In this document: positions 1 to 64,000 of the stretch, one piece after another
How the letters are laid out: every line of letters begins with the position of its first letter
How positions within the stretch are numbered: the stretch's first letter is position 1
IMG/VR virus record: IMGVR_UViG_3300023049_000005
Location: 137,053 to 201,052 of that record
Strand: one strand, 5' to 3'
DNA from: a virus
DNA: 64,000 bases
The notes under the pieces: generated by a model
Told to the model about the DNA's origin: nothing
Databases searched by the model: none
The model's input: the letters and a program-made list of their open reading frames with translations, nothing else
Program-made: the position numbers and the translations under genes

Positions 1-2674
1 AGTCTTCTCCAAACGCTAAATTAAAAAATGCGTTTTGTGTACTATTATTACTAGTTCCCCAAAAAGCTCCTTGGTAAGAAAATACCATTCTATCAGGATC
101 TAATTGAATTATATTATATTCTTGATTAACTAATGTCCAATCTGTATTGTTTATACTCACGATCTGTCCTGTTGAGAAACATTCGTCCTCGAAAGAAATA
201 TTATTATTATTCTGTACAACCTTATTAGAACTTATAATAAGACCTTCATATCCCTTAGAATAATTTATTATTTCAAATACTTGTTCTCCTTCATAGAAGA
301 ATCTACCTACGTTAATATTAATATCGATAACAAAGTTTGTTTTCTTATTGATTATTAAATTATTGAATTCCCTGTCTACGTATATTCCATTATCATTTAA
401 TACTTCTGTATGTTGTATAATCCAATTTCCTAAAGTAGTTTCTACATCAGTATCAAACCCTGTGATATAATTTATATTATTGATATTAATACTTAGTTGT
501 GTATTATCTCCACCAAGTTGATAGAAGATAATATATTTATCTAATATAGAATAGTCAGTATTAGCACCTACATCGATCCTATTAATATTCATTAATACAT
601 TAGGATATGCTGTTCTAAAATAAAGAGAATTATGTAATACATTAACATTATTATTACCGAAGTATTCAGAGTCTACATATATTCCTCTTTTATCTAATTC
701 TAATTTCCATTTTTCTACAAATGCTTTTAATGTAATATCAATTGATTCTTCCGTATCTTCCGATCCATTACCTCTTGTTATAATAGTGCTTTCTATCACA
801 TATACTTGATTATTGATTCTTATCGATATTCCGAAATCATCTATATCATTGAATACTATTCTTTCTTCGTTTCTCTCAGCGTAGTCATCTCTATCTTCGT
901 TGTTTAATGTTTCTTCAATTTCTATTATTCTTTCAATTGTTCTCTCTTTACTAGAAACCTCAGTAGTATAATTAACATTAACTATATCCGTAGCGGTTAA
1001 TCCAAAGTTAGCGTTTATCTCTTGCCAATATAATCCCGAATCATTTGTTAATTCATTAAATTTAGTAGCAGTCGATGCCGCATCATCTGAGAAGAAAACA
1101 TAACCTGTTGGTGAAGTTAATGTTTCTGTAGTAATTACATTAGTTCCATTTACAGTAACTGATACATTTGTTTCAGGGTGTGGATCATATGAAAATGTAT
1201 ATCCTGTTGGTGAGAAATTAGTCCCATCTGTTATACTTCCACTAAAGCTATCTACTTTATCTACGAAGAATTTAACATCTACATAGTTAGTTGGGTATAG
1301 ACTCCTTAATCTAACAAACTCTCCAAGTGGATCTATATCAGAGTATAATCCTAATTGGTTTATACTATCACTATGTATAGTAAATGCGTTATTAATATTC
1401 GATATTGCGTTAATATTATTATCATATGTATAAGACAAATCAACTGAATTAGTTTCTAAATATAGTGTACCATTAATAGTTTCATCGTTTATACTTTCAA
1501 CTATTGGTAAATATTTAGTTTCTTCCCAAAAATCATTATCCTCAGGTGTTATGCTACTAGTAGCTGATTGTGTATAAGAAGTAACACAAGAATATATTTG
1601 GTTATTGAAAAGTACTTTACTTGCGTCAGATGGTGTTAAACCACCATTGAAGTAATACTGATTTATTCTATTGAATGTCGATATCTGTGTGCTATCTACT
1701 GTTATAGTACCTACATTATTATTTGAATTAGGTATAGTTAATTTAGAATTAGGTTTAATTAAAGTGTTGACACTCGAAGATAACCCGATATAACTACCCG
1801 TTGCCACAATGTTTATATTACCATTATATAGAAGTATATTATTTGTTTTATTAGTGACTCTGATTTTAAGGTTATTATCAAAATCATCCATCATTAATTT
1901 AAAGTCTGTATAATAATTATCGCCTAATGTTTTAGAATTGATAGTAACGATAGTATCGTCATTATTTTCTAAGTTAACTAAGTTTAATTTCTGACCACTG
2001 TATATTAAGTTGTAAAAATTTGGTTCACTCCAATTCGGGAAATTATTAGAATAATCACTATCTATATAATCATATATTTTAATAGCATTAACGCCATTAG
2101 CTGTAACATTCGTATACTGATTCGGATCATTAATAACACCACCACTTTGATTTATGAACTCTCTGTTATTAGTCCCTGTTATAATCATCACAGCGTTGGT
2201 TTTAGTACTAATTACTGTATATGTTTCTTTACTATTGATACCAAATATATCTCTACTGAATTTAATTTCCTCGCCTTTTCTAAAAATGGTATTAATTGCT
2301 TGACCGTATATCCACTTTGAAAAGAAGTCTTTCCTATCATTAACTGCCTCTACTTTAGTAACACCTATACTACTAGTGTTGCCTATTATTGACATACCAT
2401 TAGTATTGAAAAGTTGGAACTTTTCTGTGGATAATTCATCAGTCTTAGTATCAGAATTATATTGCTGATAGTCAAATCCTCTTATTCTTTCGAATGTACT
2501 TATTTCTAGATTCTTGAATGTGTCTGAACTATTTTCTTCAAAGTATAATTTACCTTTGTAATAACCTAGTTCTTCGTCGAATAATATGTTAATAGGATTG
2601 CCTTTTTTGTTGTAAAAGACATAATCTCTATTGAACCAATTTTGATCACATGTATTAATTTTAATAGTAGACAA
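1..2674 (-). CDS. Large virion/appendage-like protein (C-terminus off window)
   Basis: The minus frame stays open from a TTG at 2674 to the window edge, giving at least 891 residues. A TAG two codons upstream and no nearby ATG make the TTG (protein start MSTIKIN) the best start. The sequence is rich in Asn, Thr, Ser, Ile and Tyr with alternating beta-strand-like segments, few Cys and no enzyme motif. That composition and the next-door virion-like genes suggest a tail, baseplate or fibre component. I recognise no family. The 105-base gap to the divergent gene at 2780 should hold promoters for both. Structural role is inference. Confidence 0.7.
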   Translation of the reverse strand, partial: MSTIKINTCDQNWFNRDYVFYNKKGNPINILFDEELGYYKGKLYFEENSSDTFKNLEISTFERIRGFDYQQYNSDTKTDELSTEKFQLFNTNGMSIIGNTSSIGVTKVEAVNDRKDFFSKWIYGQAINTIFRKGEEIKFSRDIFGINSKETYTVISTKTNAVMIITGTNNREFINQSGGVINDPNQYTNVTANGVNAIKIYDYIDSDYSNNFPNWSEPNFYNLIYSGQKLNLVNLENNDDTIVTINSKTLGDNYYTDFKLMMDDFDNNLKIRVTNKTNNILLYNGNINIVATGSYIGLSSSVNTLIKPNSKLTIPNSNNNVGTITVDSTQISTFNRINQYYFNGGLTPSDASKVLFNNQIYSCVTSYTQSATSSITPEDNDFWEETKYLPIVESINDETINGTLYLETNSVDLSYTYDNNINAISNINNAFTIHSDSINQLGLYSDIDPLGEFVRLRSLYPTNYVDVKFFVDKVDSFSGSITDGTNFSPTGYTFSYDPHPETNVSVTVNGTNVITTETLTSPTGYVFFSDDAASTATKFNELTNDSGLYWQEINANFGLTATDIVNVNYTTEVSSKERTIERIIEIEETLNNEDRDDYAERNEERIVFNDIDDFGISIRINNQVYVIESTIITRGNGSEDTEESIDITLKAFVEKWKLELDKRGIYVDSEYFGNNNVNVLHNSLYFRTAYPNVLMNINRIDVGANTDYSILDKYIIFYQLGGDNTQLSININNINYITGFDTDVETTLGNWIIQHTEVLNDNGIYVDREFNNLIINKKTNFVIDININVGRFFYEGEQVFEIINYSKGYEGLIISSNKVVQNNNNISFEDECFSTGQIVSINNTDWTLVNQEYNIIQLDPDRMVFSYQGAFWGTSNNSTQNAFFNLAFGED

Positions 2675-2779
2675 CTTCTATAAGATAATTTTATCTATAT
2701 ATAAAATATGTCTATATCGTTAAGTAAACAAAATGACTATTTTAATATATAATATTCACAGAAATAATAACATTCAAAT

Positions 2780-3154
2780 ATGAGAAAAAAAGCAGAAAGT
2801 CTATTTAAAAATGAGATGACACAACATATAATTGATAAAATAGAAGAAAAAAAATACTTTTCAGGTAAAGAAAAGATAGCAGGTGAAAAGTTTTTTCTTG
2901 GTTGTTTACTACTTGAAGAGAAGGATAACATAGAGATAGTTATTGATATATGTGAAAGAGATATAGAAGATAGGACATATGAACTTTATAGTATAAAAGT
3001 AAATGGATTAAGTAAAGTGGGATACTTTACTTTAAGTAATAAGAATTCACATATTAACAAAAACATAAAGGATATACTAAAAAAGTTAAAAGCTGAAGAG
3101 CGATTAGAACAAATTAAAAATGAAATAGAAGAAGAAATAAAAAATGATAAATAG
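2780..3154 (+). CDS. Hypothetical protein, 124 aa
   Basis: Unrecognised. It is a charged protein with a Lys/Glu-rich N-terminal helix, a central part of probable beta strands (around residues 45-95), and a helical Lys/Glu-rich C-terminus ending in EEEIKNDK. The ATG lies about 100 bases from the divergently read gene at 2674, in an AT-rich gap. It is followed after five bases by the gene at 3160, so the two probably share a transcript that ends at the hairpin at 3523. Confidence 0.6.
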   Translation: MRKKAESLFKNEMTQHIIDKIEEKKYFSGKEKIAGEKFFLGCLLLEEKDNIEIVIDICERDIEDRTYELYSIKVNGLSKVGYFTLSNKNSHINKNIKDILKKLKAEERLEQIKNEIEEEIKNDK

Positions 3155-3159
3155 ATATT

Positions 3160-3534
3160 ATGACTATGCAAATACAAGGAGATAGTTATAGACCTGATAT
3201 TACCAAAAGGTTAAATAGAGTTGATAATAGATATAAAGACGAAAAGATATATACTCAGCTTGGTATAAAATATGAAAATATTGGAACAGAAGATATAACA
3301 ATCGATCCCAATAAAAAAAAGATTATTATTCATAACTTAATTACAATATCTTCTTTTTTGAGATATTTACATGTGGTTTGGTATGCAGATGATAAATTAT
3401 GTAGACATCGATTCCCCTTCAGGAACAATTTAACTAAAGTGGAGAAAAAGCACAATTGGTCAGTCAGTGGTTTAAAGAATATAATAACAGTCGAGAAAAC
3501 TAACGAAATGTTAAAGGAAAATAAAAAAGGATAG
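3160..3534 (+). CDS. Hypothetical protein, 124 aa
   Basis: Unrecognised. It is basic overall, with a hydrophobic, aromatic middle (residues about 60-78, including ISSFLRYLHVVWYADD) and a Lys-rich C-terminus. A second ATG two codons in is an alternative start. The stop codon sits inside the descending arm of a rho-independent terminator, so this is the last gene of a short two-gene unit. Confidence 0.6.
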   Translation: MTMQIQGDSYRPDITKRLNRVDNRYKDEKIYTQLGIKYENIGTEDITIDPNKKKIIIHNLITISSFLRYLHVVWYADDKLCRHRFPFRNNLTKVEKKHNWSVSGLKNIITVEKTNEMLKENKKG

Positions 3535-3551
3535 GAAACTATCCTTTTTTT
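3523..3551 (+). terminator. Rho-independent terminator
   Basis: A run of A and GGATAG (3523-3534), a GAAA tetraloop (3535-3538) and CTATCC followed by T (3539-3551) form a 12-bp perfect stem ending in a long U tract. It overlaps the stop codon of the gene ending at 3534. Confidence 0.9.
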
Positions 3552-3611
3552 GTTTTTGGTAAAAAAAGAGAATATAATATTTATATATACTGTATAAAAT
3601 GATAACCATAT

Positions 3612-4190
3612 ATGATAAATTTATATAATAACCATAATAACAAGAAACTTAAGTTTAAAGTTGATATCACAGGCGTTGATGCATCTGAGGTTAAACCTAG
3701 ATTGATCATCGAAACTGAGGATAAGAATTACATGGTAAAAGGGAAGATTGAAAACAAGGAATGTAATTTTGTTATACCCATGTTAGAAGGCTTAATCCAA
3801 GGTGAAAAAGGTAAAGTGTATTACGAGGTAATCGTATCTAATGAGCAATACAGTAAACTTTGGGAAGAAGATTTTGAAACTATTTCTAAAACTGAAATCA
3901 AAGTAGTTGAAAGTAATTACGAAGAACAAGAAGAAGCAGTGGTAGCTCCAAAAATAAGCGTGGTTAGTCTATCATCTGTTGAGGAAGAAGAACTAGTTAA
4001 TGAGTCGATTGAAGAAGAAAAAGTTGAAGAAAAAACACAAGAGAAAGAAGAAATAAAAATAGATAAAGAAGTAATTATTGAAGAAGATAAAGAAGAAGAA
4101 ATATCTGAAAATACTGAACGTGTAGAAGATATGGAAGGTAACTTTTTAAACTTCAATGATTTCTTATCAAAAAATACAAAAGGAGAATAA
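3612..4190 (+). CDS. Acidic virion-associated or scaffold-like protein, 192 aa
   Basis: Residues 1 to about 105 look like a compact beta-rich domain (NKKLKFKVDITGVDAS...). Residues about 105-180 are a low-complexity tail dominated by Glu and Lys, with a short C-terminal segment (NFLNFNDFLSK). An acidic tail with a conserved end is typical of scaffold or chaperone-binding proteins, but I recognise no family. A TTATATATAC element lies at 3581-3590, about 20 bases upstream. It starts a run with the genes at 4192 and 4389. Function is inference from composition and from the long structural protein behind it. Confidence 0.6.
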   Translation: MINLYNNHNNKKLKFKVDITGVDASEVKPRLIIETEDKNYMVKGKIENKECNFVIPMLEGLIQGEKGKVYYEVIVSNEQYSKLWEEDFETISKTEIKVVESNYEEQEEAVVAPKISVVSLSSVEEEELVNESIEEEKVEEKTQEKEEIKIDKEVIIEEDKEEEISENTERVEDMEGNFLNFNDFLSKNTKGE

Positions 4191-4191
4191 T

Positions 4192-4368
4192 ATGGAAGAA
4201 GAAAACATTATTGTAGACTCTATAAATGAGGCAAAATCTGCAGTTAGATTGATACAGGAAAAACTATATGAAGATCCTATTGATACTAAAGCTTTATTCC
4301 GAATTACGTTGAATCTAAATGAGTATTTAGATTCATTGGGAAATAAAATCCACCAAGGAAAAAAATAA
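4192..4368 (+). CDS. Small helical protein, 58 aa
   Basis: I placed the start at the ATG one base after the upstream stop (TAAtATG), the usual spacing in this genome, rather than 36 bases upstream inside the previous gene. The product (MEEENIIVDSINEAK...) is predicted all-helical and acidic with a Lys-rich end. No family recognised. It sits between the acidic protein at 3612 and the 570-residue virion-like protein, so it may be a small virion or assembly factor. Confidence 0.55.
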   Translation: MEEENIIVDSINEAKSAVRLIQEKLYEDPIDTKALFRITLNLNEYLDSLGNKIHQGKK

Positions 4369-4388
4369 AAAAAAAGATAAATTAAGTT

Positions 4389-6101
4389 ATGACTAAAATT
4401 GTAGACCCAGATGATTTATTACAATCAACACAAGGCTCAGATGGAACACCCGATGGAAATGTGTTCTTTGATGTAGCAACAAAACAAATAGAATTAATCA
4501 ATATTGATGTATTATCTACTGTAGATTACGGTACAGGAGCGACTGCTAATAGATTAAGTTCTGATGGTATAGCACTTCAAGCACTATATTCATTCGCTAA
4601 GGAAGAATGGAAAAATGACAACGAATTAATTAAATATGCTTTCCCTTTCGTTGCGATTACCTCGGAGCAGTTTGAGATGATAAATGATTGGGATTTTATA
4701 TCTAATACAGGTATAACACAATCAAGAGATGAAACAAAAAACCTTATCCGTGATGCGGGTTGGACATTAAGAGATAATAATGGTTCTTCACAAGAAGAAT
4801 ATATGAATATTACTTCTCTTGGTACGTTTAACAACAGTGCGGTTGATCAAGCCTACTATCTACAAGAAGACGGTGCGACACCATCTAACGTAGTATTACC
4901 AGGTGAGGTTAACCAAGCAATTAAAATATTTGGTGCATCAGGATTCGGAGATATTAACTTTAGAACTTTCTTTAAGATTTATCTTAGAGAACAAGGAAAG
5001 ATATATGGTTTCTATGATCTTATATTAGAACAGAACCTTGCAACACTTACTTCACGTAAGTTTACATTGCCTCTTACTAACGCAACAGATATTAAGATTG
5101 AAGCTGCAGATGGAGAGATTTCAATTGGTGGTACAGTAGCAGATCAAGCACCATATTCAGGTATGTCAATTGAATACTTCGCAGTTCCACAAGATAGAGG
5201 TGGTTTAGTTGGTGGTACATATTCATTTAATGTCATTATTGATGGAAATAATGCATCAGCAGAACAAATTTATGAGTTCGTACAATGGTCATTACGTCAA
5301 TCGTTTGATATAGATGCAGGAACAGGCTCAGTTAGGGGAGATACAGCAGAGGAATTACTAGAATTTATTGGTGATACATTAAGAACTAAATCTACAACGG
5401 ATGGTGGTGTTTTCATTGATAACTTTAACAGTGCGGATACTAACAGAATTAACTTTACTGATAATACAGGATTAGTTAGGACATTCCCATTCGTTGCAGC
5501 AGGTAACATTCAGTTTAACGATAACCTTGTAAGTGATGGTGATTCTAGATATTGGGTATTCTTTACTAATACAGGTACATTAGTAGCATCTGATATCGAT
5601 ATTGCGCAAACAACAGCTAATGAGGGTATTATAACTACACAAGGTGCGGTTGATTTTGCTACATTTAGTGTGTTGGATTATATTAACATAAGTGGTTTTA
5701 CTACTGAGAATAACAATGGTATTTTCCAAGTAACTGCAGCTTCTTCAACAACAGCATCTGTTACGAAAACAGATGAAGAACCTATTGTAACAGAAGCAGC
5801 AGGAGATATTATCACAATTGGTCTGAACCCGTTTGGTTCACCCGATGCGATTATAATACAAGATGCTACAGGCGATCCTATTAACGGAACTGTATCAGGA
5901 TCATCACTTGTATCTTTCGATTTTGATTACGATGGTAACATTCAGGGTGGTAGAATACCTGCTACAAACGCAGCCTTTACAGGGGTTGCTATTGGTCTGA
6001 ATACAGGACAATATGTGGTTACATCAGGTACGATCACAAGAGCGACTACGAACGTAATTAACTTCGTGGCTGCACTTGAAAGAAACTACCTTAATCCATA
6101 A
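4389..6101 (+). CDS. Virion structural protein, 570 aa
   Basis: A long Asn/Thr/Gly/Ala-rich protein with an N-terminal globular part (residues about 50-110, containing ALYSFAKEEWKNDNELIKYA and a Trp-Asp-Phe segment), followed by repeated beta-rich stretches with many GT, GD and DN turns and no Cys. The 15-30-residue block around residues 70-100 is of a type I associate with phage tail or capsid-decoration proteins, but I cannot name the family. It ends the operon beginning at 3612 and is followed at once by a terminator. It is convergent with the appendage genes on the other strand. Confidence 0.7.
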   Translation: MTKIVDPDDLLQSTQGSDGTPDGNVFFDVATKQIELINIDVLSTVDYGTGATANRLSSDGIALQALYSFAKEEWKNDNELIKYAFPFVAITSEQFEMINDWDFISNTGITQSRDETKNLIRDAGWTLRDNNGSSQEEYMNITSLGTFNNSAVDQAYYLQEDGATPSNVVLPGEVNQAIKIFGASGFGDINFRTFFKIYLREQGKIYGFYDLILEQNLATLTSRKFTLPLTNATDIKIEAADGEISIGGTVADQAPYSGMSIEYFAVPQDRGGLVGGTYSFNVIIDGNNASAEQIYEFVQWSLRQSFDIDAGTGSVRGDTAEELLEFIGDTLRTKSTTDGGVFIDNFNSADTNRINFTDNTGLVRTFPFVAAGNIQFNDNLVSDGDSRYWVFFTNTGTLVASDIDIAQTTANEGIITTQGAVDFATFSVLDYINISGFTTENNNGIFQVTAASSTTASVTKTDEEPIVTEAAGDIITIGLNPFGSPDAIIIQDATGDPINGTVSGSSLVSFDFDYDGNIQGGRIPATNAAFTGVAIGLNTGQYVVTSGTITRATTNVINFVAALERNYLNP

Positions 6102-6117
6102 TAAATATTTAAATTAT

Positions 6118-6154
6118 AAAAAAAAGGAAAGATTTATTAGTCTTTCCTTTTTTT
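6118..6154. terminator. Bidirectional rho-independent terminator
   Basis: An A run plus GGAAAGA (to 6132), an 8-base loop and TCTTTCC plus a T run (6141-6154) form a perfect stem with A/T tails on both sides, so it can terminate transcripts from either direction. It lies between the convergent genes ending at 6101 (+) and 6137 (-); the minus-strand stop codon is in the loop. Confidence 0.9.
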
Positions 6155-6637
6155 GTTTAAGTCTTTTATGTTTATTTTAAACCCCTCATCTTTTATGTGT
6201 GATGCGGTAATATTGGCTCTCTTATAATATTCTTCTTCGTTTTCAAGTAATTCTATTTCAATTTTAGGTATATTACCTTCTTCTATTATGTTATATGATA
6301 TTAATTCAGCAGTTATCTTAGGAACGATATGTTCTACTGATATCTTATATTTCTTTATGAGATCCTTTTTCCGAATCTTTACTTTAATGACTTCTATTTC
6401 TTCGTCATTCTCTTCAAGATCTTTTCTAAACTTTTTCCAATAGTCTTTATCATAATAACCACCAACTTTACCTCTTTTGACTCTTATCTGACCATCGGGC
6501 TGTCTAATTATTATATCAAATTCTACTGCATCACTAAGTATGCCTTTAGTTATAAGACCAATTGATCCACCAAGAACCCCCTTGGTCATTATAGAGTTTA
6601 TTAAGTGATTACTTTGTGTTCCGCTTTGTGTTGCCAT
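6137..6637 (-). CDS. Hypothetical protein, 166 aa
   Basis: Unrecognised. Residues 1-40 are hydrophobic and Gly-rich (SIMTKGVLGGSIGLITKGIL), followed by a charged, Lys/Glu-rich body with a segment FDIIIRQPDGQIRVKRGKVGG that looks beta-hairpin-like. Its ATG overlaps the stop of the 798-residue gene by one base (TAATG), so the two are translationally coupled. That suggests a partner, chaperone or attachment subunit of the upstream appendage protein. Confidence 0.6.
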   Translation of the reverse strand: MATQSGTQSNHLINSIMTKGVLGGSIGLITKGILSDAVEFDIIIRQPDGQIRVKRGKVGGYYDKDYWKKFRKDLEENDEEIEVIKVKIRKKDLIKKYKISVEHIVPKITAELISYNIIEEGNIPKIEIELLENEEEYYKRANITASHIKDEGFKINIKDLNKKRKD

Positions 6638-9033
6638 TATACGTCAATTACTAAATAGTCTATTAATTTTCCTTCACTATCGTAGTTCGCTTCAACATTA
6701 TATTCATATAACGGACTTACGTTGTTAGTAGCATCTGTACTATTTGCGAATGTTCTAATAGTAGCTGTTTCTAATAAACCATTTATATCATACACTTGAT
6801 TAGTAATTCTGAAATTCTTTTGTACTAGACCTGCAATTTCTTCCAATAAGATATTTTGACCATCTATCTTATTATCTATAATAGATATAGTATTGCCTAT
6901 ATTAGTTACGTCATTTAATATTTCATTTGTATTTCCTTCTATAAGTGATAAAGTAGTTCCGAAACTATTTATACTTTGTGATAAACCACTAGTGCTATCT
7001 TCGATCTCAGATATACTTTGTGATAATCCGTCTACTTTATTATCTATAATAGACACAGTAGTTCCAATATTAAATACACTCTGTGATATACCCACAGTAG
7101 TAGTATTAATAATAGATACAGTATTTCCTATATTAAATACACTCTGTGATATATTATCGGTTGTTACACCTATTCTATTAAGCTCTGTTTCAATCCTAAC
7201 GAAGTCATTATTATCGATAAGTCCATCTGTTACTACAATGGTATTAGAATTTGGTAATCTTTCATCTACGAATGTACCAACCCCTCTTATGTATATAATT
7301 CCTTCTAGACATGTTTCATCTACTACTATTCTACCTGATATAAATTCTAAGGTAGCCACATCACCTGCGTTATTGAAATCTTTAATACGAATATCCCCAC
7401 TATATGCTCTTAATCCTAAACTAACAACAGAAGCACTTGTCCCTTGGAACTTTAATATAGGAGCTTCTATACCAGGCTTGGCTGCTCTACAGTCAGTTAA
7501 GATGGGTGTAGCATCTGTACCTATTGATATATCACCTTCGAAAAAACAACCGTTCATTAATCCGTAGAAATTATCAATATTCCCTGTAATTGATTTAACT
7601 ACATAAATAGGTTCTAAGTCACTAGAATTAGAAAAAGTACCTGATAAGTTAACGTCTTGGAATGTCGTGTTTACACAACTAACATTATCTATTGTTACAT
7701 CAATAGGATAGTTTTTAGCAAAGACCTTAATAGCAGAAAGATTTTGGTCGATAACTATTGGCGTTCTTATTTCTAATTGTGTTAAACTATAAGTATCTAA
7801 TATTTTGAGCGCATCGTCCAAGTTGTTAACAGGTTGTGCAGGAGTTCCAATAGGATACCTAGACCCACTAACTCCTACTACTGAATCGTATATAACAGCT
7901 TCATTATATGCTAATTTTTGTGAAGTGTCTTCTATATCGTAATAGAACCCCGATGTATCAACTATTATATTATCTCTAATTTCTTCCGTTACGTGGTTAT
8001 CGAATGTACCTATACCACGTATAACTATTTCACCTCCTGTGATACCACTAAGTAGATTAACCTTGCCTGGGTTCATATCAAATTCTGCTCTACTTCCTGT
8101 TCCGAAGCTTCCCGATAATCCAATTTCTCCTGCATAGTGTCTAACATTGATATTAGATGTATAAAAAGCAGATCCTGTTCCTGTGCTATATGTACCCCCT
8201 GGTATCTCTATTATATGATCAGGACTATTGAGGTTAGTTGCTACTGTTTCAGAAATTAGTAAAATTTTTGGTTGATGATTAGGACTTAATGTTAATGTCC
8301 CACCTAACATAGTAGATTGGTATATAACACCATTAAATCCATATAGATCAGAAACACCACATCTTTCAAGATATACGTTAGTTGATTGGGGTATAGACAT
8401 AGTTCCTAATATATTAAAATCGAAGAATCTACATTCTGAAACAGTAAGACCTGTGAATACTAAACCAGGAGCAAACTCACTACCATAAAAGTTAAAGTTT
8501 TCAACAGGTTGATCAATTACTATATCACCTCTTACACTAAAATTAGATATTCCATAAAAATCTGCAATAGTAATAGCATCTTGTAAGTTATTAACAGGTT
8601 GGGCAATAGTACCCGCAGGATATAACGTACTCGATACACCTATTCTAGTATTTATATTTACCGTTCCTGAATAATCTAATGATTCATCAAGACTAGTATC
8701 AATAGTTGCAGCATCAGAGTTACGAATAGACACCGCAGAATTAGTAATCTCAACAATAGGCTCGTTTTCTGTATATAGGTTTGTTCCTATCTCTACAGAC
8801 ACATCTTCTGCTATTAATTTCCACCCATTAATTAAGAAATAATAACTAGGTGCAAATTGTCCTTGGATAGTAGGGTCACCCCCAAACGTCCTAAAAGCCG
8901 CAGGATACTTAGCATTATCCGATAATCTCACCCACTCTTTCCAATCACTATACAAATCTACCTGTACGTTAAGTTGTTCAATCCCAGGAAGGACTACTAT
9001 CTCTTTATTTACTCCATTGAAAGCTACTTTCAT
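6637..9033 (-). CDS. Tail-spike or fibre-like protein with beta-helix repeats, 798 aa
   Basis: Residues 20-75 form an aromatic N-terminal domain (VDLYSDWKEWVRL...YYFLINGWKLI) of a kind that commonly begins phage appendage proteins. Two diverged copies of a module start near residues 130 and 385, each with GVS...YP.GT.AQPVNNL followed by beta-rich, parallel-helix-like sequence. Residues about 640-745 carry heptad-like repeats ISQSVFNIGNTVSI and GLSQSI, predicted trimeric coiled coil, then a small C-terminal beta domain. The GLSQSI repeats also occur in the giant fibre at 28007. Attachment function is inference from architecture. Confidence 0.75.
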   Translation of the reverse strand: MKVAFNGVNKEIVVLPGIEQLNVQVDLYSDWKEWVRLSDNAKYPAAFRTFGGDPTIQGQFAPSYYFLINGWKLIAEDVSVEIGTNLYTENEPIVEITNSAVSIRNSDAATIDTSLDESLDYSGTVNINTRIGVSSTLYPAGTIAQPVNNLQDAITIADFYGISNFSVRGDIVIDQPVENFNFYGSEFAPGLVFTGLTVSECRFFDFNILGTMSIPQSTNVYLERCGVSDLYGFNGVIYQSTMLGGTLTLSPNHQPKILLISETVATNLNSPDHIIEIPGGTYSTGTGSAFYTSNINVRHYAGEIGLSGSFGTGSRAEFDMNPGKVNLLSGITGGEIVIRGIGTFDNHVTEEIRDNIIVDTSGFYYDIEDTSQKLAYNEAVIYDSVVGVSGSRYPIGTPAQPVNNLDDALKILDTYSLTQLEIRTPIVIDQNLSAIKVFAKNYPIDVTIDNVSCVNTTFQDVNLSGTFSNSSDLEPIYVVKSITGNIDNFYGLMNGCFFEGDISIGTDATPILTDCRAAKPGIEAPILKFQGTSASVVSLGLRAYSGDIRIKDFNNAGDVATLEFISGRIVVDETCLEGIIYIRGVGTFVDERLPNSNTIVVTDGLIDNNDFVRIETELNRIGVTTDNISQSVFNIGNTVSIINTTTVGISQSVFNIGTTVSIIDNKVDGLSQSISEIEDSTSGLSQSINSFGTTLSLIEGNTNEILNDVTNIGNTISIIDNKIDGQNILLEEIAGLVQKNFRITNQVYDINGLLETATIRTFANSTDATNNVSPLYEYNVEANYDSEGKLIDYLVIDV

Positions 9034-9120
9034 TTAATTTAGTGGTAATATTTCTTTATATATATAATAAATATGATATCTCGAAACTAAACTTTTGTTT
9101 ATTAATTAGATAGAAGAAAA

Positions 9121-9336
9121 ATGGACTTAGAAGAATTACAACAAATCATTAAACAAGAACAGAGAGAAGAGAATATAAATGCTCTTTTCGAAAACAGAGA
9201 TGCGGAAGAAATTGCATATATGACAGACCTCTCTAATGGGAATAAATTAAGAATAGATAAAGATGGGATGTCAATAGAAGTAAGACCTATTGTAGAAAGC
9301 ATAAATGTAACTATAAGTATCACATCTTCTTTTTGA
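9121..9336 (+). CDS. Hypothetical protein, 71 aa
   Basis: Unrecognised small acidic protein: a helical Glu/Gln-rich N-terminal half and a beta-rich C-terminal half (NGNKLRIDKDGMSIEVRP). It is divergent from the 798-residue appendage gene and lies about 100 bases before uvsX. The intervening AT-rich gap holds CATTTG at 9359-9364, not a clear promoter. Confidence 0.5.
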   Translation: MDLEELQQIIKQEQREENINALFENRDAEEIAYMTDLSNGNKLRIDKDGMSIEVRPIVESINVTISITSSF

Positions 9337-9434
9337 TATTTTTTAAATATTTTTAAAACATTTGAATTAAAATATACTATATAAGTAATTGATAACCAAT
9401 TAATATTAATAGAGAGAAAAAAATAATAATAACA

Positions 9435-10673
9435 ATGGCAAAAAAGAAAAAAGAATTTACTTTTTCAGAAATCGGTGGAATGATCGATGACCTAGCTAAA
9501 AAGACACCAATTTTAGTTGCGGATGATGAAAAAGAAGTAGATAAAGTAAGTACGGGTATTTATATACTGAATGCGTGTTTATCAGGTAGTTTATTTGGTG
9601 GGATAAAGGGAGATGCTATCACAGTGTTTGCAGGACCTGAGGCTTCGGGAAAATCCTTCTTAGCACTTAATGCTTGTAGAGAAGCACAGAAAAAAGGATA
9701 TGGTATTATCTATATCGATACTGAGAACTCTATCGACAGAAGTGATTTACCACAATACGGAATAGACAACAGCATAGGTGCTTTTAAATTGATTAAAACT
9801 AATAAAGTGGAAGATATTAATATGTTTGTTACTCAGCTTTTAGATAATATGAAAGAGAGAAAGTTAAAGGGTGATGAACCACCAAAGATGCTTTTTGTAT
9901 TAGATAGTTTAGCTCAACTTGCTTCTAATAAAGAAAAAGAAGACTTAATTAGTGGTAAATTAAAACAAGATATGACTAAAGCGAAAGCTATTGGTTCATT
10001 CTTTAGATCAATCACTATTGATTTAGGATACTTAGATATTCCAATGATCGTAAATAACCAAACTTATCAAACAATGGATATGTTTCCACAAGAGATAATG
10101 AAGGGTGGTAGATCTTTATATTACTCTGCTTCTAATATTACTTTTTTAAGTAAAGCTAAACTGAAGACAGGTAAAGAAGATGAACATGAAATGCAGAGTG
10201 GTATTATTGTTACTGCTAAAGCTGTGAAAAACAGACAAGTTAAACCTAAGAAAGTTAAATTCGAGATCTCATTCTCACAAGGATGTAACCCATACGTTGG
10301 TTTAGATATGTTCTGTATACCAAGATTCTTTGATAGAATCGGTATAGCCAAAGGAAAATGGGAAGAGTATGATAAGCCTGTTGAAGTAGTTGATGAAAAA
10401 ACAGGTGAAGTAACTCTAAAAGAAGGTGAGTTAAAAGAAGGTGGTAATAAATGGTATGTAAGACACTTAGGTAAAAGTGTTTGGTCAAAAGATTTATTCA
10501 CTGCTGATATATTCACACAAGAAGTATTAGAGGCTATGGAACCAGTTGCACAAGCTTATTTCAAGTATAAATCAATAGATGAGATCACAGAGGAGCATAA
10601 GCAATTCGAAGATATAGATGATTTCGAAGACGTTGATGAAGATAATTTATCAGCAGAAGATCTTTTTGATTAA
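9435..10673 (+). CDS. uvsX: UvsX-like RecA recombinase
   Basis: ATP-dependent strand-exchange protein that forms filaments on single-stranded DNA during phage recombination and replication. The Walker A motif GPEASGKS is at residues 67-74, the catalytic-Glu strand IYIDTENS with Glu97 follows, and Walker B LFVLD is at 153-157. A mobile DNA-binding loop region follows (QTYQTMDMFPQEIMKGG). The 412-residue length fits phage UvsX better than bacterial RecA (about 350). The C-terminal tail is very acidic (EDIDDFEDVDEDN...), as in regulated RecA proteins. The neighbours at 10683 and beyond are co-directional unknowns. Confidence 0.93.
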   Translation: MAKKKKEFTFSEIGGMIDDLAKKTPILVADDEKEVDKVSTGIYILNACLSGSLFGGIKGDAITVFAGPEASGKSFLALNACREAQKKGYGIIYIDTENSIDRSDLPQYGIDNSIGAFKLIKTNKVEDINMFVTQLLDNMKERKLKGDEPPKMLFVLDSLAQLASNKEKEDLISGKLKQDMTKAKAIGSFFRSITIDLGYLDIPMIVNNQTYQTMDMFPQEIMKGGRSLYYSASNITFLSKAKLKTGKEDEHEMQSGIIVTAKAVKNRQVKPKKVKFEISFSQGCNPYVGLDMFCIPRFFDRIGIAKGKWEEYDKPVEVVDEKTGEVTLKEGELKEGGNKWYVRHLGKSVWSKDLFTADIFTQEVLEAMEPVAQAYFKYKSIDEITEEHKQFEDIDDFEDVDEDNLSAEDLFD

Positions 10674-10682
10674 TTTTGTAAA

Positions 10683-11102
10683 ATGGAAACAAAAACATTT
10701 TTACAAGAGTTTATTGATAAGATAGATAATGATCCACATTTCTTTGATGATTTTATAGAAAGTCAGAAAGAAGCAGAAAAGTATTCGATTCACCAAAGAG
10801 AAAGGTTAGGTAGATTTATATCTAATTTATCAAAAAGTGAACTCGAATCCTTTTTGTTTAATACCTATATTCCTTGGGAACAGAAAACAATAAACCAATT
10901 ATATAGAGAAGGTATAGAAGGAAATTCTACTATATTTAATGCCATCAATGAGTACATAGCATATTATGGTGAAGAAATTGATTTAGATGAAGACTTCTTT
11001 TCTAGTGGTTATAGAATGGGTGATTATGTATTAATTACCTATTGTGGACAAGGATGTTTTCATAGATTAAGTTATAAAGGCGAAAAGATTTTAACAACTT
11101 AA
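10683..11102 (+). CDS. Hypothetical protein, 139 aa
   Basis: Unrecognised, acidic and aromatic-rich, with predicted helices through residue 100 and a short C-terminal beta segment (GDYVLITYCGQGCFHRLSYKG). It starts nine bases after uvsX, so it probably shares that transcript. No catalytic motif is evident. Confidence 0.6.
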   Translation: METKTFLQEFIDKIDNDPHFFDDFIESQKEAEKYSIHQRERLGRFISNLSKSELESFLFNTYIPWEQKTINQLYREGIEGNSTIFNAINEYIAYYGEEIDLDEDFFSSGYRMGDYVLITYCGQGCFHRLSYKGEKILTT

Positions 11103-11113
11103 TTATTTTTTAG

Positions 11114-11121
11114 TACATTTG
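11114..11121 (+). promoter_or_regulatory. Candidate Bacteroidetes-type -7 box
   Basis: TACATTTG matches the TAnnTTTG element of the Bacteroidetes primary sigma factor. It lies 60 bases before the ATG at 11181, but no good TTG -33 element is visible at the right distance, so it is weaker than those at 24882 and 40792. Confidence 0.35.
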
Positions 11122-11180
11122 TTTATTATTAAATTAATATGAAATTAGAAACAGAAAGTGGTAATTTAATTTGAATAAAT

Positions 11181-11543
11181 ATGGATTCTGATATAGAACA
11201 AGTAGTAAATTCAATTGATAGTGATAGATCATTGTTATCGGGTAATGATTATAAGTATATTAGTTATAAAGATAAAGAGTATTTATATAAAGTAACTGAT
11301 GAATGCACATTATTATATGGTGAAACAATTATTTGTGATCCTAATACCCCAATATATACAACCAAAAAAAGATTATTTGGTTTGGGTAAGAGTAGTAAGA
11401 CAATAGAGTATAAAACACTTTTTGTCATAGATAAGAATATAGAAAATCCCGAATACTCTAAATCAGATATCAAAAAACTCTTTAAAAGAGCTTATGATAC
11501 ATATCAAAGAGAATTAGAAATAAGAAAAGGAGAATTATTATGA
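11181..11543 (+). CDS. Hypothetical protein, 120 aa
   Basis: Unrecognised, Tyr/Lys/Asp-rich. A central basic patch (TTKKRLFGLGKSSKTIEYK) separates two beta-rich stretches, and the C-terminus is helical (SDIKKLFKRAYDTYQRELEIRKGE). It overlaps the YqeY-like gene by four bases (ATGA), so translation is coupled. Confidence 0.6.
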   Translation: MDSDIEQVVNSIDSDRSLLSGNDYKYISYKDKEYLYKVTDECTLLYGETIICDPNTPIYTTKKRLFGLGKSSKTIEYKTLFVIDKNIENPEYSKSDIKKLFKRAYDTYQRELEIRKGELL

Positions 11544-11965
11544 AAGAAGCAATAAAAAAAGAAATGATTTCTGCTATGAAATCTAAGAATAAAGAAAGAT
11601 TAAGTGTGATAAGACTTATCAACGGTAAGATTACTGACGCATTGAAGGAAGACGAAAATACTAACCTAGTATCTGTATTGGATAGTATGGTTAAGGAAAG
11701 AAATAAGTCTATCGAATCATATTTAGAGGGTGGTGCAGAAGAACTTGCTAAACAAGAAGAATATGAGATTACAGTAATCAATGAGTTCTTACCTCAAAGA
11801 ATGGATATTCTAGAAATAGAAAAGGAAGCCGAAGAAGTTATTAAACAAACAGGTGCTAGTTCTATGAGAGATATGGGTAAAGTAATGGGTATCCTAAAAG
11901 GTAAATTAGGGGATACTGCTACACCAAGTGATATTGCTACTGCGGTTAAATCAAAATTGTCTTAA
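11540..11965 (+). CDS. YqeY (GatB-tail) domain protein
   Basis: The 141-residue product spans a complete YqeY domain: an N-terminal helical part (MISAMKSKNKERLSVIRLI), a middle KERNKSIESYLEGG...LAKQEEYEI...FLPQRM, and the family hallmark GASSMRDMGKVMG near residue 110. YqeY resembles the tRNA-contacting tail of GatB, the amidotransferase subunit that makes Asn-tRNA and Gln-tRNA in many bacteria; the free-standing protein's exact job is not settled. In a genome carrying several Asn-anticodon tRNAs a role in tRNA handling is plausible, but that is inference. It is coupled to both neighbours by short overlaps. Confidence 0.9.
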   Translation: MKEAIKKEMISAMKSKNKERLSVIRLINGKITDALKEDENTNLVSVLDSMVKERNKSIESYLEGGAEELAKQEEYEITVINEFLPQRMDILEIEKEAEEVIKQTGASSMRDMGKVMGILKGKLGDTATPSDIATAVKSKLS

Positions 11966-12204
11966 TGGATAACTTTGATTATAATGATAAAGGGTTTATA
12001 GACTACATAAATGAAGATAAACTCGTATTTTTATCTCGTATTATTAAATTGGATTTAACTAGTTTTGTAGATATTTGTGTAGCAGATACTCATGATAATA
12101 AACAATTCGCTATTAATATTAGGTATATAAACAATTTGAAAGAAAAATATAAAGCAACTAAAAGAGATGGTTTAATAAACCATGTTCTAGATGATACTAT
12201 ATGA
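11965..12204 (+). CDS. Hypothetical protein, 79 aa
   Basis: Unrecognised small protein; its ATG overlaps the YqeY stop by one base (TAATG). The N-terminal half is acidic and aromatic (NFDYNDKGFIDYINEDK), the C-terminal half basic. It overlaps the next small gene by 14 bases. Confidence 0.55.
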   Translation: MDNFDYNDKGFIDYINEDKLVFLSRIIKLDLTSFVDICVADTHDNKQFAINIRYINNLKEKYKATKRDGLINHVLDDTI

Positions 12205-12358
12205 AGATTTAGAAAAATATTATAATAAACCTAATGATTGGATTCCTGCTAAACAAGCTTTTTTTGGTCGCCATAAAAGGATACCTAGAAAGTTAAAAAA
12301 GAAAGGTAGAAGGTGTCAAGAGAAACACCCGTATTTAGAAATAAATCAATGTTTATAG
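12191..12358 (+). CDS. Small basic protein, 55 aa, with possible TAG readthrough to 12427
   Basis: An ATG at 12191 inside the previous gene opens a frame of 55 codons ending at TAG 12356-12358. The product is strongly basic in its middle (GRHKRIPRKLKKKGRR), suggesting nucleic-acid binding. The same frame continues past the TAG for 22 more codons, with coding-like content, to a TAA at 12425-12427. The TAG could be a premature stop in a roughly 78-residue gene or a site of readthrough. Without this gene, 12205-12489 would be empty, which is unusual in this genome. Confidence 0.5.
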   Translation: MILYEDLEKYYNKPNDWIPAKQAFFGRHKRIPRKLKKKGRRCQEKHPYLEINQCL

Positions 12359-12489
12359 TATCTCTTACAGAAACAAGATCCTAATTATGCTAGGTATTTA
12401 ATAAAATTAGTAATTAAATCAGATTAAAATGATACGTAATAATAAATTAATAGCATTAGAAAATAACATATTAAAAGAAGTTAGATAAG

Positions 12490-12678
12490 ATGGCAAAAGT
12501 TATACGAATTGACGAAACTAAAGCAAATCAAAGAACACATTCAGATTGCGGTGCTGTAATAGAATATTTCCCAAATGAAGTGGAAAGTATAGTAGAGAAT
12601 GAACCATATGGCGGTGGAACAGATACATATCATTATCTGACTTGTCCCAATTGTGGTAAAAAAATGAGGTGGTGTTAA
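12490..12678 (+). CDS. Small zinc-ribbon-like protein, 62 aa
   Basis: Cys20 with Gly21 (SDCGAVIEYFPNEV) and a C-terminal CPNCGKKM (Cys52, Cys55), plus Cys62, look like a four-ligand zinc site. The tail CPNCGKKM is typical of zinc ribbons. Role unknown; such proteins usually bind nucleic acid or partner proteins. Confidence 0.65.
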   Translation: MAKVIRIDETKANQRTHSDCGAVIEYFPNEVESIVENEPYGGGTDTYHYLTCPNCGKKMRWC

Positions 12679-12716
12679 TATTGTATATAACCCCTTTATT
12701 TTAATAACAAAATAAA

Positions 12717-12938
12717 ATGGAAAAAAAGACCACAGAAGAATTCTTTTTAGATAAAGAAGAATTGAAGAAAATTATAGTGAAAGATATGATCAAGAAAGGT
12801 CATATCAGCGAAGATATTGATATTAAAGATATTATCATATCAGAGGTTACTAAAACAGAATCAGAACCTGCTGCAGATCTACGTGAAGCTATGTATTATG
12901 ATGCGTTTAAAGGTATTAGAATTAGAGTAGAATATTAA
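12717..12938 (+). CDS. Hypothetical protein, 73 aa
   Basis: Unrecognised, highly charged; a helical Lys/Glu-rich N-terminus and an Ile-rich C-terminal beta segment (AFKGIRIRVEY). It is separated from the next ATG by one base, so the two are likely co-translated. Confidence 0.55.
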   Translation: MEKKTTEEFFLDKEELKKIIVKDMIKKGHISEDIDIKDIIISEVTKTESEPAADLREAMYYDAFKGIRIRVEY

Positions 12939-12939
12939 T

Positions 12940-13254
12940 ATGAATAAGAAAGATTCAAAAATAATAGCTGAAACAATAACTAATGAGGAATTATTGGATA
13001 TGTTTAATAACGCTAAAGAAAATATAACTGATTGGACTAAGGTTAGTAGTGTTAATAAAGGAATGACCAAAGGAGTAAGTTGGAATATCCTAGCTAAAGA
13101 CTTTGATATGAATCATAAATATCACATTTTAGCTAAAACAAACATGGTACGTGAGTTCGGAGAATTTCTTCCTGATCAACTAAAGCCACAGAAGATCAAT
13201 AAACAATCTTCTAATAACCCACTTGTTCACCAAGAACCTAAATTCAATGGATAG
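12940..13254 (+). CDS. Hypothetical protein, 104 aa
   Basis: Unrecognised. Residues 1-75 are mixed helical with a conserved-looking WNILAKDFD segment; the C-terminus is Pro/Asn/Gln-rich and probably disordered. It overlaps the following gene by eight bases. Confidence 0.55.
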   Translation: MNKKDSKIIAETITNEELLDMFNNAKENITDWTKVSSVNKGMTKGVSWNILAKDFDMNHKYHILAKTNMVREFGEFLPDQLKPQKINKQSSNNPLVHQEPKFNG

Positions 13255-13543
13255 TTATATAGTGGTAAAAGAATATTTAGGTATAAAAGAAGGTACTGTT
13301 ATATCTCCCGATAATGATAAATATATTATCGAAGTAGAAGGTAATAACTTAGAAATATGTAAAACAAACCTAGATAGTTTGGATAATTTTGAGAAACAAG
13401 ATCCGTTATCTATCGAAGAAATCACAGAGGAATCTGATACTAAGAAAAGATATAGAGTACAAATAGATATCAATTGCACAGAAACTAAGAGGAAAGAAAT
13501 AGAATCTTTTCTTAGAGAAAATCTAAATGATATTTTAAATTAA
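13247..13543 (+). CDS. Hypothetical protein, 98 aa
   Basis: I chose the ATG at 13247, overlapping the previous stop by eight bases, over one 24 bases upstream, because it matches the tight overlaps nearby. Two parts: residues 1-45 beta-rich (YIVVKEYLGIKEGTVISPDND), residues 65-98 with an alternating strand then helix (RYRVQIDINCTETKRKEIESFLRENL). No family recognised. Confidence 0.55.
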   Translation: MDSYIVVKEYLGIKEGTVISPDNDKYIIEVEGNNLEICKTNLDSLDNFEKQDPLSIEEITEESDTKKRYRVQIDINCTETKRKEIESFLRENLNDILN

Positions 13544-13596
13544 TCAACAAAAATAACTTTATTTATATAATATATAAATAAAAGATAGTTATATAA

Positions 13597-14190
13597 ATGG
13601 ATAAAAAATTTGAGAAGTTATTTAATAAGTATTTCAGCCTAGATAATTTTGATGGTGATGAGGAACTTATGGAAAACTTTAAAGAGTTATTCCTTAGTAT
13701 GATGAACGTAAGTGAAAGTAAAATAGAAGATGTCAAGGATATTGATATGTTTAACATAGGAGAAGATATGAAAAATATAATGAAAGGTAACGAAGAGTTC
13801 AAAACATTAAACGGGGAACAAACACAAACTATCATCAATAAGTTTAATATGAAAATTAAATCGATAGAGACTAACAGAGAACCGAATATGCAAATATCGA
13901 TGATTAAAGTAAGTGAAGAATGGACGACTGAAAACTCTAATTATATTATACAACAATCATATTACTTAAATTTAAATTCTTTCAACGAAAGGAAATATGA
14001 CGTGAAGCTTCTGACGATTGATGAATTAATAGAAGCTAATTTATTTAATTCCAAAGAACATGAGCCTTTTATGGCTGAGTTACTTGACGTAGATAAAGAG
14101 ATCTTTTATAATAAATTAATCGATATATCTTTAGAATATGAGAACTATGAGGACGCAGCATTTTATAGAGATCTCATAGACAGTAAATAG
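13597..14190 (+). CDS. Hypothetical protein with UVR-like C-terminal motif, 197 aa
   Basis: Mostly helical at the N-terminus and beta-rich in the middle (residues 105-140). It ends in EYENYEDAAFYRDLIDSK, which matches the UVR motif pattern (hxxxxxYExAAxhRDxI) that mediates protein contacts in UvrB, UvrC and McsA. The rest is unrecognised. Its last 28 bases overlap the convergent RuvC-like gene. AT-rich TTATATAATATATAA sequence lies just upstream. Confidence 0.6.
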   Translation: MDKKFEKLFNKYFSLDNFDGDEELMENFKELFLSMMNVSESKIEDVKDIDMFNIGEDMKNIMKGNEEFKTLNGEQTQTIINKFNMKIKSIETNREPNMQISMIKVSEEWTTENSNYIIQQSYYLNLNSFNERKYDVKLLTIDELIEANLFNSKEHEPFMAELLDVDKEIFYNKLIDISLEYENYEDAAFYRDLIDSK

Positions 14191-14876
14191 AGATATATTA
14201 ATAGAGAATCATTTACATCTTCATGTGGCTTAGGCACATTCTTACCTATTTCTATACCTTTTAAATAATCTACATAACGTTTAATATTGGTGGGTACATT
14301 ACCCCAATCATCTTTTTCAATAATAGCATTTAACATTTCTACTTTAGTGAATTTACCACCCGCTAAACCTTCACTATTTCTATGCTCTAATACTATTCTC
14401 TTTTTCTTTTTCCCTATTTCTTTCTCAATAGGAGGATAAACCATTTTACAAGTTTCTAATTTCAATGTACTTGGACTAATGATCATTATATCAGTTGTTA
14501 TTCTTAATAATTCATTTCTTAAAAGCGTACCAAATTGTACTAGGTCAATTAAATTGCCCGCACTAGATCCATAGCTATATCCCTCAATTCCTACAATAGT
14601 ATCACTATTTAAGTCGATTGTTTTTAATATAGAATCGATAACTTTAGTTACTACCTTTTTATATTCGATCAATTTAAATACTTGTTCTTCTTGGTAATTA
14701 TCATAATTTACTTTTCTATGGAACTCAAAACTAACATAAGGTTCTATATCTAAGAACCATTTACTTAAATTACCTTTCTTTGTGATTGCACTATCTTCGT
14801 AACTATAGTTAAATAGCTGTCCATTTACACAAAGACCCGTTGATGTTATACTTGGGTCTATACCGATTATATTCAT
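14163..14876 (-). CDS. RuvC-like Holliday-junction resolvase / RNase H-fold nuclease
   Basis: The N-terminal strand IIGIDPSITSTG carries the first catalytic Asp (Asp7). The second acidic residue is Glu98 in VGIEGYSYG, and the C-terminal HEDVNDS (Asp220, Asp223) provides the rest of the site. The segment NLIDLVQFGTLLR is typical of this family. At 237 residues it is longer than cellular RuvC (about 170), with an insertion rich in Lys around 150-185. Likely role: cleaving branched DNA before packaging. A divergent TTATATATAA region (about 14898-14908) separates it from the gene at 14945. Confidence 0.85.
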   Translation of the reverse strand: MNIIGIDPSITSTGLCVNGQLFNYSYEDSAITKKGNLSKWFLDIEPYVSFEFHRKVNYDNYQEEQVFKLIEYKKVVTKVIDSILKTIDLNSDTIVGIEGYSYGSSAGNLIDLVQFGTLLRNELLRITTDIMIISPSTLKLETCKMVYPPIEKEIGKKKKRIVLEHRNSEGLAGGKFTKVEMLNAIIEKDDWGNVPTNIKRYVDYLKGIEIGKNVPKPHEDVNDSLLIYLYLLSMRSL

Positions 14877-14944
14877 TAATCATATTATTTTTTGTAGATT
14901 ATATATAAAAGTGGAAGGGAGCTATCCTTTTTAATACATAGGTC

Positions 14945-15292
14945 ATGAAAAAATCTATTTATTTAATATCTTATTTCCTTGATGATGAGGAAAAAGCATA
15001 TAAGATAGGATATACTAAAAGAGAAGTGGGAACAAGAGTAAAGGAACTAAAAACAGCAAACCCTAATGATCTTATTATAGAAAAGGTATATGAAACAGAT
15101 CAATATACATCTAATATCGAGAGAATGTTACATAAAGAGTTCAAACACAAGAAGATAGATGGTGAATGGTTTTTATTAGATGATGAAGATGTGAGTAAAT
15201 TTGAATCACTTTGTGATAAGTTTTACCAAACATTTGATATGTTACAAAACCAAAATACATATATAATCGATAATAATATCACATATAAATAA
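14945..15292 (+). CDS. T5orf172 / GIY-YIG-related domain protein
   Basis: The 115 residues fit a T5 Orf172-type domain, a relative of the GIY-YIG nuclease fold: YLISYF near the N-terminus, YKIGYTKR with V..R..EL following, ERMLHKEFKHKK, and a final GEWFLL.DEDV. The family is common in phages as DNA-binding or nicking modules, sometimes linked to homing. Whether it still cuts DNA cannot be told; the conserved Arg and Glu residues seem present (R26/R30 region and E59). Confidence 0.75.
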   Translation: MKKSIYLISYFLDDEEKAYKIGYTKREVGTRVKELKTANPNDLIIEKVYETDQYTSNIERMLHKEFKHKKIDGEWFLLDDEDVSKFESLCDKFYQTFDMLQNQNTYIIDNNITYK

Positions 15293-15337
15293 ACTTTTTG
15301 GTTGTTATTGAATAACATATGTAAAAGAATTTTATAT

Positions 15338-15844
15338 ATGAAAATATCGATAAAACCCAGTGATATCATAAAAAGAGCTTTGTGGTACAAATATGAAAAT
15401 TATATCTTAGATGGGAAGTCTAAAGAAGAAATACGTAAAATCATCAACGAAGACGAAGAATTCGAAATCAGAGAAGAAGACGCTCTTATTATTAATTTTA
15501 TTACCTGTATAGAAACAGACAACCTAAGACATAAATTAAACGATCATATTAAACACTTATTTGATATCAGATCTACTGAAATAGCTACAGATAAGAAAAG
15601 TAACCAAATAGTTATTACAAAGAATCTTATTGAGAATGAATTGGAGAAATTCTTAAAGAATTTTCCTGATGAATGGGAATCAGAGCTTAATTATAAGCAA
15701 GGGATAAAAGACCTTAAAAAATACATAGCTGTATTAAAAGAAAGGTTACAGAAGCTACAAATACATAATAGTGACTTCCAAGGAAAGACTATTGAGTATG
15801 TACAAGTTAACCATGTTAAAAAAATGTTAGAATTTAACCATTAA
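15338..15844 (+). CDS. Hypothetical helical protein, 168 aa
   Basis: The ATG at 15338, preceded by TTTTATAT, is preferred to a TTG at 15302. The product is strongly helical and charged, with coiled-coil-like segments near residues 85-150. No family recognised. Its stop is one base from the dnaJ start, so it is probably in an operon with dnaJ and rpsU. Confidence 0.6.
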   Translation: MKISIKPSDIIKRALWYKYENYILDGKSKEEIRKIINEDEEFEIREEDALIINFITCIETDNLRHKLNDHIKHLFDIRSTEIATDKKSNQIVITKNLIENELEKFLKNFPDEWESELNYKQGIKDLKKYIAVLKERLQKLQIHNSDFQGKTIEYVQVNHVKKMLEFNH

Positions 15845-15845
15845 T

Positions 15846-16886
15846 ATGAAAGATTATTACAATATATTAGGTGTCAGTAAAGACGTATCTGATGCAGAAT
15901 TAAAGAAAGTATATAGAAAGTTATCTAAGAAGTATCACCCTGATATTTCAAAAGAAGCTAATGCTGAAGATAAATTCAAAGAAGTATCTGAGGCATATGA
16001 AGTACTTTCTGATTCTCAGAAAAGACAAAAATATGATAGAGGTGGATCTAATGATCCATTCGGAGGCTTTGGTGGCTTCGGTGGAGATCCATTCGGAGAT
16101 ATGTTTGGTGACTTCTTCGGTAACAAGAGAGCATCTAGAACAAGGGATAATACTAATTTAGATATTGTTTTGGATGTGGATCTTACTTTAGATGAAGTAG
16201 AACTAGGTGGCACTAAGAAGATTAGATACAAAAGAACTATGAATTGCCAAACTTGTAAGGGAGAAGGTGGTGATGGTTCTTCTACTTGTAGCTCTTGTAA
16301 TGGAAGAGGAAGAAGGGTAGAAAGGGTTCAAACACCCATGGGGATATTACAGACAGAAACCATATGTCCTAATTGTGGCGGTTCGGGTCAAACTATTGCT
16401 AATACCTGTAATAGCTGTCATGGAAAAAGCAGAGAAGAAAAATTCGAAGAAACGGTTGTTAACTTTGGTAAAGGTGTTTCAGAATCCATGAAGTATAAAT
16501 ATAACGGTAAAGGACATCAGAGAAAAGGAAGAAAGGGAGATTTGTATATTCGTTTTGTTATCAGGAATCATCCTATATTTAAAAGAAACGACACAACTCT
16601 CATACAAGAAGTAACTGTTCCTTTTAATGTCCTAATGTTAGGTGGTGAAATTACTGTATCAGGGTTAAATGGGAAAAGTTATAAGTTGAATGTTCCTAAA
16701 CTTTCTAGAACGGGAGCATCGTTAAGACTTAAAGATAAAGGATTACCTTATTCGGAAGGACAATTAAGAGGCGATATGATCGTAGTATTGAATATAGATT
16801 TACCTAAAGAGCTAACAGAAGAAGAAATTGGTATAATCGAGCAACTGAACGAAAAGGATAATTTTATATATAATATTAAAAAGTAA
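15846..16886 (+). CDS. dnaJ: DnaJ (Hsp40) co-chaperone
   Basis: A complete class I DnaJ of 346 residues. J domain at residues 1-65 with HPD at 31-33, Gly/Phe-rich linker at 67-92, zinc domain with CxxC pairs at 134/137, 148/151, 174/177 and 188/191, then the C-terminal substrate-binding domains (LGGEITVSGLNGKSYKL near 265). It stimulates the host Hsp70 (DnaK) and delivers clients. No phage DnaK or GrpE is visible here, so it must work with the host's. Slightly shorter than bacterial DnaJ (about 375). The fourth CxxC motif reads CNSCHGKS, lacking the usual final Gly. Confidence 0.97.
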   Translation: MKDYYNILGVSKDVSDAELKKVYRKLSKKYHPDISKEANAEDKFKEVSEAYEVLSDSQKRQKYDRGGSNDPFGGFGGFGGDPFGDMFGDFFGNKRASRTRDNTNLDIVLDVDLTLDEVELGGTKKIRYKRTMNCQTCKGEGGDGSSTCSSCNGRGRRVERVQTPMGILQTETICPNCGGSGQTIANTCNSCHGKSREEKFEETVVNFGKGVSESMKYKYNGKGHQRKGRKGDLYIRFVIRNHPIFKRNDTTLIQEVTVPFNVLMLGGEITVSGLNGKSYKLNVPKLSRTGASLRLKDKGLPYSEGQLRGDMIVVLNIDLPKELTEEEIGIIEQLNEKDNFIYNIKK

Positions 16887-16892
16887 ACAATT

Positions 16893-17096
16893 ATGTTAAA
16901 TATAAAAGTAGATGATAAGGGCAGTAAGAACGCTATAGAGAAAGCCTTAAAGCAATATAAGAATAAGGTAAGAGATACTAAAATGATGGATAAACTTAGA
17001 GAAAAGAAAGAATACAAAAAGAAATCTGTTAAAAGAAGAGAAGAAATCAATAAAGCAGTATACGTAGAGAAAAAATTTAAATCTAATGATCAGTAA
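16893..17096 (+). CDS. rpsU: Ribosomal protein bS21
   Basis: The 67-residue protein matches bS21: a short N-terminal strand (LNIKVDD), then a helix starting IEKALKQYKNKV and a basic stretch KKKSVKRREEINKAVYVEKKF, close to the C-terminal SVxKREExxKAxYVxK pattern of Bacteroidetes bS21. bS21 sits at the mRNA exit platform of the 30S subunit next to the anti-Shine-Dalgarno. Phage copies are known from marine phages and are thought to bias ribosomes toward phage mRNA. It follows dnaJ by six bases and overlaps the next gene by 11. Confidence 0.9.
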   Translation: MLNIKVDDKGSKNAIEKALKQYKNKVRDTKMMDKLREKKEYKKKSVKRREEINKAVYVEKKFKSNDQ

Positions 17097-18351
17097 CGAA
17101 ATTTTAATTAGTTTAATTTTTGCGTTTATAATATTCGTAATTTTTTTAATAATGTCATTCACTAAAAGGGAAGACTATTATTTGGATGATTATACAGAAG
17201 ATGATCATCCTGATAACGTGCGTTTTATTGAAAAAAATATTGAGGAAAAAGAAAAGCTTAGGTATGAAACAGAGATAGGAAGTCTTAAAGAAGACTTAGA
17301 TAAGTTTCAAGCTAAGGAAATCGAGTTTGATCATAAACTTGACGTTTTATATAATAAAAACAAAGAACTCAGTGATCAGATATCACAAATGAACAGCGAG
17401 AGAGATCAATTAGAAAAGAGAAAATCTGATTTAGAATCTGATATCAACAAAGAAAAGGGATTGATCAATAAATTAAATGAAGATTTTGGTGAAATTTCTA
17501 AACAAAATAAAAATCTTAAAGAACTAAAGACCAAATTAGTTGAGAATGTTAAAGATCTCGAAGAGAAAAATAATGAATACATTTCTTCCCTTAATGAGAA
17601 AGAGGTAGAGTTATCTAATATAGGGAAAGAATTATCCGATGAAAAAATCAAATTGAATGATAATGTATCAGAGTTATCTGAGGTTAATTCAAAACTAGGA
17701 GAATATAAAGAAGAACTAGATAAAGTAACCGAAGAAAAAGAAGAACTATCTATTGAATTAGAAAACCATCTTTTAGTAGAAGAGGGATTGAATAAAGATA
17801 TAACTAATGTAAAGAATAAATTAAAAGAGCTTGATAATATTAAAGAAGAAAATAAGAACTTATTAAAATCTAAAGAAAAATTATCTACATTAACTAAGGA
17901 TTTTGATAAAGAAGTTAAATTAAGATATAAAACTGAGAAAGAATTAGAAACAGCAATAGATGATAGGAATCACTTTTCTAAACTAATTGATAAAAAAGAA
18001 AACGTCATAAGAAAGCTTAACGATAAGATTGCAGAGTTATCAGAAAAAGAAACATATGTGTTTGAGGGCATAGATGATTTGGGTGTATTCAAAGATGTAT
18101 ATTCTCTTGAACCTTCAGGTAATATGCCAAAAGAATTAATTAAGAAGATACAAGATATAAATGAACAATTAGATTCTGATCAATTTGCTTATTATGTAAT
18201 CAATACTATGAACAATGTAGTAAATGTTAATATCAAAAACATTACCGAGATTGAAAAATACGTAGAATTACTTAACCAAGAATCTACAAGAGGTAAATAT
18301 AAAGTGTTTCTAATATTAAGAAATAAAGTTTACCAAAGTACTATACACTAA
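17086..18351 (+). CDS. Membrane-anchored long coiled-coil protein, 421 aa
   Basis: One N-terminal transmembrane helix at residues about 5-25 (ILISLIFAFIIFVIFLIMSF) is followed by a very acidic short linker. A continuous Lys/Glu/Leu coiled coil runs from about 45 to 325, and a small globular C-terminal domain (about 330-421) contains FAYYVINTMNNVVNVNIKN. The topology suggests an inner-membrane anchor with a cytoplasmic rod. It could organise a replication or lysis site, or simply resemble SMC-like sequence by composition. No family named. Starts 11 bases inside rpsU. Confidence 0.7.
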   Translation: MISNEILISLIFAFIIFVIFLIMSFTKREDYYLDDYTEDDHPDNVRFIEKNIEEKEKLRYETEIGSLKEDLDKFQAKEIEFDHKLDVLYNKNKELSDQISQMNSERDQLEKRKSDLESDINKEKGLINKLNEDFGEISKQNKNLKELKTKLVENVKDLEEKNNEYISSLNEKEVELSNIGKELSDEKIKLNDNVSELSEVNSKLGEYKEELDKVTEEKEELSIELENHLLVEEGLNKDITNVKNKLKELDNIKEENKNLLKSKEKLSTLTKDFDKEVKLRYKTEKELETAIDDRNHFSKLIDKKENVIRKLNDKIAELSEKETYVFEGIDDLGVFKDVYSLEPSGNMPKELIKKIQDINEQLDSDQFAYYVINTMNNVVNVNIKNITEIEKYVELLNQESTRGKYKVFLILRNKVYQSTIH

Positions 18352-18662
18352 TGATAAAGGTAATTTATAATATGGAATTTTATGATACGATAGAAGTCGT
18401 ATATGAATTTGATACTTTTGAAGATTGCTCTAAGTTTTTCAAAGAAAAATATAATACTGATATATTAGATATAGCCAAAAGTGTTGTAGTAGTACAATCA
18501 CATATAGATGGTTTAAAGGATCATAATGAGTTAACAAATTGTATGTTAACAATCATAAATTTAGAAAGGTACTTAGATCCAAATTTTGTAAAGTTTGGTA
18601 GCTATCCATCGGATGTTAATTACTTACTAAGAGAATATAAGATAAATTCTATCCTAGATTAA
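18351..18662 (+). CDS. Hypothetical protein, 103 aa
   Basis: Unrecognised alpha/beta protein; the ATG overlaps the coiled-coil gene stop by one base (TAATG). A second in-frame Met at residue 8 is possible. Its 3' end overlaps the convergent nuclease-like gene by four bases. Confidence 0.55.
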   Translation: MIKVIYNMEFYDTIEVVYEFDTFEDCSKFFKEKYNTDILDIAKSVVVVQSHIDGLKDHNELTNCMLTIINLERYLDPNFVKFGSYPSDVNYLLREYKINSILD

Positions 18663-19192
18663 GGTTTCAGAATATGGTCTGTTATTTCTAATAAGTCTGT
18701 TACAGGTACATATGATATTGAATCTTTGTTTCCTGATCTTTTATATAATTCATATGGCTGACTTACATAACTCCTGTTTATTTTCCCTTTTGTTTTTTCT
18801 TCCATTAAAACTACTAGTTTTTTTCTATCCACAAATATCCATCCCTTATGTGTTTCGAAAACAATATAATTGGCTTTGCCATATATCCATCCCTTTTTTC
18901 CTGTAATTCCTATAAATTCGATCCAATGGATATCGGGGTTTACATCATTATCAGATTTCTTTAGCTTTTTGATCCCCTTAACATCTATTCTATAAGCATT
19001 TGCTCCACTAGAAAGTGGTTTTAGATCAAATTTGTTCTCTATGTCTATAAACGCATAATCCCAATGTTCATATTTATCTTGATAGTCATCGGATTTTAGG
19101 GTCTTACAACCATTCTTTTTTAATAACATAGCAAGTTCTGTTTCTTTTCTCTTGCCTTCATCGAAGTCTTCTTTATATATTGCTGTAATCAT
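18659..19192 (-). CDS. Putative PD-(D/E)XK nuclease-like protein, 177 aa
   Basis: Glu18/19 in an N-terminal helix, Asp45 in HWDYAFID, and Asp70-Val-Lys72 in YRIDVKG are spaced like the E...D...(D/E)xK site of the restriction-endonuclease fold. A strand-turn-strand (IHWIEFIGITGKKGWIYG) follows. Phages use such folds as resolvases, homing or defence nucleases. No family was recognised beyond the fold-level pattern, so the nuclease call is inference. Confidence 0.55.
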   Translation of the reverse strand: MITAIYKEDFDEGKRKETELAMLLKKNGCKTLKSDDYQDKYEHWDYAFIDIENKFDLKPLSSGANAYRIDVKGIKKLKKSDNDVNPDIHWIEFIGITGKKGWIYGKANYIVFETHKGWIFVDRKKLVVLMEEKTKGKINRSYVSQPYELYKRSGNKDSISYVPVTDLLEITDHILKP

Positions 19193-19228
19193 ACTAATTA
19201 TATAATATTTTATGATTAAGTTTGTAAT

Positions 19229-19600
19229 ATGATATTTGTTTTTAAATCAGACACAAAAATGGTTAACCACCCAAGACAGGTAGAAGATAGAGAAGTCGAA
19301 CTTCTAATCCATTTTGAAACAGGTGCGGAATATCTTTCATATATGAAAGAAAATTTTAATATAGCGGAAGACTTTACAGTACCCGATATAGGTATATGTG
19401 GTATGCAGATACAAGATGCTGAGAATGGGATATTAAAGGATAAAAATGGTGATTATCCCGAAGACGCTATAGTAGTAAACACTGAATTTGAGATAAGAAG
19501 GGAAGATCCTATATATGATAGTTTCTATAAACCATTCGTAGATTATATTACTATATACAACAGAGATAAATCAATAGACAATTTATTAGACAATGACTAA
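19229..19600 (+). CDS. Hypothetical protein, 123 aa
   Basis: Unrecognised acidic protein. An internal ATG at residue 11 (MVNHPRQVEDREVELL) is an alternative start. Contains FEIRREDPIYDSFYKPFVDYI near residues 90-110. It overlaps the next gene by eight bases. Confidence 0.5.
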   Translation: MIFVFKSDTKMVNHPRQVEDREVELLIHFETGAEYLSYMKENFNIAEDFTVPDIGICGMQIQDAENGILKDKNGDYPEDAIVVNTEFEIRREDPIYDSFYKPFVDYITIYNRDKSIDNLLDND

Positions 19601-20294
19601 CAAAATAGAATTCCAAGTGTTTGGATCTAGTTCATCACAGGATCTAGATTGTATGTGTTTCGTTGAACGCATCCCTTCTATTAAAGAGTCACATGAACTG
19701 TGTGAAAGATATGCTGAATATATCCAAGAAGTAACACAAACAGATAAAGAAATCAACACTAATATCTGTGTGGTGAAGGATAGAAGGGTAGTAGATACGT
19801 TTAAGGGAACTGCTGATGAAGTAAATAACTCCTTATATTTAACTAGAGATCTTCATAGACAATATAATAGAAGTCCTATTGAGCGTTTAGTTGAAAGAGA
19901 TGTAGAGCTTAAGATATTAAGAACAGCAAGAGTTCTTTTGTCTTTTTGGTCAAGATCAAAACATCGCCCTCTTGTTAAGAAAGCATTGAAGGGCGATATT
20001 TATGAAAAGATAGAAGCTATATCATCTATTGATATTACTGAGATAGATTTCAATAAAAATATTAATCAGAAGGACTATCTTAAAACATTAGCTTTTCAAC
20101 TAGGTCAAACAATCGGTCTAATAGAAGGAAAGGCATTCTATACTAAAGAAGGAATGTTGTCTCGCTTTTATGATCTTGAAAAATATTTAATGAGGGAAGA
20201 AGTAAATAGTTTATCTATTTTAGAGAATTATAAAAAAGAATTTATATCATTGATAAAGGATAGAGATTTTAAAATCACAAGAGAACCAACATAA
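19593..20294 (+). CDS. Putative nucleotidyltransferase-fold protein, 233 aa
   Basis: Near the N-terminus, VFGSSSSQDLDCMCFV has Gly11-Ser12 and Asp17-x-Asp19, the hallmark GS...DxD arrangement of the polymerase-beta nucleotidyltransferase superfamily, with short spacing. The rest (residues 75-233) is helical and Arg/Lys-rich, including LVERDVELKILRTARVLLSF. Substrate unknown; in this genome a tRNA or other RNA substrate is imaginable but not shown. Confidence 0.5.
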   Translation: MTNKIEFQVFGSSSSQDLDCMCFVERIPSIKESHELCERYAEYIQEVTQTDKEINTNICVVKDRRVVDTFKGTADEVNNSLYLTRDLHRQYNRSPIERLVERDVELKILRTARVLLSFWSRSKHRPLVKKALKGDIYEKIEAISSIDITEIDFNKNINQKDYLKTLAFQLGQTIGLIEGKAFYTKEGMLSRFYDLEKYLMREEVNSLSILENYKKEFISLIKDRDFKITREPT

Positions 20295-20304
20295 TATATA
20301 AGCA

Positions 20305-20718
20305 ATGAAGCATATTAGATCAAGTAAGGTCAAGAAATTATTCAAGACTGTAAAAAAGTATATTGAAGTATCTGATAATGCAGATAATCCAATATCTGAA
20401 TATAGTAACGACAACGAGGATGTTCGAAACACTTTAATTAATCACATTACTCAGGCAGAATTAGAAGACAGATATTTAGATAAATATAAAGAGGCAGAAG
20501 AAGACCTGTTAATTATCGATGAATTTTTGGATCTTGTTGATTTAGATAAATTAGAATCAGACAAGGAACAAGAAGTACTTCGAGTATATAATACATTAAG
20601 AGAAAAAAAGAATAGTATCCGAAATAAGAAACTACTAGCTAACATTGTTTTGGACATGAAATATACGTTCAGAGGTATATATCAATACAACAATGATCTA
20701 AAATCTTTGAAATTATAG
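20305..20718 (+). CDS. Hypothetical helical protein, 137 aa
   Basis: Unrecognised; predicted all-helical, rich in Glu, Lys, Leu and Asp, with a basic N-terminus (RSSKVKKLFKTVKKY). Last gene before the leucine leader region; 53 bases separate its stop from the leader ATG. Confidence 0.55.
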   Translation: MKHIRSSKVKKLFKTVKKYIEVSDNADNPISEYSNDNEDVRNTLINHITQAELEDRYLDKYKEAEEDLLIIDEFLDLVDLDKLESDKEQEVLRVYNTLREKKNSIRNKKLLANIVLDMKYTFRGIYQYNNDLKSLKL

Positions 20719-20771
20719 TAAACATTTTTCTTTTATAGACTATAAGGAATAGAATTTTTTATATATAACCC

Positions 20772-20828
20772 ATGAAAACCTTAAACATAAGTACATTATT
20801 AAATAATTTATTATTACTTTTACGGTGA
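20772..20828 (+). CDS. Leucine-rich leader peptide (attenuator), 18 aa
   Basis: The frame ATG 20772 to TGA 20826 encodes MKTLNISTLLNNLLLLLR: 8 Leu in 18 residues, with a run of five near the end. Seven of the eight Leu codons are UUA, read by the tRNA-Leu(UAA) encoded just downstream. The stop is immediately followed by mutually exclusive antiterminator and terminator stems, exactly as in amino-acid biosynthetic attenuators. A ribosome starved for Leu-tRNA(UAA) should stall on the Leu codons and expose 20830-20839. A ribosome reaching the stop should cover it. TTTATATATA at 20758-20767 is just upstream. Confidence 0.8.
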   Translation: MKTLNISTLLNNLLLLLR

Positions 20829-20853
20829 TAAGAATTAGGATATGCACTTATGT
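20785..20853 (+). promoter_or_regulatory. Candidate segment 1:2 pairing of the Leu attenuator
   Basis: ACATAAGT (20785-20792), inside the leader coding region, is perfectly complementary to ACTTATGT (20846-20853). Formation of this 8-bp helix encloses the antiterminator 5' arm and would block it. A ribosome on the first Leu codons would cover the upstream half. This is the arrangement expected of the protector stem in leader-peptide attenuation. Pairing is seen; function is inferred. Confidence 0.5.
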
Positions 20854-20873
20854 GAAAACTAAACCTAATTCTT
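20830..20873 (+). promoter_or_regulatory. Antiterminator stem of the Leu attenuator
   Basis: AAGAATTAGG (20830-20839), starting two bases after the leader stop, is perfectly complementary to CCTAATTCTT (20864-20873). The 3' arm overlaps the 5' arm of the terminator at 20861-20869, so the two structures exclude each other. If the ribosome stalls in the leader, this 10-bp stem should form and let polymerase reach tRNA-Leu. Confidence 0.75.
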
Positions 20874-20895
20874 TAAAACGATTAGGTTTTTTTTG
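20861..20895 (+). terminator. Attenuator terminator before tRNA-Leu(UAA)
   Basis: AAACCTAAT (20861-20869) pairs perfectly with ATTAGGTTT (20881-20889) across an 11-base loop and is followed by a U tract. It lies between the leader peptide and the tRNA, not behind a gene, which only makes sense as a conditional terminator. Confidence 0.85.
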
Positions 20896-20906
20896 TGTCT
20901 AAAAAT

Positions 20907-20991
20907 GGCTGAGTGGTGGAATTGGTAGACACGTTGGACTTAAAATCCAATGGGCATTGCGCCCGTGCGGGTTCGACTCCCGCCTCAGCTA
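20907..20991 (+). tRNA. tRNA-Leu(UAA)
   Basis: Class II tRNA with the typical Leu D-arm (TGGTGGAATTGGTAGACAC), anticodon stem TTGGA/TCCAA with loop CTTAAAA (anticodon TAA), a long variable arm, T-arm GCGGG-TTCGACT-CCCGC and A73. The acceptor stem starts with a G-U pair. CCA is not encoded. It reads UUA, the dominant Leu codon of an AT-rich genome and of the leader peptide in front of it. Confidence 0.95.
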
Positions 20992-20997
20992 CAAATA

Positions 20998-21028
20998 AAA
21001 AAACTAAGACTACCCTTAGTTTTTTTTT
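20998..21028 (+). terminator. Rho-independent terminator after tRNA-Leu
   Basis: AAACTAAG (21001-21008) and CTTAGTTT (21015-21022) form a stem followed by a U run. It closes the leader-tRNA-Leu unit 15 bases before the next gene, so the downstream synthetase would need readthrough or another promoter. Confidence 0.8.
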
Positions 21029-21043
21029 AATAATATTAAAAAA

Positions 21044-21748
21044 ATGAAACTAGTTAATAAAAATTACGAATTTGAAGATTTTTTAGCTATCGGTTATGAT
21101 ACAGTAGCTAACTGTAACCACGAGTGTGAGGAGTATGGTATATGTAGATGTACTATTAAAAATAATGTTTGTTTTGATAAGTTTAATGATCTAGAATTAA
21201 AGGATCACATATTAGATTTATTATGTAAAGATCTTTCTAAAGAAGAGAAGAGAAATGTTTTTATTGATGATTTACTATGTAATGGAGTTAGTCAGATAAG
21301 AGAGTATTTTATCGATAGAGTATTGAAGATAAACAATTGTTATGATCCTGAAAATTGGGAGATAGAAGTTAGTGGGGGCTATTATGGAGAAGAAATTCAT
21401 GGTGTTTATTTAAGTATATTAGATAGAGTAAATAGTGATTTAGGACAATATACAGGAGATATTAATAAAGATATACCTTTCTTATTGGAGAGAGAGTATG
21501 GTGGGCTAAATCATAGGTTAGTAGGAAAAAAATGGAAGGAAGGTATTGTTAAAATGGATGATATAATTTTTCCACAAACCCAACATTATAATAAAGTAGA
21601 TGGTAATCTTTATTATTATAAAGATGAATATTACCCATTCCCAAGAGGTGTGGTTTTGCAAGATGAAAAAAAATATAAAGTGATCGATGGGTATCACAGA
21701 TTAAAAAATACAAACCAATCCAATGTAATTGTGTATATTTGTTATTAA
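21044..21748 (+). CDS. Hypothetical protein with ParB-like C-terminal motif, 234 aa
   Basis: The N-terminal region is Cys-rich (NCNHECEEYGICRC, then another Cys), possibly metal-binding. The C-terminus has PRGVVLQDEKKYKVIDGYHRL, reminiscent of the ParB/sulfiredoxin-fold signature in which a G-x-H-R motif binds nucleotide. The middle is acidic and unrecognised. It heads a four-gene run that includes the leucyl-tRNA synthetase. Function unknown. Confidence 0.55.
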   Translation: MKLVNKNYEFEDFLAIGYDTVANCNHECEEYGICRCTIKNNVCFDKFNDLELKDHILDLLCKDLSKEEKRNVFIDDLLCNGVSQIREYFIDRVLKINNCYDPENWEIEVSGGYYGEEIHGVYLSILDRVNSDLGQYTGDINKDIPFLLEREYGGLNHRLVGKKWKEGIVKMDDIIFPQTQHYNKVDGNLYYYKDEYYPFPRGVVLQDEKKYKVIDGYHRLKNTNQSNVIVYICY

Positions 21749-21749
21749 T

Positions 21750-21938
21750 ATGAAATTTGAATTAGATAAACATCAGTTAAAAGAAATTGATCAATGGAAA
21801 CAAAAGATCAAAGAGAAACACGGTAAATATGGTCATTTCGATTATATTTTTACACCCTTTGGTGCAGGAACAGGTGTTAAAATTTATAGCCACTTAGAGA
21901 AAGAATATCTAGATGTAAGTGATACACAAGATTGGTAA
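21750..21938 (+). CDS. Hypothetical protein, 62 aa
   Basis: The start at 21750 (one base after the previous stop, TAAtATG) is preferred to one 21 bases upstream. A short Lys/His-rich helix is followed by a beta-rich half (FDYIFTPFGAGTGVKIYSH). Its stop is one base from the synthetase start. Unrecognised. Confidence 0.55.
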   Translation: MKFELDKHQLKEIDQWKQKIKEKHGKYGHFDYIFTPFGAGTGVKIYSHLEKEYLDVSDTQDW

Positions 21939-21939
21939 T

Positions 21940-23223
21940 ATGTATAAAGGCGAAGATAAATATATTTTGGTAATGTTGCCCTATCCTAGTGGTAGTGGAT
22001 TACATGTTGGTCATTCCTATTGTTATGCTTTAATGGATAGTTACTGCAGATGGAAAAGGTATATGGGGGAATCTGTGTTCCAACCATTTGGTTATGATAG
22101 TTTTGGGTTGCCTGCTGAATTATATGCTGACAAAGTAGGTAGAGATCCAAAAGAAGTCACACAAGAAAACATAGAGAACTTTAGGAAACAGATGGATCAT
22201 ATGAATACCATGTTTGAGGAAAAATTGATCACATCCGATCCTTCTTATCAAAAATGGAGTCAGTTCATATTCGATGTCATGAAAAAAAGTGGATTGGCTT
22301 ATAAAAAATTTGGGGAAACTAGTTATTGTCCAAGTTGTAAAACTACATTGGCGAATGCTCAAATAATAGATGATTATTGTGAACGTTGTTCCTCTAAAAT
22401 AGAACAGACTGAATCAGAACAATGGTACTTTAAAATCACTGATTATATCGATAGATTGGAAAAGAACTTAGATGAAATTGATTACCCATCTAAGACCATT
22501 AAGCAACAAAGACATTGGTTGCAGAATATGAGAGAGAATAATATCGATTGGTGTGTTTCTAGACAAAGGAAATGGGGCTGTCCTATTCCGATTGAGGGGG
22601 AAGAAGATACCTTGGATACATTTGTTGATAGTAGTTTCTACTTCATTAGATATTGTGATCCTGATAATACAGAAGAAATTTGTAGTAAAGAAAACTTTAA
22701 ACAAGTTGATTTATGTATAGGTGGTAACGAACATGCTTGCGCACATTTGGTATATGCTAGATTCATGATGATGGTATTATATGATAATGGTTATGTACCT
22801 GTTGAAGAACCCTTTAAGAAAGTTGTCCATAATGGGATGATTACTAAGGATGGTTATAAGATGTCTAAATCTAAAGGTAATGTTGTTGATCCAAATGATT
22901 ATGACCCAAATGAATTGAGAATGTACTTGATGTTTATCGGTCCTTACACACAGGGTGGTGATTGGGAAGATAGCAAGATCAAAGGCATCAGAAGGTTTAT
23001 TGGTAGATGGGATAGATGGATGGAAACTGCCGAAGAAAACGGAGAAGGATTAAATGATATTAATGAATTGGAAGAAACTATTGATGATTATATGAATAGT
23101 TGGAAATTCAATAAAGTTATTTCCTCATTGATGGAATACTATAATAAGAACAAGAACAATACTATTAGTACTGATAGTAAAGAGAAGTTGAATAAGATAT
23201 ATAATTGTTTTAAAACAAAGTAA
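21940..23223 (+). CDS. leuS: Minimal leucyl-tRNA synthetase lacking the editing domain
   Basis: Class I synthetase catalytic core charging tRNA-Leu. Seen: MLPYPSGSGLHVGH (HIGH motif, 22-25), GYDSFGLPAELYA, zinc-knuckle Cys130/133/147/150, DTFVDSSFYF, GGNEHACAHLVYARF, and KMSKS at 307-311; all are LeuRS-specific signatures. The strand before the editing insertion (QQRHWLQ, 189-195) runs into CVSRQRKWGCPIP (205-217) with a linker of about ten residues. The roughly 200-residue CP1 editing domain is therefore absent. The anticodon-binding region is also truncated: 427 residues against more than 800 in bacteria. I chose the ATG at 21940 (TAAtATG). Low fidelity or altered tRNA choice is inference. 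Confidence 0.93.
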   Translation: MYKGEDKYILVMLPYPSGSGLHVGHSYCYALMDSYCRWKRYMGESVFQPFGYDSFGLPAELYADKVGRDPKEVTQENIENFRKQMDHMNTMFEEKLITSDPSYQKWSQFIFDVMKKSGLAYKKFGETSYCPSCKTTLANAQIIDDYCERCSSKIEQTESEQWYFKITDYIDRLEKNLDEIDYPSKTIKQQRHWLQNMRENNIDWCVSRQRKWGCPIPIEGEEDTLDTFVDSSFYFIRYCDPDNTEEICSKENFKQVDLCIGGNEHACAHLVYARFMMMVLYDNGYVPVEEPFKKVVHNGMITKDGYKMSKSKGNVVDPNDYDPNELRMYLMFIGPYTQGGDWEDSKIKGIRRFIGRWDRWMETAEENGEGLNDINELEETIDDYMNSWKFNKVISSLMEYYNKNKNNTISTDSKEKLNKIYNCFKTK

Positions 23224-23224
23224 T

Positions 23225-24154
23225 ATGAAAGAATATATTTTCGAAAAAGGGAAAAGGGTATATAAGTTAACCGATGAGGGTATCTTATATAATAAACTTA
23301 AAGTTAATCCGATAAAGAGAATAAATCGCTTCAAGAAAGTAAAGATACCGAAGGTGAATCCTCATCAAATTGTTATCGGTGGTGGATCTTATAACAGGAA
23401 AGTGTTTTATTATGAATTATACCACGACACCAAATTAAAAGAAGGTGAAACAGTTAGATTCAAAAACAAAATAGGAGATTACTCTAAGTCTAACCTTTTA
23501 CTTAAAATGATATCAGAAAATGATCCTCCTTATTTTAGAAATATAGATAAAAAAATATACCACTATAACTACAAGAATATTTTAATAGGAATATATGACA
23601 GTCAATATAAAGCTAGTCTTGGAACAGGTATAAACCAATCTTGTATTTCACAACGTCTACGAGGTAAAATAAATACATCTAGGTTTGTGGATTATTCATA
23701 TATGGTATATGATGGCGACGAATTATTAGACAGATATAGTGATTATAACCAATCGGGCATAAACACTGTTGTCCAAATGGACTTAGATGGTAACGTGTTG
23801 AATAAATTTGGCAATGCAAAGGATGCCGCAGACATTTTCGAGTTAGGAACGTGTGCAGAATCACATATTGTGAAATGTTGTAGGAAAAAGAGAGAAAAGG
23901 CTTATGGGTATAGGTGGTCATATTCTTGCGATTACAGAAAGAGAATGAAGAAAATGGTAGTTAAGTATAACAAAGATGGAGATCCTATTGCTATTTATAA
24001 GAATAGACAAGATGCTGTCAAGAATATGCCTATACTCAAATCATATTTATCTTTAGTAATAAACGGTAAAATCAACCCTAAAAAATTTAGCATCAAAGAA
24101 GTTAGTTATGATGCGGGATTAAGTATAAGAAACAAATTGGTTGAGGAAGTTTAA
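23225..24154 (+). CDS. NUMOD-repeat DNA-binding protein, 309 aa
   Basis: Two copies of a NUMOD1-like helix-turn-helix module are visible: VVQMDLDGNVLNKFGNAKDA (about 178-197) and VVKYNKDGDPIAIYKNRQDA (about 240-259). These modules usually sit behind HNH or GIY-YIG catalytic domains in homing endonucleases. The N-terminal part has a YYELYHD.KL segment recalling HNH-type proteins, but I see no clear HNH site. It begins one base after the synthetase stop. Likely a homing-type element lodged in this operon, or a repurposed DNA binder. Confidence 0.7.
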   Translation: MKEYIFEKGKRVYKLTDEGILYNKLKVNPIKRINRFKKVKIPKVNPHQIVIGGGSYNRKVFYYELYHDTKLKEGETVRFKNKIGDYSKSNLLLKMISENDPPYFRNIDKKIYHYNYKNILIGIYDSQYKASLGTGINQSCISQRLRGKINTSRFVDYSYMVYDGDELLDRYSDYNQSGINTVVQMDLDGNVLNKFGNAKDAADIFELGTCAESHIVKCCRKKREKAYGYRWSYSCDYRKRMKKMVVKYNKDGDPIAIYKNRQDAVKNMPILKSYLSLVINGKINPKKFSIKEVSYDAGLSIRNKLVEEV

Positions 24155-24164
24155 TATATACTCT

Positions 24165-24644
24165 ATGAAGTATATTAAAGAACAGAACGAATTTGTTTTA
24201 GAAAATAAGATAACCGACTTTTTTAAGAAGTTTAATATTAGTAAGATCAAAGAAGATTTGAAAGAAAAATTAGACATAGAAGAAAGCGATTCTAAGAAAG
24301 AGATCTTCATTAAATTAACAAAGAACTTACATGATAAGTCATTTGAATTTATAGCAAATCATCTTTCTACGATAGTTGGTGGTGCTTTGGGAGCATTGTT
24401 AGGCGATTTGATTTCTTATATCTTAACTATATTTGCAGATATAAATACTGTTGAACAATTGTTATTAATGTTAGCAGGTATGATATTTATGTTATATCGA
24501 TCTAAAACAGGTATTGATAAATATGGATTAGGTCTTAGGTCTTTTACTAAGGATGAACCAATTAAGAGTCCTGACTACGATGAACTTTCGGACAAAGATG
24601 AAATAAGCGGAGTTCATTTCATTTCTAAATTTGGGAAAGAATAA
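24165..24644 (+). CDS. Small membrane protein with two transmembrane segments, 159 aa
   Basis: The ATG at 24165, preceded by TAATATATAC, is preferred to a TTG 24 bases upstream inside the previous gene. A charged helical N-terminus (1-60) precedes a Gly-rich hydrophobic helix at about 67-91 (IVGGALGALLGDLISYIL) and a second at 96-111, then a polar acidic tail. Size and topology would fit a holin-like protein, but there is no lysis gene beside it. Confidence 0.6.
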   Translation: MKYIKEQNEFVLENKITDFFKKFNISKIKEDLKEKLDIEESDSKKEIFIKLTKNLHDKSFEFIANHLSTIVGGALGALLGDLISYILTIFADINTVEQLLLMLAGMIFMLYRSKTGIDKYGLGLRSFTKDEPIKSPDYDELSDKDEISGVHFISKFGKE

Positions 24645-24677
24645 ATAAACTTTAATTCCTTTCCACATATAATAATT

Positions 24678-24887
24678 ATGAAAATAAAAGGTTATACGTA
24701 TAGTAAAGATGATGGGTCTTTCTATATCAGAGGACATGAAGATACAATGGAGGTTCTGATCAGAAACGACAAGGGCGAAACAAGTAAGCTAGAAATACCC
24801 TCTAATGACTTTAATAACATTGTACGAGAAGTCAATTCTCAGATCATAGAAAAAGAAAGAGAAAATAAAATCAAAAAAAACTTGTAG
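24678..24887 (+). CDS. Hypothetical protein, 69 aa
   Basis: Unrecognised; residues 1-40 beta-rich (KIKGYTYSKDDGSFYIRG), the rest a charged helix with a basic end. Its stop codon lies within three bases of the -33 element of the promoter for the tRNA array. Confidence 0.55.
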   Translation: MKIKGYTYSKDDGSFYIRGHEDTMEVLIRNDKGETSKLEIPSNDFNNIVREVNSQIIEKERENKIKKNL

Positions 24888-24911
24888 ATTAAATAAACTT
24901 TATTATATTTG
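24882..24911 (+). promoter_or_regulatory. Bacteroidetes-type promoter of the tRNA array leader
   Basis: TTG at 24882-24884, a 19-base spacer and TATATTTG at 24904-24911 match the TTTG-N19/21-TAnnTTTG consensus of the Bacteroidetes primary sigma factor. Transcription would start near 24918, about 40 bases before the asparagine-rich leader peptide, so the whole attenuator is inside the transcript. Confidence 0.7.
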
Positions 24912-24958
24912 CAAACTATAAGACAAAAAGGAACATAAAAACTTTTATATATACTGAA

Positions 24959-25060
24959 ATGAAAAACTTAAATTTAAATATTAATCTGAATAATCTTAAC
25001 ACGTGTGTCATGAACATTACCGTGAATAGGAATGTTGGGTCAAAATTTAAAGTAAAGTAA
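24959..25060 (+). CDS. Asn-rich leader peptide (attenuator of the tRNA array), 33 aa
   Basis: ATG 24959 to TAA 25058 encodes 33 residues beginning MKNLNLNINLNNLNTCVMNI; 10 are Asn. The other residues in the first 26 are mainly Leu (4), Ile, Thr, Val, Met and Cys. Those are the amino acids of the tRNAs that follow: Asn, Leu, Ile, Thr, Val, Met and Cys. The stop lies inside the antiterminator loop, so a ribosome completing the peptide would cover the antiterminator 5' arm. One stalled at the Asn/Leu/Thr/Cys/Val codons would leave it free. TTTATATATAC precedes the ATG at 24944-24954. Confidence 0.75.
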   Translation: MKNLNLNINLNNLNTCVMNITVNRNVGSKFKVK

Positions 25061-25095
25061 AGTAATTTTACACTAAGAAATTTTTAAAACCCAAC
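25034..25095 (+). promoter_or_regulatory. Antiterminator stem of the tRNA-array attenuator
   Basis: GTTGGGT (25034-25040, inside the leader reading frame) pairs with ACCCAAC (25089-25095), and AAAATTT (25042-25048) pairs with AAATTTT (25078-25084). That gives 14 bp with small bulges. The 3' arm is also the 5' arm of the terminator, so the structures exclude each other. The upstream CTTAAATTT (24966-24974) can in turn pair imperfectly with 25043-25052, a possible protector stem. Confidence 0.7.
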
Positions 25096-25117
25096 TTCAA
25101 AAGAGTTGGGTTTTTTG
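25086..25117 (+). terminator. Attenuator terminator before the tRNA array
   Basis: AAAACCCAACT (25086-25096) pairs with AGTTGGGTTTT (25104-25114) across a 7-base loop and is followed by more T. It stands between the leader peptide and the first tRNA (12 bases before it), so constitutive termination would silence the array. Confidence 0.88.
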
Positions 25118-25128
25118 TTTTTATATAT

Positions 25129-25200
25129 GGACTGTTAGCTCAGAGACAGAGCAGATGGCTGTTAACCATCAGGTCGGGATCTCGGAATTCCCACAGTCCT
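25129..25200 (+). tRNA. tRNA-Asn(GUU), irregular T-arm
   Basis: Acceptor GGACTGT/ACAGTCC, D-arm GCTCAGAGACAGAGC, anticodon arm GATGG-CTGTTAA-CCATC with anticodon GTT. The T-loop reads CTCGGAA instead of TTCGAAT and the T-stem (GGGAT/TTCCC) has a mismatch; the discriminator is T rather than the usual G of tRNA-Asn. It could be degenerate or a deliberate variant. Confidence 0.8.
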
Positions 25201-25208
25201 CAAAATAT

Positions 25209-25282
25209 TCCTCAGTAGCTCAGTTGGTTAGAGCGTCTGACTGTTAATCAGAATGTCGTTGGTTCGAATCCAACCTGAGGAG
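25209..25282 (+). tRNA. tRNA-Asn(GUU), canonical
   Basis: Acceptor TCCTCAG/CTGAGGA, D-arm GCTCAGTTGGTTAGAGC, anticodon arm TCTGA-CTGTTAA-TCAGA (GTT), variable loop ATGTC, T-arm GTTGG-TTCGAAT-CCAAC, discriminator G as expected for AsnRS recognition. CCA not encoded. Confidence 0.95.
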
Positions 25283-25292
25283 CTAGATATTT

Positions 25293-25374
25293 GCCTTCGT
25301 GGTGGAATTGATAGACACGCTAGATTTAGAATCTAGTTCCGTGAGGAGTGCAGGTTCAAGTCCTGTCGGGGGTA
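25293..25374 (+). tRNA. tRNA-Leu(UAG)
   Basis: Leu-type D-arm (TGGTGGAATTGATAGACAC), anticodon arm CTAGA-TTTAGAA-TCTAG (TAG), long variable arm, T-arm GCAGG-TTCAAGT-CCTGT, A73. The acceptor stem contains three G-U pairs. It reads CUN codons; two of the four Leu codons of the array leader are CTG and CTT. Confidence 0.92.
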
Positions 25375-25381
25375 CAAATAT

Positions 25382-25468
25382 TCTTGGGTTGCCGTAGTGG
25401 TCGAACGGTCCTGACTGTTAATCAGGTGAGTTAATACTCCATCGTAGGTTCAAATCCTACCCCAAGAG
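25382..25468 (+). tRNA. Class II-like tRNA with Asn anticodon (GUU)
   Basis: Acceptor TCTTGGG/CCCAAGA is perfect. The D-arm GCCGTAGTGGTCGAACGG resembles serine tRNAs. The anticodon arm CCTGA-CTGTTAA-TCAGG gives GTT. The variable region is 17 bases with a GAGT-TAAT-ACTC hairpin, and the discriminator is G. Long variable arms belong to Ser, Leu and Tyr tRNAs in bacteria, not Asn. The anticodon loop is one base from tRNA-Ser(GCU). It could be charged with Asn (G73, GUU) or, given SerRS preference for the long arm, with Ser. Confidence 0.85.
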
Positions 25469-25471
25469 CAT

Positions 25472-25555
25472 AGAGAAGTGGTGAAATGGGTAAACACAGG
25501 AGGATCAAAACCTCTCGCCTTTAGGGGCTTGCGAGTTCGAGTCTCGCCTTCTCTA
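25472..25555 (+). tRNA. tRNA-Leu(CAA)
   Basis: Acceptor AGAGAAG/CTTCTCT, Leu-type D-arm (TGGTGAAATGGGTAAACAC), anticodon arm GGAGG-ATCAAAA-CCTCT (CAA), long variable arm, T-arm GCGAG-TTCGAGT-CTCGC, A73. With the UAA and UAG tRNAs the phage covers UUA, UUG and CUN. Confidence 0.92.
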
Positions 25556-25560
25556 CATAT

Positions 25561-25641
25561 TGGTAGGTACTCAGCCCATCCTGATAAGATGGAGAACTGT
25601 AATTGGTGTTGAAAATGTGGGTTCAAATCCCACTCTACCAA
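25561..25641 (+). tRNA. Aberrant tRNA-Ile(GAU) with displaced D-arm-like sequence
   Basis: Acceptor TGGTAGG/TCTACCA, T-arm GTGGG-TTCAAAT-CCCAC and a perfect anticodon arm CCATC-CTGATAA-GATGG (GAT) are present. Between acceptor and anticodon arm there are only 8 bases, so there is no D-arm. A 24-base stretch follows the anticodon arm instead, containing TGTAATTGGTG (25599-25609), identical to the D-loop of the Val tRNA at 26088. It may be a rearranged tRNA, a D-armless tRNA or a pseudogene. A normal tRNA-Ile(GAU) follows. Confidence 0.6.
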
Positions 25642-25646
25642 CATAT

Positions 25647-25721
25647 AGTCTAGTAGCTCAGTTGGTTTAGAGCGCAACGCTGATACCGTTGAGGTCGTAG
25701 GTTCAAGTCCTACCTAGACTA
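25647..25721 (+). tRNA. tRNA-Ile(GAU), canonical
   Basis: Acceptor AGTCTAG/CTAGACT, D-arm GCTCAGTTGGTTTAGAGC, anticodon arm CAACG-CTGATAC-CGTTG (GAT), variable loop AGGTC, T-arm GTAGG-TTCAAGT-CCTAC, A73. CCA not encoded. Confidence 0.95.
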
Positions 25722-25731
25722 CAGATAAAAT

Positions 25732-25816
25732 GCTAATGTCGCATAGTTGGTCGATTGCACTCCCCTTGTAAGGGAGAACTGAAAAGACATCGGGGGTTCG
25801 AATCCCTCCATTAGCT
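25732..25816 (+). tRNA. tRNA-Thr(UGU) with enlarged variable region
   Basis: Acceptor GCTAATG/CATTAGC, D-arm GCATAGTTGGTCGATTGC, anticodon arm CTCCC-CTTGTAA-GGGAG (TGT), T-arm GGGGG-TTCGAAT-CCCTC. The variable region is about 15 bases (AACTGAAAAGACATC) instead of 5, with no clear hairpin; its GACAT could pair with ATGTC near the acceptor. A normal Thr(UGU) lies at 26006. Confidence 0.85.
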
Positions 25817-25824
25817 CAAAATAT

Positions 25825-25898
25825 AGCCTATTAGCTCAGGGGTTCAGAGCGTCTGTTTTACACGCAGAAAGTCGGTGGTTCGAATCCACCATAGGCTA
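25825..25898 (+). tRNA. tRNA-Val(UAC), canonical
   Basis: Acceptor AGCCTAT/ATAGGCT, D-arm GCTCAGGGGTTCAGAGC, anticodon arm TCTGT-TTTACAC-GCAGA (TAC), variable loop AAGTC, T-arm GGTGG-TTCGAAT-CCACC, A73. Confidence 0.95.
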
Positions 25899-26005
25899 CT
25901 AATGGGGTAGGCACTTAAACGAGTACCTAAAAATAAAGCACCTATGGTGTGTTCGTTTAAGTTTGATAGGAATGTGGTGTTTGTCGTTCCTTGATAAGAA
26001 ACTAT
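25899..26005 (+). ncRNA. Structured spacer RNA inside the tRNA array
   Basis: This 107-base gap between two tRNAs is not a tRNA but has strong pairing: ACTTAAACGA (25913-25922) with TCGTTTAAGT (25953-25962), 10 bp perfect, enclosing CACC-TAT-GGTG. A second hairpin pairs AGGAATG (25968-25974) with CGTTCCT (25985-25991). Other gaps in the array are 5-10 bases. It could be a processed small RNA, a processing signal or a decayed tRNA. Confidence 0.45.
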
Positions 26006-26079
26006 GCCGATGTAGCTCAGTTGGTCAGAGCAGTTGATTTGTAATCAACGGGTCGGGGGTTCGAATCCCTCCATCGGCT
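26006..26079 (+). tRNA. tRNA-Thr(UGU), canonical
   Basis: Acceptor GCCGATG/CATCGGC, D-arm GCTCAGTTGGTCAGAGC, anticodon arm GTTGA-TTTGTAA-TCAAC (TGT), variable loop GGGTC, T-arm GGGGG-TTCGAAT-CCCTC, T73. Confidence 0.95.
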
Positions 26080-26087
26080 CAAATTAT

Positions 26088-26171
26088 ATCCCTATGGTGT
26101 AATTGGTGACATCCTTGTTTTACATGCAAGAGACGTGAAGTATAATCTTGGTTCGAGTCCAAGTAGGGATA
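26088..26171 (+). tRNA. tRNA-Val(UAC) with enlarged variable region
   Basis: Acceptor ATCCCTA/TAGGGAT, D-arm around TGTAATTGGTGACA, anticodon arm CTTGT-TTTACAT-GCAAG (TAC), T-arm CTTGG-TTCGAGT-CCAAG, A73. The variable region is about 16 bases (AGACGTGAAGTATAAT). Same anticodon as the canonical Val tRNA at 25825. Confidence 0.85.
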
Positions 26172-26178
26172 CAAATAA

Positions 26179-26318
26179 GTGTGTGGTCTATATACCTTAA
26201 TATGATCTAGATAGTATTAAGAAGAATTGGTTAGACAAAAACTGTGAAAAGTTATGTATATAGTCTAGGATAGATATATGAATTTAACAGGGCGTGAGTT
26301 CGATTCTCACCACATGCT
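26179..26318 (+). tRNA. Oversized tRNA-like RNA (about 140 nt), anticodon uncertain
   Basis: Acceptor arms GTGTGTG (26179-26185) and CACATGC (26311-26317) pair with two G-U, and the T-arm GTGAG-TTCGATT-CTCAC is perfect. A D-stem GTCTA/TAGAC encloses an inserted hairpin CTTAATA...TATTAAG and AATTGGT. Between D-arm and T-arm a second hairpin ATATAGTCTA-GGA-TAGATATAT is inserted. A CTGTGAA segment could be a His (GUG) loop but its stem is poor. It is either a tRNA with large expansions or a degenerate one. Confidence 0.5.
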
Positions 26319-26325
26319 CAAATAT

Positions 26326-26399
26326 TGCGAGGTAGCTTAGTGGTCTAAAGCACTTGAGTCATAACCAAGAGATCGAGGGTTCGAATCCCTCTCTCGCAA
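26326..26399 (+). tRNA. tRNA-Met/Ile2 (CAU)
   Basis: Acceptor TGCGAGG/TCTCGCA, D-arm GCTTAGTGGTCTAAAGC, anticodon arm CTTGA-GTCATAA-CCAAG (CAT) with an A-C mismatch at the loop-closing position, T-arm GAGGG-TTCGAAT-CCCTC, A73. It could be elongator Met, or Ile2 if modified by lysidine synthetase. Confidence 0.9.
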
Positions 26400-26412
26400 C
26401 TATATAGTATAT

Positions 26413-26498
26413 GTCGGTGTGACCTGAGTGGCGAAGGGTGTGGACTGCAAATCCATAGAACGAAAGTTCCATCGTAGGTTCGAGTCCTACCACCGACT
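26413..26498 (+). tRNA. Class II-like tRNA with Cys anticodon (GCA)
   Basis: Acceptor GTCGGTG/CACCGAC is perfect. The D-arm GACCTGAGTGGCGAAGGGT is of serine type. The anticodon arm GTGGA-CTGCAAA-TCCAT gives GCA. The variable arm carries a GAAC-GAAA-GTTC hairpin; T-arm GTAGG-TTCGAGT-CCTAC. T73 is the major CysRS identity base, so Cys charging is plausible despite the long arm. Canonical tRNA-Cys has a short variable loop. Confidence 0.88.
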
Positions 26499-26533
26499 CT
26501 AAGTAGTATTATAGTACATTAAGTTATTTTTAC

Positions 26534-26541
26534 TATATTTG
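26534..26541 (+). promoter_or_regulatory. Bacteroidetes-type -7 box before small membrane gene
   Basis: TATATTTG fits TAnnTTTG, 28 bases before the ATG at 26569. The -33 element is poor. It would give the gene after the tRNA array its own promoter. Confidence 0.5.
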
Positions 26542-26568
26542 TAAAAATAAACCAACAAAACTTTCATT

Positions 26569-26841
26569 ATGTTATTTAATCCAAGTCTATTATATCCAAC
26601 TATATTGTTGAGCCTAGTTTTTTTATCAATAGTTAAAATATTAGATAAAAAAGCCAATAAAGAAACTTTAACGGTCATATTATCTATGGTTAGTGGTTCT
26701 GTGTTTATGATGATTCTTACTATAAGTGTAGCTAGGTTCATTTTATTAAATGATATGTGGATAGTCCTAGTATATGGTATCGGAACAGGTATCAGTAAAT
26801 ATTTATATATCTATTTATGTAAAAAGTATAATATTAAATAA
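26569..26841 (+). CDS. Small membrane protein, 90 aa, three transmembrane segments
   Basis: Hydrophobic helices at about 7-24 (LYPTILLSLVFLSIVKIL), 36-60 (VILSMVSGSVFMMILTISVARFIL) and 62-82, with a short basic loop KILDKKANK between the first two. Predicted inner-membrane protein of unknown role. It stands alone between two tRNA transcription units, with its own -7 box. Confidence 0.65.
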   Translation: MLFNPSLLYPTILLSLVFLSIVKILDKKANKETLTVILSMVSGSVFMMILTISVARFILLNDMWIVLVYGIGTGISKYLYIYLCKKYNIK

Positions 26842-26848
26842 GTTTTAG

Positions 26849-26856
26849 TATATTTG
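26849..26856 (+). promoter_or_regulatory. Bacteroidetes-type -7 box before tRNA-Met
   Basis: TATATTTG lies 22 bases before the tRNA-Met acceptor stem, the right distance for a short 5' leader removed by RNase P. The -33 element is weak. Confidence 0.55.
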
Positions 26857-26877
26857 TATTGATAAACAAATTAAAAC

Positions 26878-26951
26878 GGGCCCTTAGCTCAGTTGGTTAG
26901 AGCAACTGACTCATAATCAGTAGGTCGATGGTTCGAGTCCATCAGGGCCCA
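26878..26951 (+). tRNA. tRNA-Met(CAU), elongator-type
   Basis: Acceptor GGGCCCT/AGGGCCC, D-arm GCTCAGTTGGTTAGAGC, anticodon arm ACTGA-CTCATAA-TCAGT (CAT), variable loop AGGTC, T-arm GATGG-TTCGAGT-CCATC, A73. It has its own promoter, separate from the attenuated array. Confidence 0.95.
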
Positions 26952-26972
26952 CTTAACTAAAAACAAACAACT

Positions 26973-27401
26973 ATGAAAACTATTACAAAGATTTTTTTTA
27001 TTATTATCTTTTTATTCTCACTTACTTCTAGTGTTTACTCACAAAGAGTAAAGAATGGAACTAAAATGGAAGCCTTATTAGAAATGGTCAAGACTGACTT
27101 AGATGTTAATAGTGAACAATGGGTACAATGTGATTGGCAAGAATCCTATGCTACTATTGTACACAAAAGAGATAGTAATATGTTTATTGTATATGATAAT
27201 GGGTTTATCAATACATACGATATAACAAAGACATATGATAAGAGAAAAGATGAAGATGGTGATATAACTAGAGAGTGGGACTGTGTTTCGGAAAATGGCG
27301 AAAGGGCTACTATAAAGCTAGTTATTTTAAAGTCTTTTAATAGAGAGAAACAACTTTATATAGAGCTACCTAACAAAAAAATTGCTTATCATTTAAAATA
27401 A
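26973..27401 (+). CDS. Exported protein with signal peptide, 142 aa
   Basis: The N-terminus MKTITKIFFIIIFLFSLTSS followed by VYSQ is a classic Sec signal peptide with the Ser-x-Ser/Gln cleavage context common in Bacteroidetes. The mature part is a mixed alpha/beta domain with WVQCDWQESYATIVHKRDSN and one later Cys (WDCVSENG), possibly a disulfide pair. Function unknown; a periplasmic or outer-membrane effector such as superinfection exclusion or lysis would fit. Confidence 0.65.
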   Translation: MKTITKIFFIIIFLFSLTSSVYSQRVKNGTKMEALLEMVKTDLDVNSEQWVQCDWQESYATIVHKRDSNMFIVYDNGFINTYDITKTYDKRKDEDGDITREWDCVSENGERATIKLVILKSFNREKQLYIELPNKKIAYHLK

Positions 27402-27407
27402 TTTATA

Positions 27408-27674
27408 TTGAAAACATTTGTAGAAAAATTTATTACAGAAGAAAGTAGAACTGAACTTGATTTGGATTATCCAAATTATGAAGGTGATGTTCACAATGAG
27501 GTAATGATACCTCACAGCAAATTGGATTGGGCAGAAGCACCATCGATGGATATTGATGAAGCAATAAAAATTATTTCTAATATGAAAGAGAAAGGTGCTA
27601 ACCGAGTTTATTTTTCTGCACATAGTGACCATCATGGATATTATTTCTATGGTACACAATTAAAAGAGATTTAA
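27408..27674 (+). CDS. Hypothetical protein, 88 aa (TTG start)
   Basis: The frame opens with TTG at 27408; the first in-frame ATG is 32 codons later and would remove half of the coding-like sequence. Contains KTFVEKFITEESR and a His/Asp/Tyr-rich C-terminus (VYFSAHSDHHGYYFYG). The N-terminal F(V/I)xEFxxEE pattern recurs in phage proteins of unknown role. Its stop directly abuts the RNase P RNA. Confidence 0.5.
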   Translation: MKTFVEKFITEESRTELDLDYPNYEGDVHNEVMIPHSKLDWAEAPSMDIDEAIKIISNMKEKGANRVYFSAHSDHHGYYFYGTQLKEI

Positions 27675-27952
27675 GATATTCAACAAGATGATCTATCGCA
27701 AATATTTATATATTTGAGGAAGCTCAAGACATCATTGCTTAAGGTAGGAGAGAGTTTAATAATAAAGGAGAAGTCATAAAATAGGAAAGATACCAAAGAC
27801 TTCGTTGGTAGATGCCTTTATCTCTCGTTTGTACTACCGAGGATGCAACTCAAACAGATCTAGTGGGTGAGCAACACTAAAATGATCGGGTATGAGGCTT
27901 AGATAAATGATAGAATAGAACAGAATCTTGGCTACAATCAGTTGAATTTATC
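27675..27952 (+). ncRNA. rnpB: RNase P RNA (catalytic subunit)
   Basis: Catalytic RNA that removes 5' leaders of tRNA precursors. P1: GATATTCAAC (27675-27684) pairs with GTTGAAT...ATC (27941-27952). Conserved region I is present as GAGGAAGCTCAAGAC (27716-27730). GATGCAACTCAAACAG (27843-27858) corresponds to the GGAGCAAGGCCAAATAG region of the E. coli RNA. AGATAAATGATA (27901-27912) and ACAGAATCTTGGCTA (27920-27934) match its 3' conserved blocks. The P4 partner segments read CAAGA (27725-27729) and TCTTG (27926-27930) in place of CCGGG/CCCGG, a compensatory change. About 278 nt, shorter than the roughly 377 nt of E. coli. Confidence 0.87.
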
Positions 27953-27963
27953 ACTTAGATTAG

Positions 27964-27996
27964 CAATATTTTTATATATACAATATAAAAATATTG
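27964..27996. repeat. Perfect AT hairpin before the giant fibre gene
   Basis: CAATATTTTTATA (27964-27976) and TATAAAAATATTG (27984-27996) form a 13-bp inverted repeat with a 7-base loop. It lacks a U tract, so it is not a standard terminator. It includes a TTTTATATATAC element and ends ten bases before the fibre ATG, so it may be promoter, operator or translation-control DNA. Confidence 0.5.
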
Positions 27997-28006
27997 TGAT
28001 ATCTAA

Positions 28007-31000
28007 ATGACTCAAAGTGGGATGATAAAGGGGAAACAGATTAATATTGAAAGTATTAATTTAATACCAAACGAAAGCCCTTTAGCTTTAACTTCTTTTA
28101 CCGTATCTACGGCATCTACGACATTTAGTGGAAAACAGATTATCAATTTAGAGTATTTAAACGATCAATTAGATTTAAAGATTGATATTACTCAAATAAA
28201 CGATAATGCTACTTCTTCTACTTCTTCGTTATGGAGTGCTGATAAGATATATACTGAGATAACAGGATTAAGTCAATCAATCGATTCTGTTAGTATAAGT
28301 ATATCAAATATACTGAATGATTTTATCACGGGATCTACTACAGGGTGGAGTTCTGAGAAAATTGATGAAGAATTAATTACATTAGAGAATAGTGTTAATA
28401 TTAAAATTGATTCAGTAAGCATAAGTGTTGCTAATTTACTAAATGATTCAATCACAGGATCAACAACGGGTTGGTCTTCTGAGAAGATTAATAATGAGCT
28501 TGATTTAAAACTCGATGACAGCCAATTAAATGATGCAGCAGCCACGTCATCTACTACATCATTGTGGAGTGTGAATAAGATATATACTGAATTACAAGCC
28601 ATCGAAGCTAATGATTTACAAATAAATGACAATGCTACAAGTTCTACAACTTCATTATGGAGTGCTAATAAGATATACACAGAGATACAAGGACTAAGTT
28701 CATCTGTTGATGCTAGAATTGATATAATAAATATCAGTGTATCTAATATTGAAGGTGATATCATAGGTCTAAGTAATTCAATTGATAGTTTAAGTGTAAG
28801 TGTAGCCGATAACACAGCTAACATCGATTCTGTTAGTATAAGTGTTGCTAATATCTTAAACGATGGTATCACAGGATCTACAACAGGGTGGAGTTCTGAG
28901 AAAATAAACAACGAGTTAGATCTTAAATTAGATGATAGTCAGCTAAATGATAGTATAATAGGTACTCTTTCTTTATGGAGTAGTGATAAGATAAGCAGTG
29001 AAATACAAGGGTTAAGTTCTTCTGTAAATACTAGAATAGACACCGTAAGCGCAAGTGTGATCGGTTTAAGTCAATCGGTTGATTCTCTAAGTCAAAGTGT
29101 AGCTACTAATACTACAAACATCGATTCAGTTAGTATCAGTGTAGCCAACCTACTTAATGATAGTATCACAGGTTCAATAACAGGATGGAGTTCTGAGAAA
29201 ATTGATGAAGAATTAATTACATTAGAGAATAATATTAATAGTCAATTAGATCTTAAATTAGATGACAGTCAGTTAAATGATACTATAGTGGGTACTGATT
29301 CTTTATGGAGTAGTGATAAGATAGATAGTGAGATACAAGGATTAAGTTCCTCTGTTAACACTAGAATAGATACCGTAAGTGCTAGTGTCATTGGATTAAG
29401 TCAATCAGTTGATTCGATAAGTATCAGTGTTACTAACAATACTAGTACTATTACGGGATTAAGTCAATCTATTGATGTGATAAATGTTACTATTTCTAAT
29501 ATAGAAGGTGATATTACAGGATTAAGTCAGTCAATTGACTCAGTAAGTATTAGTGTAGCTAACCTTCTTAATGACTCAATAACAGGTTCTACAACAGGTT
29601 GGAGTTCTGAGAAAATTGATGAAGAATTAATTACATTAGAGAATAATATCAATAGTCAATTAGATCTTAAATTAGATGTTAGTCAATTAAATGATGCGGC
29701 TGCAACAAGCTCAACTACTTCATTGTGGAGTGTGAATAAGATTTATACTGAATTACAAGCTATTGAAGCTAATGATCTACAAATAAATGATGCTGTTACT
29801 GCAACAGATAGTGTTTGGAGTTCTAATAAGATAGACAACGAACTAGATCTTAAAGTAGACAAAACACAAATAGACGATGGTGGTACAGGTACTACATCGT
29901 TGTGGAGTGTGGATAGACTGTTGACTGAATTCGAATTAAAACTAGATGTTAGTCAATTAAATGATAGTATTATATCAGCAACGGGTCTATGGAGTAGTGA
30001 TAAGATAAGCAGTGAAATACAAGGATTAAGTTCTTCTGTAAATACTAGAATAGACACCGTAAGTGCAAGTGTGATCGGTTTAAGTCAATCAGTAGATTCA
30101 TTAAGTCAAAGTGTTGCTACTAATACTACAAACATCGATTCAGTTAGTATCAGTGTAGCTAATATACTTAATGATAGTGTTACAGGTTCAACAACAGGAT
30201 GGTCATCAAATAAGATAGATAGTGAGTTAGATTTTAAATTAGACGACACACAATTAAACGATGTTGTTATAGGAACAAACTCATTATGGAGTTCTGATAA
30301 AATTAACAGTGAGGTACAAGGTTTGAGTTCTTCTGTGTATGCTGAAATAGATTCTGTAAGTATAAGTGTCGCCAATCTATTAAACGATAGTATCACAGGA
30401 TCAACAACAGGTTGGACATCACAAAAAATTGATAGCGAATTAGATCTTAAGCTAGATGTTAGTCAATTAAATGATGCGGCTGCAACAAGTTCTACTACCT
30501 CTCTTTGGAGTGTGAATAAAATTTACAACGAATTACAAGCTATTGATGCAGACCATCTACAAATAAATGACAATGCTACAAGCTCTACAACTTCTGTTTG
30601 GAGTGGTAATAAAGTTTATACTGAAATACAAGGATTAAGTTCTTCTGTATATGCCGAAATAGATTCTGTTAGTATTAGTGTGTCTAATCTTCTTAATGAT
30701 AACATTACGGGATCAACAACGGGTTGGTCTTCTGAGAAAATTGATGAAGAATTAATTACATTAGAGAATAATATTAATATTAAAATTGATTCAGTAAGCA
30801 TAAGTGTTGCTAATTTACTAAATGACAGTATTACGGGATCAACAACAGGTTGGTCTTCTGAGAAGATTAATAGTGAACTTGATTTAAAACTAGATGATAG
30901 TCAATTAAATGATGTTGCTGCAACAAGCTCTACTACATCACTATGGAGCGTTAATAAAATTTATACTGAATTACAAGCTATTGATGCTGATCATCTACAA

Positions 31001-34000
31001 ATAAACGATAATGTAACAAGCTCTACTACATCAGTATGGAGTGGTAATAAAGTTTACACAGAGATACAAGGATTAAGTTCTTCTGTTAACACTAGAATTG
31101 ATACAGTGAGCGCAAGTGTTATAGGATTAAGCCAATCAGTAGATTCATTAAGTGTGAGTGTTTTTAATAACACCACTACTATAACAGGATTAAGTCAGTC
31201 AATTGATTCAGTAAGTATTAGTGTAGCTAATTTATTGAACGATTCAATTACAGGATCTACTACAGGATGGTCTTCACAAAAGATAAACGATGAACTTGAT
31301 CTTAAACTAGATGATAGTCAGTTAAATGATAGTGCTGCTACTAGTTCTACTACTTCTTTGTGGAGCGTGAACAAGATCTATAATGAATTAGAATTAAAGC
31401 TTGATGATAGCCAAATCAATGACGCTGCTACTAGTTCTACTACCTCATTATGGAGTAGTGATAAACTATATACTGAATTCGAAAACAAACTTGATACAAG
31501 TTTAACTAATAGTTACATTTTCTTAGGGTCACCACAAAATGTAGCAACTCCTACCGAAACTGAAAAAATTTATATAAGCAGTGTTAGTGATGTACCATTA
31601 ACAGAAGAATACTTATTCTTAAATGGGAACACAGTTACATTAGCTCAGAAAATAGAAAGTAATTTCCAAATTGCCGAAAGAACACAACAAGGTTGGATGG
31701 TTAGTAAAAGAAATGTCAATGAAGAAGTTATATTTGATATAGACGTATCTTCTGCTTCTCTATTTAATACTGCATCAAACGAACTAGATATAAGTAATTA
31801 CACAGGGGTTGATTCCTTAAATATCATAGATAGTACAACATCATCTCCTATATCAATAACTATATCTTCAATATCAGGTCTAGAAAGTGGTTATAATATA
31901 AACTTACGTTTAGAAGGACAGGGATCTATAACATTTGAAAACACATCTGCAACAGCAGCTAGTGTGGGGGATTTAATTTTATTTAATGATGAGAATAGAA
32001 CGATAGTGGGTGGAACATATTCACAGGGTATAAATATTAAGAATAAAAATGGTGTCAATTTAGAAATAGACCCACAATTTGATATTATAATAGACCAAGT
32101 AAATAGTAATATCAACGATAGTACAACATCGTCTACTACATCAGTATGGAGTGCTAACAAGATTTACACAGAATTACGAGCTATTGATGCTGATCATCTA
32201 CAAATAAACGATAATGCAACAAGCTCTACTACATCAGTATGGAGTGGTAATAAAGTTTACACAGAGATACAAGGATTAAGTCAATCGATAGACAGTGTGA
32301 GTATTAGTGTAGCTAATATCTTAAATGATAGCATTACAGGATCTACTACGGGATGGAGTTCACAAAAGATAAATAATGAACTCGACCTAAAACTAGACGA
32401 CACTCAGTTAAATGATAGTATAATAGGTACTGATTCTTTATGGAGCAGTGATAAAATAAATAGTGAAGTGCAAGGTTTGAGTTCTTCTGTGAATTCTAGA
32501 ATAGATACTGTAAGTGCTAGTGTAATAGATAACACAAACACTATAATAGGTCTAAGTAGCTCTGTTGATTCTTTAAGCCTGAGTGTATTTAATAACACAA
32601 CCGATATTACAGGATTAAGCAATTCAATAGACATTATTAATGTTACTATCTCAAATATAGAAGGTGATATTATAGGACTGAGCAATTCTATCGATAGTGT
32701 TAGTATTAGTGTGTCTAACTTATTAAATGATAGTATAACTGGTTCAACAACAGGTTGGACTTCACAAAAGATTAACAATGAGTTAGATCTTAAATTGGAT
32801 GATAGTCAATTAAACGATGCTGCTGCTACAAGTAGTACTACATCATTATGGAGTGTGAATAAGATATATACTGAATTACAAGCCATTGATGCTAACGATC
32901 TTCAAATAAATGATAATATAACAGCTACGGATAGTGTTTGGAGTTCTAATAAGATAGATAGCGAAATACAAGGATTAAGCTCATCTGTAAATACTAGAAT
33001 AGACACAGTGAGCGCAAGTGTGATTGGTTTATCCCAATCAGTAGATTCATTAAGTGTGAGTGTATTTAATAACACTACTGATATTACAGGATTAAGTCAA
33101 TCTATTGATTCTGTTAGTATAAGTGTTGCTAATATCTTAAACGATGGTATCACAGGATCTACAACAGGGTGGAGTTCTAATAAGATAGACAGTGAACTTG
33201 ATCTTAAACTAGATGTTAGTCAATTAAATGATAGTATAATAGGTACTCTTTCTTTATGGAGTTCAGATAAGACTAACACAGAGATACAGGGGTTAAGTTC
33301 TTCTGTAAATACTAGAATAGACACCGTAAGCGCAAGTGTGATCGGTTTAAGCCAATCAGTAGATTCATTAAGTCAAAGTGTTGCTACTAATACTACAAAC
33401 ATCGATTCAGTAAGCATAAGTGTAGCTAATATCTTAAATGATAGCATCACAGGTTCTACTACGGGATGGAGTTCTGAAAAGATAGATAACGAACTTGATC
33501 TTAAACTTGATGATAGTCAATTAAATGATGCTGCTGCGACGAGCAGTACAACTTCGCTATGGAGTGTGAATAAGATTTATACCGAGCTACAAACTATTGA
33601 TGCTGATCATTTACAAATAAATGATAACGCAACAAGCTCTACTACATCAGTATGGAGTGGCAACAAAGTTTATACAGAGATACAGGGATTAAGCTCATCG
33701 GTATACGCTGAGATTGATTCAGTAAGCATAAGTGTATCTAATCTTCTTAATGATAGTATTATAGGTTCAACAACAGGATGGACTTCACAGAAGATAAGTG
33801 ATGAACTTGATCTTAAACTAGACGACACTCAAATCAATGACACGGCTACTAGTTCAACTACTTCTTTATGGAGTAGTGATAAATTATATACAGAATTCCA
33901 AGGTAAATTGGGTACAGGATTAACCGAGAGTTATATATTCTTAGGTTCTGTGGGAAATATAGCTACTGAAACACCAACTGAAAAAATATATCCGATAAAC

Positions 34001-37000
34001 GACAACGATGTTCTATTGACCGAAAGCTATTTGGCTCAATTTAGAAGTGATTTAAGTATCGGTCAAAAAGTAGAAACGGTTAATCAAATAGCCGAGAAGA
34101 CTCCAAATGGTTGGTCAATTATAAAGAAAAACATTAACGAAGACTTAATATATGATATTGATATATCTAATTCTAGTAATTATACTATTTCTTCAAATGA
34201 ATTAAATATAAGTGATTACTTAGGTGTAGACACTTTAAATATTATAGATGGTTCAACATCATCACCATTTTCTATAACAGTATCAACTATTGCAGGACTT
34301 TATGCTGATTTCAAAATTAGGTTTACTGTGGACACGGGTGGGGAAGTTACTTTTGAACACACTGACTTGGCTACTGCGTCTTTTGATGATATAGTATTAT
34401 CAAGTGGGGTAAATAAAACTATCACAGGAAGTACTTATAGTGATTATTTATCTATACAAAAAATAGATATAATAAATAAAGAAACGGATTTATCTTCTGA
34501 TAGTATAACAAGTAATATAACAAATAATATTAGTAATAGTATCAATGATGGTACTACTAGTTCTACTACATCACTTTGGAGTGCTAATAAGATATATACT
34601 GAATTACAAGCTATTGATGCTGATCATTTACAAATAATCGACAGTGTTACTAGCTCTACTACTTCTGTTTGGAGTGGTAACAAAGTCTACACAGAGATAC
34701 AAGGATTGAGTTCATCTATATTTGCTGAAATAGATTCAGTAAGTATTAGTGTGTCTAATCTTCTTAACGATAGTATTACGGGTTCTACAACAGGGTGGAC
34801 ATCACAAAAGATAAGCAATGAACTTGACCTTAAACTAGATGATACTCAAATCAATGACACAGCTACTAGTTCTACTACATCATTATGGAGTAGTAATAAA
34901 TTATATACAGAATTTGAAAATAAATTAGATACAGGATTAACAGAAAGTTATATTTTCCTTGGTAATACAGCCAATGAATCAAGCAGAGTTCCAACATCTA
35001 AATTATACATAGATAACGTTAGTACAGATATACTAACAGAGACTTATGTGTCCAATAATTATTCCACTGCTTCAATAGGACAAAAGGTTGAGGCTAGTGA
35101 CCAAATAGCAGAAAAGACACAAACCGATTGGATGATATCTAAGAAGAATCACAACCAAGACATAGTTAAAGATCTAGATATATCTTCTGCTTCTTTATTT
35201 GCTACTTCTTCTAATCAAATGAACATTACACAATTCATTGGTGTGGACACTATAAACATAATTGATAGTAGCACTTCTTCTTTTTCTGCTACAATATCTA
35301 CTATATTTGGATTGTTTGATAGATCTAGTGTTAAATTTAAAGTCACAACAGGCGGTAGCGTAACATTTGAACATACAGACATAGCCTCTGCTTCTTTTTA
35401 TGATATTAGCTTACTTAGTGGAGGAAATGTTACAATAATTGGAAGCACATATAGTGAGTTTTTAAGGTTACAAAAAATTAATAATATTAACATCGAAGAA
35501 GATAATGTGTCTTTAGGTGTCGGATCAGTAACTATAAATGATAGTTCTACTAGTTCTACAACAGAAACATGGAGTGCCGATAAGATATACACAGAGATAA
35601 CAGGTATATCTGCCTCTTTAAGCTCGGAGATAAACGATTCGATAACAGCAACAGATAGTACGTGGAGTAGTGATAAGATACAGACAGAAATAGATGATTC
35701 TAGTTTATATACATCAAACGGTACAATATCTTCTCCTAGGACAATATATGGTAACGAAACACAATTAATATTAGATGGTGGTCAATTTGAGATTTGGGAA
35801 GGAATCGATACAACCGAGTATGGTGTTATTTTAAGAGAAAGTGGTGGTGGTATTAGAGGACAATTTGTATATGATGCGCTATCTAATACAACTAAACTCG
35901 AATTATTAAACGGAACAAGTAGTTTCTTCTTAGCTAATGGTGGAACTGTTAGTGTTAAAGGTGCATTCACTATTGATGATGACGATAATTCACATTATTT
36001 ACAATTCTCAGCAGGATCGTTAACACAAAGTTTAACTTATGTTTTCCCTTCAGATTATGGAACGGATGGTCAAGCACTTATAACAGATGGTTCGGGAACA
36101 TTAGATTGGATTACGGTTGCTACTAATTCACTTAGTATAAATGATAGTTCTACTAACTCTACTACTGAGGTATGGAGCGCAGATAAGACATATACAGAGA
36201 TACAAGGTTTGAGTTCTTCTGTGTTTGGTGAAATTGATTCTGTTAGTATTAGTGTATCTAATCTCCTTAATGATAGTATTACAGGTTCAACAACAGGTTG
36301 GACATCTCAAAAAATTAATAACGAACTAGATCTTAAACTAGATGATACTCAGTTAAATGATGCGGCTGCTACTAGTTCTACTACATCTTTATGGAGTGTG
36401 AATAAGATTTATACAGAATTAGAATTAAAACTTGATGATAGTCAATTAAATGATGCTGTTACTGCAACAGATAGTGTTTGGAGTTCTAATAAGATAGACA
36501 ACGAACTAGATCTTAAAGTAGACAAAACACAAATAGACGATGGTGGTACAGGTACTACATCGTTGTGGAGTGTGGATAGACTGTTGACTGAATTCGAATT
36601 AAAACTAGATGTTAGTCAATTAAATGATAGTATTATATCAGCAACGGGTCTATGGAGTAGTGATAAGATAGATAACGAACTAGATCTTAAACTAGATGAT
36701 ACTCAGTTAAATGATGCGGCTGCTACTAGTTCTACTACTTCATTGTGGAGTGTGAATAAGATTTATACAGAACTAGATTTAAAACTAGACGATAGTCAGT
36801 TAAATGATACAATAACAACGACTAATTCATTATGGTCTTCAGACAAAATAGATACCGAGTTAGACCTTAAGTTAGACGATACTCAGATTAATGATTCTGC
36901 TACAAATGTAAATATTTTATGGTCTTCTGATAAAATAGATACCGAGTTAGATTTAAAACTTGACGACACACAATTAGATGATGGAGTTACTGGTACAGAT

Positions 37001-39853
37001 TCTTTCTGGTCATCAGTTAAGATTACTACTGAGTTAGATACTAAACTTGATGATAATCAGTTAAATGATAGTGCTACAAATTCAACAACTTCATTATGGA
37101 GTGCTGATAAAATTTATACAGAACTAGATTTAAAACTTGATGATAGTCAGTTAAATGATGGTGCAACCAGTTCTACAACATCAATGTGGAGTGCTAATAA
37201 GATACAGTTTGAACTAGACAGTTTGAGTTTTAGTAGTGTAGTTATAAATGATTCAGTTACAGCAACAGATTCTGTATGGTCTTCTGATAAAATAGATACA
37301 GAACTAGATACTAAACTTGATGATACTCAGATTAATGATTCTGCTACAAATGTAAATATTTTATGGTCTTCTGATAAAATAGATACCGAGTTAGACCTTA
37401 AACTTGATGATACTCAATTAAATGACGGTGTTACAGGGACAGACTCTTTCTGGTCTTCTGTTAAGATTACTTCTGAATTAGACTCTAAACTAGATGATAG
37501 TCAATTAAATGATAGTGCTACAAATTCTTTAACATCAATGTGGAGTGCTGATAAAATTTATACTGAATTACAAGCTATTGAAGCTAATGATCTACAAATA
37601 ATCGACAGTGTTACTAGCTCTACTACATCAGTATGGAGTGGTAATAAAGTTTATACAGAATTAGAATTAAAACTAGATGATAGTCAACTAAATGATAGTA
37701 TAACTACATCTACTAACTTATGGAGTGCAGATAAAATACAAACAGAGATAAACGATTCTAGTTTTTATTTAAATAATGGTACATTATCTACTAATAGAAC
37801 AATTGATGCTAATGAATCGACATTAACATTGGAGAGAGGTCAATTTGAAATAACATCAGGAGCTGATACTGTAGATTATGGTTTAATAGTTAGACGAGAT
37901 GTAGGATTGACAGCGTATGCTAAATTAGTCTTTGATGAGTTAAATGACACTGCTATATTAGATGTAGCAAGTCCAACTGGTAGTTTTTTCTCAGCGAGTA
38001 ATGGTATAGTAAGCGTAAATGGAGAGTTTAGGATTTTAGACGATGATCAATCTAATTATTTAAGGTTCTCAGCAGGATCACTAACACAGAGTTTAATATA
38101 TGCTTTCCCACCTAATTATGGTACAAATGGAGAAGTATTAATAACAAATGGTTTAGGTGATCTATCATGGACTGCTTCTAGTGGGGGTGGTATATCATCA
38201 TTAACTGAAAATACTATATTAATAGGTAATACTGTTAATGAACCACAAGAAAGAGTTGTAGAAAAAATTTATGTCGATAACTTATCTACTGAATTCTTAT
38301 CTACCGAATACTTATATACGAATCACTATACTACTTCTATTTCACAAAAAATAGAATCTAAATATCAGGTTGCAGAAAGAACACAACAAGATTGGATGAT
38401 TTCTAAAAAGAACCATAATCAAGATATAATATTTGATATAGATATATCCAATACTAATATTTACTCAACTAGTAGCCAAGCATTAGATATAGAAAATTAT
38501 TTGGGTGCTGACGTATTAAATATAATTGATAGTTCTACGACTTCTTCTATCGGTGTTACAATATCATCTATTATAGGTGTGTTAAATGATTATAGATTTG
38601 CTTTAAGATTAGACGGAGAAGGCACAATAAACTTTGATGATGTAGCAGCAGCGTCTGCTTCGGTTAACAGTATAGTACTAATAGGAACACAGAGCCAAAT
38701 ATTGACAGGTGGAACATACTCAGCAGATATAAAATTCAGAAGAGTTAATGGAGTTAACGTACAAATTGATCCACAAGTGAGTGTTGTATCAGTAGGTACT
38801 AGTGGTGGTGGAGGTTCTAATATTAATGATGCTGTTACTGCAACAGAATCTACATGGTCTTCTACTAAAATATCCTCTGAGATTACTAGTGGTAATACAA
38901 ATATATACACTGCTGACGGGACATTAACATCAGATAGAACGATATCAGGGGGAGCTAATGCTATAATTTTAGCTAATGGTGATTTTAATATACAACCATC
39001 GGGTGTAACTAATATTGGGTTTGGAATAAAAAACGTATCTGCTAATACTTTAGCTGAGTTCATATTTGATTCGTCAAATGGTGGAGCAAAATTAGATTTG
39101 AAAAATTCATCACTAGATAGTTACTTCTCAGCAGATAATGGTGTAGTTAGTGTTGCGGCAGCAGCAGAATTTAGAATATTTGATGATAATAATTCACATT
39201 ATTTAAGACTATCGGCAGGATCATTAACAGCAAATAGAACTTACGTTTTTCCATCAGATTATGGGACAGCAGGGGGAATAATGACATCAGATGGTGCAGG
39301 TAATTTATCTTGGTCAGTTGTTGGTGCAGGAATCGATTCATCAGGAGGTACTGTGTCACTTGAATCAGATCAAAGAGGAAACATATTCCAAATAGGAAGG
39401 GATACTAATGACTATATCTTGGTTAATACCACTGTTATCGATTTCAGATTAGATGGTAACTTAGATATGAGGTTAGAAAATGATGGTGATCTTCATGTTG
39501 ATGGTGATGTATTTGCTTTCTCTACTACAACATCTGATGAAAGCCTTAAAGATAATATCGAAACAATCGAAAGTGCATCAGAAAAAATATCAAAACTTCG
39601 TGGTGTAGAATTTATTTGGAATGGTACATCAAGAAAAGGACAGAAGGATATTGGTCTTATAGCACAGGAAGTTGAAAAAGTTATACCTGAAGTAGTTTAT
39701 GATAAAACTTTAACTACAGGAGAATACGCAGATAATCCTAAAGATGTTAAGACAGTAGATTATGCAAAACTTGTTGCTCTGCTTATTGAATCTAATAAAG
39801 AACTACAAAACAGAGTTTCTGATTTAGAAGAAGAAATAAAAAAGAAAAAATAA
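28007..39853 (+). CDS. Giant repetitive tail-fibre protein with S74 chaperone, 3948 aa
   Basis: Most of the chain is a coiled-coil-like repeat built from units such as DSVSISVANLLNDSITGST, TGWSSEKINNELDLKLDD and SQLNDAAATSSTTSLWS, recurring dozens of times. Two larger modules interrupt it. One contains ESYIFLG...KIY and AEKTQ..W...K and occurs about four times (near 31.5, 33.9, 34.9 and 38.2 kb). The other, ending in FSAGSLTQSL.Y.FP, occurs three times (near 35.9, 38.0 and 39.2 kb). The last 110 residues are a Peptidase_S74 intramolecular chaperone (SDESLKDNIETIESA...GLIAQEVEKVIPEVV), which trimerises and then cleaves itself off fibre tips. Host attachment is the inferred role. Confidence 0.9.
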   Translation: MTQSGMIKGKQINIESINLIPNESPLALTSFTVSTASTTFSGKQIINLEYLNDQLDLKIDITQINDNATSSTSSLWSADKIYTEITGLSQSIDSVSISISNILNDFITGSTTGWSSEKIDEELITLENSVNIKIDSVSISVANLLNDSITGSTTGWSSEKINNELDLKLDDSQLNDAAATSSTTSLWSVNKIYTELQAIEANDLQINDNATSSTTSLWSANKIYTEIQGLSSSVDARIDIINISVSNIEGDIIGLSNSIDSLSVSVADNTANIDSVSISVANILNDGITGSTTGWSSEKINNELDLKLDDSQLNDSIIGTLSLWSSDKISSEIQGLSSSVNTRIDTVSASVIGLSQSVDSLSQSVATNTTNIDSVSISVANLLNDSITGSITGWSSEKIDEELITLENNINSQLDLKLDDSQLNDTIVGTDSLWSSDKIDSEIQGLSSSVNTRIDTVSASVIGLSQSVDSISISVTNNTSTITGLSQSIDVINVTISNIEGDITGLSQSIDSVSISVANLLNDSITGSTTGWSSEKIDEELITLENNINSQLDLKLDVSQLNDAAATSSTTSLWSVNKIYTELQAIEANDLQINDAVTATDSVWSSNKIDNELDLKVDKTQIDDGGTGTTSLWSVDRLLTEFELKLDVSQLNDSIISATGLWSSDKISSEIQGLSSSVNTRIDTVSASVIGLSQSVDSLSQSVATNTTNIDSVSISVANILNDSVTGSTTGWSSNKIDSELDFKLDDTQLNDVVIGTNSLWSSDKINSEVQGLSSSVYAEIDSVSISVANLLNDSITGSTTGWTSQKIDSELDLKLDVSQLNDAAATSSTTSLWSVNKIYNELQAIDADHLQINDNATSSTTSVWSGNKVYTEIQGLSSSVYAEIDSVSISVSNLLNDNITGSTTGWSSEKIDEELITLENNINIKIDSVSISVANLLNDSITGSTTGWSSEKINSELDLKLDDSQLNDVAATSSTTSLWSVNKIYTELQAIDADHLQINDNVTSSTTSVWSGNKVYTEIQGLSSSVNTRIDTVSASVIGLSQSVDSLSVSVFNNTTTITGLSQSIDSVSISVANLLNDSITGSTTGWSSQKINDELDLKLDDSQLNDSAATSSTTSLWSVNKIYNELELKLDDSQINDAATSSTTSLWSSDKLYTEFENKLDTSLTNSYIFLGSPQNVATPTETEKIYISSVSDVPLTEEYLFLNGNTVTLAQKIESNFQIAERTQQGWMVSKRNVNEEVIFDIDVSSASLFNTASNELDISNYTGVDSLNIIDSTTSSPISITISSISGLESGYNINLRLEGQGSITFENTSATAASVGDLILFNDENRTIVGGTYSQGINIKNKNGVNLEIDPQFDIIIDQVNSNINDSTTSSTTSVWSANKIYTELRAIDADHLQINDNATSSTTSVWSGNKVYTEIQGLSQSIDSVSISVANILNDSITGSTTGWSSQKINNELDLKLDDTQLNDSIIGTDSLWSSDKINSEVQGLSSSVNSRIDTVSASVIDNTNTIIGLSSSVDSLSLSVFNNTTDITGLSNSIDIINVTISNIEGDIIGLSNSIDSVSISVSNLLNDSITGSTTGWTSQKINNELDLKLDDSQLNDAAATSSTTSLWSVNKIYTELQAIDANDLQINDNITATDSVWSSNKIDSEIQGLSSSVNTRIDTVSASVIGLSQSVDSLSVSVFNNTTDITGLSQSIDSVSISVANILNDGITGSTTGWSSNKIDSELDLKLDVSQLNDSIIGTLSLWSSDKTNTEIQGLSSSVNTRIDTVSASVIGLSQSVDSLSQSVATNTTNIDSVSISVANILNDSITGSTTGWSSEKIDNELDLKLDDSQLNDAAATSSTTSLWSVNKIYTELQTIDADHLQINDNATSSTTSVWSGNKVYTEIQGLSSSVYAEIDSVSISVSNLLNDSIIGSTTGWTSQKISDELDLKLDDTQINDTATSSTTSLWSSDKLYTEFQGKLGTGLTESYIFLGSVGNIATETPTEKIYPINDNDVLLTESYLAQFRSDLSIGQKVETVNQIAEKTPNGWSIIKKNINEDLIYDIDISNSSNYTISSNELNISDYLGVDTLNIIDGSTSSPFSITVSTIAGLYADFKIRFTVDTGGEVTFEHTDLATASFDDIVLSSGVNKTITGSTYSDYLSIQKIDIINKETDLSSDSITSNITNNISNSINDGTTSSTTSLWSANKIYTELQAIDADHLQIIDSVTSSTTSVWSGNKVYTEIQGLSSSIFAEIDSVSISVSNLLNDSITGSTTGWTSQKISNELDLKLDDTQINDTATSSTTSLWSSNKLYTEFENKLDTGLTESYIFLGNTANESSRVPTSKLYIDNVSTDILTETYVSNNYSTASIGQKVEASDQIAEKTQTDWMISKKNHNQDIVKDLDISSASLFATSSNQMNITQFIGVDTINIIDSSTSSFSATISTIFGLFDRSSVKFKVTTGGSVTFEHTDIASASFYDISLLSGGNVTIIGSTYSEFLRLQKINNINIEEDNVSLGVGSVTINDSSTSSTTETWSADKIYTEITGISASLSSEINDSITATDSTWSSDKIQTEIDDSSLYTSNGTISSPRTIYGNETQLILDGGQFEIWEGIDTTEYGVILRESGGGIRGQFVYDALSNTTKLELLNGTSSFFLANGGTVSVKGAFTIDDDDNSHYLQFSAGSLTQSLTYVFPSDYGTDGQALITDGSGTLDWITVATNSLSINDSSTNSTTEVWSADKTYTEIQGLSSSVFGEIDSVSISVSNLLNDSITGSTTGWTSQKINNELDLKLDDTQLNDAAATSSTTSLWSVNKIYTELELKLDDSQLNDAVTATDSVWSSNKIDNELDLKVDKTQIDDGGTGTTSLWSVDRLLTEFELKLDVSQLNDSIISATGLWSSDKIDNELDLKLDDTQLNDAAATSSTTSLWSVNKIYTELDLKLDDSQLNDTITTTNSLWSSDKIDTELDLKLDDTQINDSATNVNILWSSDKIDTELDLKLDDTQLDDGVTGTDSFWSSVKITTELDTKLDDNQLNDSATNSTTSLWSADKIYTELDLKLDDSQLNDGATSSTTSMWSANKIQFELDSLSFSSVVINDSVTATDSVWSSDKIDTELDTKLDDTQINDSATNVNILWSSDKIDTELDLKLDDTQLNDGVTGTDSFWSSVKITSELDSKLDDSQLNDSATNSLTSMWSADKIYTELQAIEANDLQIIDSVTSSTTSVWSGNKVYTELELKLDDSQLNDSITTSTNLWSADKIQTEINDSSFYLNNGTLSTNRTIDANESTLTLERGQFEITSGADTVDYGLIVRRDVGLTAYAKLVFDELNDTAILDVASPTGSFFSASNGIVSVNGEFRILDDDQSNYLRFSAGSLTQSLIYAFPPNYGTNGEVLITNGLGDLSWTASSGGGISSLTENTILIGNTVNEPQERVVEKIYVDNLSTEFLSTEYLYTNHYTTSISQKIESKYQVAERTQQDWMISKKNHNQDIIFDIDISNTNIYSTSSQALDIENYLGADVLNIIDSSTTSSIGVTISSIIGVLNDYRFALRLDGEGTINFDDVAAASASVNSIVLIGTQSQILTGGTYSADIKFRRVNGVNVQIDPQVSVVSVGTSGGGGSNINDAVTATESTWSSTKISSEITSGNTNIYTADGTLTSDRTISGGANAIILANGDFNIQPSGVTNIGFGIKNVSANTLAEFIFDSSNGGAKLDLKNSSLDSYFSADNGVVSVAAAAEFRIFDDNNSHYLRLSAGSLTANRTYVFPSDYGTAGGIMTSDGAGNLSWSVVGAGIDSSGGTVSLESDQRGNIFQIGRDTNDYILVNTTVIDFRLDGNLDMRLENDGDLHVDGDVFAFSTTTSDESLKDNIETIESASEKISKLRGVEFIWNGTSRKGQKDIGLIAQEVEKVIPEVVYDKTLTTGEYADNPKDVKTVDYAKLVALLIESNKELQNRVSDLEEEIKKKK
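29784..30007 (+). repeat. Long exact direct repeat in fibre gene, copy 1
   Basis: By reading, 224 bases are identical to 36447-36670 of the same gene, starting TAAATGATGCTGTTACTG and ending GGAGTAGTGATAAGATA. Identity at synonymous sites means recent duplication or gene conversion, unlike the diverged repeats around it. Confidence 0.85.
36447..36670 (+). repeat. Long exact direct repeat in fibre gene, copy 2
   Basis: Second copy of the 224-base segment at 29784-30007, in the same reading frame and 6.66 kb apart. Confidence 0.85.
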
Positions 39854-40779
39854 TGCCACTACAAGCATCGGGACAAATAAGTTTAGGTAACATAGCAGAC
39901 GAACTTGGTAGCGCAAAATCAAATCTGAGTTTAGGTGATTCTATAACTACTGCCGAACTTAATGGAACTAACCCTGATCAAATGTCAGACTTTTATAGTT
40001 ATGCAAACTCAAAACAATACAACGCACAGACAGCCGCAGCTCATGGTATTTTCTATGAATGTGGTACAACAGATAATTATGCTCTACCTACGCCCGCATC
40101 GGACTTCTCATGTTCTGTTTGGTGTAAACCAAGACTATCAACAAAGGCAAATTTTTATCAATGCGATTTTAGACCCAATAGCGGATCTGATGCAACTAGT
40201 AGATTTATACTTGTATATGTGGCTAGTACTAATGCATTGTATGCAAGATACCAATCAACTGGTGGTAACTTTGAAGCTAGGTGTGCGTTACATGACGCTA
40301 CGACTAATGCAGAGCTAACAGGTGTTGAAGTTTCTGCTACAGGATGGTGTACTAGTCAAGTTGGTAACGTTAATAGTGATGGGTTTGCGCACTTAGCTTG
40401 TACGTATGATGGTAGCCAAACCCTCGCTGCTGCTGCTTTTAAAATATATTGGAATGGGGCTGAATTAGACATAACAGCCTCTACAAATGCATCTAGGAGT
40501 CCTTTCGCCCCAGGATTGGGATATGGTGCTTCTGGTAATTCAGCAGATGATAACTTAGGAACATCAGGAGACCATGATATGTTTAGCGCATTTACTTCTG
40601 TACTCACGGGAGAAAACATCACAAAATTGTATAATAATGGTATACCTGTGAGTGATGCACAACATGGTATAGGGAATATTCTTTTGGAATCTAGAATAGA
40701 GACTACGGTTACTGTGGATACTTCGCTAAACGGAGATTGGTCGATAGCATCTAATGGTGGTACAATTACAGCATATTAA
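39853..40779 (+). CDS. LamG/concanavalin-like virion protein, 308 aa
   Basis: A short N-terminal segment (ISLGNIADELGSAKSNLSLGD...MSDFYSYA) of a type found at the start of phage fibre-associated proteins is followed by a LamG-like jelly-roll domain (about 65-285). That domain includes FSCSVWCKPR, DGFAHLACTYDGS, FKIYWNGAEL and ENITKLYNNGIP. Such domains bind carbohydrate. The start overlaps the giant fibre stop by one base, so the two are coupled. Probably a fibre-tip adhesin or accessory. Usage of GC-rich codons is slightly higher than in neighbours, a weak hint of transfer. Confidence 0.78.
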   Translation: MPLQASGQISLGNIADELGSAKSNLSLGDSITTAELNGTNPDQMSDFYSYANSKQYNAQTAAAHGIFYECGTTDNYALPTPASDFSCSVWCKPRLSTKANFYQCDFRPNSGSDATSRFILVYVASTNALYARYQSTGGNFEARCALHDATTNAELTGVEVSATGWCTSQVGNVNSDGFAHLACTYDGSQTLAAAAFKIYWNGAELDITASTNASRSPFAPGLGYGASGNSADDNLGTSGDHDMFSAFTSVLTGENITKLYNNGIPVSDAQHGIGNILLESRIETTVTVDTSLNGDWSIASNGGTITAY

Positions 40780-40791
40780 AAAATAAAAAAC

Positions 40792-40822
40792 TTGCGTAAT
40801 TAGATATTTATTCCTATATTTG
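40792..40822 (+). promoter_or_regulatory. Bacteroidetes-type promoter
   Basis: TTG (40792-40794), a 20-base spacer and TATATTTG (40815-40822), 22 bases before the ATG at 40845. This is one of the two clearest matches to the host-type consensus in the window. Confidence 0.7.
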
Positions 40823-40844
40823 CTTCAAATGTAGACAAACAGAC

Positions 40845-41405
40845 ATGGAAACTAAAGAATTAATATTTGAAAATCTTATCAACGTTGCCTCTGAGTTTAA
40901 CTTAGATGATATTCTTAGTGATGATTCCTTTTTAGGTGATAATATTGCTATTGGGTTTTATTTTGGTGTTTCTTTATCGAGTAATTTAGGCACGGATGAT
41001 CTTTCTAATGAATTACTAGAGAAATTTTATTTCATAAATAAGAACAAGGATTTTAAATCTAAAGAAATACTGAAGAAAGAGGTAAAGAATAGAATCTATA
41101 GCAACATCGATCCTATTCAAATTAAAAATTATATTCTTAATAAAATTAGTGAGAGAATTGAACGCTTTAGTAAGGATGAATATAAAGATTTTAAGCAAAT
41201 TAATATCGTTTTGGGGCTTCTAAAAGAAGCAAAAATTCTTTTTGAAGACGGACGGCATATAGAAGTCGAAAGATGTTTAGCTACCCTTTTATCATATATT
41301 GAATTATTAGAAGGTGGTGTGCCTATACACGCTACATATATGGAATCCGTTATCGGTCTTAATAGGTTGTTTTTTCCCCTAAGTTATTATAGAAATATTT
41401 GTTAA
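40845..41405 (+). CDS. Hypothetical protein, 186 aa
   Basis: Unrecognised; predicted largely helical with acidic N-terminus (FNLDDILSDDSFLGDNIAIGF). Monocistronic: its own host-type promoter upstream and a strong terminator directly behind it suggest early or separately timed expression, which would fit a host-takeover protein. That is inference. Confidence 0.6.
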   Translation: METKELIFENLINVASEFNLDDILSDDSFLGDNIAIGFYFGVSLSSNLGTDDLSNELLEKFYFINKNKDFKSKEILKKEVKNRIYSNIDPIQIKNYILNKISERIERFSKDEYKDFKQINIVLGLLKEAKILFEDGRHIEVERCLATLLSYIELLEGGVPIHATYMESVIGLNRLFFPLSYYRNIC

Positions 41406-41414
41406 AAACATCGG

Positions 41415-41441
41415 AGGTGCTATTGATTTAGCACCTTTTTT
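41415..41441 (+). terminator. Rho-independent terminator
   Basis: AGGTGCTA (41415-41422) pairs with TAGCACCT (41429-41436) across a short loop, followed by a T run. It ends the single-gene unit starting at 40845. Confidence 0.88.
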
Positions 41442-41480
41442 ATTTAATATATATGTTATAAATATGTATATTAAATAATT

Positions 41481-43712
41481 ATGAGATATATCTACAACAG
41501 AGATCAATTCAAAATAAATGAACAATTATTCGACTCAGACAATATGAATGTCGAATTCGGTGATACCCTTTTAGGTGGTACTTTACATAGACTACTTGGA
41601 ATAGGAAGATCTGCATTATCAAATGTTCAAATACAAAACTATGTTAACAAACTAGACAGGGTGTTAGCATCTATGGTTGTTCAACCTACTTTAGATGAGG
41701 TAAACGATACTAGAGAAGAAGGTGAAGAAATAACAATCGAAGAATTATCAGAAGAAGGTAAAAAAGCAGAAACCTCTAAGCTTTTATTAAAGGCTGCTGA
41801 GTTATCATTAGAAGATGATGAAGAAAGCAAAAGGAAGGCTGTTAAGTTATTAGAAGCTGTTCCTGAGGAAGTAGTTAAAGAATTACCTGCTGCAGCATCA
41901 GAAGCTTTAGTTCAACTTAAAACAGATCTACAAGTAGCTAAAAAAGAACAAGAAGAAGAACAAGAAGAAGATCAAGAGGAAACACAAGAAGAAGGATTAG
42001 TTAAATACCAAACATCTGATATTGTTTTATATAATGGTAGCCTTGTTGAAATAGTTGATATCGACAACGAAAACAATAAAATAAAAATAAAAGACAGAGA
42101 AGGTAATATATCCGAAGAAGATTTAACAAATGATTCTATAAATAATAATAAAGAAGATATAGCTAAATATCTAGTTAATGTTATAAACGAAACTAAAGGG
42201 GAATTAGAAGCCTCTAATTTATACAAAGAAGCAGAGAAAAAGAATAAGGAAGAACTAGATAATTATATCACGAATATGGAACAGAGTGTAAAAAGCCTAA
42301 GAGATGGTAAAAACATAAATGAATCCATCACAAGAGTATTAGCGATATCAAAAAAAATAAAGAGTAAGATAAGCAATTACACAGGAAAGGCTAATGAGTC
42401 TTATTTTATAGACATCGATTTAATTTTAGAAAAACAAGGAAAAGAAGAAAAGGTATTTACTGAAAAGGATTTCAAAAAACTCAAAAAAGAAATCGAAAAG
42501 GAATCTAAGACTTGGAAATTTACTATGTCTGACCTCGAAGAACTTAATAAAAAGGTAGCTGAGACTAAAGGTATCGGTGAGATTACAGGTGAACAAGCTA
42601 AGGCTATAATGGATGTATTAACAAGTGCTAAAGATTCTTTATTACACACTAAACCTCACGAGGAAATTAGAAAGAAACAACAAAGATATTTTGATAAACT
42701 ACCTAGTGGTAGAGCGATCAACAGAAAGGGTTATTTAAAATGGGTTAAAGAAGTAAATAAGATATTATCTTATTATAAAGATTTCTTACCTAAAAAAGTA
42801 ATAAAAATGATATCTGATAGTTTAGATAAAGATGCGATTTCTAATGATTATGTTAAGATTAATAAAGACTTCTTAGACATAGATAAAAAGGGTAGTAGTT
42901 CTGATTCTAATAGTTCTAAAAAAGAAGAAAAGGTAAAGAAAAGTAGTGATAAAGCATCGGGTTTTGTTGGAGTTAATAGAATAGTAGAACTAAAAAGTAG
43001 ATTTACTTTAATGATGAATATTGATTCAGGTGGATCTAAAGAAACAATAACTTTTGTGAATGTTGCTAAAAAGGGATCTGATTTATTCTTCAAATTTACT
43101 ATTGGTGCTAACTTAAAATGGTTAGAAAACTATTATAAAGGAAAGAACCTTAAAAACACAGTAGAACCTGCTAATGATATGCCATTCGATACAAACGGTG
43201 ATATGCAAGATTTCAAATTTAGTACAAACGCTAAATATGGAGATGTGTTCTTTGCTAAAGCTAAGAACGTAGACACTATAAAGAAAGGGGGTAAATTAAA
43301 TATTATATATTTCAATTTATCAGAACTCGTTAAAAACAACATGAGTGAAGTGGGCGATACAGTAGAATTTAATCTATCTGATATCGAAACTAAAGAAAGT
43401 TCTTGGTCAGTTAACACATTAGGTATATTAGTTGGTGATACGGACTTTGGTTATTCAGAGCCTACATCGGGATCTAACATTAAAGATATAGATGCTCAGA
43501 TCACAAACAAAATAGCATCAGAGTTTGCTAAGGTTTTAAAGAAAGATATTGCTGATTTAAAAGTAGGTGATAAAATTGTCTACCGACAAAAAACAGGCGA
43601 TAAAGGAACAAACGAAGCAGAAATAGCTGAATTCATAACAGATACCCTTATTAGAGTTAAGACATCTAATAGTGATGATGTGAAGATAGACGCAGATCAA
43701 ATAATTTTATAA
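41481..43712 (+). CDS. Large acidic probable virion protein, 743 aa
   Basis: Starts MRYIYNRDQFKINEQLF, resembling an N-terminal tag (short helix with F.INE) seen at the start or end of other proteins here (24165; end of 43714). Residues about 145-175 are a Gln/Glu repeat. Residues 180-215 form a small beta domain (SDIVLYNGSLVEIVDIDNE), echoed at the C-terminus (about 690-740, GDKIVYRQKTGDK...IAEFITDTLIRVK). The centre is Lys/Glu helix. No enzyme motif. It could be an internal head or tail protein; unrecognised. Confidence 0.6.
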   Translation: MRYIYNRDQFKINEQLFDSDNMNVEFGDTLLGGTLHRLLGIGRSALSNVQIQNYVNKLDRVLASMVVQPTLDEVNDTREEGEEITIEELSEEGKKAETSKLLLKAAELSLEDDEESKRKAVKLLEAVPEEVVKELPAAASEALVQLKTDLQVAKKEQEEEQEEDQEETQEEGLVKYQTSDIVLYNGSLVEIVDIDNENNKIKIKDREGNISEEDLTNDSINNNKEDIAKYLVNVINETKGELEASNLYKEAEKKNKEELDNYITNMEQSVKSLRDGKNINESITRVLAISKKIKSKISNYTGKANESYFIDIDLILEKQGKEEKVFTEKDFKKLKKEIEKESKTWKFTMSDLEELNKKVAETKGIGEITGEQAKAIMDVLTSAKDSLLHTKPHEEIRKKQQRYFDKLPSGRAINRKGYLKWVKEVNKILSYYKDFLPKKVIKMISDSLDKDAISNDYVKINKDFLDIDKKGSSSDSNSSKKEEKVKKSSDKASGFVGVNRIVELKSRFTLMMNIDSGGSKETITFVNVAKKGSDLFFKFTIGANLKWLENYYKGKNLKNTVEPANDMPFDTNGDMQDFKFSTNAKYGDVFFAKAKNVDTIKKGGKLNIIYFNLSELVKNNMSEVGDTVEFNLSDIETKESSWSVNTLGILVGDTDFGYSEPTSGSNIKDIDAQITNKIASEFAKVLKKDIADLKVGDKIVYRQKTGDKGTNEAEIAEFITDTLIRVKTSNSDDVKIDADQIIL

Positions 43713-43713
43713 A

Positions 43714-44553
43714 ATGAATTCTTGTCATATATTTAACATAGATAACACGTTGATCGATTTCGATAGACAAGTTTGGGTTATAGAAAAAAGTAATCCTAAT
43801 AAGTGTATTATGAAAATTGATAAGTCAGAGTTTGACCTTATTAAGAATGGGGTATACAAAAACTTTGGTATTTCAATAAATTTTGGTAGTAAGAAGTACT
43901 TTGTAGATGATACGTTCATACAAAAACTAAATGATAGTGTTAAAAAAGAAGTTGAAATAAATGAATTAACATTCAGTTTCAGAGAATATATTGAACCCGA
44001 ATCTATTGATGGTTTGGATATAAGATATGATTTAGCACCTATTAAACACCTTAAATCGAGCAATGATGATATCTATTTCATCACTTCTAAAACAACCGAA
44101 GAAAACTATAAGAATATCCATAATAAACTTATCGAAAAACTAAAAGATAATGGTATTATCATAAAACAAACATACTATCTTAATAGCTCATATTTTGCCC
44201 AAAGTAGCGACGAAAACCTTAAAAAGATATCACATGTAATTATATCTAATTTACTTGGTAGAAACATAAGAAATAATGAATTAATGGATACTAATGATAG
44301 AGAATATAGCTCTGTTAACTATTATGATTCAAACTATGTTACGATTAATAAATTGAAAGCACAGATTAAAGAATTCTTAGATGGGTTAACAACTAAGGAT
44401 GTTAAGAAAAAACTTTTTTTGAATAAAGTTACTTCCAATGAATTAAATATTATCGAAAAAGAAGAAGTTGAATTAAATGATAAATATATTAGAACATTTG
44501 AATCATTTAGTCGTCATCACGATTCTTTAAAAAGTCGTCGATTTTCGAATTAA
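43714..44553 (+). CDS. HAD-like protein lacking the nucleophile Asp, 279 aa
   Basis: The N-terminus CHIFNIDNTLIDFD has the HAD motif I shape (hhhDxDxT) but with Asn8 where the catalytic nucleophile Asp should be; Asp10 is kept. A motif II-like strand IYFITSKT and a later YYDSNYV resemble the rest of the fold. The C-terminus contains YIRTFESFSRHH. It is probably a non-catalytic HAD-fold phage protein. Its end overlaps the convergent gene by 47 bases. Confidence 0.55.
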   Translation: MNSCHIFNIDNTLIDFDRQVWVIEKSNPNKCIMKIDKSEFDLIKNGVYKNFGISINFGSKKYFVDDTFIQKLNDSVKKEVEINELTFSFREYIEPESIDGLDIRYDLAPIKHLKSSNDDIYFITSKTTEENYKNIHNKLIEKLKDNGIIIKQTYYLNSSYFAQSSDENLKKISHVIISNLLGRNIRNNELMDTNDREYSSVNYYDSNYVTINKLKAQIKEFLDGLTTKDVKKKLFLNKVTSNELNIIEKEEVELNDKYIRTFESFSRHHDSLKSRRFSN

Positions 44554-45121
44554 TATCACTTCCATTTAATATTATACCATCACTACCATTATTAGGGCTA
44601 ACATTATAATCGCCACTGTTTACAGTTTCGTTTAATCCAAGATCTTTTCTCATATCTTTATACATCTTTTCTATCTCAGTTCTTGCTTTACGACCATCTT
44701 TGATATTTTCTCTAACCTCACCAATATGCTTAGATGTGATCTCGTACATTCTTGGACTTATATCACCTGAATCAATTTGCTTCATTTGTTGTAATAGAAG
44801 CTTCTCACTGAGTTTTTGTATTACTTTCATCTGTGAATAGTATTCAGCGTCTTCACTCATCCTAGCTTGGATATACTCGTGTTCAGCTACATCAGAATCA
44901 CCTAAATATAGGTCTACTAAACCCTTTAATAGCTCTTTACCTGTTTCTTTAGCCTTATTAATATCTTTATCGTAGTCGTATAGTTCTACTTCACCGAAAC
45001 CTGGCATGTCTTCGTCAGAGTCTACCATATATTTACTCATATCAGCTTGGTTTGAGTATTGGTTCTTTATTTGTTCTATTTCGTCGTCTAGATCCTTCTT
45101 TTTATCTTGATTCTTGCTCAT
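44507..45121 (-). CDS. Hypothetical helical protein, 204 aa
   Basis: Charged, predicted helical (residues 1-160) with an Asn/Gly/Ser-rich linker and a short C-terminal helix (SKIDDFLKNRDDD). The middle (EYIQARMSEDAEYYSQMKVIQKLSEK) is coiled-coil-like. Size and the helix-linker-helix plan would fit a small terminase or scaffold protein, but nothing diagnostic is seen. Confidence 0.55.
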   Translation of the reverse strand: MSKNQDKKKDLDDEIEQIKNQYSNQADMSKYMVDSDEDMPGFGEVELYDYDKDINKAKETGKELLKGLVDLYLGDSDVAEHEYIQARMSEDAEYYSQMKVIQKLSEKLLLQQMKQIDSGDISPRMYEITSKHIGEVRENIKDGRKARTEIEKMYKDMRKDLGLNETVNSGDYNVSPNNGSDGIILNGSDINSKIDDFLKNRDDD

Positions 45122-45199
45122 AAGGATGTTTATATTTTAACTTATATATAAATAAATAGTTCTTTCATTTTAATATATAAATAAAATACAAATAGTACT

Positions 45200-45457
45200 A
45201 TGGATGTTCAGAAATTTAATGATTTTAAAAAAGAAGGTGGTAAGAGCAATTATATGTTCTTCAACCATTTGAGAGTGATGAAAAACAATATTGAAGAACT
45301 AATGGGAATGGATCAAGATAAAATTGATGCTATATTAGATGAACACGATTGGGCTTCTGACCACATATCTGTCGCATCAGAGAACTTAGACCAAGTATAT
45401 CACTTCCTATTATCAGGGAAGATTAAAGATCAAGAAGAAGGCTCAGAAGAAGTGTAA
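45200..45457 (+). CDS. Hypothetical protein, 85 aa
   Basis: Unrecognised; mostly helical with a conserved-looking stretch EHDWASDHISVASENLDQVYHFL. Two TTATATATAAA-like elements lie in the 78 bases upstream (45144-45185). Its last 28 bases overlap the convergent gene. Confidence 0.55.
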   Translation: MDVQKFNDFKKEGGKSNYMFFNHLRVMKNNIEELMGMDQDKIDAILDEHDWASDHISVASENLDQVYHFLLSGKIKDQEEGSEEV

Positions 45458-45846
45458 TCTACATCAGCTTCTTTTAACCACATATCTAAATTATTAGCTA
45501 AATTATCAATAGTTGTTTCTACATATAGATTATAAAATTCTGTGCTTAGATCTTCATCAAAACAAGAAGGACATTTGTAGTCATAATCCGCAGCATAGGA
45601 TTGACTCACCATTAGATTAAAGTCCTTATCATAAACATATACCACAGTAGTATCGAAAGAAATACCGTAGGAAACATCATTCCTACGGTATAATCGATCA
45701 GTGTCATTATAATCAGGTCTATGTACGTCTGCGTTTTCAACGTACCCACAACCTAACTTATCGAATTTAGAGAAGATATTGGCTTCTATCCAATTGATCT
45801 TTTCCATATAATTAAACACATCTTCTCTTTTATTAACTATATTCAT
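45430..45846 (-). CDS. Hypothetical protein, 138 aa
   Basis: Unrecognised. Contains a CPSC pair (DYDYKCPSCFDEDL) and a strand-rich middle (VSYGISFDTTVVYVYDKDFNLM). Its start overlaps the RNA ligase gene by 14 bases on the same strand, so it is likely co-expressed with it. Confidence 0.55.
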   Translation of the reverse strand: MNIVNKREDVFNYMEKINWIEANIFSKFDKLGCGYVENADVHRPDYNDTDRLYRRNDVSYGISFDTTVVYVYDKDFNLMVSQSYAADYDYKCPSCFDEDLSTEFYNLYVETTIDNLANNLDMWLKEADVDYTSSEPSS

Positions 45847-47035
45847 ACTTCTCGTAATTATATCCTCTCTTATCTAACCACTTTCTAGCGATTTCTAAAT
45901 AATTTGTTTGTTTAGAAATCACATCTATAGCAGAATCAAAAGGATCTCTGTTATAGTTATACTTCGCCATAACAGCAGGGAAATACATGTTCTTATGATA
46001 CTTTAATGCAAAAGACTTAACATCCCCCATTTCTAGAATATTATATAAACTGTTGGTGTTATTAACGATTTCATTTAACTCAGTTCTTACTATATTTAAG
46101 ATAGTGTTTATTCTATCAATAGTAATAGTTTCGTCCTTAGGTATCTCTCCTAACAAATCATCGATAGTACCATCAAGAATATACTTAATGATCATATTCT
46201 CACGTCTGATTTCATCTGTTAATAAACCATGACGAGATCTATACCATTCGTTCTTTATTTTGTAGAAGAAGTCATGTCCATTATCATCAATAGCATGGAT
46301 AACATATCCCTCTTTGTTTTCGTCTGTTTCATTGATTTCTAACAAACGATCCAAAGATTCGATATCTTCGAAATTGGCATACTCGATATTATTTTCATTT
46401 AGGATATCTAAATAATCATGTATATCTAAATACTTACCTGTCTTATTATCCCTTAATTTCAATAAGATAAGTTTCTCTTCTTTATAGTTCAAAACTATCC
46501 TATTCCTTGGGGAAACATATTCAAATACTGCTACAATATTATTGTCTAAACAATAGTCAACAAAGTTTCTTACGCCTTCGTTTTTTTCATATAGTTTAGT
46601 AGTACCAATAGCCTGTGGGGAATCAAATCCCATCTTGGATTTCCCAATTACTTTACCATTAGGTAGTCTAATAAAAGATGCTACAGAACCATCCTCTTTA
46701 TTGTTGATGTATTTTATTTTGAGATGCTTTACATTTTCATATAAAGATTCAGTAGTTTGGTTCAAGTTAAAGAATTTCTCTAACAATAAAAATCTATTAT
46801 ATAAAGTACCATCTTTATTGAAAACAAAACACAACCCTCTTAACTCTCTAGCATCATGACCTTCTATTCCCAAAGGGTTAAGAAAGTCCATATACTGAGC
46901 TAAACGATAATTGAATAAAGAAACGTTATAACCTTCGATCACATATTTATTTTCATAAAATGTATTCTTTTCAAAGCTATTACATATCTTCACACATTCA
47001 TCGTAAGATGGTAAATATGTTCTGTGAGTTTTCAT
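45833..47035 (-). CDS. rnlA: RNA ligase 1 (T4 Rnl1 family)
   Basis: ATP-dependent ligase that reseals broken RNA, classically tRNA cut in the anticodon loop by host defence nucleases. Motif I KEDGS with nucleophile Lys113, the preceding ELRG (64-67), a motif III-like FEYVSPRNRIV, motif IV EGYVIH and motif V FFYKIKNEWY are all in order. The 400 residues approach T4 Rnl1 (374), including the helical C-terminal tRNA-specificity domain. A TACCTTTG -7 box (47041-47048) lies five bases before the ATG, implying a leaderless transcript. The likely partner kinase is at 63145. Confidence 0.92.
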   Translation of the reverse strand: MKTHRTYLPSYDECVKICNSFEKNTFYENKYVIEGYNVSLFNYRLAQYMDFLNPLGIEGHDARELRGLCFVFNKDGTLYNRFLLLEKFFNLNQTTESLYENVKHLKIKYINNKEDGSVASFIRLPNGKVIGKSKMGFDSPQAIGTTKLYEKNEGVRNFVDYCLDNNIVAVFEYVSPRNRIVLNYKEEKLILLKLRDNKTGKYLDIHDYLDILNENNIEYANFEDIESLDRLLEINETDENKEGYVIHAIDDNGHDFFYKIKNEWYRSRHGLLTDEIRRENMIIKYILDGTIDDLLGEIPKDETITIDRINTILNIVRTELNEIVNNTNSLYNILEMGDVKSFALKYHKNMYFPAVMAKYNYNRDPFDSAIDVISKQTNYLEIARKWLDKRGYNYEKYEYS

Positions 47036-47040
47036 AGATA

Positions 47041-47048
47041 CAAAGGTA
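47041..47048 (-). promoter_or_regulatory. Bacteroidetes-type -7 box, RNA ligase gene
   Basis: On the minus strand TACCTTTG lies directly before the RNA ligase ATG at 47035, so transcription would begin at or next to the start codon. Confidence 0.5.
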
Positions 47049-47056
47049 AGAATTAT

Positions 47057-47788
47057 TTACCATTTTCCTAATTCTTTTTCAACGTTATTATCATATAATA
47101 TCTCACCTGTTTTTACCCAATGATTCCAATTATCTCGTAAACCATCATGTTTATAGTGTAGAACAGAACCATTATTTCTTTCGATATAAGACATTATAGA
47201 TTCTGCATAAATACTAAAATGATTATATGTGTTATCTCCACAACCACATGCAGTAGAAGAACCATTATTAAATTCCCATGTAAGTGGTATCAGATCACAT
47301 TTTGGACAAGGTAGCCAAATATGGGGGGTTTTAACAGCTTTATACGAATCGATACAATTATAATTCTTTCTTAGTGATTTGATTTTTTCTTGTTTCTTTG
47401 CTTCTTTATTCTTCTTTTTGATATTCCTAAAGTATTCTATTAATCTTGGATCAGTAATACCACCTTTCCCGTTATTAAAATCCACTTCACCTTCCATCAT
47501 TTTGATGAAAGCCTTAGGGGATAAGTGATGTAACTTATATGTACTTATTGAAGACATATTTTCTATTTCATTCTTTATTTGATAAGAAACATTTTGTCTG
47601 AAATAAGCATACTTTAAATCAGTAGTAGTTAAAAGGGTTTTTCTATCCATTAAGAATCTATTCTCTTCCTTTTCTTCGCCTAATATGTCATCAATAACAT
47701 TGTTTCTTTCCTTGACTTTATCAGTTATTTCGACGTAATAATAGTCTCTATCACCTAATAATTTATATTCAGATAAATTTATTTTCAT
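47057..47788 (-). CDS. Zinc-domain protein, 243 aa
   Basis: The N-terminal 150 residues are charged and unrecognised. The C-terminal part has PCPKCDLIPLTWEF, then CGCGDNTYNHFSI and a Trp-rich end (NWNHWVKTGE), a treble-clef-like four-Cys zinc domain of a type I associate with phage/restriction-alleviation-like small proteins. TACTTTTG (47797-47804) precedes the start on the minus strand. Confidence 0.6.
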   Translation of the reverse strand: MKINLSEYKLLGDRDYYYVEITDKVKERNNVIDDILGEEKEENRFLMDRKTLLTTTDLKYAYFRQNVSYQIKNEIENMSSISTYKLHHLSPKAFIKMMEGEVDFNNGKGGITDPRLIEYFRNIKKKNKEAKKQEKIKSLRKNYNCIDSYKAVKTPHIWLPCPKCDLIPLTWEFNNGSSTACGCGDNTYNHFSIYAESIMSYIERNNGSVLHYKHDGLRDNWNHWVKTGEILYDNNVEKELGKW

Positions 47789-47824
47789 AGTAACAACAAA
47801 AGTAAGAAAAATTATATATACTAT

Positions 47825-48322
47825 ATGGCAAATGAGAAAAAATTAGTATGGTCTACTGAGAATGTTAAGGAAGCTGAACAAAAATTAGACGAAGGTATAA
47901 TACTTAAAGGTTATGAAATACCGTTTTTTGATAAAATCCCAGGTCTGAAGAAGTCGAATCTAGCATTTAAAGTAACAGAAGAAGAACTTAATGAATACAT
48001 GAAATGTAAAGTAGATATCAGATACTTTATAGCTAATTACTGTTATATTAAGTCAGAGGATGGTGATTATCATTTAATGAAGCTAAGAGATTATCAACAT
48101 GATGTAATTGACTTATATGATAAGAATCCATTGAGTATACTTATGGCATCGAGACAAATTGGTAAGTGTGTTGATCCATTAACAGAAGTTAAAATCATCG
48201 ATAAGACTGATAACAATTATATTATGCCTTTTTTTAGATTATTATATAAATCTAAAGTATCTAAAACAATATATGATCACATAAAATATGTGTTATATTC
48301 ATTATTATATAAACTATCTTAG
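47825..48322 (+). CDS. Terminase large subunit N-fragment fused to split-intein N-half, 165 aa
   Basis: Residues 1-114 are the N-terminus of a T4-type TerL packaging ATPase: LRDYQHDVIDL (adenine-binding region) and the Walker A run MASRQIGK (107-114). T4 gp17 continues with Thr-Thr; here residue 115 is Cys and CVDPLTEVKIIDK reads as an intein block A. About 35-50 intein-like residues follow (FFRLLYKSK), then a stop. The gene thus breaks between the P-loop Lys and Thr. No TerL C-half or intein C-half occurs in the window. TTATATATAC lies just upstream. Function requires trans-splicing with a fragment elsewhere. Confidence 0.87.
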   Translation: MANEKKLVWSTENVKEAEQKLDEGIILKGYEIPFFDKIPGLKKSNLAFKVTEEELNEYMKCKVDIRYFIANYCYIKSEDGDYHLMKLRDYQHDVIDLYDKNPLSILMASRQIGKCVDPLTEVKIIDKTDNNYIMPFFRLLYKSKVSKTIYDHIKYVLYSLLYKLS

Positions 48323-48499
48323 TTTTTCGTTCTCAAAACCACCCTTAGTATATCCACTTACACCAATAACCCTATATTTATTGGGATATAGTTCGTCCAA
48401 ACGTTCAATAGCCTTAGTTATATTTTCCGCTTCTACAAAGAACTGAGAGTTTTGGTCTTTCTTATTGTTCGGCATAAGAGCTAATATCAATTTTTCCAT
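48314..48499 (-). CDS. Hypothetical protein, 61 aa
   Basis: Small alpha/beta protein (MEKLILALMPNNKKDQNSQF...AIERLDELYPNKYRVIGVSGY), unrecognised. It is convergent with the TerL fragment, overlapping it by nine bases. TATATTTG on the minus strand (48504-48511) sits four bases before its ATG, suggesting leaderless transcription. Confidence 0.6.
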   Translation of the reverse strand: MEKLILALMPNNKKDQNSQFFVEAENITKAIERLDELYPNKYRVIGVSGYTKGGFENEKLR

Positions 48500-48503
48500 G
48501 ATA

Positions 48504-48511
48504 CAAATATA
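48504..48511 (-). promoter_or_regulatory. Bacteroidetes-type -7 box, 61-aa gene
   Basis: Minus-strand TATATTTG immediately before the ATG at 48499. Confidence 0.5.
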
Positions 48512-48552
48512 ATTATTTAACGTGAGAAATACTTACTTATATTAATATTTTA

Positions 48553-48620
48553 GGAAAAATAGGTATTATCGTGGAAAAATAGGTAATTATATTAACATTT
48601 GGTGAAAAGTAGGTAATATG
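48553..48620. repeat. Three direct repeats before the SbcC-like gene
   Basis: GGAAAAATAGGTATTAT (48553-48569), GGAAAAATAGGTAATTAT (48573-48590) and GTGAAAAGTAGGTAATAT (48602-48619) are close copies spaced about 20 and 29 bases apart, each rich in A with an AGGTA core. They fill the 157-base gap between divergent genes. They look like iterons or operator sites for a phage regulator. Confidence 0.6.
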
Positions 48621-48656
48621 TATTAAACAATTTCATTACTTTCTAATATATTGTAC

Positions 48657-50345
48657 ATGATAATAAAAGAACTTTCAATCAGAAACTTTAAATCGTTTGG
48701 TAATAACCAACAATCTATATCCTTAAAAGACGAAGGAAACCTAATCCTTTTATCGGGAGTTAATGGCTCAGGTAAATCTAGTTTAATGGATAGCTTCGAT
48801 TATGTATTTTATAATACAGTTAAGGGTAAGAAAGCAAAGAAAGTAAAACTATCTTCTTTACCTAATAGAATAAATGGCAATCTGGAAAACACAGTTGAAT
48901 TCCTATCTGATGATGGGACAGAGGTTAAAATAGTTAGAGGATATAAGCCTAATAAACTAGAGCTATACGAAAATGGAGTATTGAACCAAAGAGCAGGTAA
49001 GAGTAAATTAGAGGCTTTAATAGAGAACTATATCGGTATCGACTATGAAACATTTAAATCATTCATATCGATGTCTATAAATGATTTCAAGAACTTCATT
49101 GCACTTTCTAGTGAGGATAAAAGATTATTATTAGATAAGTTATTTAACTTAGAGGTGATTAACGTACTTAATAAAATATTAAATAAACTAATATCAGATA
49201 ATAAGAAAGATCTAGAAGTTACTGATAGAGAAATTAATATCATTGAAGAAAATATAGATAATATTAAAGGTAGTATTGATAAAGTTAAAAGCTCTAAAGA
49301 AGAAGATCTGTCTAATAAAATAGGATTACTTACTGAGAAAATGGAGTCACTTAAAGATCCATTCGTGGAAGTAAAAGAAAAACTAAAGAAGATCGAAGAA
49401 AAGAAAAGAACTATTAAAGAACAAGTAGATGGCGAAAGAACTACTTTAATAGAAACTAAAAGTGAGATCAAACAAATAGATAGACAGTTAGAACTTTTTG
49501 ATAACGATCAATGTCCTACTTGTCAAACCGATTTATCAGGAGATTTCCACCAAGGACTAAAGAAAACTTATTTAGAGAAGAAAGAAAAATTTGAGGAAAT
49601 AACCAAAGAAGTTACATCTAAGGGAAAGAAGTTGAATGAGCAGGTTAAGAAGTTAGATGAATTAGCACAGAAAGGTAATACGAAATACAATGAAATGAAT
49701 TCTGATCTTAAAAGCCTTAGTAGAGATAAACAAGAACTTTTAAGGAAGCAAGGAGAAGAAAAAGATAATGATTTAGAAGAATTCTATGAATCAGTTAAAA
49801 AATTAGAAGCTAAAAGAGAAGACAGAAAAGATAAGAAAAGTGAATATGAAGATAAGACTACTTATCATAAGTATCTAAAATCAGTATTTTCTGATAACGG
49901 TGTGAAGAAATCTATTATCAATAATATAGTAGAGCCTATTAATCATTATATTCAAGATAATATCCAAAAGATGCACTTACCTTTTGAAGTAAACCTAGAC
50001 GATAGCTTTACTGCAGAGATAACTTCCTTTGGTGAAGAAATCGATACTGAAACTCTTTCTACGGGTGAAACTAGAAAGATTAATATCGCTATTATGGTAG
50101 CTTATCTAAGGTTGATCAGAACGAAAAGACAGATTAATATCTTATTCTTAGATGAAGTGTTTTCTTCAATTGATGTAGAAAGTATCGATAGTGTGATTGC
50201 ATTGTTAAGAGATCTAGCTAATGAAAGTAAGATTAATATATTCTTAGTACACCACTCTACATTAGATTCTAATAAATTTGACAAAGTGATTAAGGTAGAA
50301 AAGAATGTCTTTACTACTTTAGAAGAAGTTGATATATCTTCTTAG
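48657..50345 (+). CDS. SbcC/Rad50-like recombination nuclease subunit (T4 gp46 type)
   Basis: SMC-family ATPase that with an SbcD/gp47 nuclease processes DNA ends for recombination. Walker A GVNGSGKS at 34-41, coiled coils at about 165-400 with a zinc-hook CPTC (Cys286, Cys289), ABC signature LSTGE at 467-471, and Walker B ILFLDE at 495-500. The 562-residue length matches phage gp46. The ATG at 48657 is preferred to a TTG six bases upstream. The gp47 partner is not in the window. Confidence 0.93.
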   Translation: MIIKELSIRNFKSFGNNQQSISLKDEGNLILLSGVNGSGKSSLMDSFDYVFYNTVKGKKAKKVKLSSLPNRINGNLENTVEFLSDDGTEVKIVRGYKPNKLELYENGVLNQRAGKSKLEALIENYIGIDYETFKSFISMSINDFKNFIALSSEDKRLLLDKLFNLEVINVLNKILNKLISDNKKDLEVTDREINIIEENIDNIKGSIDKVKSSKEEDLSNKIGLLTEKMESLKDPFVEVKEKLKKIEEKKRTIKEQVDGERTTLIETKSEIKQIDRQLELFDNDQCPTCQTDLSGDFHQGLKKTYLEKKEKFEEITKEVTSKGKKLNEQVKKLDELAQKGNTKYNEMNSDLKSLSRDKQELLRKQGEEKDNDLEEFYESVKKLEAKREDRKDKKSEYEDKTTYHKYLKSVFSDNGVKKSIINNIVEPINHYIQDNIQKMHLPFEVNLDDSFTAEITSFGEEIDTETLSTGETRKINIAIMVAYLRLIRTKRQINILFLDEVFSSIDVESIDSVIALLRDLANESKINIFLVHHSTLDSNKFDKVIKVEKNVFTTLEEVDISS

Positions 50346-50379
50346 TTTGAGGGAAACAGATTATTATAATAAATAATCT

Positions 50380-50658
50380 ATGAATCTCTACCGAATCAAA
50401 AGAAAAAGCGATAATAAGTATTATAGGAACAGATCTAGGTTTACTAAATACGGAACTTACTTTAGATTAGAACAATTACAGAAAAATCTACATTGGGTTC
50501 TAAAGAATTATGATAAAGCAGATTTAGAAATAAAAATTTATCATATAAAAGATGGTGGTGGATTAGAGTTATCTGATCAGACTGATAAAGATGATGTATT
50601 AAAGATGATTAATAGAGATAACTTTATAGAAGAAATATTAAGAAATGATGAAACTTGA
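50380..50658 (+). CDS. Hypothetical protein, 92 aa
   Basis: Basic N-terminal half (LYRIKRKSDNKYYRNRSRFTKYG), acidic C-terminal half. The N-terminal part resembles small phage proteins with a Y-R-I..K...YY.......G......K motif that are of unknown function. Overlaps the DnaJ-like gene by 11-14 bases. Confidence 0.55.
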   Translation: MNLYRIKRKSDNKYYRNRSRFTKYGTYFRLEQLQKNLHWVLKNYDKADLEIKIYHIKDGGGLELSDQTDKDDVLKMINRDNFIEEILRNDET

Positions 50659-51406
50659 AGTAGATTATTATAAAACACTAGGTTTAAGTTTTGACTTCAC
50701 ACCTAAAGACCTCAAAAAGAGTTATAGAGATTTATCTAAGTTATACCATCCTGATAAGAATTCGGGAGAAGAGGCTTCAGGTAAGTTCAAAATAATAAAC
50801 GAAGGATATAAGATGTTCTCTAATGAAGAATTAAGAGAACAATATGATAATGAAAGTAAGTTCGGAAGAAGTTATGATCCTACATTAGAACTATTGAATT
50901 TCGAATTTTCTAATTCAAATGTAGCATCCACTAACGTAGTAGATAAGATGAATGGGTTCAAGAAAACCGAAATGCTTCATATCATTTTAGAACTAGACGA
51001 ATTCAAGCCTAATTTAACATATAAAAGAAATGTAATATGTTCTAATTGTGATGGAACAGGAAATGAGGACGTTAGAGGACTGAACTTAAATTCCTCATAT
51101 AATGGAGAAAATATTAAACCTTTATTCGCTCATGATGAAGAAATCCCTTGTGATATATGTGAAAAAACGGGAAGTTATAATGGTATGGAATGTCCAGGTT
51201 GTAAAGGGAACGGATATATATCCTTAGGACTATCTAAGTGTAATAATTGTAACGGTAAGGGCGTAGTTGAAAAAATCAAAAGAGTAAAAGTAAAGGAAGA
51301 TGATTTCGAGGGCGGTAAATTAAAGATGATTTATTTAGGCAATCAGTCAAAGTACAACGGTAAGATGGGAAACCTTTATGTAATAATTAAAGAAGACGAA
51401 GATTAA
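50648..51406 (+). CDS. Second DnaJ-like protein, 252 aa
   Basis: J domain at residues 6-70 with HPD at 34-36, no Gly/Phe linker, and a zinc domain with CSNCDGTG, CDICEKTG, CPGCKGNG and CNNCNGKG. A single short C-terminal domain (GKLKMIYLGNQSKYNGKMGNLYV) follows instead of the two of true DnaJ. It is about 100 residues shorter than the DnaJ at 15846 and much diverged, so it is unlikely to be a recent copy. It may recruit DnaK to a specific client such as a replication or capsid complex. An ATG one codon upstream is an alternative start. Confidence 0.88.
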   Translation: MKLEVDYYKTLGLSFDFTPKDLKKSYRDLSKLYHPDKNSGEEASGKFKIINEGYKMFSNEELREQYDNESKFGRSYDPTLELLNFEFSNSNVASTNVVDKMNGFKKTEMLHIILELDEFKPNLTYKRNVICSNCDGTGNEDVRGLNLNSSYNGENIKPLFAHDEEIPCDICEKTGSYNGMECPGCKGNGYISLGLSKCNNCNGKGVVEKIKRVKVKEDDFEGGKLKMIYLGNQSKYNGKMGNLYVIIKEDED

Positions 51407-51681
51407 TTTTCAAATATATCATCAAACTCCGTTGCTTTACTATAATCAACTCTTTTCTCTTGTAAGAATTTTATGATATCATCATAATCCTTATGTTTTT
51501 CTATCTCACCAATTTTATTAAATAGATCTTCATTGATCTCAATAATATCTTCTGTATTAGTATACCAATACATAGCTTCATATATCTCTTCGCCATAAAG
51601 CACGGAGAGGGATACCAAAATACCTGGACCGATTCGACCAATATATTCTTTAATCGATATGTCTAATTCACCTATCTTCAT
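51403..51681 (-). CDS. Hypothetical protein, 92 aa
   Basis: Unrecognised acidic protein with an N-terminal segment GELDISIKEYIGRIGPGILVSLSVLYGEE. Convergent with the DnaJ-like gene (four-base overlap) and overlapping its upstream partner by 14 bases. Confidence 0.5.
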   Translation of the reverse strand: MKIGELDISIKEYIGRIGPGILVSLSVLYGEEIYEAMYWYTNTEDIIEINEDLFNKIGEIEKHKDYDDIIKFLQEKRVDYSKATEFDDIFEN

Positions 51682-51919
51682 TTAGTATACTATCTATTTT
51701 TTTATCTCTTTTATATGCCTTTATATAGTATTGTCGTTCTTCGTTTGTCATATTCATAATAGTTTCAAAATTAGGTAGATCTAATATATCTGACATAAAA
51801 TCAAAATATACCATAATACTTTCGATTGTATGACTATTCGTATATTGGATATCACTTACATTCTTATTTCCTATTAATATATTCGAATTAGTTAGTATAT
51901 CAGTATTCGTTATCTTCAT
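51668..51919 (-). CDS. Hypothetical protein, 83 aa
   Basis: Unrecognised; Asn/Ile/Asp-rich N-terminus (ITNTDILTNSNILIGN) and helical C-terminus. Coupled to the 92-residue gene by a 14-base overlap. The divergent gap to 51971 holds TTTTATATATATTATAA. Confidence 0.5.
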   Translation of the reverse strand: MKITNTDILTNSNILIGNKNVSDIQYTNSHTIESIMVYFDFMSDILDLPNFETIMNMTNEERQYYIKAYKRDKKIDSILNEDR

Positions 51920-51970
51920 ATTATTATCTTTTATCTTTTATATATATTATAATGAAATAAGTTTACTACT

Positions 51971-52378
51971 ATGGATAAATCAACAAGATTAAAAATGACA
52001 ATATTCTCAACTATAATACTAGCAATAGTAGGAGTTATAGCTTATATTTTTGACCCCGCACACATTGATAAATATGCCTTTTATAATATAAATACCGTTA
52101 TACCTCTTTTAAGTTATATCGGAGGTAGAACAATAAGAAGCGGAAACCATGAGGGTGGCTTTGTTGTTAACAGCACAAGATATAAAGTTGCATTATATAC
52201 TTTCATAGGATCACTATTAATAGGAATAGGTTGTTATATCTTTTCTCCCGAAAATATCGATAAATTAGGCTCTTATATGATGGCGGTTGTGATAACAAGC
52301 GCAGGATTTATTATAGGAAGAAGTATTAAATCAGGTAATCCACAACAAGCCGATAGTAACAAGGTTATTGAACCTTAA
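51971..52378 (+). CDS. Tandem-duplicated four-helix membrane protein, 135 aa
   Basis: Residues 5-59 and 69-123 are copies of one unit of equal length: TR.K...., a transmembrane helix, a (D/S)P..IDK loop, a second helix with GG/GR, and a final (T/S)I(R/K)SGN. Total four transmembrane segments. Charges suggest identical topology of each half. Function unknown; an internally duplicated small membrane protein could form a pore or block superinfection. Confidence 0.7.
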   Translation: MDKSTRLKMTIFSTIILAIVGVIAYIFDPAHIDKYAFYNINTVIPLLSYIGGRTIRSGNHEGGFVVNSTRYKVALYTFIGSLLIGIGCYIFSPENIDKLGSYMMAVVITSAGFIIGRSIKSGNPQQADSNKVIEP

Positions 52379-52402
52379 TCAAAAAAAAAGAGTATAAGAA
52401 AT

Positions 52403-52834
52403 ATGAGCGTGAGTTTAGCGAATGGTGATTTGATAAAGATGGCTAAAGAGAATGAATTTGACCTAATTGGTCATTTCTGTGATTGTGAGAAGAGATGGGA
52501 TAGTAGCCTTTCTGTTAATATAAAGGAAAAGTATCCTCTTAGTTATAACGTAGATTCAGATAGTTTCCCTATGGATCTTGGGGAGTATTCTATATGTGAT
52601 GATTATTTATTTAAGATTGCTAATATCTATTTGTTTTGCATAGATCAAAATATTAAAGAAACTGTATATAAAGCTTTGAATCAAGTGTGTTTTAATATTG
52701 ACCGTAAATACAGTGGCAGTAAGGTTGGGTTTTCATATGACCAACTAATAGAAATTGGGTTAGAGTGGGAACAATCCAAGAAAATATTTATTTCGAATTT
52801 CAAATCTGCACATTTAACGATTGTTAAAAATTAA
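52403..52834 (+). CDS. Degenerate macro-domain-like protein, 143 aa
   Basis: The outline fits a phage macro domain: NGDLIKMAKENEFDLIGHFCDC at the N-terminus (compare GDL and HGCNC), an LGEYS strand, IANIYLFC, and the late G.SYDQLIEIGLEWEQSK...AHLTIV. The Gly-rich ADP-ribose-binding loops are altered: WDSSL replaces the usual GxGxA-type segment. Macro domains bind or hydrolyse ADP-ribose derivatives, including the ADP-ribose-1''-phosphate from tRNA splicing. Loss of loop glycines may mean changed or no catalysis. Confidence 0.65.
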   Translation: MSVSLANGDLIKMAKENEFDLIGHFCDCEKRWDSSLSVNIKEKYPLSYNVDSDSFPMDLGEYSICDDYLFKIANIYLFCIDQNIKETVYKALNQVCFNIDRKYSGSKVGFSYDQLIEIGLEWEQSKKIFISNFKSAHLTIVKN

Positions 52835-53034
52835 GCTTCTTTGATATAAATTAAACTATTTGATATTATGTTTTCCGAAATGACTACATAATCACCAACT
52901 TCATCATAAAAGTCCAATTTAGTAGCCTTAGGTATTTCTGCCACAACCTTCTCATATTCGGGTTTTTCTCCTTTGTATGTTTCTGATTTTATTTCACCGA
53001 GATCTTTATTCTTAACAACTATATAAAATTCCAT
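52831..53034 (-). CDS. Hypothetical protein, 67 aa
   Basis: Unrecognised small beta-rich protein (MEFYIVVKNKDLGEIKSE...). Overlaps the macro-like gene end by four bases, convergent. Confidence 0.5.
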   Translation of the reverse strand: MEFYIVVKNKDLGEIKSETYKGEKPEYEKVVAEIPKATKLDFYDEVGDYVVISENIISNSLIYIKEA

Positions 53035-53070
53035 ATTATTTGTTTATTTTTGTTTATATATTACAATATT

Positions 53071-53835
53071 ATGCTTTCGAAAAGAAATATATTTTTAATA
53101 ATACTTTTATTGATGCTCAATAGTAATGCGTTTAACGTATTCTTAGGGGAATATAAGTTGAGTAAATTCCTAAAATACATAGACAAATTAGATAACTATG
53201 ATACTTGTGATAGAATTGGGATAATCAATAGTATTGAATTGGGTGAGAATATATTAAACAAAGAAGAATTATTTGATCGCATAAATAATGCAGATTACAA
53301 AATATACAAAGAGGGTATACCTAGGGAAAAGGACTATTCGGGTTTATTTATACATGACAGTGACACAGATAAAGATTATATCATACTTGATACTATGGAA
53401 CTATCTCCTTTTACTATTTATCATGAAATAGGACATTTAGTAAATAAACATAGGGAATCTGAAATAGATGTACTCATCTCTGATATAAAAAAGGATACTA
53501 TTAATTATGCTGATTTTTCAAAACTATATTCAGATTTCCCTAGTATATCAATTGGAGAAGATACACTTGCATTCGGTGATATAGTGCTTGCTGAATTTCT
53601 TAGTAACGAGGATTATTATTTATCGGATAGTGAGATATACGCAAGGCTTTTTTCTTATTATTATTTTTGCGAAATGTATGATATAAAGGATATCAAAGAA
53701 CTAGGAGAAAAGTTACAATTCGTTAGTAAAGGAGATAGTGAAACTGTGATATCTTACTTACGTGACTTAGATTTTTTATACATTTTACCCATTATCAATT
53801 TCGAAAAAGAAGAAAAAATAAAACTATTATTCTAA
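53071..53835 (+). CDS. Membrane-anchored zinc metallopeptidase-like protein, 254 aa
   Basis: The ATG at 53071 is preferred to a TTG 21 bases upstream. A hydrophobic N-terminus (NIFLIILLLMLNSNA, about 6-20) is a signal or anchor. HEIGH at 118-122 within SPFTIYHEIGHLVNK is a zincin active-site motif, and a later DSEIYARLF resembles the downstream Glu-containing helix of such peptidases. Target unknown; a periplasmic protease might act in lysis, exclusion or virion maturation. Confidence 0.7.
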   Translation: MLSKRNIFLIILLLMLNSNAFNVFLGEYKLSKFLKYIDKLDNYDTCDRIGIINSIELGENILNKEELFDRINNADYKIYKEGIPREKDYSGLFIHDSDTDKDYIILDTMELSPFTIYHEIGHLVNKHRESEIDVLISDIKKDTINYADFSKLYSDFPSISIGEDTLAFGDIVLAEFLSNEDYYLSDSEIYARLFSYYYFCEMYDIKDIKELGEKLQFVSKGDSETVISYLRDLDFLYILPIINFEKEEKIKLLF

Positions 53836-53904
53836 ATTTTAAAAACTCAACTGACGTTTTTTACTATATATAATAACCCCATATATAAAAATGAAAGTTG
53901 ATAC

Positions 53905-54525
53905 ATGAAAAATTTTAGAAAATATTCAGGAGAAAAGATCCCTGATATCATCTTTTATATAAAAGAGTATATAAAGGATAAACCAAACATTTCCATTTCT
54001 GTGGGATGTGATTCGGCTGAAAAAAGACGAGGTATTCTTTATGCGGTTACGATCATGCTTCATGATACTGAGAAAAGGGACGGGGTTCATGTAGTATTCA
54101 AAACAATATACATAAACGGTAAATTAGATACATTCACAAGATTGTATAAAGAAGCGGAATATGCGCTAGAATTAGCTGACCAAATTGAAAAGGGTCTTTC
54201 TGATTACGTTAGACAAGATATTGATGATGCATCTATACGTAAATATAAATTACATTTAGATCAACACAAAGGAAAGAATATACTTATTGATATAGTCGAA
54301 GAAGAAAGACTTTTAACTAAAATAGCTATCACAGATGAAGATAGGAATATACCTTATAAGAAATGTGATATACATTTAGATTATAATCTACAAGATGGTA
54401 ATGGTCAAAATAAATCTTTTAACGTGACACAATCTGCTATACCTTGGTTAAAATCAAATGGTTATAGAGTTTGGTGTAAGCCATATTCACCTGCGTCAAC
54501 AAGCGCAGCAGATTCATTAGTATAA
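53905..54525 (+). CDS. YkuK-family RNase H-like protein (DUF458)
   Basis: ISVGCDSAEKRRGILYAVTIM (about 30-50) with the catalytic-type Asp, a central helix with EAEYALELADQI, a strand ILIDIV, and the C-terminal WLKSNGYRVWCKPYSPASTSAADSL with a final Asp match the predicted RNase H-related YkuK family. Its substrate is not established; RNA or branched nucleic acid is assumed from the fold. Monocistronic-looking, with TATATATAA elements before it. Confidence 0.75.
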   Translation: MKNFRKYSGEKIPDIIFYIKEYIKDKPNISISVGCDSAEKRRGILYAVTIMLHDTEKRDGVHVVFKTIYINGKLDTFTRLYKEAEYALELADQIEKGLSDYVRQDIDDASIRKYKLHLDQHKGKNILIDIVEEERLLTKIAITDEDRNIPYKKCDIHLDYNLQDGNGQNKSFNVTQSAIPWLKSNGYRVWCKPYSPASTSAADSLV

Positions 54526-54584
54526 CTTTATTAATTTATATTAAACCATTTTTAAACATTTTTTAATCTTTTAATATAACTTCC

Positions 54585-55394
54585 ATGAATGACGAAATAA
54601 AGTTTATACTTAAATCCAACAAAATACCCTTACTGAAGTCAGTGATCAATAGCTTAGTTAAAATCGAAAAGAAATTCAAGTTTCGATTCGAAGATGATAA
54701 GCTATTGATTTATTGTTCAGAAAAAGTAGGTAATCAAACCGTAGCATTAAAGATCTATTATTTTATGATAGAAGATTTTTTCAACCTCTTATTAGAAGAT
54801 GATGATTTAGAAGATGAGTTCACTGCTGAGGACGAAAAAGAAGATGATAAATTCATGTTGAACTTTAATATAGGTGATGGTAAGATATTAAATAAAAAAC
54901 TAAACTTCTTCACCGAGGAAAAACATATTAAAGGTATATTTAAAACTAGACCCATAGACGGAGAAGACTATGTTAGAAAAGTTAATATGACTGATAGTAG
55001 ATTTAAAATGTCATTAACAGGAATAGAAAAGGGTGAGATATCAGACGTATCAGTTGAAACCATGAATTCTCTCACTAATACTAATAATGCCGATTTTAAA
55101 TTAGAGATACCTGTTTCGACTTTCGAAGAAGCAAAAAAAGTATCAGCTATTGATAAAGAAGATGTGATCACCTTAGAAGTAAGAGGTGGTGGTATTTATT
55201 TCAAACAAGCAGAATGGGAATTGAAAGTGGGGCAGACAGATGTGAAAGAAAACAGAAAATTTTCATTTAAGAAGAACTACTTAAAGAGTGTTAACACCAC
55301 TACGGATATAGTTGAAGTATTCGCATTCGAAACATACTTACTTTTCAAAAATGAAAATGAGTTTTTTATATTAAGTTACGAAAAGACTTATTAA
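54585..55394 (+). CDS. Sliding clamp (T4 gp45/PCNA-like)
   Basis: 269 residues with the beta-alpha-beta-beta-beta pattern of a two-domain clamp subunit. An acidic loop occurs at about 65-85, the interdomain region at about 120-150, and the C-terminal domain has IPVSTFEEAKKVSAID...ITLEVRGGGIYFKQAEWELKVG and a final EFFILSYEK strand. T4 gp45 is 228 residues and forms a trimer that tethers polymerase to DNA and co-activates late transcription. Sequence similarity is structural-pattern level, so moderate confidence. No clamp-loader gene is visible here. Confidence 0.65.
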   Translation: MNDEIKFILKSNKIPLLKSVINSLVKIEKKFKFRFEDDKLLIYCSEKVGNQTVALKIYYFMIEDFFNLLLEDDDLEDEFTAEDEKEDDKFMLNFNIGDGKILNKKLNFFTEEKHIKGIFKTRPIDGEDYVRKVNMTDSRFKMSLTGIEKGEISDVSVETMNSLTNTNNADFKLEIPVSTFEEAKKVSAIDKEDVITLEVRGGGIYFKQAEWELKVGQTDVKENRKFSFKKNYLKSVNTTTDIVEVFAFETYLLFKNENEFFILSYEKTY

Positions 55395-55438
55395 TATTCT
55401 TTACTTAAATCGTATCTATATAAAATAATATATAAGAT

Positions 55439-55759
55439 ATGAGAAGACCTGAGATAAGAATAATACAACCACAACAAGAAGAAGTAACTGATCAGAGGAA
55501 TCTATCAGAAGAAGAAACAAAGGCGTTTTTATATAAACATCACCCTGAGATGTATAAAAAAATGTACCCTGAACAAACAGTTCCTAAGAAAAGGGAAGCT
55601 CCTAAACAACCATTACCGCCACAAAAAAGGGAAGGTCAAGACATCCAAAAGAGTGATAATACTTATATCTATAACAAATACGGTGATGCTAAAATAGATG
55701 ACCAAACAAATTTCGGTTATAATATTGAGATAAAAACTGATATGAAATTCAAACGATAG
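55439..55759 (+). CDS. Hypothetical Pro/Gln-rich protein, 106 aa
   Basis: A short helical motif (SEEETKAFLYKHHPEMYKKM) is flanked by disordered Pro/Gln/Lys-rich sequence (PKKREAPKQPLPPQKREG). Unrecognised; it could be a clamp- or polymerase-associated linker given its position directly after the clamp. That is inference from context only. Confidence 0.5.
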   Translation: MRRPEIRIIQPQQEEVTDQRNLSEEETKAFLYKHHPEMYKKMYPEQTVPKKREAPKQPLPPQKREGQDIQKSDNTYIYNKYGDAKIDDQTNFGYNIEIKTDMKFKR

Positions 55760-55783
55760 AATAATTTTCCTTAATTTTACAAT

Positions 55784-56512
55784 ATGGGAACAAATAATTT
55801 TTCTATTGATTTGAAATTGTGGAATAGGTTTAAACAAATAGAACCTACTTTCGAAAAAGGTGTATACTATAATAATGTACTTACTTGGGGCTTAAAAGGT
55901 TTCAGCAGCACTGAAATAGAAGATTTATCACATTATTTATTCATTCTATCTAGGTTAACCACAGAAGAAGACTTAGAGAATAGTGGGTTAAATATCATCA
56001 GAACGTATTATTACTTATTTCACACTTCTTATTTCGATAAAGAAATATTTAAAGGTGATGAATTTATTTCCCTTGGGTATAAAAGACCATTTGGTAATAG
56101 TTACATACAAGGTGATATAGCAGCATGTATAGATCCACAATATATGGAATACTTGAAAGAACAGGGCATGGATATTACATATGACGATACAGAAGGAGGC
56201 GACCACTATTTAATAGAATCTCCATATCGAGAGGGTGATGAAATAAAATATCTACAAATAGATAGTTCTAAATTAAACATAGACTTTATTATAAAAGAAT
56301 ATAACAAGGTGTTGATGGAGATTATACAAAAAGTTGACTTCAAATACCATCAGTTTGAATCAACTGATTTACATACTTTTAAAAACCTCTCTAATAACGG
56401 AAAACTTTCAGATATTCAAGTTAATAATTCTGTTAATTTAGAATTTACAGAAGTTATATTCCCATCTAGGGCATATTTAAGAGAAGAATTTATAGACAAC
56501 GTTTTAAAATAA
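55784..56512 (+). CDS. Hypothetical protein, 242 aa
   Basis: Unrecognised; Tyr/Phe-rich, acidic, with predicted helices at 40-95 and a beta-rich C-terminus (NSVNLEFTEVIFPSRAYLREEF). It ends five bases before the glutamate-synthase-like gene. Confidence 0.5.
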   Translation: MGTNNFSIDLKLWNRFKQIEPTFEKGVYYNNVLTWGLKGFSSTEIEDLSHYLFILSRLTTEEDLENSGLNIIRTYYYLFHTSYFDKEIFKGDEFISLGYKRPFGNSYIQGDIAACIDPQYMEYLKEQGMDITYDDTEGGDHYLIESPYREGDEIKYLQIDSSKLNIDFIIKEYNKVLMEIIQKVDFKYHQFESTDLHTFKNLSNNGKLSDIQVNNSVNLEFTEVIFPSRAYLREEFIDNVLK

Positions 56513-56517
56513 ATGAC

Positions 56518-58017
56518 ATGAGAAAATCAACTTTATTGCTATTATCATTTGTAGGAATCATATCCTTACTATTGATGATTAACTGTTTTAATACAACATC
56601 GGTTATATTTTTTATAATCAGTTGGGGTGTATTAATTTTAGCAGTATATGAATCTACCCAAACGAAACACACTTTGAAACGAAATTTCCCACTATTAGCT
56701 AATTTAAGGTGGTTTTTTGAGGCTCAAAGGGATAAAATAGGTCAATATTTCATCGAATCTGACACTAGTGGTAAACCATTCAATAAACAACAAAGGAGTA
56801 TTGTTTACCAAAGATCTAAAAACCAACTAGAAACTGTTCCATTTGGAACTATGTATGACGTATATGAAAGGGGACATCAGTTCGCAAAACATACTATGTT
56901 CCCTAAAGACTTTGAATTAAAAAGAATAAATGTAGGCAGTAAACACTGTAAAGCAAAATATGATAGTTCATTGGTTAATGTATCTGCTATGTCATATGGA
57001 TCATTAAGTGGTGCTGCAGTAAGAGCATTAAATAAGGGTGCTAAGGAAGGTAACTTTGCTCAGAACACGGGAGAAGGTGGTATATCCCCACATCATCTAC
57101 AAGGCGGTGATATCATTTTTCAGATAGGAACAGGATACTTTGGTGCAGGTAGGACAGAAAATGGTGTTAGGAAATTTGATACCAACAGTTTTGTAAAAAA
57201 TGCAACTAGAAAAGAAGTGAAGATGATCGAGATAAAACTATCACAGGGCGCAAAACCTGGTCATGGTGGTATCCTTCCCGCAAAAAAGAACACAGAAGAG
57301 ATATCGAAAATACGTGGGGTAGATCCACACACAACAGTTCATTCCCCTGCTCACCATTCAGCCTTTAGTAATTTTGAAGAAATGGTTGAGTTTATTCAGA
57401 AAGTAAGAGATCTGTCTAATGGTAAACCTGTTGGTATAAAGTTTTGTGTTACATCCCATTACGAAATAAAAGAGATGATCCGCACATTTAAAGAATTAGA
57501 TAACTACCCTGATTTTATTACAATAGATGGTAGCGAAGGTGGGACGGGATCAGCACCATTAGAGTATACTAATAACATGGGTACTCCTTTATTAGACGGT
57601 CTTAGTATTGTTAGGAAACAATTGGATATGAATTTAAACCTTAAAAAAGAAATTAAGGTATTCGCTAGTGGGAAAATAATCGATACCTTCGATATATTAA
57701 AAGTATTATCATTGGGTGCTGATGGGGTAAACATTGCTAGGGGATTTATGTTGAGTTTGGGTTGTATCCAAGCAAGGGAGTGTAATAAAGACACTTGCCC
57801 CGTTGGTATAGCTACTCAGAATAAAGGCTTAGAAAGAGGGTTAGTAGTTGAAGAAAAATATAAAAGAGTTTTCAACTATCATAGAAATACCTTAGATAAA
57901 TTTAAAGAAGTAGCGGGTTCTATTGGGGTGAGTAACATTGAAGATATAACACCTGATTTAATCTATGAGCGAACAATAGATAGTAAATTAATTACATTTA
58001 ATGAATTATATGGATAA
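56518..58017 (+). CDS. FMN-binding glutamate synthase-like protein, 499 aa
   Basis: Two N-terminal transmembrane helices (about 4-22 and 28-44) precede a complete glutamate-synthase FMN/iron-sulfur domain. That domain has SAMSYGSLSGAAVRALNKGA, GEGGISPHH, the Lys-containing IEIKLSQGAKPGHGG, DFITIDGSEGGTGSAP, ASGKI.....ILKVLSLGADGVNIARG, and the cluster cysteines CIQARECNKDTCPVGIATQ. It is the stand-alone GltB-like (YerD-type) form of bacteria and archaea, without amidotransferase domain. Such a metabolic enzyme is very unusual in a phage. It may adjust host nitrogen or glutamate metabolism or act as an FMN oxidoreductase on another substrate. Confidence 0.92.
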   Translation: MRKSTLLLLSFVGIISLLLMINCFNTTSVIFFIISWGVLILAVYESTQTKHTLKRNFPLLANLRWFFEAQRDKIGQYFIESDTSGKPFNKQQRSIVYQRSKNQLETVPFGTMYDVYERGHQFAKHTMFPKDFELKRINVGSKHCKAKYDSSLVNVSAMSYGSLSGAAVRALNKGAKEGNFAQNTGEGGISPHHLQGGDIIFQIGTGYFGAGRTENGVRKFDTNSFVKNATRKEVKMIEIKLSQGAKPGHGGILPAKKNTEEISKIRGVDPHTTVHSPAHHSAFSNFEEMVEFIQKVRDLSNGKPVGIKFCVTSHYEIKEMIRTFKELDNYPDFITIDGSEGGTGSAPLEYTNNMGTPLLDGLSIVRKQLDMNLNLKKEIKVFASGKIIDTFDILKVLSLGADGVNIARGFMLSLGCIQARECNKDTCPVGIATQNKGLERGLVVEEKYKRVFNYHRNTLDKFKEVAGSIGVSNIEDITPDLIYERTIDSKLITFNELYG

Positions 58018-58261
58018 TTTAATTGGGAAAAAATTCATACCAAAGAAAACTTTTTCGTTGGATAACACTATATTCTATAGTGATATATTGTATGAATTAG
58101 TAGATTACGAGGAAGGAGAGGTTTATAATCTATATTTCTTTAAAACCGAAACAGAGAAATGTATATTCGCAGAACAAAGACCTGATTGGTTTTTTGTGGA
58201 TTACTTTTCGACAGTAGACCAAAACAGAGTAAAACTAATTAATACAATATTATACACATAA
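58010..58261 (+). CDS. Hypothetical protein, 83 aa
   Basis: Starts at the ATG overlapping the previous stop by eight bases; an ATG nine bases upstream is also possible. Short, aromatic-rich, beta-type (FIPKKTFSLDNTIFYSDILYELVDYEEG). Unrecognised; translationally coupled to the FMN protein. Confidence 0.5.
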   Translation: MDNLIGKKFIPKKTFSLDNTIFYSDILYELVDYEEGEVYNLYFFKTETEKCIFAEQRPDWFFVDYFSTVDQNRVKLINTILYT

Positions 58262-58279
58262 AAAATATACAAATGTGTT

Positions 58280-58951
58280 TTGATATTAGTTATAGAATAT
58301 TACACTCCTTCTGATGAAAAAAGGAATAAAGAATATTTAAAATGTATTAGGGAAAATATCAAGTCTAAGTTATTCAACAATATTCATATATTCGTAGAAG
58401 AAGGAAACGATTTACCCCAAGACATTTTAGACGAGGAAGTAGTTTTCGATCATAAAGAAGAAAGAAAGACATTACAAGACTTATTCAAGTTTTGTAATAG
58501 CTTCATAAAAGACACGATCTGTGTTGTTTCTAATACAGATATCATATTTGATAATTCTATTAAATATGTCAATACAGATAATATAGATGGTAGATTCTTG
58601 TGTCTCACACGTTGGGATATATTACCCGATAATAACATCAGGTTTTTCGATAATCAAGCAGGAATAGCACACTTTTCACAAGATAGTTGGATATTCAAAA
58701 CACCTGTTCCTATTAAAAATGCGGATTTTTATATGGGCAAGCCAGGCTGTGATAACAAACTAGCTTACCTAGCAATGGAAAGTAAATTAGATGTCAGGAA
58801 TCCATCCAAGGGAATCATAACTAAACATTTACACATTACCCAATATAGAACTTACGTTCCTGGGGGGAAGGAAACCGTACAAGGTCCTTGGGTTGGTGTA
58901 GAGCCTACTAATAACATAAATAGAGAATCAAAAAAGAGATTATTACAATGA
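58280..58951 (+). CDS. Glycosyltransferase-like protein, 223 aa
   Basis: Opens with TTG (58280); no in-frame ATG is near. ICVVSNTDIIFD (about 80-91) places an acidic DxxxD-like pair at the end of a strand, as in GT-A enzymes. FLCLTRWDI, IAHFSQDSWIFKTP and a C-terminal HITQYRTY follow. It resembles uncharacterised glycosyltransferase-like proteins of surface-sugar loci. First gene of the cassette 58280-63148; overlaps the next by four bases. Confidence 0.6.
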   Translation: MILVIEYYTPSDEKRNKEYLKCIRENIKSKLFNNIHIFVEEGNDLPQDILDEEVVFDHKEERKTLQDLFKFCNSFIKDTICVVSNTDIIFDNSIKYVNTDNIDGRFLCLTRWDILPDNNIRFFDNQAGIAHFSQDSWIFKTPVPIKNADFYMGKPGCDNKLAYLAMESKLDVRNPSKGIITKHLHITQYRTYVPGGKETVQGPWVGVEPTNNINRESKKRLLQ

Positions 58952-59598
58952 AAATACTAACTTATTACACAGACGAAAACAAAAAAATGTACAAAAATTT
59001 TTTCTTACGATCATTCAATGACGTACTGAGAAAAAGTTTTAAATTAGATGCTAAGTATCTAAACGAACCATCAGAAGATATAATGATGGATAAAATTGAA
59101 TATGTTATAGATAATATAGATGTTGGATCTAAGGATTTATTAATTTTCTCAAGCTGTGGATCACAGTTTTTTAGGGATTTCCATGAAGACATTGAAGAGG
59201 AATTAGAAAATAATAATATTTTATTCCAAGGTGATATCGTAGGCGCATCATCTAACTTTTTTGTATGTAGACAGAATGAAGAAACATTAGAGTTTTTCAA
59301 TACTGTCTTATTTATGATGAAAAAACACATGACTGATAAAAGATATAAAAGAAAACTTTCTGATCAAGATGTGATTAATATTATAATCAATAATGGGAAT
59401 TCAACAGGTATTGGTATTCTCCCAAAGGATAAATATTATAACGTATCTGCTTCGACAGGAGATAAACAATGGGAAGCAGATAAAGACTTTGAAGTTCCTC
59501 CCTCTATTATGGTACATAATAGTAGTTGGAGTAATGACACTAAAGATAAGATCAGATTAATGCGAGTAGTAAAAAATAAAGTCCTTGGTATATTATGA
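58948..59598 (+). CDS. Nucleotide-diphospho-sugar transferase-like protein, DxD lost, 216 aa
   Basis: Paralogous to the protein at 61140 along its length: ILTYYTDENKKMY..FF..SF, then IFSSCGSQFFRDF, FFVCRQNEETLEFFN and a C-terminal IMVHNSSW. At the metal-binding position the paralog has FADCDIQFF, but here it is SSCGS, so both catalytic-type acidic residues are missing. It may be inactive, regulatory, or work on a partner. Four-base overlaps couple it to both neighbours. Confidence 0.72.
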   Translation: MKILTYYTDENKKMYKNFFLRSFNDVLRKSFKLDAKYLNEPSEDIMMDKIEYVIDNIDVGSKDLLIFSSCGSQFFRDFHEDIEEELENNNILFQGDIVGASSNFFVCRQNEETLEFFNTVLFMMKKHMTDKRYKRKLSDQDVINIIINNGNSTGIGILPKDKYYNVSASTGDKQWEADKDFEVPPSIMVHNSSWSNDTKDKIRLMRVVKNKVLGIL

Positions 59599-60404
59599 AG
59601 ATAGTAAAACCATTTCAATACGATTTCTGTCCATATATTAAGACAGAGGAAACTATATGTGAATTGATAGAAAGAGATATAAAGGATATCAATAATAATT
59701 ATAACTTTATTTATATTCCATTGGCTCATCTGATTAACACAAAGGGTATTATAGCAACAAATCAAATATTGGATTCTATCAATGTAGACAATAGAGTATT
59801 TGTGTGTCAACACATACAATGTAAGAATTTACAATTTAGGGATAGTGATATTATCTTCACTCCACACTCTTCTAAGAACAGAAGGTTCATTTCTATTCCA
59901 CATTACGCTGTTAATTTCGATAAATATTATGGAAAACATGATAAGTATCTATTTTCTTTTATAGGATCTATAAACACACATATTAGTAGAAGCCAAATAG
60001 TACATAGGTATCCCACTTGTTTTGATTCTAAGAAACATTGGGGATTAGATAAAGGATTACCCGAAGAATTCAAACGAAAATATATAGAAATGATAGGGGA
60101 TAGTAAGTTTTCTATTTGCCCTAGAGGAACAGGTATTTCAAGTGTTAGATTATTTGAGTCCATGGCAATGGGTACTATACCTGTTATCATAGCTGATAAT
60201 TATGACCCACCATTAAGTGATAAGTTAAATTGGGGAGATTTTAGTGTTAGTATACGAGAGAATGAAATTCATAAAATAGAACATATATTAAAGAGCTATA
60301 GTGAAGAAAAAATAAAAGAAATGAGTATAAAGGTTTTAGATATATACTATACTTATTTCTCTAATGATAATTTACACAAAGTGTTAATAGAAAAAATAAA
60401 ATAG
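59595..60404 (+). CDS. Exostosin-like glycosyltransferase (GT47 type), 269 aa
   Basis: The C-terminal half carries the exostosin pattern: FSFIGSINTHISRS, DSKFSICPRGTGISSVRLFESMAMGTIPVIIAD (about 172-205) and WGDFSVSIRENE. The N-terminal half contains FVCQHIQCKN and FTPHSS. Such enzymes transfer sugars from nucleotide donors in GT-B fashion. The acceptor here could be host surface glycans or phage virion or DNA-linked sugars. Part of the glycan cassette. Confidence 0.82.
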   Translation: MKIVKPFQYDFCPYIKTEETICELIERDIKDINNNYNFIYIPLAHLINTKGIIATNQILDSINVDNRVFVCQHIQCKNLQFRDSDIIFTPHSSKNRRFISIPHYAVNFDKYYGKHDKYLFSFIGSINTHISRSQIVHRYPTCFDSKKHWGLDKGLPEEFKRKYIEMIGDSKFSICPRGTGISSVRLFESMAMGTIPVIIADNYDPPLSDKLNWGDFSVSIRENEIHKIEHILKSYSEEKIKEMSIKVLDIYYTYFSNDNLHKVLIEKIK

Positions 60405-60408
60405 AAAT

Positions 60409-61143
60409 ATGTACGTAGATAATAACGGATTAAAAGAGTGGAGATTAGATAATAGTTACGAAGATTACTCCATAGAAACATATAAAAACTTCGGAGTATC
60501 GAAAGATAGCATTAGATATTATTCTCAACAAGATGAAGATAAATATATTATACAGAAGATACTTAAAGATAAAATAACAGATGGTGTTTTCTTAGAACTT
60601 GGAGCATGTGATGGTATTATGTATTCTAATACTAAGACATTAGAAGATTATTTTGGTTTCAGTGGGATCTTAATAGAACCAATAGGTCATTTTTATAATC
60701 GGCTTATTTCAAATAGACCTAATTGTGAACATCATAATTGTGTTGTTTCTACACAAGAGGGTGAGATAACGTTTGTTGGATCAGACGCAGAAGGTGGTAT
60801 CAAAGAATTTATAAAAAATGGATTTAATAAAATAGAAACCACCGTAAAAAGTAGACAATTAAAAAACATTTTAAAGGAATCTCAATATAACTATATTGAT
60901 ATATTTATATTGGATGTAGAGGGAGCAGAATTAGATGTATTACAGTCTATTGATTTTGATGAAATAGACATATATTGTATAATATCAGAAGCACATTCAG
61001 ATGAAACAGAAAAAAATAATTTAGTAATATCCTTCTTAGAAGGAAAGGGATTTCAATTCTTCGAAAGACAAAGAGGGAATAACGTATTTCTCAGAAAGGA
61101 TTCTAACAGAGCAAAATATTTTAAAAATAATTTATACACATGA
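60409..61143 (+). CDS. FkbM-family methyltransferase, 244 aa
   Basis: SAM-binding motif FLELGACDGIMYSNT (about 63-77), LIEPIGHFYNRL, NCVVS and IFILDVEGAELDVLQSIDF (about 164-182) are the FkbM signature. These enzymes O-methylate sugars or related groups. The N-terminal 45 residues are an extra segment (YDIETY-like). Sits between two glycosyltransferases, so sugar methylation is the likely role. Confidence 0.85.
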   Translation: MYVDNNGLKEWRLDNSYEDYSIETYKNFGVSKDSIRYYSQQDEDKYIIQKILKDKITDGVFLELGACDGIMYSNTKTLEDYFGFSGILIEPIGHFYNRLISNRPNCEHHNCVVSTQEGEITFVGSDAEGGIKEFIKNGFNKIETTVKSRQLKNILKESQYNYIDIFILDVEGAELDVLQSIDFDEIDIYCIISEAHSDETEKNNLVISFLEGKGFQFFERQRGNNVFLRKDSNRAKYFKNNLYT

Positions 61144-61820
61144 AATTACTTACATTTTACAGCGATAGTCACAAAGACCTTTATGAAACTTTCTTTTTAG
61201 ATAGTTTTAATAAATACTTAAAAAATAGCTTTAATTTAAAGGCAAAACATATTGATCAACTAAGCCCAAGTGGTGATTATGGTTCAGAGGGATTTGCCGA
61301 TACTATGTTCGAGAAAATAAATCACGTAATAGATAATATTGATCTTAATGATAACGAACCAATGGTTTTTGCTGATTGTGATATTCAATTTTTTGAAGAC
61401 TTTTCTGAAACAATCAAAGCAGATCTAGGAGATAACAATATAATGTTCCAAGACGATGTTGCTTGTGTGTGCGCAGGTTTTTTCGTATGTAGACAGAATC
61501 AATTAGTATTAGACTTCTTCAATGATGTGAGAAACACGTTAGATACGGCTAGAGAGAGAAAGATAGATGATCAACAAGTGATTAATCAGTTTTTAAGTGC
61601 GAATAAGTACCCTAATCATAAAATAGGGAAATTATCGAGAGATAAGTATTTTACTGTAGCTGCCTCGAATTTAGGTCCTCGCAGATGGGTGGGTGCTGAG
61701 TTTAACATACCTGAGCAAATATTGGTTCATCACGGAAATTGGACAGTTGGTTTAGAAAACAAATTTAAAATTATGAACTATGTTAAAGACATAGTAGAAA
61801 AAAGAAAAGAAACAGTATGA
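61140..61820 (+). CDS. Nucleotide-diphospho-sugar transferase, 226 aa
   Basis: LLTFYSDSHKDLYETFFLDSF at the N-terminus, MVFADCDIQFFEDF with an intact acidic pair (DCD, about 78-80), ACVCAGFFVCRQNQ and ILVHHGNWT at the end fit a GT-A enzyme of the nucleotide-diphospho-sugar transferase type. The paralog at 58948 lacks the acidic pair. Four-base overlaps with the genes on both sides. Confidence 0.78.
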   Translation: MKLLTFYSDSHKDLYETFFLDSFNKYLKNSFNLKAKHIDQLSPSGDYGSEGFADTMFEKINHVIDNIDLNDNEPMVFADCDIQFFEDFSETIKADLGDNNIMFQDDVACVCAGFFVCRQNQLVLDFFNDVRNTLDTARERKIDDQQVINQFLSANKYPNHKIGKLSRDKYFTVAASNLGPRRWVGAEFNIPEQILVHHGNWTVGLENKFKIMNYVKDIVEKRKETV

Positions 61821-62410
61821 ATATTAAAATGCTAGGAAGTGATTATGGTGGATGGGTAGTAGATGTAGACTCTATCAACGAAGGCGATACTATAATCGGT
61901 GGTGGTGTCGGAGAAGATATCACATTTGAGGAAAGTTTATTAGAACAAAGAACAGTTAATATCATAGCAGTAGATCCTACAATCAAAAGTCATAAATTTT
62001 TAGAAAATAAAAACAATTCTAATGTCGAGTTAATTAAAAAAGCAATAGAGCAAGAAGGTCACGGAACAGTTACTATTTACAAGAACACTAACCCTAATTA
62101 TGTTTCTGAGTCAGTATCTAATACACATGCTATGGTTGGCGGTGATAGTTATGAAGCCGAAACTATATCGATTAAAGAACTTAGGGAACTATATAACCCC
62201 TCTCTTATAAAAATAGATATTGAAGGTAGTGAGTATAACGTATATAGAGAGTGTATAGGCGTTAAACAAGTTTGTATCGAGTTCCACCATCATTGTATGA
62301 CAGATAAGAGCTTAGATGATACCAAATCAGTTATCAAAGAGTTCGAGGATAATGGGTACACTGTAATAGATAATAGAAACTATATAGAATTAACCTTCTT
62401 AAAAAAATAA
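61817..62410 (+). CDS. FkbM-like methyltransferase, 197 aa
   Basis: GDTIIGGGVGEDITFEE (about 21-37) replaces the usual SAM loop, IIAVDPT gives the acidic second strand, and LIKIDIEGSEYNVYREC is the FkbM hallmark. Shorter than the FkbM protein at 60409 and diverged from it. Likely methylates a glycan in the same pathway. Confidence 0.8.
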   Translation: MNIKMLGSDYGGWVVDVDSINEGDTIIGGGVGEDITFEESLLEQRTVNIIAVDPTIKSHKFLENKNNSNVELIKKAIEQEGHGTVTIYKNTNPNYVSESVSNTHAMVGGDSYEAETISIKELRELYNPSLIKIDIEGSEYNVYRECIGVKQVCIEFHHHCMTDKSLDDTKSVIKEFEDNGYTVIDNRNYIELTFLKK

Positions 62411-62419
62411 TCAAAAGAA

Positions 62420-63148
62420 ATGGAAAGATTTACTAAAGAAATAATGTTATCACATATAGAAGAATTTAAAAAACTATATGATCAAAGACCAATAGACAAT
62501 AATCAAGGAGGTATGAACTCTTCTCATATGTTACCGTTATATGTATACTTAAAAGAAATTAAGCCTAAGTTAGTTATAGAGAGTGGCATTTGGAAAGGAC
62601 AAGGGACTTGGTTAATAGAAAATAGTTGCGATGCTAAAATTATTTCAATAGATCCGAATCTAGGAGTAAGAAAATATATTAGTAATAAGGTAATATATTT
62701 ATCTACTGATCTAACAACACATAATTGGGGAGAAATATTAAAGGAGCATGGTGTCGAACCAAGTGATGTATTAGTTTTCTTAGACGATCATCAAGACTTT
62801 GATAAAAGAATAGATTTTTTAAAAGAAAATAATTTAGTGAATATCATACATGAAGATAATTATCCTGTTTTACGTGGAGATTGTATAAGTCCTAAAACAT
62901 TACTAGATCAGAATTCTAATCTATCTACCGACCAAATAGAACACGCTAAAGAGAATATAGAAGTATATGAAGAAATTAGACCTATATTTAAAAGTAGTAC
63001 AACTAGATGGGGGGATGCTTGGGATGAAGAAAATTATGCGACAAAAGATCCTTTGTTCGAAGAAAGTGATAAAGAAAAATACCCTTTATTCTACGAAGAG
63101 CATAAAGGGTATACTTGGATTGCTAATGTTATTTTGAAGAAGGGTTAA
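62420..63148 (+). CDS. SAM-dependent methyltransferase-like protein, 242 aa
   Basis: LVIESGIWKGQGTWLIE (about 52-68) is a SAM-binding motif I and IISIDPNLG a motif II. DVLVFLDDHQDF (about 113-124) carries acidic residues resembling the metal site of cephalosporin-hydroxylase/rhamnosyl O-methyltransferase-type enzymes. Last gene of the glycan cassette; convergent with the kinase gene (four-base overlap). Confidence 0.7.
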   Translation: MERFTKEIMLSHIEEFKKLYDQRPIDNNQGGMNSSHMLPLYVYLKEIKPKLVIESGIWKGQGTWLIENSCDAKIISIDPNLGVRKYISNKVIYLSTDLTTHNWGEILKEHGVEPSDVLVFLDDHQDFDKRIDFLKENNLVNIIHEDNYPVLRGDCISPKTLLDQNSNLSTDQIEHAKENIEVYEEIRPIFKSSTTRWGDAWDEENYATKDPLFEESDKEKYPLFYEEHKGYTWIANVILKKG

Positions 63149-63645
63149 ATCCTTACAATAAAATCAAACCCTTCTTCTTTAGAAGGTGGTGTATATCTTT
63201 TAATCATATCTTCGATAACGTTTTCGGGAATATATTTGTTTTCTGTTTTCTCTCTTATCGAATTTCTTTTGAAGAGTTCTTCTTTATCAAAGACATCCAT
63301 GATAAGTGCTATTTTAATATGATTAGGAAAATGACTCATATGATACTTTCTTCTTTTCTTACCCATATGTGTCATATCGAGAATGATATTTTCATCAGTT
63401 TTTCCAAATTCTCTCATAGTGTCTATTAACCTAAGGTCAGCTTCCTTTTGGTCAATTGTTTTAAATGCGTCTTGATACGAAAGACCTTCTCCTAATGATT
63501 CAACAATAGCATCTCGTGATATTGTTGTACAATTTTCACCGATTTCTTTAATGATGGTAGATTTACCCGATAAGGGAGGACCTACCATAAGAACTAGGTT
63601 ACTTTCTGTGGTATCTAATCTCTTTTTTAACTCTTTTTTATCCAT
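63145..63645 (-). CDS. Polynucleotide 5'-kinase domain protein
   Basis: P-loop kinase of 166 residues: GPPLSGKST at 22-30, then TTISRDAIVESLG, a helix with DQKEADLRL, ILDMTHMGKKRR (motif placing the substrate-binding Asp), and lid residues KRNSIREK. This matches the kinase half of T4 Pnk; the phosphatase half is absent. With RNA ligase 1 at 45833 it could rebuild cleaved tRNAs, though 2',3'-phosphate removal would need another enzyme. TATATTTG (63650-63657, minus strand) directly precedes the start. Confidence 0.82.
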   Translation of the reverse strand: MDKKELKKRLDTTESNLVLMVGPPLSGKSTIIKEIGENCTTISRDAIVESLGEGLSYQDAFKTIDQKEADLRLIDTMREFGKTDENIILDMTHMGKKRRKYHMSHFPNHIKIALIMDVFDKEELFKRNSIREKTENKYIPENVIEDMIKRYTPPSKEEGFDFIVRI

Positions 63646-63649
63646 CTCG

Positions 63650-63657
63650 CAAATATA
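63650..63657 (-). promoter_or_regulatory. Bacteroidetes-type -7 box, kinase gene
   Basis: Minus-strand TATATTTG four bases before the kinase ATG, again implying a leaderless mRNA. Confidence 0.5.
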
Positions 63658-63728
63658 CTAAAAATAAGTACTATGTATAGTAAACTTTATAATATATATG
63701 AATATAACTTAAAAATAATAATATTACT

Positions 63729-64000
63729 ATGAGTTATAAAGTACAAGAAGGCGATGTAGTTACAGTACACTACGTTGGATCATTAGACGATGGAAGCGAA
63801 TTTGATAATAGTTATCAAACTCAAAACCCACTAACTTTTACAGTCGGTGAAAAAAAATTAATACCAGGTTTTGAAAATGCGGTATTAGAGAGAGAAAAAG
63901 GTGAAGAAGTTACCGTAAAGATTCCTAAAGAGGAAGCATATGGTGAATATTCTGAAAAAAATATACACGAGATTCCTAACGAGCAAATCAGTTTACCTGA
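63729..64000 (+). CDS. FKBP-type peptidyl-prolyl isomerase (3' end off window)
   Basis: The start ATG at 63729 opens MSYKVQEGDVVTVHYVGSLD, with DGSEFDNS, LTFTVGEKKLIPGFENAV, KGEEVTVKIPKEEAYGEY and an IP.EQ segment at the edge. This is the SlyD-like FKBP fold (strand HYVG, active-site region PGFE and AYGEY). It would speed proline isomerisation during protein folding. With two DnaJ proteins it adds a third folding factor to this phage. About 90 codons are visible; the end is outside the window. Confidence 0.92.
   Translation, partial: MSYKVQEGDVVTVHYVGSLDDGSEFDNSYQTQNPLTFTVGEKKLIPGFENAVLEREKGEEVTVKIPKEEAYGEYSEKNIHEIPNEQISLP

Follow-up and report, generated by a model that had tools for sequence, protein, structure and literature searches.

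Ribosome-mediated transcription attenuation, sensing a shortage of the very charged tRNAs that the operon supplies, very probably controls the tRNA arrays of the phages described here; we put the probability of this reading, which rests on sequence comparison, at about 90%. Bacteroidota-infecting huge viruses probably make their spare tRNAs only upon a translational shortage of them, because the leader peptide in front of each array is built from the amino acids that those tRNAs carry. Judged from its distribution, the attenuator is not a single operon but a family found at most tRNA arrays and also at several genes for aminoacyl-tRNA synthetases. We identified 86 leaders in 20 virus records, including Mahaphages of 634-735 kb, and three more in the cultured Cellulophaga phage phi4:1.

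The reason why phages carry tRNAs has been debated for decades. The leaders would record when the phage wants them, namely when that particular charged tRNA is short, and should make it possible to tell constant codon compensation apart from an inducible replacement of tRNAs under shortage or under tRNA-cleaving defence. Each would also amount to a natural sensor module for a set of charged tRNAs that is divided by codon box, and such modules occur both in the largest known phages and in the culturable pair of phi4:1 and Cellulophaga baltica.

Probable attenuators in the G000 genome

The window, the whole stretch of 64,000 nucleotides that was analyzed, is part of G000, a virus record of 270,756 bases that encodes a T4-like UvsX and a protein resembling SbcC; the promoter element, leaders, R2 strands, terminators, tRNAs, and LeuRS-like gene given for the window lie on its plus strand. 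An earlier note on this DNA had described a leader peptide gene, an antiterminator, a terminator, and a tRNA array, and this anatomy was borne out. The leader MKNLNLNINLNNLNTCVMNITVNRNVGSKFKVK (24959-25060, with the ATG at 24959 and the stop codon at 25058-25060) contains 10 Asn as well as Leu, Ile, Thr, Val, Met, and Cys. The antiterminator strand GTTGGGT, termed region 2 (R2), lies within the leader ORF at 25034-25040. The intrinsic terminator (25086-25114) is composed of arm 3 (ACCCAAC, 25089-25095), arm 4 (GTTGGGT, 25105-25111), and a following T-tract. Arm 3 is complementary to both R2 and arm 4, and the coordinates confirm the claim that the leader stop codon sits in the antiterminator loop. 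The predicted energy is −14.6 kcal/mol for the fold with R2 to arm 3 free and −14.6 kcal/mol for the terminator alone, and the R2:arm 3 pairing is better than that of shuffled sequences (z = −2.5, p = 0.03). The host-type promoter claimed in the note was located in the sequence as a Bacteroidota-type −7 element of the form TAnnTTTG (TATATTTG, 24904-24911); this motif occurs 25-130 nt upstream of 49 of the 86 leaders, compared with 158 of 1,720 random segments.

The first gene of the array, a tRNA-Asn at 25129-25200, was detected with Rfam RF00005 (46.8 bits) and missed by ARAGORN. It is followed at 25209-26499 by genes for Asn, Leu(tag), Asn, Leu(caa), Ile(gat), Thr(tgt), Val(tac), Thr(tgt), Val(tac), Met, and Cys (ARAGORN and Rfam). 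The array therefore holds three Asn tRNAs plus Leu, Ile, Thr, Val, Met, and Cys, the same set that had been read from the letters before. As many as 24 of the 32 leader residues are cognate to it (p = 2.9e-5, background composition accounted for), and homologues of this leader, which form class C, are present in 11 other records.

The note had seen one attenuator in the window. That one stands, but a second, 4 kb upstream (20772-20889), had been overlooked. Its leader MKTLNISTLLNNLLLLLR (20772-20828) contains 8 Leu among 17 residues (p = 2.1e-5), seven of them encoded by TTA, and it precedes a lone tRNA-Leu(UAA) (20907-20992; ARAGORN and Rfam), which reads TTA. R2 (AAGAATTAGG, 20830-20839) comes immediately after the stop codon and forms a 10-bp pairing with arm 3 (CCTAATTCTT, 20864-20873) of the terminator (20859-20889). 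A search of G000 with the promoter region matched a second array. A His leader, MVLVFKHKFFHNHCKSRG (L061:12600), precedes two tRNA-His genes in the layout of the main locus and with different sequences; its segment AGTAGAGG is complementary to the terminator arm CCTCTACT. A third leader, MRTVSKNIKGFKKFFKKNFIRDNTS (L061:13136), lies inside the array of the His leader and precedes Lys, Lys, Phe, Lys, Phe, and Lys. All of the tRNA arrays found in G000 (Leu, Asn etc., His, and Lys/Phe) carry a matching leader.

Some genes of the main array, whose assignment is tentative, have Asn, Thr, or Ile anticodons but long variable arms like those of class II tRNAs (25382-25469, 25732-25817, and 25561-25640). 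Spacers between tRNAs in the window (26173-26325), at L069:6902-7030, and in the gaps of L081 resemble tRNAs with long insertions, either intron-like or in the form of expanded arms. Further downstream, a 3,948-residue ORF (28007-39853) with many SIDSVSISVANLLNDSITGSTTGWSSEKIN-like repeats is, judged by eye, probably a tail fibre, and its C-terminal part looks like an intramolecular chaperone.

Alternative pairing and the proposed mechanism

The competition between two stems that had been noticed at the main locus is upheld by comparison among the loci, in which the antiterminator strand co-evolves with the terminator. The mean predicted energy of R2:arm 3 pairing was −15.1 kcal/mol for own pairs and −9.4 kcal/mol for pairs swapped between loci. 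In permutations within classes, the own pair was better in classes A, B, C, and S (p ≤ 0.0006), B2 (p = 0.024), and D (p = 0.015), and not better in class Q (p = 0.12). Joint change is visible in class C, where GTTGGGT/ACCCAAC in G000 corresponds to TCTGAGGGTTCT/AGAACCCTCAGA in G012 and to GAATCTGGGTT/AACCCAGATTC in G002. Under a strict definition of the arms, R2:arm 3 pairing was individually significant (p < 0.05) in 52% of the loci and weak in classes D, Q, and B2. R2 is located inside the ORF or at its end, and the distance from the leader stop codon to the terminator has a median of 24 nt (IQR 22-28). A canonical terminator with a T-tract is present at essentially every locus.

Three general features of ribosome-mediated attenuation are present, namely a cognate leader ORF, a terminator before the first gene, and an antiterminator that excludes this terminator and either overlaps the regulatory codons or comes after them. 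A 1:2 protector or pause hairpin, sought as an upstream partner of R2, was not detected (mean z of −0.32, with z < −2 in 7%). The layout therefore has two hairpins, the 2:3 antiterminator and the 3:4 terminator, and falls outside the three-hairpin trp/his subtype. The logic of his/leu/thr attenuation that had been claimed for the main locus draws its decisive support from 85 further loci and from the three in phi4:1, which is an unrelated phage.

We infer that the leader is translated, that ribosomes may stall on it, and that stalling would decide between termination and read-through. Transcription-translation coupling in the Bacteroidota hosts is assumed, and the leader gene would come first in both processes. 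Codons read by the array's own tRNAs crowd the first two thirds of this gene. With aminoacyl-tRNAs plentiful, the ribosome would reach the stop codon and cover R2, arm 3 would pair with arm 4, and the terminator, which starts some 24 nt beyond the stop codon, would end transcription ahead of the first tRNA. Scarcity of a sensed aminoacyl-tRNA would make the ribosome stall upstream, the R2:arm 3 antiterminator would form, and the tRNAs would be made. In established ribosome-mediated attenuation, slow translation of the regulatory codons tips the balance towards the antiterminator (PMC1183508). Because there is no 1:2 protector, an untranslated leader should read through, so that the default would be the opposite of that of trp. 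The regulatory codons are those read by the operon's own tRNAs, and the circuit should therefore be a feedback on the supply of charged tRNA. The genetic code would be divided into operons, each sensing its own products, with some phage synthetase genes wired alike. The signal might be low charging caused by phage demand, by host amino-acid shortage, or by host tRNA nucleases, the last of which phage tRNAs can evade (PMC10264068, PMC11555353).

It could also be proposed that charged tRNA is sensed but acts by another route, in which stalled ribosomes alter RNA processing, Rho access, or precursor stability and the hairpin is a processing or 3′-end element. Comparison cannot separate termination from processing, and R2 pairing is weak in some classes; however, essentially every locus has a T-tract terminator whose 5′ arm can be sequestered by an alternative pairing, which makes this route improbable. 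Somewhat less probable still is that the terminator closes upstream transcription, that the small ORF is real but unrelated, and that the tRNAs have their own promoters past the terminator. Terminators are indeed common between transcription units, but such a terminator would not account for the copy of arm 4 maintained in the leader and co-evolving with arm 3, nor for the near-constant gap of 22-28 nt between stop codon and terminator, nor for a terminator end only 5-30 nt ahead of many first tRNAs, and it leaves the matching of leader composition to the array unexplained.

Leader composition and the grouping of arrays

Relatives of G000 were obtained through UvsX; the array's protein neighbours (24141-24641 and the LeuRS) gave no relatives in IMG/VR. 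The closest named relatives, LR756504, LR745206, LR756502, and LR756501 (48-58% identity in UvsX, records of 634-735 kb), all bear such leaders. Al-Shayeb et al. (2020) report five genomes above 634 kb, all of which they assign to the Mahaphage clade, and the hosts predicted for them are Bacteroidetes (PMC7162821). Further loci were obtained via DNA patterns from two leaders and via the named Mahaphages. The class-A leader pattern had zero matches in 84,980 bacterial and archaeal genomes, which gives no sign of a host chromosomal source.

In the UvsX relatives, the tRNA arrays form recurring groups with one leader type per group. Lys/Phe/His/Trp arrays are preceded by leaders such as MTTNRTHKHFSKSSKWFSTQF..., Ser/Arg-CGN arrays by MKTISSSSRSSLTLEIQR, Glu/Tyr and Ile-ATA/Gly/Ala arrays by MNTLIYIGYIAEGGYEAG..., and Asp/Pro/Gln arrays by MKNLNLNIVNPQPQVVIDQDPDT...; a Gln-only array has the leader MRTTTQYQQQQQINPTD. 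The class of the main window leader belongs to Asn/Leu/Ile/Thr/Val/Cys/Met/Arg-AGR arrays. In LR756504 and LR756501 the arrays are regrouped and leader content follows, with MKAMILSLCLSLSLSLQKLG... before Leu/Ser/Cys, MKTIAMIIRMRIIRPKMLG before Ile/Met/Arg, and MNNILHINLLNSLCLLGIKLIG before Leu only.

The grouping itself (Lys/Phe/His/Trp; Ser/Arg-CGN; Glu/Tyr/Gly/Ala/Ile-AUA; Asn/Leu/Ile/Thr/Val/Cys/Arg-AGR; Asp/Pro/Gln) is conserved in G002, G009, G012, G017, G025, G034, G035, LR745206, and LR756502, and follows no rule that we recognised.

Leaders were chosen by position, as the ORF that stops a short distance ahead of a terminator located before a tRNA, and composition was not used; starts are mostly the first in-frame ATG, and where two ORFs overlapped, as happened at a small number of loci, one of them was picked. 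Among the 86 leaders from 20 records, 865 of 1,583 residues upstream of R2 were cognate to the array (0.55; expected 0.21), whereas residues in or after R2 were at background (180 of 790, 0.23; expected 0.23). Enrichment was positive in all 23 leader classes (Wilcoxon p = 2.4e-7), and the difference between upstream and after R2 had p = 6.9e-5. The expectation that leader content tracks the downstream tRNAs in related phages thus holds in 23 classes, in the leader frame only and upstream of R2 only, and homologous loci retain the hairpin, the frame, and the matching content together, so that the case in which the hairpin is kept and the leader lost, which the note had named as contrary evidence, was not encountered. 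Within classes, 0.35-0.62 of single-base codon differences upstream of R2 were synonymous (0.22 expected), which indicates coding constraint. The counts include the leaders of G040 and G041, which add no signal because their array is near-universal (enrichment 0.02), and the p-values, except in the class-level tests, count homologous loci as independent.

The matching extends to codon boxes. Before CGN-reading tRNAs the leaders have 25 CGN and 8 AGR codons for Arg, compared with 3 and 18 before AGR-reading tRNAs (odds ratio 18.75, p = 1.5e-5), and the ATA/ATY counts for Ile are 22/6 before Ile-tat versus 1/18 before Ile-gat (odds ratio 66, p = 5.7e-7). When arrays were shuffled at the class level, the observed match was reached in 0 of 100,000 trials (p < 1e-5). 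Asn, Ile, and Leu codons are frequent in this AT-rich genome, and a random ORF rich in Asn, Leu, Ile, and Lys next to an ordinary terminator before tRNAs might arise by chance, but the cognate fraction is 0.54 in the leader frame and 0.19 and 0.15 in the other frames, background composition was accounted for, and Gln (MRTTTQYQQQQQINPTD), Ser/Arg, His/Trp/Lys, and Asp/Pro/Gln leaders match arrays of the same type. The frame control, the permutations, and the codon-level comparison refute this AT-bias reading, whose probability is negligible.

T-boxes in Firmicutes regulate aminoacyl-tRNA synthetase genes by sensing uncharged tRNA, but a leader RNA that itself binds uncharged tRNA is just as hard to credit here, since Rfam at gathering score gave only tRNA in the window, L069, and L078, with neither a T-box nor an amino-acid leader family, and T-boxes are not characterised by runs of cognate codons or by conservation of a reading frame.

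Phage aminoacyl-tRNA synthetase genes (IleRS, LeuRS, ValRS, AspRS, AsnRS, and HisRS) are also preceded by leaders like those of the tRNA arrays, ten in all. Three of them were among the strong-R2 leader-terminator pairs away from tRNA arrays: MTIKRIKLADDCLTCLTVTD before an aspartate--tRNA(Asn) ligase, MKHINSNNVVVVNRNPVC before a valyl-tRNA synthetase, and MKTLNINTHFHFHFENLELGVH before a HisRS-like gene that has a PheS-related ligase gene behind it. One other pair, before neither a tRNA nor a synthetase gene, reached −9.8 kcal/mol (L090). A search of phage synthetase genes added cognate-rich leaders for IleRS (two, e.g. MNFNTIIIIR...), LeuRS (two, e.g. MITTMNTNLLLLADS), AspRS (two), and AsnRS; individually weak ones include AspRS (p = 0.04-0.15) and AsnRS (p = 0.10). 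Some synthetase genes lie within cognate arrays, namely AsnRS and ThrRS with Asn/Thr, LysRS with Lys, SerRS with Ser, and ProRS with Pro. The window itself encodes a short leucyl-tRNA synthetase-like protein of 434 aa (21919-23223); Leu leaders are seen before LeuRS relatives in two other phages.

This LeuRS, a ValRS of 509 aa (L086:11695-13224), and an IleRS of 742 aa (L180) are shorter than the bacterial models, and the LeuRS and ValRS model matches are split into separate stretches, perhaps at the position of the editing domain. The PheS-related ligase behind the HisRS-like gene (L087:10217-11961) matches NCBIfam NF051887, 'mystery ligase SrmL'. The leader over these two genes reads HFHFHF, which hints at a link between SrmL and phenylalanine.

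Known attenuators and other phage lineages

The phage leaders resemble the his, leu, thr, ilv, and trp attenuators of E. coli and Salmonella (e.g. Elf and Ehrenberg, 2005, PMC1183508) in having a leader ORF with regulatory codons, a terminator, a mutually exclusive antiterminator, and a choice among synonymous codons. They differ in that they would govern viral tRNA and aminoacyl-tRNA synthetase genes, sense as many as about nine amino acids with one leader, have R2 within the ORF or at its end, and show no detectable 1:2 protector. Their purpose is like that of T-box riboswitches, more tRNA-charging capacity at a shortage of charged tRNA by means of antitermination, but T-boxes bind uncharged tRNA directly, whereas the proposed sensor here is the reading ribosome. 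In the E. coli pheST attenuator, a Phe leader peptide controls phenylalanyl-tRNA synthetase. The leaders before phage IleRS, LeuRS, ValRS, and HisRS are likewise cognate-rich and precede a synthetase gene, but pheST is a system of a bacterial chromosome for one amino acid, and the phage versions are of the two-hairpin type and form one set with the leaders of tRNA arrays.

We know of no described tRNA operon under leader-peptide attenuation. Huge phages encode up to 67 tRNAs and up to 15 tRNA synthetases, and such arrays are the genes that would stand under leader control here; the tRNA passages of that report describe no such control (Al-Shayeb et al., 2020, PMC7162821). Leaders, terminators, and attenuation are not mentioned in PMC10264068 and PMC13015707. 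Leader attenuation as such is already known. What appears to be new is that it would act on viral tRNA arrays through leaders that cover several amino acids and split the genetic code among them, in that no published precedent for tRNA arrays was found in the literature searched, which was mainly open-access.

Phage phi4:1 has three leaders that match its three arrays, whose groupings are unlike those of the Mahaphage type; the terminators of these units are at L221:3187, 4163, and 5920. The first leader, MKIQRLHLQELEQP..., precedes Pro, Glu, Gln, His, Leu, Leu, and Arg-acg and contains an Arg CGT codon; the second, VQLTKTGITVIDKTKGARAYLG..., starts with GTG, precedes Ala, Lys, Ile, Gly, Met, Asp, Thr, Val, Arg-tct, and Met, and contains an Arg AGA codon; the third, MKTNYCTYNNSNWSFSYD..., precedes Tyr, Ser, Ser, Asn, Trp, and Phe. 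The R2 energies are −11.8, −16.2, and −17.4. Phage phi17:2 is about 99% identical to phi4:1 across the leader units. The phi4:1 genome (145 kb) is quite different, and the design is therefore present in at least two distinct phage groups.

Among nine named control phages, G, phiPMW, LpeD, AVP, SH-Ab 15599, Acj133, PA5oct, and S-CAM4 have no leader-terminator pairs before their tRNAs, and KVP40 is the exception. It is conceivable, though we regard it as doubtful, that attenuator-controlled tRNA supply is a general phage strategy of several origins, with partitioned leaders (Mahaphage-like and phi4:1) and pan-amino-acid leaders (KVP40-type and G040), which would inducibly replace tRNAs lost to anticodon nucleases or to phage demand. 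By pan-amino-acid leaders we mean those that use 18-19 of the 20 amino acids within some 38 residues and precede a single large array.

In KVP40 (L227:3654-3767) and in L234-L238, a conserved ORF of 37-38 residues with 18-19 different amino acids is followed by a terminator and a large tRNA array. This ORF is possibly a pan-amino-acid leader; the chance of 19 kinds is about 0.02, and the R2 pairing is about −11. In G040 (L161:1923-2102) and G041 (L162:2573-2797), which belong to a different phage lineage with a sigma-70-like promoter, the leader MQMMLHNIKLVERNSQLAPKADRLFAAYTGCGYGQKLHR contains 19 of the 20 amino acids (P = 0.03), shows strong R2 pairing, and precedes more than 30 tRNAs. A candidate leader, MRQFNNIYKNNVDIYADSFNWYEQVRCACMLRDIVNS, with an R2 value of −19, lies right before tRNA-Trp in Prevotella phage Lak-A2 (L165, minus strand, 1365-1558).
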